DNA of 56,752 nucleotides from Rhodocyclales bacterium (lineage in GTDB: Bacteria; Pseudomonadota; Gammaproteobacteria; Burkholderiales; Rhodocyclaceae), in assembly GCA_016235805.1 (NCBI GenBank), contig JACRIY010000018.1, positions 1 to 56,752 on the forward strand, read 5' to 3'. The notes beneath the pieces were generated by a model. It saw only the letters and a program-made list of their open reading frames with translations. It was not told the DNA's origin and ran no database searches. A program made the position numbers and the translations under genes. Positions within the stretch are counted from its first letter, which is position 1. Every line of letters starts with the position of its first letter. Of this stretch, positions 1-56,752 are shown piece after piece.

Positions 1-323
1 AAGGTGCGCGTTATGCGCGCTGAGCCGTGTCTGTCTTGATGGTATTGGGTCTTCTGGGATTGGACTCTTTCTCTTGTGTTGAGGGGGTGCAGGGGGACGG
101 AGTCCCTGTGGATAACTCTTCTCACTCGAGCAAGCGCAAGAACCCTTCCTGCTGGTAGCTGCCACACCAGACCGCGCTCGCCGCGGTAGAGGCAGCCCGA
201 TATACGACTGCACCGCGCCACCGGCAAGGTGCTGATTCCAGCTCTCGTCAAGAGAGCCAACAACCCATCGGGGACGTGTGCCCCATGGGGGTGATTCGTC
301 CCCGCTCACATTGGAGCAATCAA
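1..323. other. Non-coding left edge and leader of DUF932 gene
   Basis: No gene is supported in the first 323 bases. The only structure I see is a pair of hairpins just upstream of the DUF932 gene, listed separately. The window begins inside an intergenic or truncated region, so a gene end lying further left cannot be judged. Confidence 0.5.
241..303 (+). promoter_or_regulatory. Two hairpins in the DUF932 leader
   Basis: GCTCTC and GAGAGC at 241-257 form a perfect 6-bp stem with a 5-base loop. Immediately after it, GGGGACG (270-276) and CGTCCCC (297-303) form a 7-bp stem enclosing a smaller CCCC/GGGG pairing. Both precede the GGAG ribosome site and ATG at 324. They could be a leader control element or the end of an upstream transcript. 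Neither has a T-run, so a simple intrinsic terminator is unlikely. Confidence 0.4.
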
Positions 324-1388
324 ATGAAGTACGGACGATCCCTCCCTGATCTGGCGAACGAACTCGAGCGGCAATTGCTCACGAAGCGCGACATGATCGT
401 GCCCACGCAGTGCATGCGCAGCGAGACGGACGACAACGGCCAGACGAGCATCCTTGTCGAGATGCCCGATGGACTGAAGACCTACCCGACCACCGAGGTG
501 TTCCGGCGCCAGGTTGCGGACAAGCTGAAGATCCCCTTCGCGTATTTCGACCGCATGCGCACGGAGCACCCCCCGCTGCTCGATCGCAACATCAACACGT
601 GGTTGCACGCGGATTCCGAGAACCGCATGGTTCGCACGCTCGATGGGCACGCACGGGCATTCCTGTCCGACCGTTATCGTCGGCTCGACAACTACGATCT
701 GATGCAGCACATCTTTCCCATCCTGCAGCGGCTTCCCGGAGCGCGTTTTGAGTCGGTCGAACTGACTTCGACGAGGATGTATCTCAAGGTGGTGTCCAGC
801 GTGGTGACCGCAGAGATCCAGCCCGGCGACGTCGTTCAGGCTGGCGTTGTGATCAGCAACAGCGAGATCGGACAGGGGACGCTGTCGATCCAGCCCCTGA
901 TCCTGCGTCTGGTGTGCATGAACGGGTTGATCGCCGCGGACCGAGCGCTTCGCAAGACACACGTTGGCCGCAGCGTGGACGTATCCGCCGAGGAGGTCAC
1001 CGTCTTCAAGGACGATACGCTTGCCGCCGACGATCACGCCTTCTTCCTGCGCACCCGAGACGTCGTGGAGGCATGCGTGTCCGAGGCCACGCTGAATGCG
1101 GTGAGCGCCAAGCTGCGCCGAACGCTCGGCATCAAGCTGGTCGGTGATCCTGTCAAGGCGGTGGAAGCCGTTGGCGCACGGTACCTGCTCAACGAGCAGG
1201 AACGCTCGGGCGTCCTGCGCTCGCTGATCGCCGAAGCCGACCTCTCCGGATACGGACTCGTCAACGCCGTGACCGGCCATGCCCAAGTCATTGACGACTA
1301 CGACCGGTCGACGGAGCTGGAGGCCATCGCCGGTCGCATGCTCGAGCAGAGCGGTACCGAATGGCGTGCGATCGCCGAGGCCGACTGA
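324..1388 (+). CDS. DUF932 domain protein
   Basis: 354-residue protein of the DUF932 family, common on plasmids, phages and integrative elements and of unknown biochemical role. The ATG at 324 is chosen over an upstream in-frame start because TTGGAGCAATCAA gives a ribosome site at good spacing. The family-typical C-terminal block (LGIKLVGDPVK, YGLVNAVTG, YDRSTELEAIAG) is intact. The same block recurs in a second, truncated copy at 7121-7456. A strong terminator follows 36 bases after the stop, so the gene appears to be monocistronic. In related elements such genes sit at one end of the backbone, which fits the position here. Confidence 0.85.
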   Translation: MKYGRSLPDLANELERQLLTKRDMIVPTQCMRSETDDNGQTSILVEMPDGLKTYPTTEVFRRQVADKLKIPFAYFDRMRTEHPPLLDRNINTWLHADSENRMVRTLDGHARAFLSDRYRRLDNYDLMQHIFPILQRLPGARFESVELTSTRMYLKVVSSVVTAEIQPGDVVQAGVVISNSEIGQGTLSIQPLILRLVCMNGLIAADRALRKTHVGRSVDVSAEEVTVFKDDTLAADDHAFFLRTRDVVEACVSEATLNAVSAKLRRTLGIKLVGDPVKAVEAVGARYLLNEQERSGVLRSLIAEADLSGYGLVNAVTGHAQVIDDYDRSTELEAIAGRMLEQSGTEWRAIAEAD

Positions 1389-1423
1389 TGGCGCCCTGAT
1401 CACCATGCGCGCCTGACATCATC

Positions 1424-1455
1424 AGGGCCTCCCCGTGTGGGAGGCCCTCTTTCTT
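1424..1455 (+). terminator. Rho-independent terminator of DUF932 gene
   Basis: AGGGCCTCCC (1424-1433) and GGGAGGCCCT (1439-1448) form a perfect 10-bp stem around CGTGT, followed by CTTTCTT. It lies just after the DUF932 stop codon. Confidence 0.85.
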
Positions 1456-1674
1456 GGCAAAGGCAGATATCCGATTCGTCCGCAACGTCTACATGGCATT
1501 TGTTGGCGACGATGTAAATCCGGGTCTATTTGACGGTGAGGCCGCGCATCAGCTTGCTGCGACAGTGTTGTGAACACGCAGTTGGGGCCTGCGACCCACC
1601 ATGCTCGCGCTGGCACTGCGAACGCCCAGTGTTGGTGTTGAAGGGAGAGCGATGAGGGCCGCGGCGGTCGTCGC

Positions 1675-1878
1675 TCAGAACGGCTCGTCGGGATCGAGTT
1701 CGGGCGGGTCGGTGTCGCAGCGGAGCTGGTCGCGCCAGGCCTGCTGCACCTGCGGACCATAGAGGTCCCACAGGGCCTCGCGCATCGCCTGCAGGCACTC
1801 GAACACGGCGAGTGCCTGCTCGGGCGTCCAATGCCGCGGCAAGGCGATCGTTGCGCGTGGCGAGCAGCGGTGGCTCAC
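1675..1878 (-). CDS. Small protein of the recombinase-trio operon
   Basis: 67-residue product starting at a GTG that overlaps the TGA of the upstream TnpC-like gene (GTGA), so translation is probably coupled. The sequence TPEQALAVFECLQAMREALW suggests a single amphipathic helix, followed by an acidic, Asp/Pro-rich tail. It is the last gene of the operon. I cannot assign a function; its position suggests an accessory role in transposition. It is weakly supported as a gene because it is short, but overlap and strand agree with a real reading frame. Confidence 0.5.
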   Translation of the reverse strand: MSHRCSPRATIALPRHWTPEQALAVFECLQAMREALWDLYGPQVQQAWRDQLRCDTDPPELDPDEPF

Positions 1879-2303
1879 GGCTTGGTCTTGCGCGGGATGA
1901 CAGTGGCCGACTTCGCCGCGCGCTTCGCAGTCTTCCTTGGCGCCCGCAGTTCGCCCGAGAAGCGTCTGCGCAGCGCAGCGACTTCCAGCTGCAGCTCGGC
2001 AATGGTCACGAGCAGAGCGCGGATCTGACGGCGAGCCACAGCCAGTTCCTGGCGCTGTTTCACCTCGGACCGGGAGACCTTTGCGCGTCGCGCATCGTCA
2101 CCACGGCCGCGCGACGCCGTCACCTGCCGAATCAAGTCACGATGGTGCGCGTAGAGGCTGGCGCGATTGACGGCGGCCAGCCGGCACAGCTCCGAAACCG
2201 ACATGCTTGCCAACGTGCCCTCCTCGCGCCGCAACGCGATCACGGCATCGACGCGCTCGCGTACGCTCAACAGCGCTTCGGCATGGGCCTTCGCCACCTT
2301 CAT
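1875..2303 (-). CDS. TnpC-like transposition helper
   Basis: 142-residue, highly basic protein whose ATG overlaps the stop of the large recombinase gene (ATGA). The N-terminal half contains a helix-turn-helix-like stretch (MSVSELCRLAAVNRASLYAHH). The second half is a predicted coiled coil (RQELAVARRQIRALLVTIAE) ending in a Lys/Arg/Pro tail. Tn554 TnpC is similar in length and in following the recombinases, and it affects the orientation and frequency of transposition. A role as DNA-binding helper is inferred from order, size and charge rather than from a clear domain match. Confidence 0.6.
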   Translation of the reverse strand: MKVAKAHAEALLSVRERVDAVIALRREEGTLASMSVSELCRLAAVNRASLYAHHRDLIRQVTASRGRGDDARRAKVSRSEVKQRQELAVARRQIRALLVTIAELQLEVAALRRRFSGELRAPRKTAKRAAKSATVIPRKTKP

Positions 2304-4132
2304 GACTTCGTCACCTCGGCCCCTACTCTTCGATTCAGCCCCTGCAGCACCGTACAGGCGCTCTCCAGCCGGCGCTTGACCACGGCCACGGTCTGAGCCG
2401 GAACATCACGACGCGCCAGGAAAGCCTCGTCCCGGCGTACCCGTTCTTCCCACCAGGCCCTGTGTCGTTCGGTCACGGCGAAGTTGGCGCATGCCGCGCA
2501 GACGTCGGGCGCCCGGCGCACGGGACTGGGCCCCCTGTCGTCGCCACGGCAGGCGGACAACGTCTTGGCATAGACACAATAGCCCCAACTGCACGGCGCG
2601 AGGTCGACGCCCTGATCGATCAGCCGCTCGACCATCTCGGCGACGGCACGTTTGCCGGCGAACGCGTGGCCTTTCCCCACGGCCCTTTGCTGAAGCGACA
2701 GCGACAGCGACAGCGACAGCGCTGCGCCGGCCCTACCACCCACCGTGCGCACGGACAGCAGGTCCGTCAGGCACCGCGCGAGCTCTTGACGGTTTTCGGC
2801 GCTGATGAGTTTGGCCAGTTCGATGTCGTGACCGACATAGCTGCCGTCGGTGACGGATTCGTAGACATGCCCGAAGTGGTAAGCGAGGGATCCCAGGGCG
2901 GTCTTGTCGCGCAAAACGACGAACTGGGCAAAGGTCTTTCGCGCCTGGTGAGGGTGAAGGCTTGCCACGGGAGCTTGCTTTCGACGAGCCTGGTCGAGCG
3001 CGAACGCTCGCAATCGTTTGGCCACATCGTGCCCATCCCAGGCCAACTGATGCCGCTCCGCCGGTCCGCCCCTCGGAATGACGCCCGAGCGCCGCAGCAG
3101 CAACGCGCGCAAGCCGCAGTCCTCGCGCATGTCGCGATACATCGCGCGCAGCTGGTTGATGATCTGCGGTACGGGATCACAGATCACCCAGCGCTTGCTC
3201 GCGCCGGCGTGTTTGGCGGCCACGCCGGCGAGGAACCGGTCAGCCTGACCGTCCGACCCGGACTCCTCTTGCAAGCAGTCCACATCGAGCCGCGCAAGCT
3301 CACTACTGCGCATGCCCGTCAAGAACAAGATGGAGACCACGCAGGCACCCTCGGTGACCTGAATCAACCGATTGATGACAAGCGCCGTGTGCTCCTGCGG
3401 CATCATGAGGACCTCTCGTGCCCGCGACAGCCGTGAATCAAGCTCCGTCGCGGCATTGAATGTCTTCCAACGCTGCTCGATGGCATGCCTGGAGAGCGAC
3501 TGAAGTGCCGGCTGCATCTGGCAACGCGCGTGGATCAGTTCCGAAGCATGCTCACCAAACTCCTCGACCCATTCGATTGCGTGCCGGACAAGCCGCAGTG
3601 CTTGGTCCTCTGCCATCGGCCTCCACCGCCCGATCGCTCCCCGAGCCGCGATCTGGCGAATCTCGATCTCGAAGGCGTGGGGATTGAAGCTCAGTGATCC
3701 GGCATAGAGGGCACGAAGGTCCCACATGCGCATGAACAGCCGCGCGGCCGGCCATACAGTGCGAGGTGAGGCCGGCGACACGCCGTCGGCAGCACGCATG
3801 CCGGACAGAAAGTCCAACATATCGTCAGGCCTGAGATCGGCGAAGAGCCACACCTCCCGCGCCATCATCGAGCGCACCAGCCGACGGATCAACGAGAACC
3901 ATCCGAACACCGTCCCCGCAGCGGGCAGTTCGCCCTTGCAGGCGGCAGTGTCGAACAGTGCCCGCATGAGGTCTTTGGCGGATCTCAGCAAGTAGCGGCG
4001 CTGATACGCAGAACCTCCGTTGGGAAGCAGCAGCGTTCGCCAATCGATGTCACGTTCCCGGTCGCGAAAGAGGCGCCCCGACGGGAACCACCAGCGCCAG
4101 CGGTCCAATTGGATTGCGGCGTGCCGGGCCAT
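2300..4132 (-). CDS. Large tyrosine recombinase (TnpB-like)
   Basis: 610-residue site-specific recombinase. The reading frame extends further upstream, but the ATG at 4132, just after the stop of the preceding recombinase, is the natural start. Catalytic motifs are in order: Arg in LTGMRSSELARL, the HPHQARKTFA box, and FGHVYESVTDGSY with the nucleophilic Tyr. The C-terminal extension is Cys-rich (CSWGYCVYAKTLSAC, CAAC), as in Tn554 TnpB, and may bind metal. A run of Ser-Leu repeats near the end of the catalytic part comes from a hexanucleotide repeat. It probably acts with the two upstream recombinases on the transposon ends. Confidence 0.85.
   Translation of the reverse strand: MARHAAIQLDRWRWWFPSGRLFRDRERDIDWRTLLLPNGGSAYQRRYLLRSAKDLMRALFDTAACKGELPAAGTVFGWFSLIRRLVRSMMAREVWLFADLRPDDMLDFLSGMRAADGVSPASPRTVWPAARLFMRMWDLRALYAGSLSFNPHAFEIEIRQIAARGAIGRWRPMAEDQALRLVRHAIEWVEEFGEHASELIHARCQMQPALQSLSRHAIEQRWKTFNAATELDSRLSRAREVLMMPQEHTALVINRLIQVTEGACVVSILFLTGMRSSELARLDVDCLQEESGSDGQADRFLAGVAAKHAGASKRWVICDPVPQIINQLRAMYRDMREDCGLRALLLRRSGVIPRGGPAERHQLAWDGHDVAKRLRAFALDQARRKQAPVASLHPHQARKTFAQFVVLRDKTALGSLAYHFGHVYESVTDGSYVGHDIELAKLISAENRQELARCLTDLLSVRTVGGRAGAALSLSLSLSLQQRAVGKGHAFAGKRAVAEMVERLIDQGVDLAPCSWGYCVYAKTLSACRGDDRGPSPVRRAPDVCAACANFAVTERHRAWWEERVRRDEAFLARRDVPAQTVAVVKRRLESACTVLQGLNRRVGAEVTKS
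2694..2721. repeat. AGCGAC microsatellite inside recombinase gene
   Basis: Four perfect copies of AGCGAC (2694-2717) plus a partial fifth. On the minus strand they encode alternating Ser-Leu residues. The unit is 6 bases, so slippage would change repeat number without breaking the frame. Confidence 0.9.
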
Positions 4133-4137
4133 GACGT

Positions 4138-5826
4138 TCAGTCCAGATGAGGGATCGGATACTGGATCGCCAGGCCGGTCGCCCTTTCGAGCACCGACGC
4201 GCCTACGGCGGGCAAGAGTTCCTCGTCGATGATCCTTCGGGTTGGTTCGTAGACGGCCAGGAATCGCGCAGGCCAGCCTTCCTGCATCGCCCGTCCGCGC
4301 AGGTGTGCGAGCTCGCGGGAAGTCGCCACAAGCCTTGCGACGACCTTCGGGTCGTCCAACGTGACGATGGCGCCCGCGCAAGTGGCGCATTGGCTGAACT
4401 GCTGGCACAACGTTCCGTGCCGACTGCCCTCGGCCATCCCCGAGTAGGGATCACGGCATTCGAAGCCGAACACGGTCTCGGCGGGCGCGGGGCTTGACCC
4501 GCCAGCAGCGGCTGCGGGTGTCGAGCGTTCGGAGCGGCCCATGGCAAGACGCACGAATTCGCCTTGGAAGCGACGCACGACCGTTTCGTGCCGGTTGGCA
4601 ACGTCCCCGAGCCCGGTGTACTTTGCCGTCGTCACGGTTGAGCGGTGGTTCAGCCGCTGCTGCGCCGTGGTGATGTCGCCGGTGGCTCGGTGGTGCGCCT
4701 TTGCGCCGCTGCGGCGGAACTCTCGAAGGAGGAAAGGGGTGAGTCCCTGGGACGCCTGGAACTGCTCGGCGTAGAGATCGACAATTCCCGCGGCCAGTGC
4801 TCTGACGCGACGGTCGTTCTGCCGCACGGCCAGGAAGAGGCGATCCCGCTCACGCGCCGGCGCCTGTTCTCGCAACGGCGCAGTGAGTTCGATCAGGCGC
4901 CTGCACAGCGCCGGTGCGCTGCGGCCCTTGTCTCTCGGAAAATCGACGAGTTGCTCACGGCGGGCTCGCGGCTTGCTCCAGACCAGCCTCTCGAGGTCAT
5001 CGCGCAAGGGGTGTGGCCTGATGCAATCGACCTTGAGTTCCAGAATCGCCAAGGGGTTCCCGCTGGTCTGGATGAGGATGGCGAGGTAGTAGACAAAGAC
5101 GCCCTGGGTCGTCAGCCAGAGCATGCTCGTCAACTTGCGCATGCCCCCCGCATTGGCGGTGCGATGCCGAAGACCACGCTCCAGCTGGGGAAGGCTGCGC
5201 TGCTTCGGGAGTGTCCCGCCGCCAGCCGCCAGGCAGCGCTGCAGCAGGTCGGCCAGCTCACGCTCCTCGTCGGAATCCGCGCCTCCGTCGAGCAGGCGTC
5301 GTCCGAGCGCCAACTGACCTTCGATCTCGTCCATCGCGGCGTAGCACGACCGCAGGACCGCCTTGAGGTCGTCGTCCGTGGGCGTGATCCGGGCCGGGGC
5401 CCGGCGCCGCTTGTCGCGCGGCACCGGAGGAACCTTGAGGATGGCCTTCCTCGAGATGAACCAGCTCAGGTTGCGGGCACACCATTGCACCAGGCGCGAG
5501 ATGGTGGCGAAGTAGTCTGCCGCACGGCCCGTCGCTTCCGACCTGTCAACCATCGCGTCGCGAAACCGCGGCAGCACCTGGGCCGGCAGGGGCAGGCTCT
5601 TGTTCCACCCCATGCCGACCAGGAAACCAGCGAATGCCCGGATGCCCGTGAAGACGCTCCGTTGCATCGCGACCGAGGTGTGTCCATAGCATGCGATCAG
5701 AGCACGCATCAGACCATTGCGCAGTTCCGAATGAAGATCGAGTTCGCCGAAGTCCAGCGTCGCGAGCTCCATGCCGTCAGCGTGCAGGAGGATCAGCCTG
5801 GAATGCTTGCGGCGATGCGAGGTCAT
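4138..5826 (-). CDS. Second tyrosine recombinase of the trio, catalytic Arg replaced
   Basis: 562-residue recombinase starting at the ATG at 5826, which sits 1 base after the TGA of the first recombinase. The C-terminal half has the box II region LLREFRRSGAKAHHRATGD and the nucleophile segment LNHRSTVTTAKYTGL with Tyr. The box I region reads TSGNPLAILELKVD, where active enzymes have TGxR; the first catalytic Arg is therefore Asn. After the catalytic domain comes a Cys-containing tail (ECRDPYSG, CQQFSQCATCAG), again like TnpB. The protein may be a structural partner rather than a fully competent recombinase. Confidence 0.8.
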   Translation of the reverse strand: MTSHRRKHSRLILLHADGMELATLDFGELDLHSELRNGLMRALIACYGHTSVAMQRSVFTGIRAFAGFLVGMGWNKSLPLPAQVLPRFRDAMVDRSEATGRAADYFATISRLVQWCARNLSWFISRKAILKVPPVPRDKRRRAPARITPTDDDLKAVLRSCYAAMDEIEGQLALGRRLLDGGADSDEERELADLLQRCLAAGGGTLPKQRSLPQLERGLRHRTANAGGMRKLTSMLWLTTQGVFVYYLAILIQTSGNPLAILELKVDCIRPHPLRDDLERLVWSKPRARREQLVDFPRDKGRSAPALCRRLIELTAPLREQAPARERDRLFLAVRQNDRRVRALAAGIVDLYAEQFQASQGLTPFLLREFRRSGAKAHHRATGDITTAQQRLNHRSTVTTAKYTGLGDVANRHETVVRRFQGEFVRLAMGRSERSTPAAAAGGSSPAPAETVFGFECRDPYSGMAEGSRHGTLCQQFSQCATCAGAIVTLDDPKVVARLVATSRELAHLRGRAMQEGWPARFLAVYEPTRRIIDEELLPAVGASVLERATGLAIQYPIPHLD

Positions 5827-5827
5827 G

Positions 5828-7036
5828 TCAAAACACCGTGTCGCCGTAGAGGTAGCCCAACATCTCCGCAACGGCGGCGCTGTCGGCGTGAAGCGCTCGC
5901 AGGTAGATCTCCGTCGAGCGCACGGTCGCATGACCGAGCAACACCTGCAGCGTCTTGATCGAGTTCATCGGCGCATCGTCGCGCTCGAACGCTTCCAGGA
6001 CTCTCAGCACGTTTGTGGCAAACGTATGCCGCAGGTGGTGCAGAGTTGCCTTGCTGCCCGCGGCGTCCGCGCAGCGCCTGAAAACCCTCGACAGGGTGCT
6101 CCTGCTCATGGGCAAGCCCCGACGGGTCAGGAAGACAGGCTGCTCTTCATTCGACCCGACTCGCGGTCGCTCAGTCAGCACGTACCACCAAGTCTCCTCC
6201 AGCAGTTGCGCGGGCGCGTAGACGCTACACAGGCGACCGCCCTTGCGCATCAGGTCGAACTGCACCAGGCCTTCGACTTCGGCGTCGGCCGATCGGCCCT
6301 GGGGGAGATCGGAAAGGAGCAGGCTGATCACCTCGAAGCGACGAAAGCCGGTGGTCACCGCCCACCGAAACATCAAGCGATAGGGCTGCGGCGCCAGGTT
6401 CAACACCTCTCGAACTTCGCCAGCACTGAGGAGCTGTGGAAGCCGTTCGTCTGCAGGCACAGGGAATGCGCCCCGCTGGAACTGTCGAGCAGTCCCCTTC
6501 ATCGATCGCTGATCCCGGTCGAACTCAACGAGGAACTCTCCGAGACGCGTGGGAAGGTTCCCTGTGCGCTGACCCCAGCGATGGAACTGCACCGCGACAG
6601 CGAGTCGGTGGCGCGCCGTGGCCAGCGCGCATGGCCGGGATCCATGTCGTGATGGACCATGTCTGAGTTCGGCCCGGTAGAGGCCGATCGTCTCTTCGTT
6701 GACCCTGTCGAACGGCACACGCTTCACGTTCAAGAACCGCAGCCACGAGACCAGTGCCTCACCGTAACTTCGCGCGGTGTCCCCCATCACCGACTCGCTG
6801 CTCAGGGCGACGTGGGAAAGAAACAGGGTGGGAACGCGCAACGGATTGCCGCTGGCGTCAACGACGACCGCGACGCAAGGCAGACCACAAAGTACACCTT
6901 CGATCGAAGGCGTCCCGGGCAAACCCGCTGCCGACCATACTGATGGCAGATCGCCGAAATGCTGACGCGCGCGAATGAGTACGACGCGTGCAGCGACAAC
7001 ACCCGCACTTGCGGCAGTACCAGTTGGCGTATTCAC
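5828..7036 (-). CDS. First tyrosine recombinase of the trio (TnpA/XerD-like)
   Basis: 402-residue XerC/D-type tyrosine recombinase, first gene of the transposon operon. A SAM-like N-terminal core-binding domain (around GEALVSWLRFLNVKRV) precedes the catalytic domain with Arg in TTGFRRFEVISL, the HHLRHTFATNVLR box, and LLGHATVRSTEIYLRAL containing the Tyr. All expected catalytic residues are present. Promoter sequences for the operon should lie between 7037 and 7120, but I could not identify a convincing -35/-10 pair there. Confidence 0.85.
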   Translation of the reverse strand: MNTPTGTAASAGVVAARVVLIRARQHFGDLPSVWSAAGLPGTPSIEGVLCGLPCVAVVVDASGNPLRVPTLFLSHVALSSESVMGDTARSYGEALVSWLRFLNVKRVPFDRVNEETIGLYRAELRHGPSRHGSRPCALATARHRLAVAVQFHRWGQRTGNLPTRLGEFLVEFDRDQRSMKGTARQFQRGAFPVPADERLPQLLSAGEVREVLNLAPQPYRLMFRWAVTTGFRRFEVISLLLSDLPQGRSADAEVEGLVQFDLMRKGGRLCSVYAPAQLLEETWWYVLTERPRVGSNEEQPVFLTRRGLPMSRSTLSRVFRRCADAAGSKATLHHLRHTFATNVLRVLEAFERDDAPMNSIKTLQVLLGHATVRSTEIYLRALHADSAAVAEMLGYLYGDTVF

Positions 7037-7120
7037 GGCCTTGATGCCTCATGTTCGCGTCGACGCATCCTATGTTCGAGGAAGCGACCGAAGAAGCAGA
7101 CAGACAGTAGAAGCCGCCTA

Positions 7121-7456
7121 ATGCGCGACACCGTCCAGGCCGCCGTGTCCCAGGCCACCTTCTCGCTGATCGCCGAGCGCATGCGCAAGACGATGGGCAT
7201 CAAGCTGGTGGGCGATCCGGTCAAGAGCGTCGAGCGCCTCGCGGTGAAGTACCTGCTGCAGGAGCACGAGAAGGCCGGCGTGCTGCGCACGCTGATCAAG
7301 GACGGCGACCTCACGGGCTTCGGGCTCGTGAACGCGGTGACGGGCTACGCACAGGAGGTCGACCTGTACGACCGCTCGACCGAACTGGAGGCGATCGGCG
7401 GGCGTCTGCTCGACCAAGGCGCCAAGGAGTGGTCCGAACTCGCCGAAGCCGCCTGA
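7121..7456 (+). pseudogene. 3' fragment of a second DUF932 gene
   Basis: The 111 codons from ATG 7121 match the last third of the intact DUF932 protein at 324-1388 (shared LVGDPVK, GFGLVNAVTG, YDRSTELEAIGG). The amino-terminal two thirds are missing. Similarity begins at RDTV directly next to the right limit of the transposon, so the gene was cut either by insertion or by recombination between two DUF932 copies. DNA identity to the left copy is only partial, so this is a paralogue and not a recent duplication. Expression from the internal ATG is possible but unproven. Confidence 0.75.
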
Positions 7457-7495
7457 CCCACATCGCACTTCCCCTCGGGGCGGTCACCACCCCAG

Positions 7496-7531
7496 AAAGG
7501 ACGTCGCACCCGCGGCGTCCTTTTCTTTTTT
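7496..7531 (+). terminator. Rho-independent terminator after DUF932 fragment
   Basis: AAAGGACGTCGC (7496-7507) pairs with GCGGCGTCCTTT (7512-7523), with one G-T wobble and an ACCC loop, followed by a long T-rich tract (TTTTCTTTTTT). Confidence 0.9.
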
Positions 7532-7813
7532 GCGAGCGGTCGTTTTCCGGGCGTGCACAACGGCTCGGGAGGGCCTAAGCTTCCCGGGTCGGAGTAGGAA
7601 GTCCGGGATGCCGAACTCCCCACAACATCGCTCCGTGTCCTGTGGTCGATCCGAGGCGACCACCCCCGGAAATTCGCGTAGCATGCGCCGGTTGCGGGGA
7701 GGGACAAGAAGAAGGATCAACGAAAGTCCAAAACATTGGGCATTCGTTTGCCCTGAGCGGCGATTAATGATGACTCCGAACGCAAACATTGCGCTCCGTC
7801 GGTTGGGCTAGTC
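7532..7813. promoter_or_regulatory. Upstream region of the BetR-receiver regulator
   Basis: No gene is supported here. The 3' part carries two similar sites, AAACATTGGGC at 7731 and AAACATTGCGC at 7784, separated by about five helical turns. They could be operators for the regulator that follows. No strong -35/-10 pair or ribosome site is visible before the ATG at 7814. Confidence 0.3.
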
Positions 7814-8656
7814 ATGGCGGCCGAACGCTCCGACGAAGATCGGCACCGAGCCCTTGCTGCCTTCATCGAGTCCATGCTGGATCGGCACGGAGTGGCCGAG
7901 CGCCAGCGCATCCGTGCCCTCGAGGGGGCGCTCGGGATGTCGTACACCCAAGTGCGACGTCGCATGCTGGGGGACGCTCCTTGGACGATCGATGAGATCA
8001 AGCAGCTCGCGAACCACTTCCACGAGCCGCTGATCCCGATCCTGGCGGCCCTGGCCGACGAGCCTGGCGTGCCCGCCACCCTTCCCTTCGGTGGCGCTGC
8101 GATTCCGTGCACGATCTGGCCGGTGGGAGAGCCACTGACGGGCCGCATCGGGCCCATGGTCGCGGTGCGCGACGACACCACCGGGCAGTGGACAGTCGCT
8201 CCAGCCTCCGAGGTCGCCGACAGCCCCAGCTACGAGCTCGCGCGCCTGCTGTTCGAGCGCGCACCGCCTAAGCGGGTGGCCGTCCTCGACGACGACAGCG
8301 ATTCCGCACAGTCGATCGTCGACTTTCTCAGCGCCAAAGGGCTGGATGCCAAGCCGTTCGACTGCGCGACGAACCTGCTCGCGGCCATGGAAGACGAGCA
8401 CTTCGACGGGTTCGTGGTGGACTGGCTGCTGGGCGAGAACACGGCCAAGGATCTACTGTCGAAGATCCGCGTGCGAGTGCCATCAGGCCCGCTGGTCATC
8501 CTCACGGGCCAGATCGCGACCGGGCTCGCCACCGAGGAAGAACTGGTGATGGTGGGTGCGTCCTACCGGGCCTTGCTGTTCGAAAAGCCCACCCGCCCGC
8601 TGTCGATCTTCAATGCCCTGCAGGTGGGTTTCGCAGGCTCGGCAACGGCCGCCTGA
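7814..8656 (+). CDS. BetR-type DNA-binding protein fused to a response receiver domain
   Basis: 280-residue regulator. Residues about 10-90 form a helix-turn-helix region resembling the BetR domain (RIRALEGALGMSYTQVRRRM). The C-terminal 125 residues are a CheY-like receiver: acidic pocket D159-D161 (VLDDD), phosphoacceptor D203 (VVDWLL), Thr in VILTG and K258 (FEKP). The order is inverted compared with most response regulators, which carry the receiver first. No partner histidine kinase is encoded nearby, so phosphorylation would need an outside kinase. Its place immediately upstream of the FlhDC-like activators suggests control of transfer onset. The start is uncertain because no good Shine-Dalgarno sequence is visible. 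Confidence 0.8.
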   Translation: MAAERSDEDRHRALAAFIESMLDRHGVAERQRIRALEGALGMSYTQVRRRMLGDAPWTIDEIKQLANHFHEPLIPILAALADEPGVPATLPFGGAAIPCTIWPVGEPLTGRIGPMVAVRDDTTGQWTVAPASEVADSPSYELARLLFERAPPKRVAVLDDDSDSAQSIVDFLSAKGLDAKPFDCATNLLAAMEDEHFDGFVVDWLLGENTAKDLLSKIRVRVPSGPLVILTGQIATGLATEEELVMVGASYRALLFEKPTRPLSIFNALQVGFAGSATAA

Positions 8657-8835
8657 CGCTCGCCCTCCAACCCTCCAACAGTTTGGCGGCTGCACCGACG
8701 TCCACGGCGGCCGTAAGTGATCGGAATGTTCGAACTCCGCTCATTCACATTCCGATACTGACGACATAAGATCTAACTAATTTACTTCCAGCGCCGTCTA
8801 GTGTGTTATCAATGTATATGTAACGCCAATTATCA

Positions 8836-8865
8836 TTGACACCTCACGCCAGGAATCGGTAATCT
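8836..8865 (+). promoter_or_regulatory. Sigma-70 promoter candidate for activator and transfer genes
   Basis: TTGACA at 8836-8841 and TAATCT at 8860-8865 are separated by 18 bases. They lie in an unusually AT-rich stretch (about 8745-8870) of the 304-base gap before the FlhD-like gene. This is the best promoter match seen in this part of the window. Confidence 0.5.
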
Positions 8866-8960
8866 TTGGCTCAAGTCGCCACGGCGCCGCCGTTTCGACT
8901 TGACGCCGGGTCCGCTTGCCGCCCGCGTCAACCCGCCACACGGCAGACCGGACGGACACC

Positions 8961-9272
8961 ATGGACCACGCAACCTCACTCTCGCAGGTTCAGCGAGCCA
9001 ATCTGAACCTCCTCCTGCTCATGCGCGACGTTGCATTGCGCGACATGGGCGGCGCGGTTTGCAGCTTCGGGCTGGCCCGCCAAGACTTCGCCGCCATCGT
9101 CAGTCGTGCGCCCGACGAGTTGCTGAGCTTCGTCTGCGGCCTCGGTGACCAGGCGCTGTTCCTTCCTCGCAGCGACCTGTCCACGCTGCTGGCCTTGCCG
9201 CCGGCCGTCGCGCCGGCGATTGCCTCGGCCCGCCCGGCCACCGTCCGTTCAACCCGCATCGCCGACGCCTGA
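8961..9272 (+). CDS. FlhD-like transfer activator subunit
   Basis: 103-residue protein similar in length and pattern to FlhD. The N-terminal QVQRANLNLLLLMRDVALRD matches the FlhD helix that begins INLSYLLLAQRL, followed by an FGLARQDF segment like FRLGINEEM. The ATG at 8961 is preferred over an earlier in-frame start because it places the FlhD homology at the amino terminus. FlhD with FlhC forms a transcription activator; in SXT/R391 elements the homologues SetD and SetC switch on conjugation genes. The gene is followed after 21 bases by an FlhC-like gene, so the pair probably activates the transfer operon downstream. A flagellar role is unlikely in this context. Confidence 0.75.
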   Translation: MDHATSLSQVQRANLNLLLLMRDVALRDMGGAVCSFGLARQDFAAIVSRAPDELLSFVCGLGDQALFLPRSDLSTLLALPPAVAPAIASARPATVRSTRIADA

Positions 9273-9293
9273 GCGTCGCTGGGGCGGTGAACC

Positions 9294-10427
9294 GTGCTCA
9301 GCACGACGGCGGCCAGCCTGCGTGCGCTCGAAACAGCGCGCCAGTGCGCGATGCTGGGCGCACACCACCGCACCATCTCGTTCATCACAAGCCTGACGCC
9401 CGGCTACATCGCCCGCGCGGTCTACTGCAGGCAGTACCCGGCGCCCATCGGGCGTCCGCAGTACTCCGAGGACTTCCTCTTCAAGACCAGCCGGCGCCTT
9501 CAAGCGGAGGCCAGTCTCCTCGCGGCCCACTACCGTCGACTGACCGGTGACGGCTTCCTGCCTGCGGACGCGTTGATCACCGCCTACCGCCATCACCGCA
9601 CCACGCACCCGTCATCGGAACTGGGCTTCGACCAGGCGTTCTTCACGGTGTCTCGGCTGGACGGCATCTGGGCTGCGGGGAAGAGCGTGCTCTCCTTCGT
9701 CGAGTGCCTGAACTGCCACAGTTCCTACCTCGCGGCTCATGGCATGGCCAAGCGCGACAACTGCCCTGTCTGCCGCACCGACTGGCAAGCGCCCTCACGT
9801 CGTCGGACCGCGGCCAACGCACCTCGCTCCGCGCCAGCCCCTCCGGTTCCGCCGCGACCCGAGCATGACGAACCGTGGCAATTGGACCTGGACATTGCGC
9901 ACGTGCGACTGGTGCGCCGACTCGAGCAGTTGGGGGCCGGCCACAGGGTCTGCGCCGTCCTGGCCGGCGAACACTGGACGAACCTGTTTCGTGCCTCCCG
10001 CGGCCGCCCGACCGTGACGTGTGCGCATCTGTCTCGCCCCATGCCGCTGGACCATTGGTCCGCGAAGACGGAGGTCACGCACCGCGTGCAGTACGCGATC
10101 TTTGCCGCGCACTTCCGACGGCTCGTGCAACTGGACCTGACGCCGGTCGAGGCCATCTGCACGGCGATCGAGGAAATGCGCAAGGCCTGCCACGGGTATC
10201 CCAAGCCCGTGAGCTTCGACCGCTGCTTCGAGATTGCCGCCCTGCTCGAAAGCCTGTGGGGTGTGCCGACCCGGCAGTTCGACCTGGTGCGGTGCCTGGA
10301 GTGCGACTCTCACCACCTGGTCAGTAAGGCCGAGACCCGACCGATGGGCTGCCCCTTCTGCATGCTCATCCGCCGTCACCGCGTGCTGCTGCCCACACCG
10401 GAGGCAGCGGGCGCGAACCCATCCTGA
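9294..10427 (+). CDS. Tandem FlhC-like activator (two FlhC units in one chain)
   Basis: 377-residue protein made of two FlhC-like repeats. Unit one (about 1-165) runs from ARQCAMLGAHHRTISFI through ADALITAYR to a zinc-binding pattern C138, C141, C157, C160. Unit two (about 200-360) repeats the pattern, with VRLVRRLEQLGAGHRV, VEAICTAIEEM and C334, C337, C353, C356. E. coli FlhC is about 192 residues with one such Cys set. A Pro/Arg-rich linker (around 165-200) joins the units. Start is GTG at 9294, needed to include the first FlhC helix. The FlhD partner is immediately upstream. Inference: the pair activates the mobility genes that start 95 bases later. Confidence 0.75.
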   Translation: MLSTTAASLRALETARQCAMLGAHHRTISFITSLTPGYIARAVYCRQYPAPIGRPQYSEDFLFKTSRRLQAEASLLAAHYRRLTGDGFLPADALITAYRHHRTTHPSSELGFDQAFFTVSRLDGIWAAGKSVLSFVECLNCHSSYLAAHGMAKRDNCPVCRTDWQAPSRRRTAANAPRSAPAPPVPPRPEHDEPWQLDLDIAHVRLVRRLEQLGAGHRVCAVLAGEHWTNLFRASRGRPTVTCAHLSRPMPLDHWSAKTEVTHRVQYAIFAAHFRRLVQLDLTPVEAICTAIEEMRKACHGYPKPVSFDRCFEIAALLESLWGVPTRQFDLVRCLECDSHHLVSKAETRPMGCPFCMLIRRHRVLLPTPEAAGANPS

Positions 10428-10522
10428 AACAGGGACCTTCTTTGCCCATACACGTCGGGCAAGATTTGCGGGGGGATGCAGCCGCCGTTTCGGGTTGAAG
10501 ACGCGAAGTCCATCGGCCCATC

Positions 10523-12379
10523 ATGGACGCCACATCAGCCATGGCGTCCCACATGGGCTTTCTCGAACTGCTCCAGCGCCGCCATCGCCCTGCTCCCTCG
10601 GTCCGCACCGAACCCGGCGGCCTGGCCGCATCGGCACACGCAGGAAGGCATCCCTCGGTGGACCCCGGCATCGCGGCCTGCTCGGTCGACGACCTGCTGG
10701 CCTCCGAGGCTGAACTGCTGCAGCGCTTCAAGTACTGCTATGGCTGTGACGCCGAGACCTTCGAGCGCGACATCGTCGCCCCGATTCGGCGCTACGCCAG
10801 CTATGTGAACCTGCTTCCAGCCACCGCCGACAACTTCTTCTGCAGTGCGGGTGGCTTGTTCCGTCTCGGACTTGAAGTGGCCTTCTTCGCGCTGCAGGGC
10901 ACCGACGCGCACATCGTGTCCGGACGCGCGACCATCAGCGTTCGCAAGGACCTCGAACCACGCTGGCGCCGAGCCACGTTCCTCGCAGGCTTGTGCAGCG
11001 AGTTGCATCGCACGCTGTGCGCCGCCACGGTGACGGATGACCAGGGCGAGGAGTGGCCCTCCTACCTGCTGCCGTTGACGGCGTGGCTCGAGCGGCGTCG
11101 GGCGCGCCGCTTCTTCGTTCGATGGATCGCCAATGCCCCGGAGAGTCGCGGCCTGAGCCTGTTCGCGTTGCCACACATCGTCGCGCCCGAGGCGATGCAG
11201 CAACTTGCCGAAGCCAACAACATTGTGGTGCCGCAGATGCTGGCCTCGATCACGGGCATACCGCTCCTTCACGAGCAGAGCATCCTCATCGAACTGGTCA
11301 AACGCTCCGCGGCGTCGGTCATCGACCGCGACCTGGCTGCCAGTGCCCACCGATACGGCAGGCCCATCCTCGGCGCACACATCGAGCGCTACCTGCTCGA
11401 TGCCATGCGCCAGCTCATCGCCGCTCACCCGGCCTGGTCGCCCAACTCCGAGCGTTCGCGTGTCTGGGTGGGGACCGAAGGCCTCTTCATCGTCTGGCCC
11501 AATGCCGCGGCGGAAATCCGCAAGGTCCTCGAGGACGACGAACTGCGGGGCATCCCCAAGGCACCTGAAACGATCGTCGAGATTCTCACCGCAGCCGGCG
11601 TGCTGGTGCCGCCCCCTCCGGAGATCGGCTGCTGGACGATCCTGCCCCCGGGGACGTCCTCTGCCATCGAAGCGGTGCGCCTGGCATCCCCGGACATCCT
11701 GCTCGCAGGGCAGGCTCGTCAGGTCATCGCGCTGTCCCAGCCATTGCTCGCTCGTCCGGCTGGTGTCGCGACTCGGGGCGACACGCAAGGCACAAGCGCT
11801 GCCGGCAGGCCTGTACCGATCGCGCCCCTTGCAACCACACCGGTCGCGTCCCAATCCGACGTCTCCGCCGCAACCGATGCGCAACGCGACGCTTCGCCCG
11901 ACCTGACGCCGGGCCCGCAGGTGCCGCTCGACTTCGGGCCGGCGCCAGGTGCTGCGGCCACGGCACAGCAGACTTCTGACGATCAGGCCGCAGCTGCACC
12001 GCCCACCCTCCCGAACCGTTCGCCACACGCGCCTGTTCCCGGACGCCGATTCGCGTTGAGCGCACCCCTGCGGCTCGTGCCGCAAGTGCGCCAGGCCTTG
12101 CAGGCGGCCATCGACACCTTGAACGGCGATCCGAAGTCGGCCACAGCCGTGACCGTCGCGTCGGGGGTCTTCGTTCCCCTGTCGCACTTCAAGGCCAGCA
12201 GCGTCGATGTGAACGTCGCCCTCCGCGCACTGGCCGAGGTCGACCTCCTGGTGGGGACCAAGGATCGGCGCCCCAGGACCTACCAGCACGACATCGCCGG
12301 GCTGGAGCAGGCTGGCGTGATCGTCAAGCCGGCGCATGTCCAAGGTCTCGATCCGTCCGACTTCCAAACCGCCGCGTGA
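10523..12379 (+). CDS. traI: MobH-type relaxase homologue lacking the catalytic histidines
   Basis: 618-residue protein with the TraI_2 organisation of MobH relaxases: an N-terminal HD-like domain (about 50-330), a variable Pro/Ala-rich linker (about 395-500) and a C-terminal DNA-binding domain ending in YQHDIAGLEQAGVI. MobH proteins normally read LPAS-x-x-HHH-x3-GGL-x2-H-x-LEV. Here the same framework is present (L98 P99 A100, G110 G111 L112, L117 E118 V119) but the His positions are N104, F105, F106 and L115, and the HD motif region reads SELHR. It is followed by the coupling protein with only 8 bases between them, as usual for a relaxase. It may nick DNA differently or be a non-catalytic relaxosome protein. 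Several ATG codons near 10523 make the exact start uncertain. Confidence 0.75.
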   Translation: MDATSAMASHMGFLELLQRRHRPAPSVRTEPGGLAASAHAGRHPSVDPGIAACSVDDLLASEAELLQRFKYCYGCDAETFERDIVAPIRRYASYVNLLPATADNFFCSAGGLFRLGLEVAFFALQGTDAHIVSGRATISVRKDLEPRWRRATFLAGLCSELHRTLCAATVTDDQGEEWPSYLLPLTAWLERRRARRFFVRWIANAPESRGLSLFALPHIVAPEAMQQLAEANNIVVPQMLASITGIPLLHEQSILIELVKRSAASVIDRDLAASAHRYGRPILGAHIERYLLDAMRQLIAAHPAWSPNSERSRVWVGTEGLFIVWPNAAAEIRKVLEDDELRGIPKAPETIVEILTAAGVLVPPPPEIGCWTILPPGTSSAIEAVRLASPDILLAGQARQVIALSQPLLARPAGVATRGDTQGTSAAGRPVPIAPLATTPVASQSDVSAATDAQRDASPDLTPGPQVPLDFGPAPGAAATAQQTSDDQAAAAPPTLPNRSPHAPVPGRRFALSAPLRLVPQVRQALQAAIDTLNGDPKSATAVTVASGVFVPLSHFKASSVDVNVALRALAEVDLLVGTKDRRPRTYQHDIAGLEQAGVIVKPAHVQGLDPSDFQTAA

Positions 12380-12387
12380 GGCTCGCC

Positions 12388-14298
12388 ATGTTGGTCCGAC
12401 CCTACGAGATGCCATGGCGCCCCGCCTATGAAGCATGGGCCGCCGCTGCCTGGCTGTCGGGCCTCCTGTACTTCGTCTACATCACCGGATCCCGGACGGC
12501 GTTCACCCCGCTGACGTTGGCGCTGGCCGCACTCGCGCTCGGGATGGTCGTCCTGCGCACGCGCCAGGCAATGGGCGTCCTGACCGTGAGGGCCTCGCTG
12601 TCCGGGCGGGCGATGCAGGTCATCACCACGCGCCGCCTCGGGCAGCTGACCCCGAAGGCGGACCAGGTGTTCCTCGGCTTCGGCTTCGAATGGCAACCCT
12701 TGCATTCGCAGCGCCTCTACGAGCTGGCCAAGATCGACTACAAGGCCTTCACGCTGCCGCCGCGGCTTCTGTCCCTTCTGGGGTACACGGTCGACCCCCA
12801 GCCCGACTCCGAGATCGGCATGCCCTTCATCCACGGCGTGGAGCCGAAGGAGCAGCCGCTGTACCGCCCGCTGCAGAACTTCGAAGGCGGCACCTTGCTC
12901 GTGGGGACAACACAGGCCGGCAAAGGCGTGGCCTTGGCAACCCTGCTCACCCAGGCCATCAAGCGGGGCGACGTCGTGGTCTTCATCGACCCGAAGAACA
13001 GCCGGCGCCTGAAGCGTGTCGTCCAACGCGCCTGCGAGGACTACCGACAACCCGACACGTTCCTGGAGTTCCACCCGGCGTTCCCGGAGGTCGGCGTTCG
13101 TCTCGACTTCACCTTCAACTGGCAGAAGCCCACCGAGATCGCGAGCCGCCTGCAGTCGATCATGCCGGCGGACAAGGACGGCACGTTCAGCGCCTTCGGC
13201 TGGGACGCGGTCAACGTCGTGGTCCAGGGACTCGTGAGCCTTGAGGATCGGCCCAACCTGGTCAAGCTCATCAAGTACGTCGCCGGAGGCGTCGAGCCGG
13301 TGCTGGAGGCGTCGCTCACGCACTTCTTCGACCGCGTGCTGCCGCGGGGCTGGCGCGACTCGGTGGAGATGCGAAAGCTGCTGCAGGAGGCCAGTCGCGG
13401 ACAACTGCGTCGGCCCTCCGAGGTCACGAGCCCGCAGTTGATCGCCTACGTCACCTACTACGAGCAGCACGTCCCGCAGAACCAGCACGAGCGTGTGATC
13501 GACGACCAGATCCGCGTCTTCAGACACAACCGCGAGCACTACCAGAAGATCACCGCCAGCCTGCTGCCCATCCTGTCGATGCTGACCTCGGGCGACCTCG
13601 GCCGCAGTCTTTCGCCGGATCCCTTCGATCTCGACGACACGCGCCCGATCATGAACTTCGAGAAGATCGAGCGCGGCCGGCATGTGCTGTACATGTGCCT
13701 GGACTCGCTGCCCGACCCCTCGGTTGCTTCGGCGATCGGGGCGCTGGCCCTCGCCGACATGGCCGCGCGCGCGGGCATGCGCTACAACCTGGACATCAAG
13801 GGCCGCATCACGCTCGTCGTCGACGAGGTGTCCAACGTCATCAACAAGCCGCTGATTGAGATCCTCAACAAGGGAGCCGAGGGCGGCATCCACTCGATCT
13901 GCGCGATGCAGACGCTTGCCGACCTCGCCAACCGACTCGGGTCCGAGGACGCAGCCCGCATGGCGCTCGGCAACCTCAACAACCTCTTCGCGCTGCGCAC
14001 CAAGGATCGCCCGACCCAGGACTTCGTGGTCGAGACGTTCGGCAAGACCGGCATCCACACGATGCGGGTTGGGCGAAACCTCGGCGCGGACACCCACCTC
14101 GGCGACTGGAGCAGCGGCCAGTCGGTGCAGATCACCGACGCGATGGAGGAGCGCATCCCGGCCGACATGCTCGGAAAGCTGCCCAACCTGCAGTACTTCG
14201 CGCAGGTCTCCGGCGGCCGGCTCATCAAGGGCCGCTTTCCGATCCTCGATCCCGACTTCGACCGGCCCACGCCTCGCCGCAAAGGGGACGCCCCATGA
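12388..14298 (+). CDS. traD: TraD-type type IV coupling protein
   Basis: 636-residue inner-membrane ATPase that links the relaxosome to the secretion channel. Two membrane segments lie near the amino end (about 15-65), followed by an ATPase domain with Walker A G173-T-T-Q-A-G-K179-G and Walker B D479-E480 (TLVVDEVSN). The ATG at 12388 has GAGG upstream; an alternative GTG at 12376 overlaps the relaxase stop. The order relaxase, TraD, DUF4400 is the same as in SXT-like and related conjugative elements. Its stop overlaps the next gene's ATG. Confidence 0.9.
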   Translation: MLVRPYEMPWRPAYEAWAAAAWLSGLLYFVYITGSRTAFTPLTLALAALALGMVVLRTRQAMGVLTVRASLSGRAMQVITTRRLGQLTPKADQVFLGFGFEWQPLHSQRLYELAKIDYKAFTLPPRLLSLLGYTVDPQPDSEIGMPFIHGVEPKEQPLYRPLQNFEGGTLLVGTTQAGKGVALATLLTQAIKRGDVVVFIDPKNSRRLKRVVQRACEDYRQPDTFLEFHPAFPEVGVRLDFTFNWQKPTEIASRLQSIMPADKDGTFSAFGWDAVNVVVQGLVSLEDRPNLVKLIKYVAGGVEPVLEASLTHFFDRVLPRGWRDSVEMRKLLQEASRGQLRRPSEVTSPQLIAYVTYYEQHVPQNQHERVIDDQIRVFRHNREHYQKITASLLPILSMLTSGDLGRSLSPDPFDLDDTRPIMNFEKIERGRHVLYMCLDSLPDPSVASAIGALALADMAARAGMRYNLDIKGRITLVVDEVSNVINKPLIEILNKGAEGGIHSICAMQTLADLANRLGSEDAARMALGNLNNLFALRTKDRPTQDFVVETFGKTGIHTMRVGRNLGADTHLGDWSSGQSVQITDAMEERIPADMLGKLPNLQYFAQVSGGRLIKGRFPILDPDFDRPTPRRKGDAP

Positions 14299-14918
14299 TC
14301 CGCTTCGTGTGGATCGCCGCGCTGGCATGCGTGCTGTGTCTGGTGCTGTACATCCCCTCCGCCGTGCCACCGGAGCGGCTGATGCAGACGGTGCGGGCTG
14401 AGCACGACCTCAACACCAGCCTGTGGGGAACGGCAGCGGCCGACCGCATCCTCGAGCGGATGCTGACCCTGCAGGCCAGCGGGCTCAACGTCTCGACGCC
14501 ACCACCGGAGACCGTGCAGCTGGCCGGCCCCGGGATCAACCCGGCCATGACCTCCGAGTTCGGACAGATGAGCACGCGCCTGTTCGCGTCGCCGTACTTC
14601 AAGTCGGTGGATGCGCTGTTCACGCTGGCGACGCTGCGAGCGGCAACGCTCATCCACGTGCTGCCGCTGCTGCTCGTCTTCCTGCTCGTGTGCGCAATCG
14701 ATGGATTTGCCGTCCGGAGTGTCAGAGCCCGCGAATTCGCTGCGCACAGCGCCGAGGTCTACACGATGAGTGCGGCCAGCGCCATCGCGCTTCTCTCGCT
14801 CGTGCTGGTGGCCATGTTCCTGCCCTTCACGATCAATCCGCTGTACACGATCGCCGCCCTGCTGCTGATGCTGTTCGTCCTCAGTCGAGCCATCGCGAAC
14901 TACCACGTGATCCGCTGA
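14295..14918 (+). CDS. DUF4400 integrating-element membrane protein
   Basis: 207-residue membrane protein. Hydrophobic segments lie at about 3-24, 118-135, 157-173 and 177-195, consistent with DUF4400, a family found next to TraD in conjugative elements. The ATG overlaps the TraD stop (ATGA), indicating a shared transcript. Its job is unknown; proximity suggests it assists the coupling protein. A GC-rich hairpin lies 22 bases after the stop. Confidence 0.75.
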   Translation: MIRFVWIAALACVLCLVLYIPSAVPPERLMQTVRAEHDLNTSLWGTAAADRILERMLTLQASGLNVSTPPPETVQLAGPGINPAMTSEFGQMSTRLFASPYFKSVDALFTLATLRAATLIHVLPLLLVFLLVCAIDGFAVRSVRAREFAAHSAEVYTMSAASAIALLSLVLVAMFLPFTINPLYTIAALLLMLFVLSRAIANYHVIR

Positions 14919-14939
14919 GATCGGCTCGCGTTCCCAGAT

Positions 14940-14963
14940 GCGGCCCGCCAACGAGCGGGCCGC
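14940..14963 (+). terminator. Hairpin after DUF4400 gene
   Basis: GCGGCCCGC (14940-14948) and GCGGGCCGC (14955-14963) form a perfect 9-bp stem with a 6-base loop. No T-run follows, so it may attenuate or stabilise the transcript rather than terminate it fully. Confidence 0.5.
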
Positions 14964-15163
14964 TTCGCTTGTGCCTCCACCACATCGCCTTCCTCGCGCC
15001 TCTCGAAAAGCGACGGTCGAAATCTCGGGGGTCTTCGAGCCGGGTTTCGAGTTGAGCGGCCGCGCCTTGCTTTCTACGCTCACCACCTGAGGTTTCGCAT
15101 GTCGCGAGCCTCAACGAGGCCCCGCCGATGCAACCCCATGCCGCCCACTCACGAGGACAGTCG

Positions 15164-15622
15164 ATGCCGCATACCGTCGTCGCCGCACATCCGCCGGCCA
15201 TCGTGATGACGCGCGTGTGGCTGGTCGAGCACGACTGGCTGCACAGCGTCTACGCCAGCAGCGCGAACCACTCGCCGAGGTTCCGGTTCCCCGACCTGCT
15301 GTCCGCGTGCATCGCCTTGGTCCTGGCCAGCAGCGACGCGATGCCCGCCCTGCAGCGCTTTCTCAGCACCGAACTCGGCGCACGCGACGGCGGCACGCCG
15401 CGTCGTTCGTGCCATGTCTGGCGCCGCCAGTTCGACGACCTCCTTCGCAAACACCGCGCCGCCTGGAACTCCCACCCGAACCCCAAGTTCGACCTCGACG
15501 ACATCGCCACCGGCTGCGTGGCCGTGGTGCGCGCCGGACACGATCCCATCGGCCGCGTGCTGCAGCAGGCACGCCTGAACTACGCGGCCCGCTCGGCAGC
15601 CGAGCGTGACCTGCAGGCCTGA
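15164..15622 (+). CDS. Conserved-looking transfer-region protein, unknown function
   Basis: 152 residues from the ATG at 15164, preferred because GAGG lies 7 bases upstream. No signal peptide or membrane segment is visible. The C-terminal half has a basic helix (VWRRQFDDLLRKHRAAW) and DDIATGCVAVVRAGHDPIGRVLQQARLNY. I do not recognise the family. It opens the gene block that continues with the transglycosylase 3 bases after its stop, so it is probably co-expressed with mating-apparatus genes. Confidence 0.55.
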   Translation: MPHTVVAAHPPAIVMTRVWLVEHDWLHSVYASSANHSPRFRFPDLLSACIALVLASSDAMPALQRFLSTELGARDGGTPRRSCHVWRRQFDDLLRKHRAAWNSHPNPKFDLDDIATGCVAVVRAGHDPIGRVLQQARLNYAARSAAERDLQA

Positions 15623-15625
15623 TCG

Positions 15626-16189
15626 ATGCGGTACGCACACCCCTCCCTGATCTGGACCGCCCTCGCCGGCGTCTTGATGCCGCTTGCAGCCCGCGCGTGC
15701 TGGGACGACGCGGCGGCGCGCTACGGGGTCTCGCCGCATCTGCTGTACGCGGTGGCACGCGCCGAGTCGGACCTCAATCCGTCGGCCGTCAACCTGACCC
15801 ATCGCGCCCGCACGAAGACCTACGACATCGGGCTCATGCAGATCAACAGCTCCCACCTGCCGACGCTCGCGCGATTCGGCATCGCCGAGCGCGATCTCTA
15901 CGAGCCCTGCACCAACATCATGGTCGGCGCCTGGCTGCTGGCCGGGCAGTTCTCACGCCAGGGCGTGAGCTGGGATGCGGTGGGTGCGTACAACGCCGCC
16001 TGTACCCAACTCAAGGGCACAGCCTGCCAGCAGGCACGCTCGACCTACGCGTGGCGCGTCTTCCGTCGTCTCCCGACCCGGACCGCCGGTTCACACCCAC
16101 CTGCTTTCACCACGGCGCAGCCTCCCTCCGGGTCGAACGCCACCGCTCGCACAGCGCCCTTCATCCTTGCCGCCAGGGTGGCCCCATGA
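15626..16189 (+). CDS. Lytic transglycosylase (VirB1-like)
   Basis: 187-residue exported enzyme that opens peptidoglycan for assembly of the secretion channel. A signal peptide (about 1-24, ending near ARA-C) is followed by an SLT domain with catalytic Glu at E47 (ARAESDLNP), the GLMQIN motif, and AVGAYNAAC. The C-terminal 50 residues are low-complexity. Such enzymes accompany most type IV secretion gene sets. Its stop overlaps the start of the OmpA-like gene. Confidence 0.9.
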   Translation: MRYAHPSLIWTALAGVLMPLAARACWDDAAARYGVSPHLLYAVARAESDLNPSAVNLTHRARTKTYDIGLMQINSSHLPTLARFGIAERDLYEPCTNIMVGAWLLAGQFSRQGVSWDAVGAYNAACTQLKGTACQQARSTYAWRVFRRLPTRTAGSHPPAFTTAQPPSGSNATARTAPFILAARVAP

Positions 16190-16905
16190 AGCTGCGCCTG
16201 ACCCGACTTGCGATGGCGACCGGCTTCGGCTTCACGCTGCTGTTGGCCACGGCGTCCTGTTCCCACCAGCCGCCCACGGCCGAAGCGCCGCCGCCGACGA
16301 TCGCTGGCCAAGTGCGCCAGGCCCCACTGCGGATCGCGCAGATGAGCTTCGGCCCGAACGCGTACTTCGCGGCGTGTGCCGAGCCGGCGTGCCCTTCGCC
16401 CACGCCCAAGACGTTGCCCGGGCCGGTCGCGCGACCGGTGGTCGCGGCAGCCAGCGAGGTCGTCGGCCAGCGCATGCCGGCGCCGGCAGTTGCCGACTCG
16501 CCCCGTGCTGAAGAGCCAAACAGACCGCTGACCGCTTCGGCCTCGCGCGCCCCCGGCGCTGCAGACACGCACATCCTGCTGACGTTCGCGTTCGGGTCCG
16601 CCGCGCTGACGACCGAGTCGCGCCAAGTGCTTCGGCGCTCCCTGCGCCTGGCCCGCGAGTCTGACCGCATCGTGATCTCGGGCCGCACCGACAGCGTGGG
16701 TCCGGAGGAGTTCAACCAGCAGCTCGCCCTGGCGCGTGCCATGGCCGTGCGCAACTTCATCCGCGACGCCGTGCCGGACCTGCCCAACGTCATCGCCATC
16801 GATGCGAAGGGCCGGTGTTGCTTCATCGCGTCCAACGACGACGAAGGCGGTCGCAGCCGCAATCGGCGCGTCGAAGTCGTCTTCACGAGCTCGGGAGTCA
16901 TGTGA
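16186..16905 (+). CDS. OmpA-family lipoprotein
   Basis: 239 residues. A lipoprotein-type signal with Cys near position 25 (LLATASC) precedes a Pro/Ala-rich linker. The C-terminal domain of about 115 residues is OmpA-like (ILLTFAFGSAALTTESRQVL, ISGRTDSVGPEEFN, NRRVEVVF), a fold that binds peptidoglycan non-covalently. It probably anchors the transfer channel to the cell wall in the outer membrane. The start overlaps the transglycosylase stop. Confidence 0.8.
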   Translation: MKLRLTRLAMATGFGFTLLLATASCSHQPPTAEAPPPTIAGQVRQAPLRIAQMSFGPNAYFAACAEPACPSPTPKTLPGPVARPVVAAASEVVGQRMPAPAVADSPRAEEPNRPLTASASRAPGAADTHILLTFAFGSAALTTESRQVLRRSLRLARESDRIVISGRTDSVGPEEFNQQLALARAMAVRNFIRDAVPDLPNVIAIDAKGRCCFIASNDDEGGRSRNRRVEVVFTSSGVM

Positions 16906-17201
16906 TGGATCGCCCCGTCGCACGCCATGCTCGTACCACCACAGCCGACTCCGCGCCCTCGGGCGCGGGGCCAGCCGCATCCCCGCAGCACAAGCGCAAG
17001 CCTCGCCCCGGATGGAAGGCAACGATCGTCCGTAGCGAAAGCTTCGCCGAGCTGCGGCGCATCCAGAAATCCACGAGGGATCCCGTCATCGATCTCAGCT
17101 ACCTGACCGACGCCTGCGTCGAGCTGGCGCTGGAACTCGGTGCCGAGCGAATCGTGCAGCGGGCCATCGCCTCGTTCGGTGTCGCCCAAACGACCCCCTG
17201 A
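16905..17201 (+). CDS. Small basic protein between OmpA-like gene and pilin, unknown
   Basis: 98 residues; the ATG shares one base with the stop of the OmpA-like gene (TGATG). The first 50 residues are Arg/Lys/Pro-rich and look disordered. The rest (LSYLTDACVELALELGAERIVQRAIASFG) looks helical. No signal peptide. No family recognised. Co-transcription with its neighbours and a position right before the pilin suggest a cytoplasmic role in pilus biogenesis or regulation, which is inference only. Confidence 0.5.
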   Translation: MDRPVARHARTTTADSAPSGAGPAASPQHKRKPRPGWKATIVRSESFAELRRIQKSTRDPVIDLSYLTDACVELALELGAERIVQRAIASFGVAQTTP

Positions 17202-17228
17202 ACTCACCACCTTCATCTGGAGAACGCA

Positions 17229-17576
17229 ATGCAAGCAACCGCCGCACCGACCCTCGCCCTGCCCTCGCGCAAGGTGATGCTGGGCACCGGTCTGATCCTC
17301 GCCTTCCTGGCCGGCCTGATGGCGGCTGCCCCCAGTCACGCGCTGGACCTCGTGGCCTTCACCGGCATCGCCGGGCCGCTCGCGGCCGCGCTGGCGCAAC
17401 TCGCCGCGCTGGCGCCGGGGGTCAAGGCGCTCGTGGGCTTCGTCGGCTTCGTGGTCGCCTTCATCAGCCTGGCCGCGTTGCGCAACTTCGGGCCCGTCCT
17501 CTTCTACCTCGGCATGGCCATCTTCGGCGCCGTCGGTCTAACCATCGCCGGCGCGATCCTGGGTGCGGTCATCTGA
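17229..17576 (+). CDS. traA: TraA-like conjugative pilin
   Basis: 115-residue prepilin. A long F-type leader with an Ala-rich hydrophobic stretch (GLILAFLAGLMAAA) ends at a signal-peptidase site near SHA-LDL (about 48). The mature part of about 67 residues contains two hydrophobic helices (LVGFVGFVVAFISLAAL and LFYLGMAIFGAVGLTIAGAI), as in F pilin. The gene is first in the order A-L-E-K-B, typical of F-type systems. GGAG is well placed before the ATG. Confidence 0.75.
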   Translation: MQATAAPTLALPSRKVMLGTGLILAFLAGLMAAAPSHALDLVAFTGIAGPLAAALAQLAALAPGVKALVGFVGFVVAFISLAALRNFGPVLFYLGMAIFGAVGLTIAGAILGAVI

Positions 17577-17612
17577 GCCGGTCGGCAGGGCCACTGAGCA
17601 AGGGGAAGCGCC

Positions 17613-17912
17613 ATGCAGTCGGACACCTACATCCCACGACGCCTGGACGACCAGTGGAAGCTCGGCTTCTGGGATGCCGACGTCGCCTTCCCCTTCGTCT
17701 TCTTTCTGTTCCTCGGTTGGATGTCCGGCACCAAGTGGGGCTTCGTGCTCTGCGCCGGGGCGGGCTTCTTTCTGAGCCGGTGGATCTCACGCACCAAGGC
17801 CGACAAGCACCCCGCGTTCGCGATGCACTGGGCGTACTGGGCCTTGCCGACCAACCCCGCCACCGCGTTGCGTGCCACGCCGCCTTCGCACATCCGACGC
17901 ATGGTCGGCTGA
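17613..17912 (+). CDS. traL: TraL mating-pore protein
   Basis: 99 residues. The amino end YIPRRLDDQWKLGFWD is typical of TraL. Hydrophobic segments around 25-55 suggest one or two membrane passes (VAFPFVFFLFLGWM, FVLCAGAGFFLS). TraL is an inner-membrane component (VirB3-like) of the F-type channel. It lies between pilin and TraE, as expected. Confidence 0.85.
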   Translation: MQSDTYIPRRLDDQWKLGFWDADVAFPFVFFLFLGWMSGTKWGFVLCAGAGFFLSRWISRTKADKHPAFAMHWAYWALPTNPATALRATPPSHIRRMVG

Positions 17913-17933
17913 ACCCTGCAGGACCACCCAGCC

Positions 17934-18554
17934 ATGGACTTTGCCCAGCACCAGAACGACCTGCGCGCGCAGCGGCGCACCAATCGCGTTCTCAGCGCCA
18001 TCGTGGCCGCCCTGTCGGTGACGGTGCTCCTGTGCCTCATCGTGATCGTGAGCATCGTCGGATCCGACCGGACAGTGATCGTCCCGCCGACGATCGATCG
18101 CACCTTCTGGGTCACGAAGGAAAAGGCGAGTCGCGAGTATCTCGAGGAGATGGCGAGCTACGTGGCCTGGCTGGTCCTGGACGTGACCCCGACCACGGTC
18201 GACTGGAAGAAGAACGTGCTGCTGAACTGGGTGGCACCGGACCAGCACGCGGCCATGAAGACCAAGATGGACCTGGAGGCCGAGCGCCTGCGTGGCAACA
18301 ACGCCGCCACGTTCTTCCTCGTGCAACAGCTCGCCGCCGACGAGGCCAAGCAGTCCGTGGTCATCACGGGGCGCTTGCGCAGACAGATCAACGGCGCGGA
18401 CGTCACCGAGCCGGAGACGCGTTCCTACCTGGCGCAGTTCCAGTATGCCGGCGGTCGCGTCCACATCCAGTCGTTCAAGGAGATTCCGTATGCGCAACCT
18501 GGCCAGCAAGTCCGCGTCGGCGCTGCTGATCCCAACGGCGCTGCTGCTCGCTGA
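17934..18554 (+). CDS. traE: TraE mating-pore protein
   Basis: 206 residues, VirB5/VirB8-like family member TraE of F-type systems. A single membrane helix (VTVLLCLIVIVSIVG, about 35-52) is followed by a periplasmic domain with TFWVTKEKASREYLEEMASYVAW and LNWVAPDQH, both family-typical. Its 3' end overlaps the TraK gene by 65 bases in another frame. Confidence 0.9.
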   Translation: MDFAQHQNDLRAQRRTNRVLSAIVAALSVTVLLCLIVIVSIVGSDRTVIVPPTIDRTFWVTKEKASREYLEEMASYVAWLVLDVTPTTVDWKKNVLLNWVAPDQHAAMKTKMDLEAERLRGNNAATFFLVQQLAADEAKQSVVITGRLRRQINGADVTEPETRSYLAQFQYAGGRVHIQSFKEIPYAQPGQQVRVGAADPNGAAAR

Positions 18555-19320
18555 CGCCACTCCGGCGTACGCGCTTCAGGTCGTCGAGGCCAGCGACGGT
18601 GTCTCCGTCGATGCCGTCCTCTCTCTGAAGGAGCCGACCCGCATCCGCGTCGACGGTGCGCCGATCACCAACGTGTTCGGCAACATCTACTCGACCAACT
18701 GCGGTGCGGCCATCACGAGTACGGCGCCGGCCCAGCCCGGCGCGATGCCGGCGCCGGCGGCCGGTGCCGTGAACCCCGCCGGCGAAGTCGTGCTCGAGTG
18801 CGATGTCGACAAGGGCGAGATCTACGTCCGCCCGGTTGGCGGGCCCGGCAAGCCGGTCAACCTGTTCGTGTCGACCCAGCAGGCGACCTACACCCTGCTG
18901 CTGCGTCGCTCCGACACGCCGGCCGACACGATCGTCATCCGCGACAAGTCGCCACGCTCGGCCCGGATGGATACCGCCGCGGCGTCGCCGCCGGCGCGTA
19001 CGCCACAGCATGTCCGGGCCCTGAAGGCCATGCTGGTCGCGATGGCCGCGGACCGCGCACCAACCGACATCCGCGTCGACGAGGTGAACCGCCTGGTCCA
19101 GCTCTGGCAGGAGGCGAAGTTCTCGCTCGTGCGGCAGTACGAGGGTCGCGGCCTGATTGGCGAGCGCTACCTGCTCACCAACGTCTCGAACTTCGACATG
19201 GTGCTGGCCGAGCAGGAGTTCGATCGTGAACGTGGCAACGTGTTGGCCATCTCGATCGAGAACCACAACCTGCGTCCCGGTGAGAGCACCACCGTCTACG
19301 TCATCCGGCAGGGGTCCTGA
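18490..19320 (+). CDS. traK: TraK outer-membrane core secretin-like protein
   Basis: 276 residues from ATG 18490 (AAGGAG 7 bases upstream). The reading frame extends upstream inside traE, but this start gives a signal peptide ending near AYA-LQV. TraK is the VirB9-like periplasmic component. Supporting segments are RIRVDGAPITNVFGNIYS, GEIYVRPVGG and the C-terminal SIENHNLRPGESTTVYVI. It forms the outer-membrane core with TraB and TraV. Confidence 0.9.
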   Translation: MRNLASKSASALLIPTALLLADATPAYALQVVEASDGVSVDAVLSLKEPTRIRVDGAPITNVFGNIYSTNCGAAITSTAPAQPGAMPAPAAGAVNPAGEVVLECDVDKGEIYVRPVGGPGKPVNLFVSTQQATYTLLLRRSDTPADTIVIRDKSPRSARMDTAAASPPARTPQHVRALKAMLVAMAADRAPTDIRVDEVNRLVQLWQEAKFSLVRQYEGRGLIGERYLLTNVSNFDMVLAEQEFDRERGNVLAISIENHNLRPGESTTVYVIRQGS

Positions 19321-19322
19321 CC

Positions 19323-20699
19323 ATGCCCAGCTTCGCCGACAACATTCGCGCGCGCTGGGCCGGCATCGCCGAGCGCATGTCGCCACGCGCGCGGCAATGG
19401 ACGATGGCCGCCTTGATCTCGGGCGGCGGCGTTGCGCTGCTGTGGGCCGTCTTCTCCGCAGGCTCTGGCGACAGCGCCCAGCGCGCCGCGGCCGCAGCCG
19501 CGAAGAGCGACGTGCGGCCGACCAACGTCGACCTGATGGCCCCTGGCTCGCAGGTCAAGGACTCCGAAGTCTGGATCGGCAAGGCGGGCAAGGAACTCGA
19601 GAGCTACAAGGCCGAACGCGACGAGCAGCGCAAGCTCAACCGTGACCTGAACGACAAGCAGCAGGATCTGCTGCACCGCCTGGCCGACATGGAAGAGCGG
19701 CTCAAGACTCGCCCGGCGGAAGCGGCCCGGCCGGCGTCCACCCCGCCGCTGGCCGGCCCGCCCGATGCCGCGCTGCCCCGCGCACCGGCCGGGCTTCCCC
19801 CGCCACCGCCACCGCCCGTCGCGTTTTCGCGCGGCGCGATGCCGCCCGGCGTGCCGGGGACGGCGTCGCCGAGTGGCATCGATGTCGGTGCCGCGCCAGC
19901 CGTTCCGCAACTCATGCGCGTGACGCTGGCCCAGCCCGCCAAGGCCGGCGATCCCGCCGAGTCCGGGGGCAAGAAGGCGCGCGAAACGCTGGAAAACTTC
20001 CTGCCGGTCAGCTTCACGAAGGGCGTGTTGCTGGGCGGCCTGGACGCGCCCACTGGTGGCCAGGCGCAATCGAATCCGCATCCGGTGCTGATCCGGCTGT
20101 CCGATAACTCGGTGCTGCCCAACCGCTTCCGCGCCGAGTACCGGGAGTGCTTCGTCATCGCAGCCGGCTACGGGGACATCAGCTCGGAGCGTGCGTTCCT
20201 GCGCACCGAGCTCCTCTCTTGCGTGCGGCCGAACGGCGACTCGCTTGAAGTGAAGATCCAGGGCTCGGTCTTCGGCGAGGACAGCAAGGTCGGCATGCGC
20301 GGCCGCCTGGTGACCAAGCAAGGCCAGATGCTGGCGAACGCGCTTCTCGCCGGCGTGGTCAGTGGCATCGGCCAGGGCTTCTCCCAGGCAAACACGACCT
20401 ACAGCACATCGCCACTGGGATCGGTGGCCACCACGTCCGGCGCCGAGGCCTACCGCGCCGGCATCGGTTCAGGCGTCGGCAAGGCGATGGACCGGCTTGC
20501 CCAGTACTACATCAAGCTCGCGGAGCAGACCTTTCCGATCATCGAGATCGACGGTGGCCGCGAGATCGACGTGGTCCTCACCAAGGGTGTGCGCATCGAC
20601 AACACCGATGCCCCCTCGGCGTCCAACTCCCCCACCTCGCTGCCCGGCCGCACCGAGCCGTCGGAGCGCTACCAGAAGGTGACCACCGATGAAGAATGA
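19323..20699 (+). CDS. traB: TraB scaffold protein
   Basis: 458 residues, VirB10-like. One membrane helix (TMAALISGGGVALLWAVF, about 27-45), a coiled coil (about 95-130) and a Pro-rich region (about 145-180) span the periplasm. A beta-rich C-terminal domain follows, with FTKGVLLGGLDAPTG, PVLIRLSDNSVLPNRF, MRGRLVTKQGQMLANALLAG. Starts 2 bases after traK and overlaps the DsbC-like gene by 11 bases. Confidence 0.9.
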   Translation: MPSFADNIRARWAGIAERMSPRARQWTMAALISGGGVALLWAVFSAGSGDSAQRAAAAAAKSDVRPTNVDLMAPGSQVKDSEVWIGKAGKELESYKAERDEQRKLNRDLNDKQQDLLHRLADMEERLKTRPAEAARPASTPPLAGPPDAALPRAPAGLPPPPPPPVAFSRGAMPPGVPGTASPSGIDVGAAPAVPQLMRVTLAQPAKAGDPAESGGKKARETLENFLPVSFTKGVLLGGLDAPTGGQAQSNPHPVLIRLSDNSVLPNRFRAEYRECFVIAAGYGDISSERAFLRTELLSCVRPNGDSLEVKIQGSVFGEDSKVGMRGRLVTKQGQMLANALLAGVVSGIGQGFSQANTTYSTSPLGSVATTSGAEAYRAGIGSGVGKAMDRLAQYYIKLAEQTFPIIEIDGGREIDVVLTKGVRIDNTDAPSASNSPTSLPGRTEPSERYQKVTTDEE

Positions 20700-21501
20700 A
20701 CCGCTCCTGGTCGGCGCGCTCCTGGCGCTGGCCGTGCAGGCCGTACACGCCGGCCCGACAGGTGAGGAAGCGCGCCTGCTGGCCACGCTCAAGCGCACCT
20801 ATCCGGCGACGACCTTCACCTCGGTCGCCGCCAGCGAGGTCCCCGGCCTCTTTGAGGTCTGGATGGGCCCGAACGTGGCCTTCGTGTCGCCGAAGAACCC
20901 GCGCTACTTCATCATGGGTCGGCTTCTCGATGCGAAGACGGCGACCGATATCACCGGACCGAGGCTCGCACGAGCCCAGGCCCTTCGACCGCCTGGCGGG
21001 ACGATGGAGGTGGCCGAGAAGCCGATCGATCCCTCGCGGCTGCCGCTGCAGGACGCGCTGAAGATCGTCCACGGCACGGGTGCACGCATCCTGTACACCT
21101 TCAGCGATCCGGCCTGTTCGTTCTGCAGGCGACTCGAGCCGGAACTCGCCCGGCTGACGGACGTGACCGTCTACACCTTCGTGCTGCCCTTCCAGGGACG
21201 CCAGCTGCCTCAAGCCGTGCTGTGCTCCGCCGACCCCGTCAAGAGCTGGCAGGCCGTGATGCTCAACGCCGACACCAGCGGGCTGAACGGACAGGCCGAC
21301 TGCGCGACGCCGCTGGATCGCAACGTGCAACTGGCCCGGCAGCTCGGCGTCAACGGCACGCCGACGATCTTCTACGCCGACGGCACGCGCACGACCGGCT
21401 ACGTTCCGGGCGCCGACATCGAGCGGCGACTCGTATCGGCGATCGCGGGCGACCTGCCGGCCACACCGTCGAGAACCGTCACCCAGGTGAGGTCGCAATG
21501 A
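20689..21501 (+). CDS. dsbC: DsbC-like thiol isomerase of the transfer region
   Basis: 270 residues. Signal peptide to about residue 21 (VHA-GPT), a small DsbC-type dimerisation region, then a thioredoxin-fold domain with active site C143-S-F-C146 (SDPACSFCR) and a cis-Pro loop in NGTPTIFY. Periplasmic disulfide isomerases are regular members of F-type systems and help fold Cys-rich TraN, TraU and TraH. Overlaps traB upstream and traV downstream (ATGA). Confidence 0.88.
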   Translation: MKNEPLLVGALLALAVQAVHAGPTGEEARLLATLKRTYPATTFTSVAASEVPGLFEVWMGPNVAFVSPKNPRYFIMGRLLDAKTATDITGPRLARAQALRPPGGTMEVAEKPIDPSRLPLQDALKIVHGTGARILYTFSDPACSFCRRLEPELARLTDVTVYTFVLPFQGRQLPQAVLCSADPVKSWQAVMLNADTSGLNGQADCATPLDRNVQLARQLGVNGTPTIFYADGTRTTGYVPGADIERRLVSAIAGDLPATPSRTVTQVRSQ

Positions 21502-22130
21502 GCAATCGATCCTTCATCGCCCCGGGCTTCCTGCTGACGCTTCTGGCCCTGCTGTCGGGCTGTACATCGATCACCGGCCTGGACGGCGAGTCGAAGTACG
21601 CGTGCAAGGCTCCGGAAGGGGTCCGCTGCGATTCGCTTTCGGGCAACTACTACAACGCCATCCAGAACAACCTGCCCGTGCAGCGCCGGTCCGCGACGCC
21701 ACCGGTGGAAACGGCGCCGCAGTCGGCTCCCCCACCGGGCGGCGTGCGCGCTGCCCCGGCGATGCTGAACGCCTCCACGCGCCCCTCGGCTAACGACGAA
21801 GGCACGGCGTACCAGGCTGCGCCGCTGCGCGCGGCGCCGCGGGTGCTGCGCATGTGGGTCAAAGCCTGGGAGGACGCCGACCGTGACCTCGTCGGCGAGA
21901 GCCTGGTCTACGTCCAGGTCGACAACGGCCGCTGGCTCGTCGATCACGTCCAGCGCCATCAGCGCGAGGCCTTCATGCCGATCCGCGCGCCGAAGGCGCC
22001 CGCCTCGACGAAGTCCGCCGGCGCGCCGCCCGGGCCGAACGGTCCCTCGACGACACCGACCGAAGACGCGCCCTCGCTGACTCAGGCACTGCGCGCGCTG
22101 CAGGGCCGGGCACCTGCCGCTGATCAATGA
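21498..22130 (+). CDS. traV: TraV outer-membrane lipoprotein
   Basis: 210 residues with a clear lipobox (ALLSGC at about 22) and the TraV-typical following block SITGLDGESKYACKAPEGVRCDSL. A Pro-rich middle is followed by RMWVKAWEDADRDLVGESLVYVQV. TraV (VirB7-like) forms the outer-membrane core with TraK and TraB. The ATG at 21498 overlaps the DsbC stop. Confidence 0.9.
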   Translation: MSNRSFIAPGFLLTLLALLSGCTSITGLDGESKYACKAPEGVRCDSLSGNYYNAIQNNLPVQRRSATPPVETAPQSAPPPGGVRAAPAMLNASTRPSANDEGTAYQAAPLRAAPRVLRMWVKAWEDADRDLVGESLVYVQVDNGRWLVDHVQRHQREAFMPIRAPKAPASTKSAGAPPGPNGPSTTPTEDAPSLTQALRALQGRAPAADQ

Positions 22131-22147
22131 ACCGAGAAGGCACCTCC

Positions 22148-24724
22148 ATGCTCGAGTCCCTTCGCCTCAATCTCTTCGGTGGCGCTGCGTCCGCGGGATC
22201 CGGCAACGGCAACAGCCCCGGGCTGTTCTCGTTCGGCCACAAGGACGAATCACCGGCCGACCAGTTCGCCAGTTGGCTGCCCTACATCTCCTACCTCGAC
22301 GACGAGCAACTGTTCGTCAACAAGGACGGCGTCGGGTTCCTGCTCGAGGTCATGCCGCAGAGCGGGGCCGACGACCGGATGGTCGACGTACTCGTGTCGC
22401 TCTACTCGAACTGCCCGCCCGACACGGGCATCCAGTTCCACCTCTTCGCGTCCCCCCATGTCTGCCCACCGCTGCGCCGGTACGCCAACCTGCGCATGGA
22501 GGACCGCGACCAGATCCAGAAGGCGCAAACCTTCGGCCGCCCGGCACGCAACGACAACCTGTACCGCAAGCTGGCACGCCGCCGGTACGCCCACCTGTCC
22601 CACGGCGCGCACCACTCGCTCACGCAGGGCTTCCACTACACCATTCGCGACTTCCGCCTGATGGTCAGCGTGTCGGTCAAGGCCGACCCGTCGAACCTCT
22701 CCGACCGCGAACGCATCATCGGCCTGCGCGACGGCATGGCGACGACGCTGCGCTCGGCCTCGCTGCCCAATCGTGTCTGCGATGCGGCCGACCTGATCAA
22801 CTGGTGTTCGCTGTTCGTCAATCCGGACCGCATCGACGCAGCGACCGCACCGGACCTGCACTACGACGACGGGCGCGAACTGCGTGACCAGATCGTCGAC
22901 CACGACACCATCCAGGACGCGCGCTCCAACGGCCTGCACCTCTGGAAGGAAGGCGCCGGCGACGGCCTGGACGTGCGCTTCTTCTCCATCAAGTCCTTCC
23001 CCGAGCGCTTCGGTCTGTGGCAGATGGGCGCGCTCGTCGGCGACCTGATGCAGCCGGCACTGCAGTACAGCTCGCCCTTCCTGCTGACGATGGGCGTCTA
23101 CATCCTTGACCCCAATGCCACGAAGACCGTGGTCACGGCGAACCACGTGCGCGCCACGCAGAACGCAGGCAGCAAGATGGCCGTGGTCATGCCCGACGTC
23201 GCCAAGAAGGCCCGCGACTGGTCCGCGGCCGCCGACGCGATCGACACCGGCGGCGCGCTGGTCAGCATGTACCACCAGCTGGGCCTGTTCTGCCACCCCG
23301 CCAAGGTGGCGCAGACCCAGGAGACCGCGAAGGCCATCTGGCGGGCGCGCGGCTTCGAGCTCAACGCCGACGTCTACAAGCATCGCCAGGCCTTGCTCGC
23401 CAGCCTGCCGATGACCTTGTCGCCGGCCTTCCACGGCGACCTGCGCAAGATGAAGCGCGTCACGCGCAAGACGATGGCCAACGCCATCCACCTGGCGCCG
23501 GTGCTCGCCGAGTGGCGCGGCAGCAAGACGCCGACCCTGATGTTCGCCGGTCGCCGCGGCCAACTGCTCACGCTGGACCTGTACGACAACGACGGCAACT
23601 ACAACGCGGCCGTCATCGGCTCGCCGGGTTCGGGCAAATCGGTCCTGCTCAACGAGCTCGCCTGGTCCTACCGGGCCATCGGCGCCAAGATCTGGATGCA
23701 GGACCTGGGTCGATCGTTCGAGAAGCTGTGCCGCAAGGCGGACGGCACCTTCATCGAGTTCCGGCCCGACGTCGAGATCTCGCTGAACCCGTTCCCGCTG
23801 GTCACCGACATCAACGAGGACATCGACATGCTGCTGCCGGCCATCGCCAAGATGGCCTCGATGAAGCAGCTCGAGGAGGTCCAGATGAAGGCGATCTCGG
23901 CCATGCTGCTCAAGCTCTGGGCACGGTACGGCCAGGACCTGGACATGACGATCCTGCGCGACTCCTTCGTGCCGGGAACGATCGAGGAGCTGGGCATCAA
24001 GGAAGACCAGCGCGTCCGCGACCTGGCCGTGATGCTCAACCCCTACGCCAAGGGCGGCCAGTACGCGCGCTTCTTCACCGGCCGCAACACGATCGATTTC
24101 TCCAACGACTTCGTCGTGATCGAGAGCGAGGAGCTCAAGCGCAAGCCCGACCTGCAGGCGGTCGTCAACATCATCCTGTTCCACGCGATCACCCGTGAGA
24201 TGTACCTCACGCGGGATCGCAAGAAGGTCTGGTTCATCGACGAGCTGAAGCAACAGCTCGGGGACTCCAGCGAGAACGACCTCGTGATGGCTGCGGCCAT
24301 CGACGAAGCCGCGCGCCGCGCCCGCAAGTACGGCGGCAGCCTCGTGACCGCGACCCAGAACGGCGACGACTACTTCACGTCCGCGCAGATGGAGTCCGCG
24401 CTGAAGTGCTCCGACTGGACGTTCCTGCTGCGCCAGAAGCCCGAGTCCATCGAGCTGCTTGCCCGCACCGGCCGCTTCTCGATGGACGAGCCGAAGAAGC
24501 GGCTGCTGAACTCGCTGCGCATGGAGCCCGGGGTGTTCTCGGAGTGCTACATCACCTCGCCGATCGGCGAGGGGGTGGCTCGCATCATCCTCGATCCGTT
24601 CTCGCACCTGCTGTTCAGCAACAAGCTGGACGACAACGCGCCGCTGGACGCGCTGCGCCGGCAGGGCCTGTCGATCGACGACGCGATCACCGAGCTGCTG
24701 CGGCGCCGAGGACACGCCGTATGA
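22148..24724 (+). CDS. traC: TraC conjugation ATPase
   Basis: 858-residue VirB4-type ATPase that powers pilus assembly. Walker A is G491-SPGSGK497-S, Walker B D698-E699 (VWFIDELKQQ), and the TraC amino-terminal region has DEQLFVNKDGVGFLLEVMPQSG. ATG 22148 is preferred over 22127 because GAGAAGG lies 7 bases upstream; the earlier ATG overlaps the traV stop. Full family length and no frame disruption. Confidence 0.92.
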   Translation: MLESLRLNLFGGAASAGSGNGNSPGLFSFGHKDESPADQFASWLPYISYLDDEQLFVNKDGVGFLLEVMPQSGADDRMVDVLVSLYSNCPPDTGIQFHLFASPHVCPPLRRYANLRMEDRDQIQKAQTFGRPARNDNLYRKLARRRYAHLSHGAHHSLTQGFHYTIRDFRLMVSVSVKADPSNLSDRERIIGLRDGMATTLRSASLPNRVCDAADLINWCSLFVNPDRIDAATAPDLHYDDGRELRDQIVDHDTIQDARSNGLHLWKEGAGDGLDVRFFSIKSFPERFGLWQMGALVGDLMQPALQYSSPFLLTMGVYILDPNATKTVVTANHVRATQNAGSKMAVVMPDVAKKARDWSAAADAIDTGGALVSMYHQLGLFCHPAKVAQTQETAKAIWRARGFELNADVYKHRQALLASLPMTLSPAFHGDLRKMKRVTRKTMANAIHLAPVLAEWRGSKTPTLMFAGRRGQLLTLDLYDNDGNYNAAVIGSPGSGKSVLLNELAWSYRAIGAKIWMQDLGRSFEKLCRKADGTFIEFRPDVEISLNPFPLVTDINEDIDMLLPAIAKMASMKQLEEVQMKAISAMLLKLWARYGQDLDMTILRDSFVPGTIEELGIKEDQRVRDLAVMLNPYAKGGQYARFFTGRNTIDFSNDFVVIESEELKRKPDLQAVVNIILFHAITREMYLTRDRKKVWFIDELKQQLGDSSENDLVMAAAIDEAARRARKYGGSLVTATQNGDDYFTSAQMESALKCSDWTFLLRQKPESIELLARTGRFSMDEPKKRLLNSLRMEPGVFSECYITSPIGEGVARIILDPFSHLLFSNKLDDNAPLDALRRQGLSIDDAITELLRRRGHAV

Positions 24725-25080
24725 CCAACGTCGCGACCCAGGTCCTGGTGTCGGCGTTCGTGACCGCGGGCGCCCTGCTCGCCTACGACCGCCTCGTCGT
24801 CAAGCCCGCGCAGGTCATCGGGATCGTGGACATCGCCGAGGTCTATCGAACCAAGGAGGCCGAGTTCGCCGCGCTTCTGACGGCCAGCAAGACCGACGAC
24901 GAGCGCCAGCGTGCCTACGCCCAGGCCCAGGCCTTCGGCGACCGCCTGGACCGCGCGCTGCGCGAGATGCCCGGCGAATGCCGCTGCACGGTGGTCGTCA
25001 AGTCCGCCGTGGCCGGCAGCTGGTCCAACGCGATCGACCTCACGGCCGCCCTGAAGGCCAAGGTCGGCGCGAGGTCGTAG
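24721..25080 (+). CDS. trbI: TrbI F-type transfer protein
   Basis: 119 residues with one amino-terminal membrane helix (VLVSAFVTAGALLAYD) and a periplasmic helical domain (YRTKEAEFAALLTASKTDDE). F-type TrbI is a small single-pass protein encoded directly after TraC and influences pilus length. Its ATG overlaps the traC stop (ATGA). Assignment relies on position, size and topology. Confidence 0.7.
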   Translation: MTNVATQVLVSAFVTAGALLAYDRLVVKPAQVIGIVDIAEVYRTKEAEFAALLTASKTDDERQRAYAQAQAFGDRLDRALREMPGECRCTVVVKSAVAGSWSNAIDLTAALKAKVGARS

Positions 25081-25088
25081 GGGCCGCC

Positions 25089-25655
25089 ATGTCGTGCGCA
25101 CGCGTCGGAATCGTCTCCTGGCTGCTGCATGGCGCCCGTCAGGTGGTGCGCGACATGCGGCGGCACTGGCTGGCCTCCAGCCTCGTGGTTGGAGTCTGGT
25201 TGCTGGCACTGGTGCGCACGTTCGTGCATCCGGTGCCGGTCGTGCCGCTGCTGTTCAACTGGACACCGAGCCTGCCCTACACCGTCGCGGTCGTCGACTA
25301 CCGGCACGGCTCCATTGTTCGGGGCGACCTGGTGGTCTACGCGTTCGAGGGACCGGCAGGCGAAGCCGCCTATCCCGGCCTGCGCCACCAGGCGCTGTTC
25401 AAGCGCGTGGCTGGCGTGGCCGGCGACGTGGTCACGGTCCAGGCTCGCGACGTCTTCGTCAACGGCCAGCCCGTCGGGCGCGCCAAGACCCATGCGTTCG
25501 ACCGCCGTGAACTGAGCCCGATCGCGCCGACGGTGATCCCCGCAGGCCACCTGTACGTGCAGGGCACCAGCGCTGACAGCTTCGACTCGCGGTACAGCCT
25601 GAGCGGGCTGGTGCGGGAGCAGGACGTGAAGTCGCGGGTCATTCCCCTTCTGTGA
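25089..25655 (+). CDS. TraF-type S26 signal peptidase
   Basis: 188 residues, S26 signal peptidase family as in RP4 TraF and TrhF. One membrane helix (about 30-48) precedes the Ser nucleophile S61 (TPSLPYTV). The general base is K105 (ALFKRVAGVAGD) and the family box GHLYVQGTSADSFDSRY follows. It probably processes the pilin or another exported transfer protein. It sits between TrbI and TraW, where F-type elements of the SXT/Rts1 group have it. Confidence 0.85.
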   Translation: MSCARVGIVSWLLHGARQVVRDMRRHWLASSLVVGVWLLALVRTFVHPVPVVPLLFNWTPSLPYTVAVVDYRHGSIVRGDLVVYAFEGPAGEAAYPGLRHQALFKRVAGVAGDVVTVQARDVFVNGQPVGRAKTHAFDRRELSPIAPTVIPAGHLYVQGTSADSFDSRYSLSGLVREQDVKSRVIPLL

Positions 25656-25662
25656 GGACGTG

Positions 25663-25992
25663 ATGCGAGCGATCTCGATGTTCACGATGCTGTGCCTGGC
25701 GGGAACCGTCGGCGCCCAGCCGCAGCGGCTCGATCTGCAGGACGACGTGCCGATCGACACCTACCTGGCGCTGCTGTCCCAGGTGGCGCCGCCGGCGCGC
25801 GACGGGGCCGAGGCCTACATGGCGGCGTTCCGCAGTCGCTGTGGTCGCGCCCTCCGCACCGTCGAGCTCCGCCGGGCGTTCGCGCAAGGTGACGGCGACC
25901 CCGTGCTGATGGGCATGGTGCGTGCCTCGCACGAGCGGGACACCGCGGCGCTGCAGCGCCTGGGCAGTTCCATCGCGTGCCCGGGGAAGTGA
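25663..25992 (+). CDS. Small exported protein between peptidase and TraW, unknown
   Basis: 109 residues from ATG 25663. A signal peptide (about 1-18, VGA-QPQ) and a short helical mature part (TYLALLSQVAPPARDGAEAY) with two Cys (SRCGRA, SIACPGK). No recognised family. Position inside the operon and 1 base before the traW start suggest a periplasmic accessory of the mating apparatus. Confidence 0.6.
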   Translation: MRAISMFTMLCLAGTVGAQPQRLDLQDDVPIDTYLALLSQVAPPARDGAEAYMAAFRSRCGRALRTVELRRAFAQGDGDPVLMGMVRASHERDTAALQRLGSSIACPGK

Positions 25993-25993
25993 G

Positions 25994-26623
25994 ATGGCCT
26001 CGCCCGCCCGCGCCCTGTTCTTGCTCGCCATCGCATGGTGCGCTGTCGGTGTGCGGGCCGAGAACCTCGGGACCATCGGGCCGACCTATCCCATCCTCGA
26101 GAAGAACCTCCTCGACGTGATCATGGCCCGGCTGCGCGCCAAGGAGGCCAGCGGCGAACTCAAGCGACACGAGCAGGAGGCACGAGACCGCGCTGCCTAT
26201 GCCGTCAACAACCCGAAGCCCGTCGACGGCCTTCGAACGGCTCTCGCGCCGCGCACCTACTACTTCGATCCGAGCTTCACGCTGCAGTCCAACGTGGTCG
26301 ACGCCACAGGCGCGGTGCTGTTCCCGGCGGGCACCCGCAAGAACCCGCTGGAAGTCGTCTCCCTGTCCAAGCACCTGTTGTTCTTCGACGCGCGCGATCC
26401 GGGTCAGGTCTCGCGTGCCCGCGAGTTGATCGAGCGCTACCGGGGCAAGGTCAAGCCGATCCTCGTGGGCGGCAGCTACATGGACCTGATGAAGCGCTGG
26501 AACAAGCCGGTGTTCTACGACCAGGAGGGCACCCTCGTGCGCAGGTTCGGCATTGCCGCGGTGCCCGCGATCGTGTCCCAGGAAGGCCAGCGCCTTCGCA
26601 TCGACGAGGTGCCTGTCCGATGA
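25994..26623 (+). CDS. traW: TraW mating-pair protein
   Basis: 209 residues. Signal peptide to about 22 (VRA-ENL), then the TraW-typical NLGTIGPTYPILEKNLLDVI. Further segments are RTYYFDPSFTLQSNV and LVGGSYMDLMKRWNKPVFYDQEG. TraW acts in the periplasm in pilus assembly with TrbC and TraU. Overlaps the traU start by 4 bases. Confidence 0.92.
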   Translation: MASPARALFLLAIAWCAVGVRAENLGTIGPTYPILEKNLLDVIMARLRAKEASGELKRHEQEARDRAAYAVNNPKPVDGLRTALAPRTYYFDPSFTLQSNVVDATGAVLFPAGTRKNPLEVVSLSKHLLFFDARDPGQVSRARELIERYRGKVKPILVGGSYMDLMKRWNKPVFYDQEGTLVRRFGIAAVPAIVSQEGQRLRIDEVPVR

Positions 26624-27636
26624 ACACGCTTCAAAGGCTGCTCACCCTGCTGGCCCTGATGGCGTGGTCGTCGATGGCCACCGCTGCGGGCATGGCCACC
26701 TGCACGGGCAAGTTTCCGAACCCGCTGACCGACATCTGCTGGTCCTGCGTGCTGCCCATCACCATCGGCGGCGCCACCATTGCGAACTTTGGTGGGCAGG
26801 AGGACAACGGCGACAACCCGTCGAACCCCATCTGCAGCTGCGGCGTGAACCCCACGATCGGCCTGTCGATCGGCTTCTGGGAGCCGGCCCGACACGTCGA
26901 GGCCACGCGCAAGCCGTTCTGCCTGCCGTCGCTCGGCGGCCTCAACCTGGACCCCGGCATCCCCGCTCCAGAGGCCGCCCGCTACACCCGTTCGGAAGGC
27001 GACGGGGACGGCGGCTCCTTCTACCAAGCCCACTTCTACACCAACCCGGTGCTGTACTGGCTGGAGGTCGTCGCCGACTTCCCCTGCCTGGAGCGCGGCA
27101 GCTTCGACCTCGCCTACCTGACCGAGGTCGACCCGCTGTGGAACGACGACGAGCTGACGCTGATCCTGAATCCGGACGCGGTCCTCTTCGCCAACCCGAT
27201 CGCGATCGCCGCCTGCGCCGCGGACTGCGTCGCCTCCACCGTCGGCTTCGGTCTGAACACGCTCTTCTGGTGTGCCGGCTGCCAAGGGGGCATCTATCCC
27301 CTGGACGGGCAGGTTCAGTACCACATGGGAGGCGTGCGAACAGCGGCCCTGCTCGCACAGCGCCTGACGGCCAAGATGCACCGCGAGTTGATCGCCTGGG
27401 GCTGGCATGGCTCGCGGGGTCTGTGCGGGCCCTACTTCGAGCCGATCATGGACAAGGCGTCCTACAAGACGAACCTGACCTACCCGATCCCGTCGACGGA
27501 CAAACTCGACGGCAAGTGCTGCCAGCCGTTCGGACGCACCACCGTGCTGTGGGGCGCCGGCAAGGAGTATCCGGTTCGGGGCGAGGACTTCGCCTTCATG
27601 CTCTTCCGCAAGAGGAATTGCTGTGTCGGCTACTGA
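26620..27636 (+). CDS. traU: TraU mating-pair protein
   Basis: 338 residues, Cys-rich exported protein required for DNA transfer in F-type systems. Signal peptide to about 22, then TCTGKFPNPLTDICWSCVLP and FWCAGCQGGIYPLDG, both characteristic. It depends on periplasmic disulfide enzymes. Overlaps trbC by 14 bases. Confidence 0.93.
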   Translation: MNTLQRLLTLLALMAWSSMATAAGMATCTGKFPNPLTDICWSCVLPITIGGATIANFGGQEDNGDNPSNPICSCGVNPTIGLSIGFWEPARHVEATRKPFCLPSLGGLNLDPGIPAPEAARYTRSEGDGDGGSFYQAHFYTNPVLYWLEVVADFPCLERGSFDLAYLTEVDPLWNDDELTLILNPDAVLFANPIAIAACAADCVASTVGFGLNTLFWCAGCQGGIYPLDGQVQYHMGGVRTAALLAQRLTAKMHRELIAWGWHGSRGLCGPYFEPIMDKASYKTNLTYPIPSTDKLDGKCCQPFGRTTVLWGAGKEYPVRGEDFAFMLFRKRNCCVGY

Positions 27637-28393
27637 GTCCCGCCGCCGCCTCTTCCCCTTAAGGCTCTTGGTCACGCTGCTGGTCGTGGCCGCAGTGCCC
27701 TGCCCTCGCGCGCAACCCGGCCAGAGTCCCGTCACCGACGCCGACATCGCCCGGGCGGCCAGAGGCCAGCCGACGATCACCGACAAGGACATCGACGCGG
27801 CGCGGCGCAAGTACCGCACGCCCACCGAGGACGAACTTGCGAGAGTCCCCGTGCCCTCGACTCCACGGATCGACGCCCTGCCCCAGCCCCGCTCGCCGCA
27901 ACGCATCGATCTCGGGGCCATTGCCCGAGGCTTCGACGAGATGGGCGCTCCCGATCCCACCAAGGCGGCCGTTACCGCGGGCCCGGCCCTTCTGGTCTTC
28001 GTGAGTTTCTCGATGCCCGATGCGGCCCTCGAGCGGCTTGCCGACCAGGCGGCACGCAGCGGGGCGACATTGCTGCTGCGCGGCCTCGTCGAAGACTCGC
28101 TGCCGAAGACCGTGACGCGGGTCCAGCGGGTCATCGGACAGCGCAAGGTCGGCTTCCAGGTGGACCCCCAGGCCTTCGATCGCTTCTCGATCACGGCCAC
28201 ACCCTCCTTCGTGCTGATCAAGGACCGATCGGTCCCGACACCCTGCGCCGCCGGCACCTGTTTCGCGGCGGACAGCTACGCGCTTGCGGCCGGTGACGTG
28301 AGCATCGACTACGCCTTGCGTTTCATCCAGCGCAGCGCCCCGAAGTTCTCGCGCGACGCCAACCTCTTCCTCACTCGGATGAAAGGGGGCTGA
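27623..28393 (+). CDS. trbC: TrbC F-type assembly protein
   Basis: 256 residues starting at GTG 27623, inside the end of traU. Signal peptide to about 30. The C-terminal half is thioredoxin-like in pattern (LLVFVSFSMPDAALERLADQ, ATPSFVLIKD) and matches F-type TrbC, which works with TraW in pilus assembly. Only non-CXXC cysteines are present, so redox activity is unlikely. Confidence 0.85.
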   Translation: MSATESRRRLFPLRLLVTLLVVAAVPCPRAQPGQSPVTDADIARAARGQPTITDKDIDAARRKYRTPTEDELARVPVPSTPRIDALPQPRSPQRIDLGAIARGFDEMGAPDPTKAAVTAGPALLVFVSFSMPDAALERLADQAARSGATLLLRGLVEDSLPKTVTRVQRVIGQRKVGFQVDPQAFDRFSITATPSFVLIKDRSVPTPCAAGTCFAADSYALAAGDVSIDYALRFIQRSAPKFSRDANLFLTRMKGG

Positions 28394-28395
28394 GC

Positions 28396-30816
28396 ATGAA
28401 CGTCAAGCGCCTGGTCGTCTGGGCGATGACCCAAGCCCTGCTGGTGACCCAGACGGGCGCGCTCGCCCAGACCTCACACGATCAGGGCGTCGCCGCCGGC
28501 CAGGCCGCCAATACGGCGATCCGTGGCATGTTGAACCAGCCGTCCGCCACCAGCGTGGTGCCCGGCTACACGACCACGCCGCCGGAGGCCGCGCTGGCCG
28601 GCCGGCCGGCCCTCGGCCCAGACGTCAGCGCCAAGCTTGCTGCCTGCGCCGCGACGCCGAACGATCCGAGCTGCCAGGCGCTGCGCACGGCCATCAACTC
28701 GGCCAACACGGCGCGCCCGACGATCTCGCCGAGCGACCCGGCGGTGGCGGCCGCATCGCGCATCGCCCGCAATCCCTCGCTTGATCTGGGCAGCCTCGCG
28801 GCCTACTACAGCGGCTGCACAACCACCGACACGACGATCGCGACGCACACGGAGACCCGTGTCTGCGCCCGCTACATGACGGCCGGTAGCTACAGCTGCT
28901 CGAACGCCCTGAATGTCTCGGTCGCGCGCTCGACCAACTGCACCGCCGGCGACTGGTTTGCGCAGGCCCCCTCGGGATCGACTGCCGTCGCGGCCCAGTG
29001 CCTGCCGGATCGGCCCGACACCAGCCAGCACTTCCGCGTGACGAGTGCCGGCAACCCGCTTGCTTTCTTCGATGTCGACATGACGACGCCCGTCGTCACG
29101 CCGCAGCGAGTGGCAATCATCGGGACCACCTACAACTGGCCGAGCTTCACCCCAGCAGAACGCGGCGTCTACGTGGCCGACAAGAGCTGCAGCGGCACGA
29201 CCTGCAGCCTGACCGCCATGATCGCCGACGACCCTTTGGAGTCCTGCACCGGCGGCTGGGACTCGATGACGTGCGTGACAGTCCACCCGTTCATCGACGT
29301 GTATGCCGCCTGCCCGGCCGGAACCCAGAGCGGTGACAACCTGCTGACAACCACCTGTTCGTACGGCGGCGACGGCATGGAGTGCACGAGCTCGCCGCTC
29401 TCGACAACGACGTGCTACAGCCCGGGCTCGCCTGGCGACACCCAGGCGACCGACGTCACCGGCACCTATGCCGCTGCCTACTGGCGTGCCTCCTCGACCC
29501 GCGCCGTGGTGGGCTGGGCTCCCAACCCCGCCTACGGCTCCATCCCTCAGATGCGGCTGTCCTACACCAAACCCGCGACGCTCAGCACCGCGACGGACAC
29601 CTGGAACAACCAGTGCCCCGGCCTCGCGGCGGACAGTCGTTGCGCGGTGGCGAGCGCACCGGTGTGCGTCGATGGCCCCTCCACCAAGGTGATCGATGGC
29701 GTGCCAGTCACACGGGACTGCTGGCAGTACCAGAGCACCATGAGCTGCAGCGGAACGTTCACGGCCGACCAATGTGCACCGCTGGTCGCTTCCGGCTGCG
29801 CGCCGCTGTCCTCGACCTGCTCCAGGACGAATCCCGCGACGGGGGCGTGCGAGGCCTATCAGGATCAGTACAGCTGCACGGTGCCAAACGAGACCGTGAC
29901 GCAGGCGACCAACTGCCCCACCAACGTCTTCTGCCTCGGCACCAGTTGCTTCAATACCGCCTACACCAACGACGCGGACTTCGCCCGCACGATGTCGATG
30001 CTCGAGGCAACCCGCGAGGCCGGGGTGTACATCGACAGCGACCGGATGCAGGTGTTTAAGGGCGAGGCCAACAGCTGCCGCGACCGGCTGTTGACGAACT
30101 GCTGCAACTCCGACGCGTCCGGCCGCGGCATGACCAACCAGAGCGTCTTCGGCGCCGGTTCGCGTCTGGTCTACGACATCCTGATGAACTCGGAGAACCG
30201 GCAGTTCGTCTACCAGGGTCTGAGCGCTCTGCTGACCGGCGCCGGCTTCAGCGGCTCGTTCACCAGCTACGGCGTGACGATCGCCGTCAATGGCACCGCG
30301 CTCCCTGCCGGCTCGACCGTGCTGTACTCGTCCAGCACGGTGGCGGGCGAGGGCTTCGTGATCGCAGTCGATCCCTGGACCCTGGTGATCGCCGCCGTCA
30401 TCTACATCGTTCTCTCGCTGACCTCGTGCAACGAGAACGAAGCCTTCCTCGCCCTGAAGGAAGGCGCGGGCCTGTGCCACAGCATCGGCAGCTACTGCTC
30501 CTCGTGCATCCGCATCCTTGGCTCGTGTGTCTCCTGCATCGAGCACACGACCGGCAAGTGCTGCTTCAACTCGATGCTCGCACGCATCGTCAACGAACAA
30601 GGGCGCGGCCAGATCGCCAAGGGGTGGGGAAGTGCCCAGAGTCCGGACTGCTCCGGCTTCACCATCGCCCAGTTGCAGTCGCTCGACTTTGCTCGCATGG
30701 ACCTGAGCGAGTTCTACGCCTCGCTCGTGGCGAAGAGCCCGAACCTCGCCGCGATCCAGAACAACAACGGCGCGAGGGTCCCCAACTGCTACTTCGGCCA
30801 GGGGAAGTGTCAATGA
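28396..30816 (+). CDS. traN: TraN adhesin-like mating-pair stabilisation protein
   Basis: 806-residue, very Cys-rich outer-membrane protein that contacts the recipient. Signal peptide to about 24 (ALA-QTS). The C-terminal third carries the conserved Cys-dense TraN segments (DRLLTNCCNSD, GKCCFNSMLARIVNEQGRGQ). The central region with repeated Thr/Ser/Cys segments is the variable recipient-recognition part. It lies 2 bases after trbC. Confidence 0.92.
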   Translation: MNVKRLVVWAMTQALLVTQTGALAQTSHDQGVAAGQAANTAIRGMLNQPSATSVVPGYTTTPPEAALAGRPALGPDVSAKLAACAATPNDPSCQALRTAINSANTARPTISPSDPAVAAASRIARNPSLDLGSLAAYYSGCTTTDTTIATHTETRVCARYMTAGSYSCSNALNVSVARSTNCTAGDWFAQAPSGSTAVAAQCLPDRPDTSQHFRVTSAGNPLAFFDVDMTTPVVTPQRVAIIGTTYNWPSFTPAERGVYVADKSCSGTTCSLTAMIADDPLESCTGGWDSMTCVTVHPFIDVYAACPAGTQSGDNLLTTTCSYGGDGMECTSSPLSTTTCYSPGSPGDTQATDVTGTYAAAYWRASSTRAVVGWAPNPAYGSIPQMRLSYTKPATLSTATDTWNNQCPGLAADSRCAVASAPVCVDGPSTKVIDGVPVTRDCWQYQSTMSCSGTFTADQCAPLVASGCAPLSSTCSRTNPATGACEAYQDQYSCTVPNETVTQATNCPTNVFCLGTSCFNTAYTNDADFARTMSMLEATREAGVYIDSDRMQVFKGEANSCRDRLLTNCCNSDASGRGMTNQSVFGAGSRLVYDILMNSENRQFVYQGLSALLTGAGFSGSFTSYGVTIAVNGTALPAGSTVLYSSSTVAGEGFVIAVDPWTLVIAAVIYIVLSLTSCNENEAFLALKEGAGLCHSIGSYCSSCIRILGSCVSCIEHTTGKCCFNSMLARIVNEQGRGQIAKGWGSAQSPDCSGFTIAQLQSLDFARMDLSEFYASLVAKSPNLAAIQNNNGARVPNCYFGQGKCQ

Positions 30817-31196
30817 AGCTGCTGCGCGCGCTCATCTTCCTGCCGTTCGCGATACCGCTGCACGGCCAGGCCCAGGTCGCCGATGCCGGCCGGCTACCCG
30901 TCGCCGACGTGCGGGTGTTGATGGTTGCCGCCATTGATTCGCCGTCAGGGACAGCACAAGGCCTCCTGACCGGCAAGGACGCCGAGAGCATCACGCGCCA
31001 CTTCAAGGCCTCCGGTCCCATCCTGATCGACGTCACCACGCTCAAGCGCTACGCGCAGGCCGGCTGCAGCCGGCTCAACGTGAGCTTCAGCCAGGAGGGT
31101 GTCCAACTGCCTGGCCAGCAAGCCGGAAAGCGCCACTCGGTCGACTTCGGCATCAACTTCTGCCGCGACGGTCAGCCGCCAAGGTCCCTGTCCTGA
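30813..31196 (+). CDS. Small exported protein between TraN and TraF, unknown
   Basis: 127 residues; the ATG overlaps the traN stop (ATGA). Signal peptide to about 20 (QAQ), then a compact domain (VRVLMVAAIDSP, GPILIDVTTLKRYAQAGCSRLNV) with two Cys. No family name recognised. Strict placement in the operon implies a periplasmic role in mating-pair formation. Confidence 0.6.
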   Translation: MKLLRALIFLPFAIPLHGQAQVADAGRLPVADVRVLMVAAIDSPSGTAQGLLTGKDAESITRHFKASGPILIDVTTLKRYAQAGCSRLNVSFSQEGVQLPGQQAGKRHSVDFGINFCRDGQPPRSLS

Positions 31197-31206
31197 GGAA
31201 CGCGCC

Positions 31207-32091
31207 ATGTGCATCGTCAGACCGCCCACGGCGCTCGCCGCCATCTTCGCGCTCATCGTGTCCAGCGCGGCGCAGGCACAAGGCGAGCCTCCGCCCGCAA
31301 CAGCGCCGGCCACGTCCGCACCCGCCCGGGCGCCGTTCTGGGACGACGCCCGACGGGGCTGGCACTTCTACGAGGATCCCGAGCCAGAGGTCACGCCGGC
31401 GCCTCCGCCCAAGCCGGCCCAGGTCAGGTCCGAGCCGCGGCGGCGCGACACCCGCGCACCGGAGCTCATCGAGTTCGAGCAACTCCAGAAGCGTCTGGAG
31501 GAGTACCGCAACATCGCGATCATCCGGCCGAGCGAGGACAACGTCCGTCGCTACATGCAGCTCGAGGCGCAGGTCGTACGCCAAGCCAGCTACTTCTCCG
31601 ACGTCGCCCAGCGGGTGGCCTGGGCAACCCCCGAATTGGACATGACCCTGCAAGGGCGGCCCGTGAACTCGCAGGCCATCGAGGTGTTCGACCGCGAGCA
31701 GTCCAACAGCCGCGCGCAGTCCCTGGCGGATCTGGCGCGCACCCATGTGTTGTTCTTCTTCTTCCGGTCGGACTGCCCGTACTGCCACGCCTTCGCGCCG
31801 ACGCTGGAAGCGTTCAGTGCTCGCTTTGGGGTCCAGGTCGTGCCGATCAGCGTGGACGGCAAGGGGCTGCCGAACTTCCCCAGCTTCCGCCGCGACAACG
31901 GCATCGCCCGCACCCTGCAGGTCACGCAGGTGCCGGCCGTCTACCTGGCCGAACCCTTCACCGGAAAGATCACGCCGATCGGATTCGGCGTGCTCTCCGA
32001 GTCCCAACTCCTCGAGCGCATCGCCACGGTCGCCGCACCCGGCGCGGACGCATACGTGCCGTCCGTCACCCGCCGGGTCAACCTGCAATAG
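31207..32091 (+). CDS. traF: TraF thioredoxin-like mating protein
   Basis: 294 residues, F-type TraF. Signal peptide to about 24, then FWDDARRGWHFYEDPE (the family's WYE-like box). A thioredoxin fold has C190-P-Y-C193 (RSDCPYCHAFAP). Many TraF proteins have lost the CXXC, but this one keeps it, so it may be redox-active alongside the DsbC-like enzyme. Followed after 9 bases by traH. Confidence 0.92.
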   Translation: MCIVRPPTALAAIFALIVSSAAQAQGEPPPATAPATSAPARAPFWDDARRGWHFYEDPEPEVTPAPPPKPAQVRSEPRRRDTRAPELIEFEQLQKRLEEYRNIAIIRPSEDNVRRYMQLEAQVVRQASYFSDVAQRVAWATPELDMTLQGRPVNSQAIEVFDREQSNSRAQSLADLARTHVLFFFFRSDCPYCHAFAPTLEAFSARFGVQVVPISVDGKGLPNFPSFRRDNGIARTLQVTQVPAVYLAEPFTGKITPIGFGVLSESQLLERIATVAAPGADAYVPSVTRRVNLQ

Positions 32092-32100
32092 GGAGCCGTC

Positions 32101-33537
32101 ATGTCCGCACGCGTCCTGCTCCGCAAGCTGATCTCCATCCTCGCCGCCTACGGGCTCGCGTTCGCGACGCCGCTCAGCTACGCCGGGGACCTCAACGCCG
32201 AGGTCAACAACATGTTCAACAACCTTGGTGCGATCGGCAACTACACCGCGCCCGGAGCCTTCAAGGGACAGACCTTCAACACCTACACCGGCGGCAACCT
32301 CTACCTGCGCTCGCCCAACAAGACCTACCAGCTCGCGGCCATCCAGTTCCCGACGGCCAAGGGCGGCTGCGGCGGCATCGACCTCTTCGGCGGATCGTTC
32401 TCGCACATCTCCGCGACCGAATTCCGCAACATGCTGCGCAACATCACCGCAGCGCTGCCGGGCATCGCCTTCCAGTTGGCCCTCGAGGCGGTCTCGCCCC
32501 TGCTGGGCGGGCTGACCAAGTGGGCCAAGGGCCTCGAAACCTGGATCAACAACGCCCGCATCAACTCCTGCGAGACAGCCACCGCGCTGGTGTCTTCCGC
32601 GGCCGAGGCCGTGGGCTACGACTCACATCGTGCATGCGCAAAGCTGGCCATGCAGATGGGCCTGGAAACCGACATCGACTCCGCCATGCGGCGATGCGCT
32701 TCCGACAGCCCTTCCATCCTGGCGTCGGCACGCACCAGCGCGGACGCCAACATCGCTGCTCAGGCCCCATTCGTGGGCAACTTCACCTGGCGCGCCCTCA
32801 AGAGCATCGACACGCTGGACGACCCCGCGCGAGAGCTGGTGATGAGCATCGTTGGCGCAGTGATCTTTCCGGCGGAGACCGCCAACCGCGACCCCGAGTA
32901 CGTCGGCCCGAGCATCACGACGGTCGCGCAACTGCTCTACGGCCAGTCCGACGCCGCCGGCGGCAACATCAACCTGCAGCTGCTCCGGTGCAACAACTAC
33001 ACCGACTGCGACGCCATCACCCGCGACAACACCTACGTGCATCAGCCGCTCACCAAGAAGGTGTCGGACATCATGCAGGCCATCTCCGACAACATCCGCA
33101 CTCGGACGGCGATCCCGAACAACTCGGCGGCAGTCGGATTCGTCAACAGCACCAGCATCCCCGTGTGGCGCATGCTGTCCATCGGCAACACCATCCCTGG
33201 CTCCGGGCTCGCCGACATGATGATCGGCAACTATCGCGAGGTCATCGCAGCCGACTACGCCTTCACCTTCCTCAATCAATTCGCCAACGTCGCCATTTCT
33301 GCGCTCACGAAGCAGCATCGGCTAAGCGAACGGCAGCGCAGCTTGGCCAACCAGCAACGCGAAGACGTTCAGAAGTTCATGGCGCTGCTGCAGCAGGAAC
33401 AGGCCACGCTCTACCGAAAGGTGACCGCTGTCTCGACTGTGGCAACCGACATGGAGCGCCTCGAGCGCAACCTCAGATCGAGCATGTCCCTGCACGCGCT
33501 CGACATGCTGGGCTACTCCAGTCGAGGCAGCAAGTAG
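32101..33537 (+). CDS. traH: TraH mating protein
   Basis: 478 residues, F-type TraH of the outer membrane/periplasm. Signal peptide to about 28 (SYA-GDL). Family segments include GGNLYLRSPNKTYQLAAIQFP, GGCGGIDLFGGSFSHI and LLRCNNYTDCD. A coiled coil lies near the C-terminus. Works with TraF, U, W and TrbC in pilus extension and retraction. Confidence 0.93.
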   Translation: MSARVLLRKLISILAAYGLAFATPLSYAGDLNAEVNNMFNNLGAIGNYTAPGAFKGQTFNTYTGGNLYLRSPNKTYQLAAIQFPTAKGGCGGIDLFGGSFSHISATEFRNMLRNITAALPGIAFQLALEAVSPLLGGLTKWAKGLETWINNARINSCETATALVSSAAEAVGYDSHRACAKLAMQMGLETDIDSAMRRCASDSPSILASARTSADANIAAQAPFVGNFTWRALKSIDTLDDPARELVMSIVGAVIFPAETANRDPEYVGPSITTVAQLLYGQSDAAGGNINLQLLRCNNYTDCDAITRDNTYVHQPLTKKVSDIMQAISDNIRTRTAIPNNSAAVGFVNSTSIPVWRMLSIGNTIPGSGLADMMIGNYREVIAADYAFTFLNQFANVAISALTKQHRLSERQRSLANQQREDVQKFMALLQQEQATLYRKVTAVSTVATDMERLERNLRSSMSLHALDMLGYSSRGSK

Positions 33538-33564
33538 CCCGCGCCGAGGACAAGAGGAACCGTC

Positions 33565-36462
33565 ATGTGGGAGATCTTCGCGTATCACAACAGCGATGCG
33601 TTGGCGGGCATCTTCAACGCTATCGCCGCCATCATGGCCTCGGGGACTTACCTGAGCGCCATTGCCGCGGTCGCGTTCTGCGGCTTCGTCGCTGCCATGG
33701 TGGCCTACATGTTCCAGCCCGAGAAGCTCGTCGGCTGGCGGTGGCTTGCATCGGTGGTGCTAATCTATGGCGTGCTCTTCGTTCCTCGCGTCACGGTGGC
33801 GGTGGTGGACAAGACGGGGGGCACGGCCAACCGGGTCATCGCAAACGTGCCTTTCGGGATGGCAGCCCTTGGCGGCCTCACCAGCACCATCGGGAACAGC
33901 ATCACGGAGCTTTTCGAGACCGCCTTCCAGACTCTGCCTGGTCCGGCTTCGTTGCCGGGTGAACTCTCGTACCAGCAGAACGGACTCATGTTCGGGAGCC
34001 GTCTCATCCAGGAGACTCGAAGCATCTCGATTCCCGACCCCGCGGTGTTGAACGACATCCTCAACTTCGCCAACAACTGCACCGCCTACGACATCGCCGA
34101 CGGCACGATCTCGGCCACGGCCTTTTCGACATCCGACAACCTATGGGCGGCGATGGCCGCAACCAATCCCGCGCGGTTCACGGTCATCACGGCTGGTGCA
34201 GGGGTCACCACAACGACCTGCGACGCCGCCTATGCTTCGATCGCTGGTCGCCTGCCCGCTCAGGTCAATGGGCTGATTGCGCGGCTGGGCCAGCGGCTGA
34301 ACCCCGACCTCTCTGCTGCAGCGGCTCAGGCAGCCGTGCTCAACCAAATTCCTCAGGCCTACATCCGTTCTCAAATCGCGGGAGCAGCAGCGACGGCCGC
34401 CGACCTGATCCGGCAGAACGCCATCGTGAATGCGATCAACGATGCAGGCGAAATGGGCTGTCAGCGCATCAACGATCCGGCGTGCATGATGCTTGCCACG
34501 GGTCGTGCGCAGGCGGTTGCGGCGCAGAACGCCTCCTGGATCAACGGGGCGAAGATTTCGTCGCAGGCGCTACCCGTGGTGCGCAACGTGGCCGAGGCGA
34601 TGTGCTACGCGGTCTTTCCGCTGGTGGTGCTGCTGCTGTTCCTCTCGAGCGGGCGCACAACGATCCTGATCCTCTCGGGGTACGCCATCGCCCTCGTGTC
34701 GATCCAACTGTGGCCGCCGCTGTTTGCGATCCTCAACTACATGGCCACGCTCTACGGTCAACTTGACCAGGCCGCTGCGGCCGAGATTGGCGGCGGGGTG
34801 AAGGCTCTGTCGCTGCAGACCGCATCGCCGATCTACTCCAACTCCGTGTCGGCGCAGGCGGTGGTCTCGTACTTGATCATCGGCATCCCGATGCTTGCCT
34901 GGTCGCTTGCCAACCGCATGGTCAATTTCGGGTCTGCGGTCATGGGTGGACTGCAGGGCCTTCAGGCCGCTTCCATGTCAGGAAACGCGTCCGCCGCAGC
35001 GGCGACTGGCAATGCGAGCATGGGCAATGTGTCCATGGATCAGCGGACGATCAGCCCGTCGACGTCGAACCCTTGGGTCAGTCGGGAGCAGGACCTCGAC
35101 GGCAACTGGGTCACGACCACTGCCAGCGGAACTCAGGCGACGTCCTACCTACGCAACGAGAGCGCCACCTCCCGTGTTGTGTCGTCGCGAGTTACCCAGT
35201 CGTCGGTTCAGGAGGCTTCCCGGTCTGTCGAAGCGGCGCGCACAGATGCGTTGGCAGCGTCGAGTGATCTCTCGTCGGCCTTGGTTGACACGATGTCTCG
35301 CGGAGCTGGCCGGTACCGCTCGACCGTGCGGAACGACGGTCAGTCCGTCAGTTCGAGCAACGAGCTTGGTGCGACGGCTGAGCGCTTGCGCGTAGCAAGC
35401 GAAGCGGTTGCGAAAACCACTGGCTTGAGCGCCCAGCAGGTTGCCAACATTGCGTTCCAACTCTCGGGCGGAGTAGGAACACCCGGGATCAGCCCTATCA
35501 AGGCAAGCGCAGGGGGCAGCGTCGGCAAGACCTATACGAGCACGTTGAACGATGCGGAGACAAAGGTTGCGAACGAGCTGTCAGCAGATCAGCTCAGGGA
35601 GTTCAAGTCGTTCGCCGAGCGCGCCACCCGCGATCAGTCCTTCGTGCGTGGACTCGGTACCGACCAGCGCGAAGGCACCGAGATTGCTTCGCGCCTCTCC
35701 ACTGCCGTCACCCGCTCGGAGAACGCTCAGTCCACGCTCGCGGACCGCACCGCCGTCGCCGAGCGCCTTTCCAGGGCATACGAAACAGGTGAAGTGCTTT
35801 CGATCGACCTCGCCCAGTTGCCGGCGAACTCCGACTTCATCGCCCGCTACAACCGCCTCGCGGCTGAATACGGCTCCGATAGCCTGGCTCTTCAAGCGGC
35901 CATGGCCAGTGAACTCGCCTCCCGAGCGCTTCCTCCCACAAGGACCGCCTCTGGGACCGCACTTCCCAGCACGTTCTCCGAGGTCCGAACGGTAAACCGC
36001 ACAAACAATGCGGACCCGATCTTCGCGAAAGAAAAAGTCACATCCGTCGATGCGGCAAACGATCGCACCGTTGGAACACGAATCGGAACTTCACCTCTGA
36101 CACCACCCTCCGTCCCGGCACGGCTAGATCAAGTACGCGATGACGTCGATGCCCAGGCGCGCGACGCAAATGCTCGACCGACACAGGCTTCAACGTTCGA
36201 GAAGCGCAACGAAATCATTCGCAACCCAGATGGGACAGTGTCAACCCGTCGCTCGCAAGTGCTGCGGGACGCCAGACAACTTCGTGATGACGCGGCAGCA
36301 CTTGCCGAGAACGCCCGAGAGGTCATCGAAGACGGACCCGAGGCGGCACTTCGATCCGCCGAAGAGGCACGCAAGCGTCAGGCAGATTCTCCGCGGGAGA
36401 AGGCGATCGATGCCACGCCCGAGGTCCCCACCCTGATGCCCAGGGGCGGCCGCCGCAAATAG
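33565..36462 (+). CDS. traG: TraG mating-pair stabilisation protein
   Basis: 965 residues. The TraG_N domain has membrane segments around 25-60, 75-95, 360-400 and 440-465. The long C-terminal part (from about 480) is hydrophilic, Ser/Ala/Thr-rich and periplasmic. In F, this C-terminal portion acts in mating-pair stabilisation and entry exclusion. It is the last gene of the F-type block; a convergent minus-strand gene begins 20 bases later. Confidence 0.9.
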   Translation: MWEIFAYHNSDALAGIFNAIAAIMASGTYLSAIAAVAFCGFVAAMVAYMFQPEKLVGWRWLASVVLIYGVLFVPRVTVAVVDKTGGTANRVIANVPFGMAALGGLTSTIGNSITELFETAFQTLPGPASLPGELSYQQNGLMFGSRLIQETRSISIPDPAVLNDILNFANNCTAYDIADGTISATAFSTSDNLWAAMAATNPARFTVITAGAGVTTTTCDAAYASIAGRLPAQVNGLIARLGQRLNPDLSAAAAQAAVLNQIPQAYIRSQIAGAAATAADLIRQNAIVNAINDAGEMGCQRINDPACMMLATGRAQAVAAQNASWINGAKISSQALPVVRNVAEAMCYAVFPLVVLLLFLSSGRTTILILSGYAIALVSIQLWPPLFAILNYMATLYGQLDQAAAAEIGGGVKALSLQTASPIYSNSVSAQAVVSYLIIGIPMLAWSLANRMVNFGSAVMGGLQGLQAASMSGNASAAAATGNASMGNVSMDQRTISPSTSNPWVSREQDLDGNWVTTTASGTQATSYLRNESATSRVVSSRVTQSSVQEASRSVEAARTDALAASSDLSSALVDTMSRGAGRYRSTVRNDGQSVSSSNELGATAERLRVASEAVAKTTGLSAQQVANIAFQLSGGVGTPGISPIKASAGGSVGKTYTSTLNDAETKVANELSADQLREFKSFAERATRDQSFVRGLGTDQREGTEIASRLSTAVTRSENAQSTLADRTAVAERLSRAYETGEVLSIDLAQLPANSDFIARYNRLAAEYGSDSLALQAAMASELASRALPPTRTASGTALPSTFSEVRTVNRTNNADPIFAKEKVTSVDAANDRTVGTRIGTSPLTPPSVPARLDQVRDDVDAQARDANARPTQASTFEKRNEIIRNPDGTVSTRRSQVLRDARQLRDDAAALAENAREVIEDGPEAALRSAEEARKRQADSPREKAIDATPEVPTLMPRGGRRK

Positions 36463-36482
36463 CATTCGCGCAACCTAGTCCG

Positions 36483-36770
36483 CTAGAAGCGACCGTTCGC
36501 TCCTGGCCGAGGATGGTTCTCTAGGTCAAGAGCATCCCCAGGATACCGCTGCACACCAAGCTCGTCAGTGAAGGGATCCGGCACCCTTTGCTGGGGGACG
36601 GCGACATCTTGGTTTGCCCCGGCGAACATAGCAACAGCAGCAGCTATGCCACCGAACATGATCCAGAAAAATGCGATGAGAAAGGCGCCTCGCTCAGACA
36701 CCGTCGATGCGGCGAGGCCGCCGACGACAACGAACGCAACCATCGCAAACTTGGCCTTCGCCACCTTCAT
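36483..36770 (-). CDS. Small inner-membrane protein, exclusion candidate
   Basis: 95 residues from the ATG at 36770 (a GTG at 36806 is an alternative). Two membrane helices (FAMVAFVVVGGLAAS and FLIAFFWIMFGGIAAAVAMFAG) are followed by a short Pro-rich cytoplasmic or periplasmic tail. No family recognised. In F-type elements, small inner-membrane exclusion proteins (TraS/Eex) are encoded next to TraG, their target in the donor. Position and topology fit that role, but the opposite strand is unusual. Confidence 0.5.
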   Translation of the reverse strand: MKVAKAKFAMVAFVVVGGLAASTVSERGAFLIAFFWIMFGGIAAAVAMFAGANQDVAVPQQRVPDPFTDELGVQRYPGDALDLENHPRPGANGRF

Positions 36771-36863
36771 CACCCCAGCTGAAACAATCAGCGACACGGC
36801 GCCCACGCGGGCTCTACGCCTGTGTTCATATACTGCCCGGGAGATGCCGTCAAGGGAGCAGCC

Positions 36864-37475
36864 ATGAACGCCTATGGATCCCGCTTGTTGAGCCTCGCCG
36901 TGGCCCTGGCCACTTGCTTCGCCGTCGGGTCTGCGGAGGCGGTTGCACTCCGTCCGAACAAGGCCACTGACGACTCAGTGTGCGATCTCGCTCACGACAC
37001 GAATCTGTTCCTGGGCTCGAGGACGTTTGTACCGTCTGCCGCATCGAAGAAGGATCAGATTGACGCTTTCTTCCGCTTGGCCGCAACGTTTGTCGCGACC
37101 AAGTGTAGGAACGGCCAGCTTCTAATCGTCCAAGGCGCGACCGCCAGCAGCATCGATGTTCAATCGCTCACCGAGGTGGCGAACTCCTCGTGCCCGGTCG
37201 CCAGTGTCACGCGCTCTGTGGTGAGGCTACCGCTCGGCGATGTCACCCAGGCTGGCTTCGAACTCCGGTGCACGATCCTCAAGCACGACGAACTCGTGAC
37301 CAAGTTGAACGAGTTGGAAAGGACCGACTCAATGGACGCGCTCAAAGCTCGTCTTGCCTCAGCAGCGCAGCAAGGTGACCGCGGACCCTCCAAGACAGAC
37401 ATGACTTCGGAATCCAAGAAGGACTGCGGGAAGATGACTCTGGCCTCGGTCCTCCAAGGTGGCTCCTGCAAGTAG
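36864..37475 (+). CDS. Exported protein of unknown function
   Basis: 203 residues with a signal peptide to about 26 (AEA-VAL). The mature protein has five Cys and two short helical regions (KKDQIDAFFRLAATFV, ELVTKLNELERTDSMDALK), ending in GKMTLASVLQGGSC. No family recognised. It stands alone, divergent from the small membrane protein, so the two may share the promoter region 36771-36863. Confidence 0.6.
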   Translation: MNAYGSRLLSLAVALATCFAVGSAEAVALRPNKATDDSVCDLAHDTNLFLGSRTFVPSAASKKDQIDAFFRLAATFVATKCRNGQLLIVQGATASSIDVQSLTEVANSSCPVASVTRSVVRLPLGDVTQAGFELRCTILKHDELVTKLNELERTDSMDALKARLASAAQQGDRGPSKTDMTSESKKDCGKMTLASVLQGGSCK

Positions 37476-37628
37476 ACCAGCTCGCCACTGAACTCTGATG
37501 CGGCATCGCCCTCAGGCGCCCCGCCGCCGATTTCGACGGGGTCTTGAACCGGCCTTTCGAGTGGAAGCCAATCACGAGGCGCTCTATCTTCGTGTTTCCG
37601 GCACTGGTCGTCCGGCACGGAGCGCGCG

Positions 37629-38654
37629 ATGTCCACCACCCCCATCGAACCGCCGCCCTCTCGGGACGGTCACAGCGAGGCGACGAGCTTCCCAGCCGTG
37701 GTTCTCGAAGTGCTCCGAGAGATGCGGGAGCAACGCGATTCCTTCGAGCGGTCAGCGGCACTAGCCGCCAAGGAGCGCAAGTCCGAGCGACGCTGGCGCA
37801 ACCTGTTCCAGGCCATGTTCTTCGGGGCGCCTGTGCTCCTCGGGGTGCTGTACTTCCTCTTCTTCCTGAGCTCGACGGGGTTCCGCTGGGGCCCCTTCGG
37901 CAATGTCGTCGGCATCGTTCGCATCGAAGGCCCCATCGGGTCGACGGAACGCGCCTCCGCCGAGAACATCATCCCGATCCTCGAGAAGGCCTTCGGCAAC
38001 CCGAACGTGAAGGGCGTCGTCCTGCACATCGATAGCCCCGGCGGCGCGCCAGTCGAAGCCGAGCGGATCTCCTCTGCCATCAACTCCCTCAAGGCCAAGC
38101 ATCGCAAAGAGGTGGTCGCCGTCATCAACAACCTCGGCGCGAGTGCCGCCTACATGGTCGCCTTGAATGCCGACAAGATCATCGCGGCCAAGTACTCGTT
38201 CGTCGGCTCGATCGGCGCCATCATGGCTCCGTGGCAACTGGACAAGGCCATCGCAAAGGTCGACGTGGCGCAGCGGGTCTACGCCTCGGGCAAGCTCAAG
38301 GCCTTCCTCAACCCGTTCACGCCGGTGTCCCCGGAGGTCGATCGCAAGGCGCAGCAACTGGTCGACCAGATGGGCGGGTTCTTCCTCGCCGAGGTGAAGG
38401 CCCGCAGAGGGCAGGCGCTAAAAGCCAACATCGACTTCGGCACCGGCGAAGTGTGGCCGGGGCCCGAAGCGAAGGAAATCGGCCTGGTCGACGCGGTAGC
38501 CACCGTCGACGACTACGTGGCAGTCCACTGGGGTCTCAGGCCCTACGACTACGGCCCCAGCACAGACACCGCCCCGTTTCTCACGAGGTCCCTGCAGGAT
38601 GCCCTCGCGGGCGCGGTCAAGCGACTCGCGCTCTCCGGCCCGGTCGTGCAGTAG
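37629..38654 (+). CDS. S49 family peptidase (SppA/SohB-like)
   Basis: 341 residues. A membrane helix (FFGAPVLLGVLYFLFFLSS, about 60-80) follows a cytoplasmic amino end. The protease domain shows VVGIVRIEGPI, VKGVVLHIDSPGG, Ser nucleophile S194 (FVGSIGAIM) and a Lys pair at K222/K224 (ASGKLK) near the expected base. Serine-lysine membrane peptidases of this type are found in several conjugative elements and are thought to clear signal peptides or membrane proteins. It may protect the envelope during channel assembly. Confidence 0.85.
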   Translation: MSTTPIEPPPSRDGHSEATSFPAVVLEVLREMREQRDSFERSAALAAKERKSERRWRNLFQAMFFGAPVLLGVLYFLFFLSSTGFRWGPFGNVVGIVRIEGPIGSTERASAENIIPILEKAFGNPNVKGVVLHIDSPGGAPVEAERISSAINSLKAKHRKEVVAVINNLGASAAYMVALNADKIIAAKYSFVGSIGAIMAPWQLDKAIAKVDVAQRVYASGKLKAFLNPFTPVSPEVDRKAQQLVDQMGGFFLAEVKARRGQALKANIDFGTGEVWPGPEAKEIGLVDAVATVDDYVAVHWGLRPYDYGPSTDTAPFLTRSLQDALAGAVKRLALSGPVVQ

Positions 38655-38702
38655 CGCTGACGTCCGCCCTCCTTCGCGGTGCGGCCGCGCTGCACTCGAT
38701 GG

Positions 38703-39002
38703 TCAGCTCCGCGCGCCGGGGCTCTCGTTCAGATCCCACGCGGTTCCCTGCCACTTCGAGATTCGGCCCTCCGCGCCGCAGGCCGGACAGGCCCACACGA
38801 TGGCCTGATCCATGGCCCGCGCGGCGGTGACCGCGCTCTTCCGACACTTGAAGCACGCCGGCGCCGGCGACTCGTTGTCCGCTCCCGCGGTCGCGTGTGC
38901 GACCACATCGACGAGAAATTGAGCCAAGGTGCGGGCCGGCCCCTTAACCGGCGCGAGCGCGCCCGAGGCGTCGAGGACGTGTGTCAGGTCGGTGATGTGC
39001 AT
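38703..39002 (-). CDS. Zinc-ribbon-like small protein, unknown
   Basis: 99 residues from ATG 39002. The reading frame continues upstream, but MHITDLTHVLDASG is the likely start. Two CXXC pairs (CFKC, CPAC) separated by about 23 residues suggest a zinc ribbon; WQGTAWDLNE closes the protein. I have a general memory of similar small proteins on mobile elements, but no function is known to me. Convergent with the S49 peptidase gene. Confidence 0.55.
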   Translation of the reverse strand: MHITDLTHVLDASGALAPVKGPARTLAQFLVDVVAHATAGADNESPAPACFKCRKSAVTAARAMDQAIVWACPACGAEGRISKWQGTAWDLNESPGARS

Positions 39003-39363
39003 CGGCGGTTCACAGGATCCATCGAGTCTTGGCAACGGGGGACGCCGGCCGCTGTTCGCGCCGGCGACCGGTCGGCATTGTCGATGCCTTGCGACCACAA
39101 ACGCGTGCAGCACCCACGGATGTAGTTCACGCTTCGCTCGAGGCCGATGGAACTGGCCTGCAGCGCGGCAATTTCGGCTAAACGATACCCGCGCCGATCG
39201 TTCGTTAGAAATCAGCTTCTTGGCATCAAGCGGCCGCCGTAGTGTGGAGCTGCGAGACGCCAAAGTCGCTGTTGTCCAGGATTCGGGCGGCATTTTCTGC
39301 ACCCATGCACCTTCACCTTGCCCGAGCAGTCCGGACTGAACGCCTTGCGGCCGGCCGAAGGCG
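39003..39363. other. Intergenic region without a supported gene
   Basis: 361 bases between the zinc-ribbon gene and the stop of the ImmA-like gene, both on the minus strand. No motif-bearing frame, hairpin with T-run or repeat was found. It must contain the promoter of the zinc-ribbon gene. Confidence 0.4.
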
Positions 39364-39990
39364 TCACGCAGCACTACCGCGCGTACCGCGCCGCAGGCGC
39401 GTCAGCTTCGCGACTTTGATGCGAAAACCCACCAACTGCTCGGAGACGTTGAAGTGCCTTCCGATCGCGCCGACGTCCATCCCGCCCGCCAACATCTCGC
39501 GCAGCGATCCATAGGGCACCAGGGCAGCTGCGCCGCTGCCGTAGGCTTCGCTTTCCTTGCCACTGTCAAAGTCCCTTCCGCCGGCGCCATCAGAGTGCAG
39601 TCGGATCTTCGTCGGAGGGTGTCCCAGCCAGAGATGGAAGAACTCCTCCATCAGGGTCGCCCGTACACGGGTCTCCGAGTGGAATCCGTTGTAGACGACC
39701 AAGTGATCGCCCTCAGGCAGCGGTATGCACATCCCCGACCACCGAGTCTGACGTGAGCCCGAGAAGTGGCGCTCCTGCTCGTCGGGTGCTCCAAGATCCG
39801 TGTGCGGCACGACATCCAGCACGCTGTCCAGGAGTTCGAACGCCGCCATGTGATCCAAGGGTTCATCGCCCCGCAGGCGCAGCTCGTGCCGCACGTCCAG
39901 CGCGTTGTGCTCGTGCTCCCAACGCGTCGGATTGGGAGGCAGAAGCCCCTTGCCCTTGCGACTACTTCTGAGATCGAACCTTTTTCGCAT
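39364..39990 (-). CDS. ImmA/IrrE-like metallopeptidase, EEFFH variant
   Basis: 208 residues from ATG 39990, overlapping the preceding XRE gene by 29 bases. The core TLMEEFFHLWLGHPP matches the zinc-peptidase box of ImmA/IrrE proteins, with Glu in place of the first His of HExxH. A later Glu lies in GKESEAYGSGAAALVPY, the usual third-ligand region. The C-terminal helix-turn-helix-like part (GAIGRHFNVSEQLVGFRIKV) is normal for the family. These proteases cut or relieve an XRE repressor encoded beside them. The XRE partner and the divergent ubiquitin-like cassette suggest stress-controlled expression, as in CapH-CapP pairs of CBASS systems. Confidence 0.75.
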   Translation of the reverse strand: MRKRFDLRSSRKGKGLLPPNPTRWEHEHNALDVRHELRLRGDEPLDHMAAFELLDSVLDVVPHTDLGAPDEQERHFSGSRQTRWSGMCIPLPEGDHLVVYNGFHSETRVRATLMEEFFHLWLGHPPTKIRLHSDGAGGRDFDSGKESEAYGSGAAALVPYGSLREMLAGGMDVGAIGRHFNVSEQLVGFRIKVAKLTRLRRGTRGSAA

Positions 39991-40330
39991 GGTTGTAGCC
40001 TGCCCTGACCATCGCCACGAGTGCCTCCACGTCGGGGCCTTCGAGACCAGGCAAGGCACGCAAGTGGACTTCCACGTCCGCAATCGTCGACCCCTTTTCA
40101 CGCACGGGCGCAGCCGATAGATCGGACAGCGAGGTGCCTGCCCAGTCGGCTGCCTTGCTGACGTTCGCCAGGTCGGGCGTCGTCGTGCTCGCCGAGCCCT
40201 GCAGGAGCCTGCTGAGGGTGGCTGCCCCCAGCCCCATTTCTGTGGCAGCTGCCCGCACCGACAGCTCACGAAGCTGCATCTTCGAACGTAGTCGGATGGC
40301 GAGTTGGTCGAGGTTGAATTCGTGCGGCAT
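39962..40330 (-). CDS. XRE-family regulator paired with ImmA-like protease
   Basis: 122 residues from ATG 40330, with GGAG 6 bases upstream. A Cro/CI-type helix-turn-helix occupies residues about 20-60 (ELSVRAAATEMGLGAATLSRLLQG). The C-terminal part (LPGLEGPDVEALVAMVRAGY) probably mediates dimerisation or contact with the protease. It is the first gene of a divergent unit opposite the ubiquitin-like cassette, with 368 bases between them. Likely role: repressor of its own operon and perhaps of the cassette. Confidence 0.75.
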   Translation of the reverse strand: MPHEFNLDQLAIRLRSKMQLRELSVRAAATEMGLGAATLSRLLQGSASTTTPDLANVSKAADWAGTSLSDLSAAPVREKGSTIADVEVHLRALPGLEGPDVEALVAMVRAGYNHAKKVRSQK

Positions 40331-40698
40331 GCCTGTCTCCTGGAGGGGCGGGAAATCCGTCGAACGACCGCAGCCCGGCCTCTCGAGCTCCCGGGGCTTT
40401 CGGGGGCGCAACGGACGGCATTGAACGCGATGCAGTGTCGGCGGGCTGAAGCAACGCATCGGCAGGGGTGCGTGAGAGCGAGCGCGCAGCCCGATACGGC
40501 GCGCCGCATGCGTCGCCACCGCAACCGGACGCCACGCACCCCGGCCGCAACGGTCGGTGCTTGACACGGAGGCAATGGTGCTCCACATTTGAATCAGTGC
40601 ATCACGGCTGGCGCAGTTCTCATAGGGATTGTTCCACGAATGACGCATTGCATCAAGCGCCTGCGGCGGCGCTGTTCCGTTGGCCAAAGGAGCCAGTC
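40331..40698. promoter_or_regulatory. Divergent control region between XRE gene and ubiquitin-like cassette
   Basis: 368 bases with no gene. It must hold the promoters for both directions. AAAGGAG lies just before the cassette's first ATG at 40699. I could not pick out a clear operator palindrome or -35/-10 pair by eye. Confidence 0.45.
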
Positions 40699-41169
40699 AT
40701 GAACGATCTGTCGTTGGAATTGGAACTCGAGGGCAACACCGCCACCACGGTGCTGCAGGTGCCTCCCAACCTGGAGGCCATCGCGGCGGCGGCGCGTGCG
40801 CACGTCCCGGGCGCCGACGCGCTGCACTTGTTCGAAAAGGACAGCGACGAGGAGCTCGCGAGCGTCGAAGGCCGCCGCGCGATCGCGATCGTGGCTCACC
40901 GCTGCAAGCAGCTCGCCGTGAAGGTGGACTTCAACGGCGGTTCGCACACCGAGCGTTTCCCGCCATCGGCGACGGTCGGGAAGGTTCTGCGCTGGGCGAC
41001 CGGCAAGCGCGGCTTCAACCTCGACGACGATGCCCGGCCCAAGGCAAACCTCATCGTGCGCGGTACCGAGCAGCCGCTGCCCAAGGACGCGCCCATCGGG
41101 CGCTACGCGATCGCCGGCACGTGCAACGTCGAACTTGACCTGACCCTGAAGGACTTCACCAATGGCTGA
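40699..41169 (+). CDS. BilA-like double ubiquitin-like protein
   Basis: 156 residues from ATG 40699, where AAAGGAG gives the ribosome site; the frame continues upstream without support. Two beta-grasp-like units follow each other: about 1-70 (LSLELELEGNTATTVLQVP) and about 71-156 (QLAVKVDFNGGSHTERFPP, ANLIVRGTEQPLP). Two fused ubiquitin-like domains are the arrangement of BilA and of eukaryotic ISG15. The C-terminus ends in a single Gly (DFTNG), suitable for adenylation by an E1 without prior trimming. Followed by E2, JAMM and E1 genes with overlaps of 4 to 53 bases, as in Bil operons that tag phage structural proteins. Confidence 0.8.
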   Translation: MNDLSLELELEGNTATTVLQVPPNLEAIAAAARAHVPGADALHLFEKDSDEELASVEGRRAIAIVAHRCKQLAVKVDFNGGSHTERFPPSATVGKVLRWATGKRGFNLDDDARPKANLIVRGTEQPLPKDAPIGRYAIAGTCNVELDLTLKDFTNG

Positions 41170-41662
41170 TGAGACCTCCCCGCCGGCGCGCACCTTGATC
41201 GCGCAGATCAACTCGGTGTCGGTCCAGCGCGGCATCGAAGAAGGTCGGTGGCTGATCCAGGCACTGGACTTTCCCGACCTGCACGTCCGCATCATCGCGA
41301 CGGATCCCGAGACGCGTACGCAGGCGCAGGCGGACTTCCATTTGCTGTGCGACGACTTCCCTGCGCTGGGCCCCTTCGTCGAACGGTGGGACTTCGCCTC
41401 CGGCACGCGCCCTGCGCCGCCGGCGGGCGGCCAGGCGTCGCCGGGCTACGTCGATGCGCTGAAGGACTGGAATGAGCAGCCGACGCAGCATGGCGGCGTC
41501 TACCGGGCCTGGCAGCGCTACGCCTCGCGTCACAACGGGTGGGCCGCCAAGCGACCCGACGAGGCCTGGCATCCCGGGCGCCACATCGCCTTCATCCTGG
41601 AGCGACTCCATGACCTCGTGGCTGAACAAGCTGTTTGGCTGGCTGTCCGCAAAGCGGCCTAG
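41162..41662 (+). CDS. BilB-like E2 conjugating enzyme
   Basis: 166 residues; the ATG lies inside the last codons of the ubiquitin-like gene. It matches prokaryotic E2-fold proteins in order and pattern: beta strands around RWLIQALDFPDLHVRII, then FHLLCDDFPALGPFVERWD. The only Cys in the protein is C63 in LLCDDFP, earlier than the canonical E2 nucleophile but in the C-D-x-(Y/F)-P setting seen in some bacterial E2s. The C-terminal helix contains WHPGRHIAFILERLHDLV. If the protein forms a thioester, C63 must carry it. Assignment rests on operon order as well as these motifs. Confidence 0.7.
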   Translation: MADETSPPARTLIAQINSVSVQRGIEEGRWLIQALDFPDLHVRIIATDPETRTQAQADFHLLCDDFPALGPFVERWDFASGTRPAPPAGGQASPGYVDALKDWNEQPTQHGGVYRAWQRYASRHNGWAAKRPDEAWHPGRHIAFILERLHDLVAEQAVWLAVRKAA

Positions 41663-42128
41663 CCTCACTTGCGATGCCGACGTGTGGCGCGACGGTACCG
41701 CGGAACTGAACCGCCGCACGCTGGACGGACGCCGCGAGAGCGGCGCCTTTCTGATCGGCCGCCGACGCGGAAGCGCGTGCCACATCGAAGAGTTCGTGTT
41801 CTACGACGACCTCGATCCGCACGCGCTCGCCACCGGAATCGTGCACTTCGACGGCAACAAGTTCACCAAGCTCTGGGACATCTGCCGTTCGCGCGGGCTC
41901 AGCGTCGTGGCCGATGTCCACGTCCACCCCGGCGGCTACGAGCAAAGCGCTTCCGACCAGGACGAGCCCGCCATCCCGTGCGCGGGGCACATCGCGATCA
42001 TCCTCCCGCACTTCGCCAGGCGGTCGGTCGAGCCGGGTGGCATCGGTCTGTATCAGTACCTCGGCAACAAGCGCTGGCGAGACCACACCCAAAGCGGCCG
42101 CAACTTCTTCAGGCTGATTCGACCATGA
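41610..42128 (+). CDS. BilC-like JAMM deubiquitinase
   Basis: 172 residues from ATG 41610, inside the end of the E2 gene, with GGAG upstream. A JAB/MPN metalloprotease: E43 (ESGAFLIG), then H104-V-H106-P, S113 and D116, the complete JAMM zinc signature. It would process or remove the ubiquitin-like tag. Its amino end has a short amphipathic helix (WLNKLFGWLSAK). Stop overlaps the E1 start (ATGA). Confidence 0.88.
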   Translation: MTSWLNKLFGWLSAKRPSLTCDADVWRDGTAELNRRTLDGRRESGAFLIGRRRGSACHIEEFVFYDDLDPHALATGIVHFDGNKFTKLWDICRSRGLSVVADVHVHPGGYEQSASDQDEPAIPCAGHIAIILPHFARRSVEPGGIGLYQYLGNKRWRDHTQSGRNFFRLIRP

Positions 42129-43465
42129 GCACTCTGCACCTCGAACACTCGCGGGTCACGAAGGCGTTGACCGACAACTCCGACATCGACTTCGCCGAAG
42201 CCGAGCGGCGCCTGCGCGCGACCCACGTTGTCGTGCTCACCGAGGGGGCTGACCTGTCGAGCCCCGCGGCCCTGTGGTGCGTGCTGACCGCGCTGAACGC
42301 GAGCAGGCGGACGTTCGGCTCTGCGACGCTGGTCCTGACGTTCGACGTCCCGCTGCAGCGCGCACTGCCCGGCGCCATCACGCTGGGCATGGCAGCGCGG
42401 CTGATGGGCGCGACCGTGGTGCGTTCAGTACCGGAGCATGCGACCCACGTCATCTGCGTGGGCACCGCGCTGGAATCCGCGGCGTTCTGCGTGCACTGCT
42501 GGTGGAACGGCTGGTTGGCCGGCATTCGGCCGTCCTGGGATCCGGCGCCGGCGCAAGCAGCATGGAACCCGCTGGCCGGCATTGTCGCCGCCGCGATCGC
42601 GGTGCGCGAGGTGTTCGCGAATGTGCGTGGCATCCGCTCGTCGCCGCGCGCGACGACCCTGTCGCTGTGGGAGCCATGGTGCGACCCCGGCGCTGCGTCC
42701 CCGGGGCCCCACGTGGTTCACGGCATCCGCGCGCTGTGGCTGATCGGCCTCGGACACCTGGGACAGGGCATCGGTTGGTCGCTGTCGGCCTTGCCGATGG
42801 CCGGGCGGATCGCGCTGCAGGACGATCAAGCCGCCGGCATCGAGAACGAGGCGACCGGATTGGTCACTTGGTCGACGGACGTCGGACGGCGCAAGACACG
42901 CATCGCGGCAGGCTGGCTCGAGCACTTCGGGTGGGAGACGGATCTAATCGAGCGTCGGTTCGGTGCTGACACCTCGGCCTCGATCACCGATCCGCCGGTT
43001 GTGGTGACGGCCCTCGACAGTCCCGCGCCACGCCAGCACGTGCACGCGGCCAGCTTCGCCTACATGGTCGACATCGGCGTGGGCCACGGTCCGGTCGACT
43101 TCGAGTCGGGGCAGTTGCGCGTGTTCGCGCGCGGCGACCCCGCCAACTGGCAGGCTGCAGCAGGCTCCAAGAACATCGATCGACTGCTGCAGCGACCGGC
43201 CTATGAGCAAGTGGCATCCAAGGATCGATGCGGCGCTTTCGAGCTCGCCGACGCGAGCGTGGCGGTGCCGTTCGTGGGAGCCGCGATGGGTGCGCTCGCA
43301 GTCGCGCAGCTGGCGCGCCTCGGGGCGATGGAGCCGGCGATCCGGCTCATGCAGATCGAACTCGGAGCGCCGGACATGGCGTCCTGCGGCGCGATGGCTG
43401 CGGCGCCGCTCGGAAACCTCGGCACAGTGGAAATGGATCTTCGCGGTGCCTGCACCCGCCTGTGA
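42125..43465 (+). CDS. BilD-like E1 activating enzyme (ThiF fold)
   Basis: 446 residues. A Rossmann nucleotide site G208-L-G210-H-L-G213 (LIGLGHLGQG) and a second acidic segment (ALQDDQAAGIENEATG) define the ThiF/E1 domain. C369 in KDRCGAFELAD is the likely thioester Cys, followed by VAVPFVGAAMGALAVAQLARL. An amino-terminal extension of about 200 residues is typical of E1s in bacterial ubiquitin-like operons. It would adenylate the C-terminal Gly of the double ubiquitin-like protein and pass it to the E2. The operon ends here, only 4 bases before a convergent gene. Confidence 0.85.
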   Translation: MSTLHLEHSRVTKALTDNSDIDFAEAERRLRATHVVVLTEGADLSSPAALWCVLTALNASRRTFGSATLVLTFDVPLQRALPGAITLGMAARLMGATVVRSVPEHATHVICVGTALESAAFCVHCWWNGWLAGIRPSWDPAPAQAAWNPLAGIVAAAIAVREVFANVRGIRSSPRATTLSLWEPWCDPGAASPGPHVVHGIRALWLIGLGHLGQGIGWSLSALPMAGRIALQDDQAAGIENEATGLVTWSTDVGRRKTRIAAGWLEHFGWETDLIERRFGADTSASITDPPVVVTALDSPAPRQHVHAASFAYMVDIGVGHGPVDFESGQLRVFARGDPANWQAAAGSKNIDRLLQRPAYEQVASKDRCGAFELADASVAVPFVGAAMGALAVAQLARLGAMEPAIRLMQIELGAPDMASCGAMAAAPLGNLGTVEMDLRGACTRL

Positions 43466-43469
43466 AGTG

Positions 43470-43658
43470 TCAGCGCTTCTTGCGATGCGTGGGCACGATA
43501 GGGATGGAGATCCCCGTCCCCTTGATCGGATCCCCAACGAGACGGCGCACATCGGCGATCAGGTAGCTTCCGCTGCGGGCTAGGTTCGCTTCCATGCTCG
43601 TGACCACTTCCTTCAACGTTCGCTGGTCGACTGCCCTTCTGACGTTCGCCTTGTTCAT
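43470..43658 (-). CDS. Small protein translationally coupled to proteasome-like peptidase
   Basis: 62 residues; the ATG at 43658 overlaps the stop of the peptidase gene (ATGA). Helical at the amino end (VRRAVDQRTLKEVVTSMEANLA), then a basic tail (PTHRKKR). No family recognised. Tight coupling suggests a partner, inhibitor or substrate adaptor of the peptidase. Its stop lies 4 bases from the stop of the E1 gene on the other strand. Confidence 0.6.
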   Translation of the reverse strand: MNKANVRRAVDQRTLKEVVTSMEANLARSGSYLIADVRRLVGDPIKGTGISIPIVPTHRKKR

Positions 43659-44518
43659 GAGAAGTCTCCGTCTTCGATCGCCGCGTCCCACGGCTTGTGC
43701 CGGACCCATCGGAACCGTCTGTCGGAGGTGATCACGGCGATCTCGATCGGCCCCCCGCACACTTGGGCACCGGTCGAAAACTTCATCGCCTTGATCGTGC
43801 AGTAGATCGCCGAATGGACATAGTCGATCGCATCGCGCATCGGCAACCGGGCCCGCGGCTGCAGCCCGTGCGCTGCCAACAGGTCGGCCAGATCCTCCGG
43901 AGTTCCGCTCCACTTGCCGGAGGCCAGAAGCGCATCGATGAATGGCTGGTCCACGCCGTATCGCAGGCGATTCATCACGTTGGGCATGCCCCATAGCTGC
44001 AGCTCGTTGAGAACCGGCTTGGTAACGCTGGGGACAAGCTCGGTGGCCTTGAAAGTGATGATACGGGCGTCAGGAACACGTTCGGGCATGCAATGCCCGG
44101 CAACGCAGAAGCCCACAGCGTTCGCGTCTACGCGATCGCGCAGCTTTGCATCGTCTTTGCCTTTGCCACCGGCTCGGCGTCCTGCCTTGCTCAGCGCCTT
44201 GCGCAGGTCGACCACGGGCTGGTGCGCGTCGTAGAGGGGCTGGAACAAGCGCACCCATCGCGTTGCCACGTCGTCGATCGAAGGTGGAGGGTCTCGGGCT
44301 AGGTCGTCGCCGAGCAACGCCACGAGCCGGCGGTAGCTGACGTCGCCGATGTGCCCGACGCCCCAGGTCAGCAACCCGAACGTCGAGCCCTCGCCGATCT
44401 CGAACAGCTTCTGCGCGAAGTTGAAGTAGTGCAGGTGCTCGTCGCCGAGAAACGAGGATGTGCTGTCCGCACCGAGCACGATGCCCTCCTGCGTGACGTA
44501 CAAGCCGGCAATGGTCAC
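43655..44518 (-). CDS. Proteasome beta-type threonine peptidase
   Basis: 287 residues from GTG 44518. The frame extends further upstream to 44674, but GGAGG sits 7 bases before this GTG, and the product then begins Met-Thr-Ile-Ala-Gly. Removal of Met exposes Thr1, as in HslV. Counting from that Thr, D17 (VLGADST) and K36 (QKLFEIG) match D17 and K33 of proteasome beta subunits, and GVGHIGD fits the G47 region. It is longer than HslV (about 175) or Anbu (about 240). It might belong to the betaproteobacterial proteasome homologue group (BPH) or be a separate family. Neighbours are the ubiquitin-like cassette (convergent) and a coupled small gene. Confidence 0.8.
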   Translation of the reverse strand: MTIAGLYVTQEGIVLGADSTSSFLGDEHLHYFNFAQKLFEIGEGSTFGLLTWGVGHIGDVSYRRLVALLGDDLARDPPPSIDDVATRWVRLFQPLYDAHQPVVDLRKALSKAGRRAGGKGKDDAKLRDRVDANAVGFCVAGHCMPERVPDARIITFKATELVPSVTKPVLNELQLWGMPNVMNRLRYGVDQPFIDALLASGKWSGTPEDLADLLAAHGLQPRARLPMRDAIDYVHSAIYCTIKAMKFSTGAQVCGGPIEIAVITSDRRFRWVRHKPWDAAIEDGDFS

Positions 44519-44663
44519 CTTCTGCCCTCCCCGGGGTCTGTTCGGCCGGCGTGATGTGCCTGTCGCGCCAGTCGTGTTTGGGGCGGCATTCTCGTCTCGC
44601 GTCCGGCACGACACAAGTGGCGGATTCCTCTTCGATGCCGCGTCGGCGACCTGAGCCACCACC

Positions 44664-44930
44664 TCATGTGCCAAACGCCTCCCTCATCTGCCGCGCCCGC
44701 CGCGCCTGATCCGCATGCGGGTACACCGACGTGGTGGACACCGAGGCATGCCGAAGGTTGTCGCGCACGGTCGTGAGCTCATCGCCGGCTTCAGGGTTGC
44801 TGCGGGGCGCATGCGTGTGCCCCAGCCGGTGCGGCGTGGTGAGCCGCAGCTTCTGCGCCGTCCCGGGAACGGTCAAGTGAAGCTGTTCCGCCGTGTGCCT
44901 CGAAGAAGCGCCGGAATACCGCCCACACAC
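44664..44930 (-). pseudogene. C-terminal fragment of a tyrosine integrase
   Basis: About 88 codons matching only the last catalytic part of a phage-type integrase: a box resembling HxLRHTHA (PHRLGHTHA), LRHASVSTTSVYPHAD with the Tyr, and RRARQMREAF. The amino-terminal domains and first catalytic Arg are missing. It marks the edge of an older insertion next to the peptidase gene. Confidence 0.65.
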
Positions 44931-45319
44931 GCGCAGCCGGGATGCCGCCCTTGCCCTCGAGCGGCCTACGCGGTCTCGGCGTCACCCCAGCTCGACGCGA
45001 CGATCACGCGGGTCAACCTCCTGGCGGTCAAGGCGGAGTTCCTGAAGTCGGACCTGAGCCTGGGGCTCGCCGCGATTCGCGCGGGCGCTCAACTGCCTCG
45101 GCGTCGTCCAGTTGATCGCCGCCAGTTGCATGAGAGCGGACTTCCGCGACGACAGTGTCCGCATCAAGGTGACCGCCGTGCGCGCGTTCGGCGCGACCCA
45201 CGTCCGGCTGAGCGCGCCGGAGCGCACGCTGCGGCCGACGGCGCCGTTGGAAGACACGTGCCGCCGGCTCGGGATCGAGGTCCTGACGGTCAAGTGTGGC
45301 GGCGGTCGGTGCGGTTTTG
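44931..45319. other. Decayed DNA without a supported gene
   Basis: 389 bases between the integrase fragment and the stop of the 500-residue protein gene. Open frames exist on both strands but none has a credible start, motif or ribosome site; it probably contains remnants of inserted genes. Confidence 0.4.
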
Positions 45320-46822
45320 TCACGCGGCCGGAGGCGCGCCGTCTTGTGCAGGCGCATCGAACGCAGCGTCCCTCTCCTGGCCATCGTTCGCCAGCATCAT
45401 GTTCCAGGTGAACGAACTGTACGGATGGAATTCGGGCAGCAGGCTTTGGACCTGGCCGTCGGCGAAGAAGTGATGGGCGATCCCGGGGAACATGTGCGGG
45501 TCGACCGGACGCTCTGCGTGCGGGTTGTGGAACATCGACAGGCCTTCGGCCCAGGTCTCCGTGACGTCGCCCTGCTTCACCTCGTGGAAGAAGGGCTCCG
45601 GCAAGGCCGCATTCCGGTCGTGGCGATGCTTCACGCCCCCTCGGTAGACGCGTTGGTTGGCAAGCCCGAAGCCGGCGAGCATCCCCATGCGGTTGAACTT
45701 GGAGATCGTGCCGGACGACGAGAAGAGCACCGCGCTCACGTGCTCGGCGCCCGGCTGGAAGAAGTAGCCTGACGGGATGACCTTGCCTTCGTGCTCATGC
45801 GTCTCGATCTTCAGCGGCGTGATCACAAGCTGTCCGGCATCGTCGAAGAGGAAATCGTGAGTCACGCCGTACAGGTACTCGAGGAGCGCGGGCGATGTCC
45901 AAGTCATCGACTGGTCCTCGTGGAAGTCGGCGACCGCGAAGATCAGCGAGTGCCCCTTTACGTGCTCGAGCTCCCAGTAGGGCGTCTTCCGGTTGAGCTT
46001 GGAGTACAGCGCGCTGCCGAACCGGATCGGCACGCGCGTCTTGATCAGCGCGCGGATTTCTTCGGTGGTGCGCAGGTGGGGGCGCCCGTCGGACCGGCTT
46101 TCCAGCGGCGGGTCCTTCGGCGATCGACCGACGATGACGGCCTCGATGAACGCCTTCTGGCGCCCTGCCCTCACCTCGAAGTCCGGCGCCTCGTGCTCCT
46201 TGCTGACGAACAGGCCGAGCTCGAGCAATGCGGCGTAGAGGTACAGCTCCCAGATCCGCGAGTCGAAGGCCGTCGTCTGGAACTGCTGCACGAAGTTGCC
46301 GTCGACGTCGACGAAGTGCCGCATCATCTCCGACATGATGGCCCGGGCGGGCGTCCAGTGCGGGGCCTCGCTCAGCAGCCGAAAGGCCGCATGCCGACCG
46401 TCTGCGGGTCCCTGCAGGGCGAAGAGGTCGACGCCCGCCTTGTCCTCGTCCTCATCGTCCTGCGGGAACACGCTCTGTCCGCTCTCGGTGTGCTTGCGCA
46501 TTGACGCGAAGAGCGCGTGGCGCGCCTGCGTCCGGCTCATGCTCGCCGACATGTCGATGCAACGGAACCGGCCTTTCCGGTCGCGCCCGAGCACGACGCA
46601 GCCGTAGTCTCGATCGGTCCGATCGATGATCAGCACCCCGATCAGCGTCTGCGGCCTGTTGGCGAAGAACTCGACTTCGCGTCCGTACGCTTCGAAGATC
46701 GGCGATCGGGTCCACGCGACGAAGGCGTTGTACCGCTCGGGCGTCAGCGGCACGACGCCGCTGTCGTCGAGCAGGGCCGCCACCCGCTGCTCCCTCGTGC
46801 CCCGTCGCTTCGCCTCGCCCAT
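45320..46822 (-). CDS. Large protein with possible PD-(D/E)XK-like core
   Basis: 500 residues from ATG 46822 (MGEAKRRG), with GAGG about 12 bases upstream; the longer frame to 47239 lacks a start site. A central segment WELYLYAALLELGLFVSKEH then PDF (D214) and FIEAV (E227) resembles a restriction-nuclease-like fold with P-D and E-x-A. The usual Lys is not evident, so activity is doubtful. The C-terminal region (FFQPGAEHVSAVLFSSSGTISKFNRMGMLAG) looks like a second conserved unit. Function unknown; cargo position suggests defence or DNA handling. It is divergent from the lipoprotein gene at 47100. Confidence 0.6.
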   Translation of the reverse strand: MGEAKRRGTREQRVAALLDDSGVVPLTPERYNAFVAWTRSPIFEAYGREVEFFANRPQTLIGVLIIDRTDRDYGCVVLGRDRKGRFRCIDMSASMSRTQARHALFASMRKHTESGQSVFPQDDEDEDKAGVDLFALQGPADGRHAAFRLLSEAPHWTPARAIMSEMMRHFVDVDGNFVQQFQTTAFDSRIWELYLYAALLELGLFVSKEHEAPDFEVRAGRQKAFIEAVIVGRSPKDPPLESRSDGRPHLRTTEEIRALIKTRVPIRFGSALYSKLNRKTPYWELEHVKGHSLIFAVADFHEDQSMTWTSPALLEYLYGVTHDFLFDDAGQLVITPLKIETHEHEGKVIPSGYFFQPGAEHVSAVLFSSSGTISKFNRMGMLAGFGLANQRVYRGGVKHRHDRNAALPEPFFHEVKQGDVTETWAEGLSMFHNPHAERPVDPHMFPGIAHHFFADGQVQSLLPEFHPYSSFTWNMMLANDGQERDAAFDAPAQDGAPPAA

Positions 46823-47099
46823 GCTCCCTCGCCTCCCTGTCCGACCAACGCACGCGGCGTGGTTCGCCACGATGATGGCAACGCAGCCCCCGCGCGCGTC
46901 CGATTCTCCCGTCGTCGCGCGCCACACGCGGCGACGGTGACGTCCTTCCAGGGGACATCTTCCGGGCACCCGAGCACAAGACCGGCCAGCGACTGCAAGC
47001 GGCATCGTCAGGATTGATGATTCGGTGGTGCCGCGCGCTAGGAATGATCGTCGGTCGGCAAGGTCCGGTACGACGTCGGACCAACATGGGGAGGATCGC

Positions 47100-48641
47100 A
47101 TGCATCGAACCGGGTGGTACGGTTTGGCGGCCATCGCTGTCGCCTTGGCCGGCTGCGGCGTCACGCTCGAGGCGACCCGGGTCGCGCCGACCGATCGGGA
47201 GAAGGGGCTGACGCCCACGAGGGTCAAGGGCGAGGGCATCGTCTATGCGCTGCCGCGAACCGAGTTCGAGGTGGTCCAGCCGCTGAAGCTGAAGTTCTCG
47301 ACGGCAGGCGGGCTGCGTGAGACCTATTCGACCTGCAAGCGCGCCTGCGCGGCAGATCCGAACAATACCGGCGACGCCTGCAAGTTCGACACGGCCCCGA
47401 CGCTGCTGTTCGCCCCGCCGGAGCTGCGCACGGCGTCCCGGCCTGACTACACACGGCTGTACCAGGTCACGCCCTCGGCGGACCTCTTCCAGTCGCTGAC
47501 CTTCAAGTTCGAGATCGCCTCTAACGGTGTCGTGGACAAGATCGACGCCACCGCCTCGAACACCGGATTCGAGGTCGTCAGCAGCCTGGCCTCGGCCCTG
47601 ATCAAGGCCGCGCCGGCCGCCCGCGCGGCGATGGAGGCGAACACCCGCGTCCTGAGCGCGACGCGTCGCACCTGCTACCAAGTGTCGAACGACGTCGTCA
47701 AGCTCCTGGAGCAGAGTTCGGGTGCATTGAGTTGCGGCCTCGCCCAGGAGGTCGAAGGCTGCCTCGTCTCGTACGAACAGGACGTGAAGTCGGCGCAGAA
47801 GAGCGTCGACGACCTCTTCGACCGCGCCGAGCGCGGTGTGTTGAAAGCCGACGTGGTGGGCGCGATCGCCACCCACCGCAAGGACCGCTTGGCGGCGGCC
47901 ACCGCACGCCGAGATGAGGCAGCGGGGCTGTTCGGGCTTGCCGACGGGAAGGACGTCGAGGCGGTCTACCAGGTCATCGTGCCCATGGGCGGGCCCGCGG
48001 AATACCAGCCGCATGCCACAGAAGCGACCCTGGGGCCGCTCGTGGCGCGCGGCGAGGCCCGCGTTGTCGGCATGTCCGACAACGCGGGTAGCTTCCTTGC
48101 GAAGATGCTGACCCCGCTGAAGGCGAGCACCCGCCACTACGCCGTTGCGAGCACGATGCCCGGCACCTTCGACGCCGCGACCGTCGACGAGAGTGCAGCG
48201 CTTGGCAAGGGCTATCGCTACAGGGTCCCCGTCTCCGCGCCGACGACACTGACCGTCTACAAGGACTCGAGCAAGGGCGCCTTCGCGTTCGGGCCCGCGA
48301 CGGACCAGAAAGTGATCGCCCAGTACGGACCGATCGCCGCGCTGCCCTCTTCGTTCAAGGGCAAGGGGGGACACGTGCTGGTGAAGCACTGGCCCGACTC
48401 GGGAGGCCTGCAGACCGTCGAGATCGGTGCGGAGGCGCTGCCAACGTCGGCAGTGACCAACGTGATCGACACCGCCTCCGAGCAGCTCAAGGCGCGGCGC
48501 GACAAAGCCGCGGCCGCTGCAGCGGCCGCGGCGGCCGCCGACCCCGAACTCGATGCGCTGACGCGCCAGCAGAAGATCCTCGCGCTGCAAAAGCAGATCC
48601 GCGATCTGGAGGCCGAGCTGGCCAAGCAGGAGGGCAAATGA
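47100..48641 (+). CDS. Lipoprotein of unknown function paired with a metzincin
   Basis: 513 residues from ATG 47100 (GGGGAGGATCGC upstream). Lipobox ALAGC at about 20. The body has FKFEIASNGVVDKIDATAS, several Cys (about 80-230), and long helices; the C-terminus is an Ala-rich coiled coil (QQKILALQKQIRDLEAELAKQ). No family named with confidence. The next gene, a secreted metalloprotease, starts inside its last codons, so the two work together, perhaps as surface anchor and protease. Confidence 0.65.
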   Translation: MHRTGWYGLAAIAVALAGCGVTLEATRVAPTDREKGLTPTRVKGEGIVYALPRTEFEVVQPLKLKFSTAGGLRETYSTCKRACAADPNNTGDACKFDTAPTLLFAPPELRTASRPDYTRLYQVTPSADLFQSLTFKFEIASNGVVDKIDATASNTGFEVVSSLASALIKAAPAARAAMEANTRVLSATRRTCYQVSNDVVKLLEQSSGALSCGLAQEVEGCLVSYEQDVKSAQKSVDDLFDRAERGVLKADVVGAIATHRKDRLAAATARRDEAAGLFGLADGKDVEAVYQVIVPMGGPAEYQPHATEATLGPLVARGEARVVGMSDNAGSFLAKMLTPLKASTRHYAVASTMPGTFDAATVDESAALGKGYRYRVPVSAPTTLTVYKDSSKGAFAFGPATDQKVIAQYGPIAALPSSFKGKGGHVLVKHWPDSGGLQTVEIGAEALPTSAVTNVIDTASEQLKARRDKAAAAAAAAAAADPELDALTRQQKILALQKQIRDLEAELAKQEGK

Positions 48642-49729
48642 GCCGCGTTGTCCCGCGTTGTTGGCGGTCGGGTTCCCTGCTCGCCCTGCTTTGCAGCGGC
48701 GCCGCAGGGGCTGCGGCGGCAGACGTCCCGCAGTTCGTCTTTGAGGCCTACCCCTCGGATGTCCTGGCCAGCAAGCAGCTCTACCACCAGAACCTCGCGG
48801 CGGCGGGATCGGCGGTCCAGAACGTGCCGTTCTACCTGCTGGTCCCGCAGCTGCAGCGGTGGGTGCCCGGACAGGTCGTCCGCGTCGCCTTCAACGGCGG
48901 CAGCAAGGACCTCCACCAGAGGATCGCAGGGGTGGCCAATCGCTGGATCACCGAGACGGGCATCAACCTGCGCTTCAGCTTCACCGACAACGCCGGAAAC
49001 TTCCGAACCTGGACGACCGACGACGCGGTCTACGCCGCGGAGGTGCGGATCGCGTTCTACACCGATGCCCGGGGAGGCAACTGGTCGCACGTCGGTACGG
49101 ACAGCACGAACGTCAACCTGGTGGGCGGGCTGGCAGGCCAGGCGTCCATGAACCTCGGCGGCTTCGACCGGCAGCTGCCCATCGGCTGGGAAGGGACCGT
49201 GCTGCACGAGTTCGGCCACGCCCTGGGCTTCGAGCACGAGCACCAGAGCCCCGCGGGAGGCTGCGACTTCCGCTTCGAAGACGACCCGGGCTACGTCGCG
49301 ACGACCGACGCGGCGGGCTGGTACACCGTTGACGCACAAGGGCGCAGGCCTGGCTTGTACACCTACCTGGGCGGCTACTCCAACCGGTGGCCGCGCGAGA
49401 AAGTGGACAGCAACCTGAAGGTGCTGCCGGTCTCCTCGGCCTTCCTCGTCGGGGCGTTCGACAAGAACTCGATCATGAAGTACCAGTTCCCGGCGTTCTT
49501 CTTTAAGGCGGAAGGCCAAAGTCCCTGCTTTACGCCCAACGACAACCGCAAGCTCTCTGCCGAGGACATCGCGGGGGTGCGCAAGACATATCCACCCGAT
49601 GCGAATGTCGCTGCGACCCAGATCACCGAGCGCAGGGCGACGCTGACGCAACTGCTCAACGCGCCCAAGGCGAGCGCCGGCGTGCGGACCCAGACCGAAG
49701 CCCAGCTGAAGGCGATCGCGGCGCAGTAG
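48638..49729 (+). CDS. Secreted metzincin zinc protease (astacin/M12A-like)
   Basis: 363 residues. Signal peptide to about 28 (AAA-DVP). The zinc site HEFGHALGFEHEHQ gives H190, E191, H194, G197 and H200, with the extra Glu after the last His that is typical of astacins; the Met-turn is SIMKY. A short C-terminal helical tail follows. Its start overlaps the lipoprotein stop (ATGA). Exported proteases are uncommon cargo on conjugative elements; roles in host interaction or envelope processing are possible. Confidence 0.82.
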   Translation: MSRVVPRCWRSGSLLALLCSGAAGAAAADVPQFVFEAYPSDVLASKQLYHQNLAAAGSAVQNVPFYLLVPQLQRWVPGQVVRVAFNGGSKDLHQRIAGVANRWITETGINLRFSFTDNAGNFRTWTTDDAVYAAEVRIAFYTDARGGNWSHVGTDSTNVNLVGGLAGQASMNLGGFDRQLPIGWEGTVLHEFGHALGFEHEHQSPAGGCDFRFEDDPGYVATTDAAGWYTVDAQGRRPGLYTYLGGYSNRWPREKVDSNLKVLPVSSAFLVGAFDKNSIMKYQFPAFFFKAEGQSPCFTPNDNRKLSAEDIAGVRKTYPPDANVAATQITERRATLTQLLNAPKASAGVRTQTEAQLKAIAAQ

Positions 49730-49755
49730 AGAGACAGCCTGCGCGGTCGACAAGA

Positions 49756-49856
49756 TTTCAGGCAAACTCCTGGTTTCAGCAGGCGCTGAAACTTCACATA
49801 AGGCTGAAAGTCGTCCTTAATTTCAGTCGATGTGCTATATTCATCGGACGCTGAAA
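49756..49856 (+). promoter_or_regulatory. Six TTTCAG/CTGAAA half-sites and promoter before AbiE genes
   Basis: TTTCAG at 49756, 49774 and 49821, and CTGAAA at 49786, 49804 and 49851, lie in facing pairs (for example TTTCAGC-AGGC-GCTGAAA region at 49774-49791). TATATT at 49836-49841 is a good -10; the -35 is weak. AbiEi antitoxins repress their own promoter by binding inverted repeats, so these are likely operators. Confidence 0.6.
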
Positions 49857-49868
49857 ATACCACCTCCG

Positions 49869-50975
49869 ATGAAACAGTCTGCCGCCGACATCGAGGACGC
49901 CTGGCCCACCGTGCTGGTGGCGCTCCTCGAACGGTCGCCTCTGGTGACCGACGTGCTAGTGGAGACCTCGGTCGTCGGTCGCGATGGTAGCGACAGCGAA
50001 CTCGACGGCGATGTGACCTTCAAGGTCGCGGGTGAACCCCACCGGCTGATCGTGGAATGCAAATCGTCCGGGCAGCCGCGCCACGTCCGAGGCGCGATCC
50101 AGCAGCTGGGCCAGGCCATCTTCCGGGCGCACGAGTTGACCCGGGGCCTGTTCGTTGCGCCCTTCATCTCGCCAACCGTCCGCGAGCTGCTGGCGCAGAC
50201 CAACATCGGATGGCTCGACCTTGCAGGGAACGCGCGTGTGGTGTTCCCGAGACTGCACCTCGAAGTCGAGAAGGCGGACCGCGACCCGTTCGCGACCAGG
50301 CGGGAGCAACGATCGCTCTTCTTTCCGAAGTCGGCGCGCCTCCTCAAAGTGCTGCTGCACCACCCGCAAGTGCCCTGGAAAGTGACTGACCTGGCGGAAA
50401 AGGCCCAGGTCAGCCTGGGCCAGGTGAGCAATGTCCGCCGCGCACTCATCGATCGGGAGTGGGCCACTGCCGAGGCGGGCGAAGGACTGCGGCTGACGCA
50501 GCCTGACGCCCTGCTCGACGCCTGGCGCGACGATGGTCTGCTTCCTCCGAGCGTTGCCTTGCGAGGCTACACGCTTAAGCACGGCAAGGCGCTCGAGGCG
50601 GCGATGGAGGCAGTGTTCGCAGACCCCGCCCTCAACGGCGATTCGCGGGTGCTACTCGCTTCTCACTCCGTCGCCCGGCGGGCCGCTCCTTATGCTCGCA
50701 TCGCCGGGGAGTTCTTCTATGCCAGCGAGGTGGGCATCCGCCTGCTCAAGCGCCACCTGGACCTGGCCACGGCGGACAAGGGCGAGAACATCACCATCTA
50801 CCGCCCAAGTGATGAGGGCCTGTGGATGGAGACCATGAAGGTGAGCCACGACATGATGGGCACGGGTCCGATCCAAACCTACCTCGACCTTCTGACCACC
50901 GGCGAGCGGGGCCGCGAGGCCGCTGAACACTGGCGCGCCGAACGCATCAGGCCCTTGCTCGCAGGAGTACCCTGA
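49869..50975 (+). CDS. AbiEi-like antitoxin / winged-helix protein
   Basis: 368 residues from ATG 49869; no good ribosome site is visible. The amino-terminal third is restriction-nuclease-like in pattern (SELDGDVTFKV, then E63-C-K65 in LIVECKSSG). A winged helix follows (KVTDLAEKAQVSLGQVSNVRRAL), and the C-terminal half matches AbiEi-type antitoxins (GEFFYASEVGIRLLKRHLDL). The next gene encodes the nucleotidyltransferase partner and shares one base (TGATG). Type IV toxin-antitoxin pairs of this kind abort phage infection or stabilise mobile DNA. Confidence 0.7.
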   Translation: MKQSAADIEDAWPTVLVALLERSPLVTDVLVETSVVGRDGSDSELDGDVTFKVAGEPHRLIVECKSSGQPRHVRGAIQQLGQAIFRAHELTRGLFVAPFISPTVRELLAQTNIGWLDLAGNARVVFPRLHLEVEKADRDPFATRREQRSLFFPKSARLLKVLLHHPQVPWKVTDLAEKAQVSLGQVSNVRRALIDREWATAEAGEGLRLTQPDALLDAWRDDGLLPPSVALRGYTLKHGKALEAAMEAVFADPALNGDSRVLLASHSVARRAAPYARIAGEFFYASEVGIRLLKRHLDLATADKGENITIYRPSDEGLWMETMKVSHDMMGTGPIQTYLDLLTTGERGREAAEHWRAERIRPLLAGVP

Positions 50976-51820
50976 TGGAAGGGAAGTCCGCGGCCGAGTA
51001 CGACGACGTCACTGCCAGCGCCGTGCTGTCGGTCTTGCTCGAGATAGGGCAGGTCCTCGGCGCCTTCAGGGACCGCTTCGTCGTGATCGGTGGCTCGGTC
51101 CCATGGCTGCTGCTGCCCAATGCGCAGCCCAGCCACATCGGGACGCTGGACATCGATCTCAGCCTCGATGCCGAGGCGCTCGGCGACGGGGACTACAAGT
51201 CCCTGGTGGACTCTCTCCTGGCCGCGGGCTACACGCGCAACGAGGCCGAGATGAAGTGGTTTCAGTTGCGTCGCCTGGTCGAAGTCAAGGCCCACGGTCG
51301 GGTGCCGGTTCTCGTGGATCTGCTGATGCCGCGCGAAGCGAAGTTCAAGCGAAACAAGCCACCGTTGCTTGCGAACTTCGCGGTGCAGAAGGCCGACGGG
51401 GCAGCTGTGGCGATGAAGTCCTACGTGACGCACACCATTGACGCCGCGATGCCAGACGGACGGCCCAATGCGGTGGACCTGCGCGTGGCCAGCATCCCGG
51501 CACTGCTCGTGATGAAAGGCTACGCGCTTGTCGGCCGAGACAAGCAGAAGGACGCCTACGACATCTACTTCTCGGTACGCAGCTTCGAGCCTGATGTCGG
51601 TGCACTCGCCGCCGAGTGCATGCGTCTCATCGACGACCCGATCGCACTCGCCGGCTTCAGCCACATCGCGAGCAAGTTTAGGCACGAAACCGACTTCGGA
51701 CCCACGACGGTCAGAGCATTTCTGGCTGATTCGGGATCCTTCGCGGGCATGACACCCGAGCAGGTTCAGATCGATGCGTTTCGTCAGGTCCGTGCGTTGC
51801 TCGATCGCATGGGACTCTGA
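50975..51820 (+). CDS. AbiEii-like nucleotidyltransferase toxin
   Basis: 281 residues. Nucleotidyltransferase signature G39-G40-S41 (VIGGSVPWLL) followed by D59-x-D61 (TLDIDLSL). Later segments KDAYDIYFSVR and MKGYALVGRDKQK are as in AbiEii/DUF1814 proteins. AbiEii-type enzymes block growth by adding nucleotides to tRNA or other targets, and the paired AbiEi neutralises them. No terminator with T-run follows. Confidence 0.8.
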   Translation: MEGKSAAEYDDVTASAVLSVLLEIGQVLGAFRDRFVVIGGSVPWLLLPNAQPSHIGTLDIDLSLDAEALGDGDYKSLVDSLLAAGYTRNEAEMKWFQLRRLVEVKAHGRVPVLVDLLMPREAKFKRNKPPLLANFAVQKADGAAVAMKSYVTHTIDAAMPDGRPNAVDLRVASIPALLVMKGYALVGRDKQKDAYDIYFSVRSFEPDVGALAAECMRLIDDPIALAGFSHIASKFRHETDFGPTTVRAFLADSGSFAGMTPEQVQIDAFRQVRALLDRMGL

Positions 51821-51857
51821 GCCACTCCTTCTGCTCGGAGCATCGACCTCCAGAAAT

Positions 51858-51892
51858 TGCCGGTCCGGAGATTCGCTTTATGCCGGTCCGGA
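51858..51892. repeat. 12-base direct repeat after AbiE genes
   Basis: TGCCGGTCCGGA occurs at 51858-51869 and 51881-51892, 23 bases apart (about two helical turns). Each copy contains the near-palindrome CCGGTCCGG. It lies between two convergent genes; purpose unknown. Confidence 0.7.
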
Positions 51893-51917
51893 ATCACCTA
51901 ATGGCGTTTCCCACACG

Positions 51918-52466
51918 CTAGTCGCGGTCTCCGTACGTTCGTTGGCATACCGTCCTGTGGGCGCACTTCTCGCAGGCCTTCCTGCGTGTCGCCGGGCGAG
52001 GCTCCGGCCCGTGGCCGGTCCTCGTCTGCAGCAGCCGATGTCGCATGGCCATCACCTGCTGTTCGTCGAACAGGTCGACCCGAATTGCCCGCAGGCCCGG
52101 TCTGCCAGACTGTTGGACTGCGACGTGAGCGACCGGTGAGACGCGCTCGCCAGTGGCTTCCTCGAGAACCAAGCGCTGCACAGAGAGCTCGATCGCATCG
52201 GACGCGTGCGCAGCGAAGTACGCCCTCGTCTTCAGCTCCACCAAGTGCAGCTCTCCACCGGCGCGGTAGGCCCGGTCGAGTCTTGCCACCAAGCCATGTC
52301 GCCTCGACTCGAAGCGCTTCTCTGCGAAGGCGAGTTGGCCTCCGGTAATCTCTCTCGGCAGCCAGCTCTCGTCAGGCTCCGGTTCCATTGCACGCAGCCA
52401 CACGTAGCCGCCAGCGAAGAGCAGCAGCCCCACGACCAGCAGCCCGCCGGAAAGGGCGTCACTCAT
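51918..52466 (-). CDS. Membrane-anchored Cas4/RecB-like nuclease, C-terminal half
   Basis: 182 residues. One membrane helix at 9-25 is followed by a PD-(D/E)XK nuclease core: D64 (VARLDRAY), E77-L-K79 (HLVELKTR) and a Gln in ELSVQRLVLEE. The C-terminal C165, C168 and C174 (CEKCAHRTVC) resemble the iron-sulfur ligands of Cas4. The first Cys and the His expected at the amino end of a Cas4 are absent here but present in the overlapping upstream gene. The two products may form one enzyme. Confidence 0.7.
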   Translation of the reverse strand: MSDALSGGLLVVGLLLFAGGYVWLRAMEPEPDESWLPREITGGQLAFAEKRFESRRHGLVARLDRAYRAGGELHLVELKTRAYFAAHASDAIELSVQRLVLEEATGERVSPVAHVAVQQSGRPGLRAIRVDLFDEQQVMAMRHRLLQTRTGHGPEPRPATRRKACEKCAHRTVCQRTYGDRD

Positions 52467-52909
52467 CCGGGTAGCCTCCTAGCATTCGCCCATGCCGCTG
52501 CCTTCGCAGCGAGGCGAACGCAGGCCCGCACACACTGCAGCAGTCGCCGGTGACGGCCCAGCAGTTCGCAGAGGGCAGGACCGAGGCGGTAGTAGGTTCT
52601 GATCAGCCACCGCCCCGCCGCGGTCCTCCTCATATACAGATCCCGGAAGGCTCGCAGGTCTCGTGTCTCGGCGCACTCTCCAAGGGCCAAGGTCGCGACG
52701 AAGCACCGGCCCTTCTTCTCGCTGGCCCGGGCGATGGCGACGCTGTCCCGGTAAAACTGATCGTGCGCGGCGTTGCCGCGGTCCTGCGCATTGACCTGTT
52801 CGTTAGTCCGCCTGGCACCATCGCGCCAGTCGAAGTGGGCCACACGTTCGCAGTAGCCCAGCTGCGCCAGCTCGCTGGCGCTCACCAGTTCGCGGTCATT
52901 CCGGCTCAT
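52463..52909 (-). CDS. Cas4-like N-terminal half joined to a CFI-box
   Basis: 148 residues from ATG 52909, overlapping the ParR-like gene by 14 bases and the next gene by 4 (ATGA). Residues 8-50 match the start of Cas4/RecB nucleases (C20 in LGYCER, H49 in GNAAHDQF). The rest, CFVATLALG, LRAFRDLYMRR and IRTYYRLGPALCELL, is the CFI-box type of C-terminal domain. No catalytic Asp/Glu/Lys is present, so it cannot be a nuclease alone. Confidence 0.65.
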   Translation of the reverse strand: MSRNDRELVSASELAQLGYCERVAHFDWRDGARRTNEQVNAQDRGNAAHDQFYRDSVAIARASEKKGRCFVATLALGECAETRDLRAFRDLYMRRTAAGRWLIRTYYRLGPALCELLGRHRRLLQCVRACVRLAAKAAAWANARRLPG

Positions 52910-53243
52910 CGACACCCGGGCCCACGTCCGATCCCTCGAACATGTCAGCCATCTCCGCAATGCTCTGACCACCGAGCTGCGCCGCGGGTGTGGTCGGGGC
53001 ACCAGCGCCGTTGGGCGCCACCGGCTTCAGCGGCATCGACGTCGGGGCACCGCCGGCGCCGCGCTGCGGCAGACCGCTCACACCGACGCGGCCCTGCTCG
53101 ACAAGAAGGCCCAGCTCCGCCAGCTTCAAGAGGCGCTTCACCCGCCTCCTGGCAGAGGTGATTCCGCTGAGCTCGCGGTGCAGGTCGGGACACTCTTCGG
53201 GCGTGATCGTCACCTGCATCACCATCTTGGGCACAGCACTCAT
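52896..53243 (-). CDS. ParR-like DNA-binding partner of the actin-like protein
   Basis: 115 residues starting 7 bases after the ParM-like stop. Basic amino-terminal region (LHRELSGITSARRRVKRLLKLAELGLL) fits a ribbon-helix-helix-like or similar DNA-binding role. The Pro/Gly-rich rest ends in an acidic tail (IAEMADMFEGSDVG). ParR proteins are poorly conserved and are placed by their position after parM; that is the main argument here. It would bind a centromere-like site and connect it to the filament. Confidence 0.6.
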   Translation of the reverse strand: MSAVPKMVMQVTITPEECPDLHRELSGITSARRRVKRLLKLAELGLLVEQGRVGVSGLPQRGAGGAPTSMPLKPVAPNGAGAPTTPAAQLGGQSIAEMADMFEGSDVGPGVDEPE

Positions 53244-53249
53244 GGCCGT

Positions 53250-54293
53250 TTACGCGCCGACCAGTGCAGCACCGGACGACACCTCCGTGCCGGCAAAGTG
53301 CTGCGGGTTCTCGCGGACGTACTGCTCGCCCATCAGTTGGAAGCCCTTCACGTTGGCATAGAGTGGCTCGTCGACCTCGCTCATCTTCACCTCGGGAAAC
53401 TTGCGCCGGATCGTGGCACGGTACAGGTGCATGCCGCCACCCACCACGACGATGTGCTCGAGATCGTCGGTCGAGCCGAGGCGTTTGTGGATCGCGGCCA
53501 CACCCTGCTCGGCGATCTTCTCGACCATCTTGTCGTACTTCTTCAGGTCGATGCTCCGCTGGTAGGCGCGCAACGGCTTGCGGTCCCTCAGGGCCTTGTC
53601 GATAGCCTCGAGGTTCTGGTAGTCCCGTCCCGTCTCGCTCGAGATCGCCGCTGCGATCTTCGTCAGCATGTCGTGCACCCCTCGATTCACCGAGTGGCTC
53701 ATCTTGCCGACGACCCTGCTGTCCAACGTCACGAGCCAGTCGAAGGTGCGCGACCCGGCGTCAATGACGAGCGTCCGCCCCTGACGCAGGTTGGCATTCG
53801 CCTGGTCACCGAACACCGCATACATCGCACCCTGCGGTTGTGCGACGACCAGGACACGGCGAACTTCCACCTTGCGCTTGCGCCCAACATCGAACGTCCC
53901 CGTCATGGCCTTCTGCAACTCGCCCCGACGGTTCATGTACTGCGAGACCGGCAGGCCCAGCACCAGGAGGTCGACGTGGTCCACCTTCATGAAGTGCAGC
54001 GCTCCGGCCGTGAAGGCACGGTACTCCTGGGTCCGGATGTAGTCGTCGTGGTGATTGCGACCGACGAAGCCGTCAGCCGCGAGTGCGACGTCGGGACCGA
54101 CTTCGTACCAGATCCCACCCACCGGCACGCACACCGTTTTTCGAGAGCTTCCGATGCCGTCGCCCGAACTGTCATGGGCGCTGTCGTAGGCGATGGACGC
54201 GAAGTGCGCGCACTCCACGTGCCCGTCCTGCGACGCGCGCACGTACTTGGTGTTCCCGAACCCCACGTCGATGGCTCTGACGATCGGTGCCAT
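53250..54293 (-). CDS. parM: ParM/StbA-like actin homologue
   Basis: 347 residues from ATG 54293. Actin-fold motifs: phosphate 1 (AIDVGFGNTKYV), phosphate 2 (VIDAGSRTFDWLV) and the adenosine site (IVVVGGGMHLY). Length fits plasmid ParM/StbA. Together with the ParR-like gene it forms a type II partition module, which R391-like elements also carry to keep the excised circle from being lost. A longer upstream frame has no ribosome site. Confidence 0.85.
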   Translation of the reverse strand: MAPIVRAIDVGFGNTKYVRASQDGHVECAHFASIAYDSAHDSSGDGIGSSRKTVCVPVGGIWYEVGPDVALAADGFVGRNHHDDYIRTQEYRAFTAGALHFMKVDHVDLLVLGLPVSQYMNRRGELQKAMTGTFDVGRKRKVEVRRVLVVAQPQGAMYAVFGDQANANLRQGRTLVIDAGSRTFDWLVTLDSRVVGKMSHSVNRGVHDMLTKIAAAISSETGRDYQNLEAIDKALRDRKPLRAYQRSIDLKKYDKMVEKIAEQGVAAIHKRLGSTDDLEHIVVVGGGMHLYRATIRRKFPEVKMSEVDEPLYANVKGFQLMGEQYVRENPQHFAGTEVSSGAALVGA

Positions 54294-55432
54294 GGGCTGT
54301 GCTCTCCACGTTGCGTTGGTCGATCTCGCCAGCATCGCCAAGCCCGCCCTCCTCGCCAACTCGAAACGACGCCCGCATCCCCCGGCATTTCGGTCGTCCC
54401 ACGTCTTGATGCGCGCTCGACGAGCCACCTTCGCAGGACTTCGGCCGTTGTCCAGACGGCAGCGCGCGCATTGAAGTCCGCTGGAACTGGCAGCTTCGGC
54501 TGCCAGCGGCCTCGCGCTCCTCCGCGTGCCATGGCGCCTGTCCGCATCGATTTGGTGGCTCGGATCCGCCTGTTACGGGTCGCCTTCCACGACTAGACGG
54601 GGGAACCTGTAGGTCAAGCCCCTGGGAAAGGTCGGAGCAAACCTCCGAAATGCACTAACCATTGCCATACCATCGCGCTCTCTTCTTCAAGGGCTGCGCG
54701 CTGTTGACAACCGCGCCTCGCATGGGTTCAACTTCCCCCCGAGCCTGTGCTGCCTGCCACAGCTCTCTATGCAAGCAGGCCGGTGCTGCGGGATCCGAAA
54801 ACCCGCCGTTCGCAGTCGTGACCTGCACTTCAAGCCTGGCCCTTCGAGGCCTTGCCGCGCCAGTCGCGGTGCTCCTACCTCTCCATCTCGATCCGTTCAA
54901 CGGATCTGCCTGAGTGGCCTTCGTTAGCGGCAACGCAGCGGCCGAGGCCATCCCACGAGCAGCCAGCGCGCTGCTCGCGAAAACACCGTCGCCTACGTCG
55001 TCAACCCCATGAGGGTTCTCGGTCGTGGTCAGCCCGTCTGAGGCTGCACGATCGATTCCAGACGTGGCCCCGTGCGCTCCGGTGGCAGGAGCGCTTTCAA
55101 GCGGCGAGAGACGGTACCCACGAACTCCCAGAAGCGCCTCGGCTTGGACCGAGGACGGCGCAGCGCATCCGACGAGGTGTGCTGGCCAGTTAGTCGACCG
55201 CCGCGGAATCGCGACGTTGGGCTACGGGACTGTGATTTTTCAACACCTGCCAGGTCGCCCCGCGCGACCGAACGCTTGAAACAAGGCACCGCCTTCGAGG
55301 GTCGACGGTGCCGGCTGCTACCTTGACCTTCGACCTGCTCGCGCGACCCTGGACGCACGTGCGAGCTGGAGTTCCGCGTCCGAACCCATTGACGCGGCCG
55401 CAGTGGCTCGCCGGCCGTCAACGGAGCAAGAG
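54294..55432. other. 1.1-kb region without a supported gene
   Basis: Between the divergent partition genes and the integrase gene. Short frames exist but none has a start site plus recognisable motif. CTGGCAGC and GCTGCCAG at 54487-54506 form a perfect 8-bp hairpin with a TTCG loop. The region must hold the partition promoter and could hold a centromere-like site, an origin or an attachment site; I saw no iteron-like series of repeats. Confidence 0.45.
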
Positions 55433-56578
55433 ATGTCGTCGAAGAAGCCAATGCCGCCGGCCAAGCTGCCGGTCTACGCACGCCGGTCGCCGGCGGGCTC
55501 GCCCAAGAACCCCCAGAACGTCCTCGACACGGAGCCCAACGGCACACGCGACTGGAGGCGCGTGCTGCACTGTGTCCTGGCGATCCACAACCCGGAGCAC
55601 TCCAAGCTCCTCAAGACGGTCTCGCAGAAGACCATGCTCGATCGCGAGCGGTTCTACTTCAAGTTCTGGGACGACCTGCGATTCAACACCTCGTTCAAAG
55701 ACGCTGATCCGCGAGTCCTGACCAACCGCCAGGTGCAGGCCGTTGCCAACCTCTGGGCCGAGCGCAAGCTCTCGGTGGCCACGGTCCACAACTACCTCTC
55801 CTTCCTCCGCACCTACGCGGGATGGATCGGCCGGCCGGGGATGGTGCGCGACGTCGCGACCTACTTCGGCGCCGATTCCCACTACGTCCACCGCGAGCGC
55901 ACAGCCAAGGTCGACCGCAGCTGGATCGCCCGATGCGTCGAGGTCGAGGCCAAGATCCGCGATGTGACGGCCTACGACCCGTGGGTCGGGATGCAGCTCG
56001 AGCTCTGCTACCGCTTCGGCCTGCGCGCCAAGGAGGCCCGGCACTTCCGGCCCCATGTCGCCGTCATCTCGCGCGAGTTGGCCAACCCTCGCGACGCCCA
56101 GCACTTCCCGGACTGCAAGCAGTTCCTGCGGGTGCGCTACGGCACCAAGGGCGGACGCCCACGCGACATCCCGGTGAAGACGCCGGAGCAGGAGGAACTC
56201 ATCGAGCGCGCGCTGCAGTCGGTGGCGCCTGGCCACTACGTCGGCGCGCCGGGCCGCACGGCGGTTCAGAACGCGAACCGCTTCTACAACGTGCTGCGCC
56301 GGTTCGAGATCACGAAGGCTGCGCTCGGGGTGACCGCGCACGGCCTGCGGCACCAGCATGCCAACGACCGCTACGAGGAACTCGCCGGCGAGCCCTCGCC
56401 GGTGCGCGGCGGCGCTGGTGCCGGGGAAGCAGACGGGACTGCGCGCATGGCCGTCTCGTCCGAGCTCGGCCACGGTCGCATCGAGATCACCGATGCGTAC
56501 CTGGGCAAGAGCCTGGCTCAGCCGCGGGTGAAGTCACCAGCCTCGGGCGACGAAGCCGTCGCCCCGCCGGCGGCGTGA
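55433..56578 (+). CDS. Tyrosine recombinase / integrase
   Basis: 381 residues from ATG 55433 (GGAG 9 bases upstream). A SAM-like core-binding domain (about 100-140, VATVHNYLSFLRTYAGWIGRPG) precedes a catalytic domain with Arg in CYRFGLRAKEARHF, the box AHGLRHQHANDRY, and ELGHGRIEITDAYLG with the Tyr. It resembles the integrase-like proteins with a phage-integrase N-terminal domain that are common on betaproteobacterial islands. It may drive integration of the element or of a smaller island. Confidence 0.85.
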   Translation: MSSKKPMPPAKLPVYARRSPAGSPKNPQNVLDTEPNGTRDWRRVLHCVLAIHNPEHSKLLKTVSQKTMLDRERFYFKFWDDLRFNTSFKDADPRVLTNRQVQAVANLWAERKLSVATVHNYLSFLRTYAGWIGRPGMVRDVATYFGADSHYVHRERTAKVDRSWIARCVEVEAKIRDVTAYDPWVGMQLELCYRFGLRAKEARHFRPHVAVISRELANPRDAQHFPDCKQFLRVRYGTKGGRPRDIPVKTPEQEELIERALQSVAPGHYVGAPGRTAVQNANRFYNVLRRFEITKAALGVTAHGLRHQHANDRYEELAGEPSPVRGGAGAGEADGTARMAVSSELGHGRIEITDAYLGKSLAQPRVKSPASGDEAVAPPAA

Positions 56579-56618
56579 GGGGCACGCCATGTCGAATGTC
56601 AGAGCGCTTCGCTGCGCA

Positions 56619-56744
56619 TTTCAGCGATCACGGACACCCGTTTCACGCTGATCGCGGACACCGTTTCACGGTGATGGCGGACGGTGCGCAGGGCATGCGA
56701 GTGACCGGGTTCATCGTATCTCAGGTGTCCGCGATGGCCGTGAA
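56619..56744. repeat. Short repeat array, probable insertion-sequence end (IS21-like)
   Basis: Three related units of 21-23 bases begin with TTTCA at 56619, 56641 and 56664 and contain GATCxCGGACACC-type cores. An inverted copy (GGTGTCCGCGATGGCCGTGAA) lies at 56724-56744. Multiple short terminal repeats are known for IS21-family elements, but the transposase would lie beyond the window. Confidence 0.5.
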
Positions 56745-56752
56745 GCCGCCCG

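Follow-up and report, generated by a model that had tools for sequence, protein, structure and literature searches.

A proteasome-like threonine peptidase gene and a small gene overlapping its stop codon adjoin a BilABCD antiphage cassette on a contig of a Rhodocyclales bacterium (JACRIY010000018.1), of which we analyzed a stretch of 56,752 nucleotides, here called the window. We propose, at a probability of about 0.55, that the two genes form a mobile peptidase module that sits as cargo beside Bil in a defence island, acts in phage-host conflict, and is independent of Bil. Both the frequent coupling of a small gene to these peptidases and their positions on viral contigs, near repressor and antiterminator genes, are new in this analysis.

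Start codon, fold and family of the peptidase

The peptidase gene lies on the minus strand (43655..44518) and comprises 287 codons, which run from a GTG at 44518 down to 43658 and are followed by a stop codon at 43655-43657. A likely ribosome-binding site, GGAGG, is read from the sequence 7 nt before the GTG (44526..44530, minus strand). Upstream of the GTG the frame stays open, with a TTG at 44674. We surveyed the start codons of 151 peptidase loci, the window included; 18 loci with an unscorable motif or frame and 30 sequence repeats were dropped, leaving 103 distinct peptidases. In 102 of them, a threonine directly follows the start codon (ATG in 81, GTG in 11, and TTG in 10) and is placed exactly 16 residues N-terminal to Asp17, while the sole exception, L052, has a serine at the Thr1 position. 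This placement across the family indicates that the peptidase starts at the GTG and that no propeptide is encoded in the gene. A start further upstream, which would make the threonine internal and which the initial annotation had named as the outcome that would speak against it, is ruled out by the family alignment, and the GTG with its GGAGG spacing was called correctly there.

Thr1, Asp17, and Lys36 are invariant in all 27 aligned full-length peptidases; counted from the initiator methionine, the invariant positions are Thr at residue 2, Asp18, Ser19, and Lys37. The alignment bears out the earlier proposal that removal of the methionine would expose Thr1 and that the other two residues are the equivalents of Asp17 and Lys33 of the proteasome. 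With the methionine removed, as we infer, the protein would have the Thr/Ser nucleophile at the mature N terminus, together with Asp17 and Lys33, that marks the proteasome family.

The AlphaFold2 monomer model of the peptidase (pLDDT 86.8, pTM 0.85) gave 444 matches in the PDB at an E value of ≤0.001. The best 50 of these 444 are all proteasome subunits or Anbu, with 9 to 15% identity and a TM-score on query length of at most 0.51, and the predicted model thus has the proteasome fold. The structure prediction called for in the initial annotation, along with the invariant residues, thereby agrees with its assignment to the beta-type proteasome peptidases. At the sequence level, the family profile retrieved weak proteasome matches as its top 12 among PDB sequences (E values of 0.0014 to 0.018), followed by an unrelated HMG-CoA synthase at 0.028, while the single sequence found chance-level matches only. 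No match to the peptidase was obtained in Pfam (up to an E value of 10, the curated 20S/HslV proteasome profile included), NCBIfam, or PADLOC. A viral structure library returned 10 weak matches to the model at an E value of ≤0.001, some of them phage proteins. A family of phage proteins, phrog_5990 (function unknown, 427 amino acids), matched the peptidase at 2.8e-7 in two stretches, and it matched two long-form relatives of 433 and 443 residues far better (5e-79 for L003 and 3.6e-62 for L005). The window protein is homologous to phrog_5990 but about 140 residues shorter. That the frame is a chance one is ruled out by homologs across phyla and by the fold, and we regard both the gene call and the enzyme class as well supported.

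Compared with the 20S proteasome beta subunit, HslV, Anbu, and BPH, the peptidase has the same fold and the same Thr1-Asp17-Lys33 arrangement but differs by extra helices. Fuchs, Alva, and Lupas described 22 new proteasome homologs in 2021 (PMC8665760). In the PMI homologs (Proteasome homolog with Multiple Insertions) of that study, insertions lie after helices 1/2, where they are long in PMI-3 and PMI-4, and between helices 3/4 in PMI-2 to PMI-6, and PMI-5 has an additional unstructured insertion between strands 3/4. In our model, a first insertion (helices 100-112 and 121-132) follows helices 62-75 and 81-98, and a second one (helices 191-199 and 207-217) falls between helices 179-187 and 227-245; these places agree with the first two PMI insertions by order of elements, a comparison made between the model and the published text under our own helix numbering and without superposition. 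Residues 28-34 are modeled with low confidence. The extra helices at the first two PMI places and the low confidence at 28-34 make PMI the likely home, and the peptidase, as matched to the published description, probably belongs to this group. Shared with it are Thr1-Asp17-Lys, the absence of a propeptide, both insertions, and a low-confidence S3/S4 loop; presence in phages (PMI-4) and the lack of a known AAA+ partner are likewise common to both. A scan of 10 window proteins between 39364 and 50975 found no AAA+ gene beside the peptidase. The PMI homologs were reported to have neither an AAA+ partner nor a genomic context or co-occurrence that would hint at their function, and the words operon, neighborhood, and small protein do not occur in the main text of that paper (PMC8665760), whereas we find that the peptidase has a small gene coupled to it and lies at cargo positions.

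The coupled small gene

The small partner gene (43470..43658, minus strand, 62 amino acids) is joined to the peptidase stop by an ATGA overlap. It converges on bilD, its end at 43470 and the end of the bilD stop at 43465 leaving 4 bases between them; this 4-base gap had been noted before and does exist, but it belongs to the small gene and not to the peptidase. We scored coupling as an ORF of 45 to 80 codons starting between -40 and +25 from the stop. By this measure, 68 of 86 peptidases had a coupled short ORF, against 73 of 370 other long ORFs of the same loci. The 86 (window excluded) were distinct by their last 80 residues, matched the motif search, and had at least 300 bases after the stop; the controls were ORFs of at least 250 codons, picked by length and uncurated. 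The remaining 18 of the 86, the Mesorhizobium member L061 among them, lacked the small gene by this measure.

Judged by its codons, the small gene looks real: 18 synonymous and 11 nonsynonymous codon differences separate its 62 codons from those of the phage contig L002. Fifteen small proteins of the window's clade could be aligned; they are invariant at the first Met and at G42 and share the loose motif TG.YR..D...LGDP. Outside this clade the small proteins are too divergent for common descent to be provable. The 62-residue protein was modeled with low confidence (pLDDT 66.6) as two helices and a loose tail. It had been suggested as a stand-in for an unfoldase, a role for which it is too small; an ATPase unfoldase is ruled out by size. 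We found no earlier description of this small partner, either in the main text of the 2021 paper or in a literature search on the name of the group, which listed that paper alone.

In most of the relatives scored, the two genes overlap tightly, which, together with their mobile distribution, would suit a toxin-antitoxin-like pair, in which the small protein restrains a harmful peptidase until infection upsets the balance. L002 (8001-8389) holds the whole small gene and only the last 67 peptidase codons, which differ from the window by 15 synonymous changes and 1 nonsynonymous change, as might be expected of a phage carrying an inhibitor; the contig is possibly such a phage, but possibly also a decayed copy or an assembly join. 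Most antitoxin genes are placed the other way round, and the position of the small gene downstream of the peptidase argues against this reading, which we consider unlikely.

Defence-island setting and mobile distribution

The ubiquitin-like cassette next to the pair is a BilABCD antiphage system, with genes for a ubiquitin-like protein, E2, JAMM, and E1 in order on the plus strand and all four PADLOC profiles matching, in keeping with the ubiquitin-like cassette named in the initial annotation. The genes are bilA (40693..41169; ubiquitin-like protein ending in ..FTNG; PDLC03844, 3.5e-40, in a scanned stretch that begins two codons before the Met), bilB (41162..41662; E2-like; PDLC03845, 1.8e-36; PF24702, 1.9e-10), bilC (41472..42128; JAMM/JAB with HxH..SxxD present; PDLC03846, 4.5e-64), and bilD (42128..43465; E1-like; PDLC03847, 2.6e-122; ThiF at 4.2e-4, under the Pfam cut-off). 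Since the PADLOC match in bilC begins at residue 55, the true start of this gene is probably further in. Unlike known BilABCD, the window has a BilB without the CEHH motif, which is also missing from BilB of L084 and L085 and present in L086 and L087. The three proteins without it have one cysteine in common, within a stretch L.C..(F/Y)P..GP(F/Y)V, and their sequences may point to a subtype of Bil whose E2 is different or inactive.

On the other side of the peptidase lies a PD-T7-1-type defence gene (45320..47239, minus strand; PDLC04073, 9.5e-174, matching from residue 164), so that the peptidase stands in a defence island, flanked by BilABCD and PD-T7-1. A short ORF resembling an integrase C terminus (44664..44930, minus strand) is found directly upstream of the peptidase, and its XerC-type (4.3e-6) and PF00589 (0.0026) matches are both under curated cut-offs. 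A further ORF (39364..40575, minus strand) encodes a Peptidase M78 (IrrE/ImmA-like) domain in residues 289-387 (PF06114, 2.8e-7) and lies on the strand opposite to bilA; it is overlapped by an HTH-type ORF (39962-40687, by eye) divergent from bilA, and the annotation of L084 likewise places an XRE-family gene upstream of Bil. Further out, two adjoining genes at 49830-51820 resemble an AbiEi/AbiEii toxin-antitoxin pair (AbiEi_2 at 0.0035, under the cut-off, for the first; by eye for the second), and a TraG-like conjugation protein (33565-36462) and an S49-type peptidase (37629-38654) were recognized by eye. An integrative conjugative element may thus extend over the window.

Relatives of the peptidase are patchily distributed. 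Among 399 genomes of the order, only the source genome gave a match. A scan of 398 genomes of the phylum brought up the long relatives L003 and L005, its other, weak matches being judged chance from those listed and left aside; the long form itself was present in 9 of 398 genomes of the phylum. An alignment scan of viral contigs gave two full-length relatives, 45% identical, and a genome collection gave 33 peptidase loci, including one of Collimonas sp. OK242 that is 50% identical along its full length. The window peptidase had no match among proteins of plasmid and phage records, nor had L021 among plasmids.

In annotated phages, the peptidase lies beside antiterminator, holin, and lysozyme genes. 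On viral contigs we compared 150 of the 180 genes nearest to 50 distinct members. Among the matches listed (the best 25 of 242 families, where one gene can match several), repressors (phrog_4, 12; phrog_8, 11), Q-like antiterminators (phrog_79, 7), HNH proteins (phrog_96, 4), holins (3), and endolysins (2) were found; the PADLOC matches (best 25 of 146 families) were mostly HTH and methyltransferase models. Places near repressor and antiterminator genes often hold prophage cargo. For the genome collection, the 150 genes nearest to 32 loci included integrases (3), resolvases (2), and GH25 (3) and no ubiquitin-like family among the best 25 of 99 Pfam families. PADLOC gave HEC-01 (3), mad3 (4), AriA (3), RmrA (3), and AbiLi (3) among the best 25 of 153, mostly from overlapping ATPase or HTH models; here as on the viral contigs, each PADLOC family listed was in at most 4 of the 150 genes. 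As these tallies are raw and have no background control, we draw no conclusion from them on whether defence genes are enriched or scarce. Both L016 (by Pfam) and L017 (by eye) have an integrase nearby.

The positions beside Q-like and holin genes would equally suit a phage fitness gene, and five close relatives (L023, L027, L029, L030, and L033) lie, by eye, among ordinary chromosomal genes. The peptidase could accordingly be imagined as a fitness protease of lysogen or phage, or as a general quality-control peptidase, with no part in defence; its patchy occurrence and its defence-island location in the window speak against this, and we hold it to be quite improbable.

Linkage to ubiquitin-like genes and proposed role

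The initial annotation saw in the two neighbours a hint of a tag-and-degrade module. In such a module, the peptidase would remove or trim proteins carrying the Bil (or a multiubiquitin) modifier, and the small protein would serve as its adaptor. We searched 151 nonduplicate peptidase loci other than the window (1.92 Mb, median 13.2 kb, fragments and close copies included; 125 with a scorable frame) by tblastn with the window Bil proteins and with multiubiquitin, E1, and DUF6527 proteins of Rhizobium and Mesorhizobium. Bil genes were found at none of the 151 loci (E value of ≤1e-3), and multiubiquitin-E1 genes were found near the peptidase at five, from two lineages. The 125 scorable loci form 86 clusters at 80% identity, of which 2 are ubiquitin linked (L059 is among the 26 unscored loci). 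Absence of linkage elsewhere, which had been named as evidence against the module, is therefore what we see for Bil in the loci examined, but not for the ubiquitin-like systems of Rhizobium and Mesorhizobium.

Four Rhizobium plasmids of one lineage (L057, L059, L060, and L066; about 78 to 97% identical among plasmids) carry a distant, long-form peptidase near a multiubiquitin-E1-DUF6527-ClpP operon. The long peptidase gene is followed on the opposite strand by genes for an ART-like protein (by eye), a protein of 60 residues, and an HTH protein, and then come the multiubiquitin, E1, DUF6527, and ClpP-like genes. In L022, a close relative of the window peptidase is also followed, at 0.5 kb, by a gene for a ClpP-like serine protease (11391-12230) that is 36% identical to the Rhizobium ClpP over 75 residues (6e-12). 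On the Mesorhizobium plasmid (L061), a long-form peptidase is near multiubiquitin, E1, and DUF6527-like genes. The two linked peptidases share only 28% identity, and that of Rhizobium is closer to L003 (44%), which has no multiubiquitin-type genes in 16 kb; the Rhizobium and Mesorhizobium linkages thus are separate events.

Two such lineages exceed the roughly 0.014 expected in 1.92 Mb at uniform density, a rough estimate from 12 multiubiquitin loci in 398 genomes and an assumed mean genome of 4 Mb. Uniform chance is, however, an unfair null, as accessory genes cluster in islands. Seen from the other side, the peptidase was absent from the four strong (L084-L087) and two weak (L088 and L089) other Bil loci and from 12 multiubiquitin loci, within flanks that reached about 9 kb on contigs of sufficient length (those of three multiubiquitin loci are truncated, in one case to 3.4 kb). 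The 28 plasmid records with BilD-like matches include none of the 10 with a long-form peptidase. In what appears to be the same sample of 398 phylum genomes, multiubiquitin was listed for 12 and the long peptidase for 9, and the two lists share no genome. BilD was found at an E value of ≤1e-10 in none of 7 genomes of peptidase relatives; 5 of the 7 gave weaker matches (best, 1.2e-5), of a kind that 6 of 14 controls, E. coli included, also gave at the cut-off used. A search of the viral contigs with exact short patterns of BilD returned nothing.

Among the loci examined, then, the peptidase does not behave as a conserved component of Bil, a Bil subunit being ruled out by these counts, and linkage of tag genes to the protease is not conserved. 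Moreover, the closest relatives (40 to 50% identity) are all without ubiquitin-like genes, the window genes are convergent rather than one operon, three opposite-strand genes intervene in Rhizobium, and the L059 peptidase match is split in two pieces. No paper tying this peptidase group to ubiquitin-like systems was found by title and start of abstract, in a search that covered open-access journal papers. Three separate ubiquitin-like neighbours (Bil in the window and multiubiquitin-E1 in Rhizobium and in Mesorhizobium) leave a small chance of coupling, but degradation of tagged proteins by the peptidase is very unlikely, as is the related idea that PMI-type peptidases were recruited at least three times beside ubiquitin-like systems to act as an ATPase-free tag-and-cut pathway.

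We therefore return to the mobile module. Its relatives usually have a small gene of their own and are rarely found by ubiquitin-like genes, so that Bil and the peptidase look like mere neighbours, placed side by side as cargo of a single defence island. The mechanism ascribed to Bil, which we take the cassette to share, presumably needs no degradation. The peptidase would be a stand-alone, proteasome-like threonine enzyme, probably of the PMI group, in which plain methionine removal would free Thr1. The coupled protein, probably helical, would most likely bind and control it as an inhibitor, adaptor, or assembly factor. Prophages, integrative elements, and plasmids would carry the two genes as cargo. 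In the conflict between phage and host, the pair would most likely act by cleaving a protein of one or the other, with no unfoldase of its own, and would leave Bil-tagged proteins alone.

For one PMI-like group, the coupled small partner and the cargo positions on viral contigs provide a testable partner and setting, and it is in this partner and in the mobile life of a group of proteasome homologs that the value of follow-up lies. A passage of Iyer 2006 (PMC1779556) calls the link of bacterial ubiquitin-like parts to proteolysis less clear. Should the ubiquitin-like neighbours prove functional, they would represent a bacterial form of tag-guided proteolysis built from ubiquitin-like parts.
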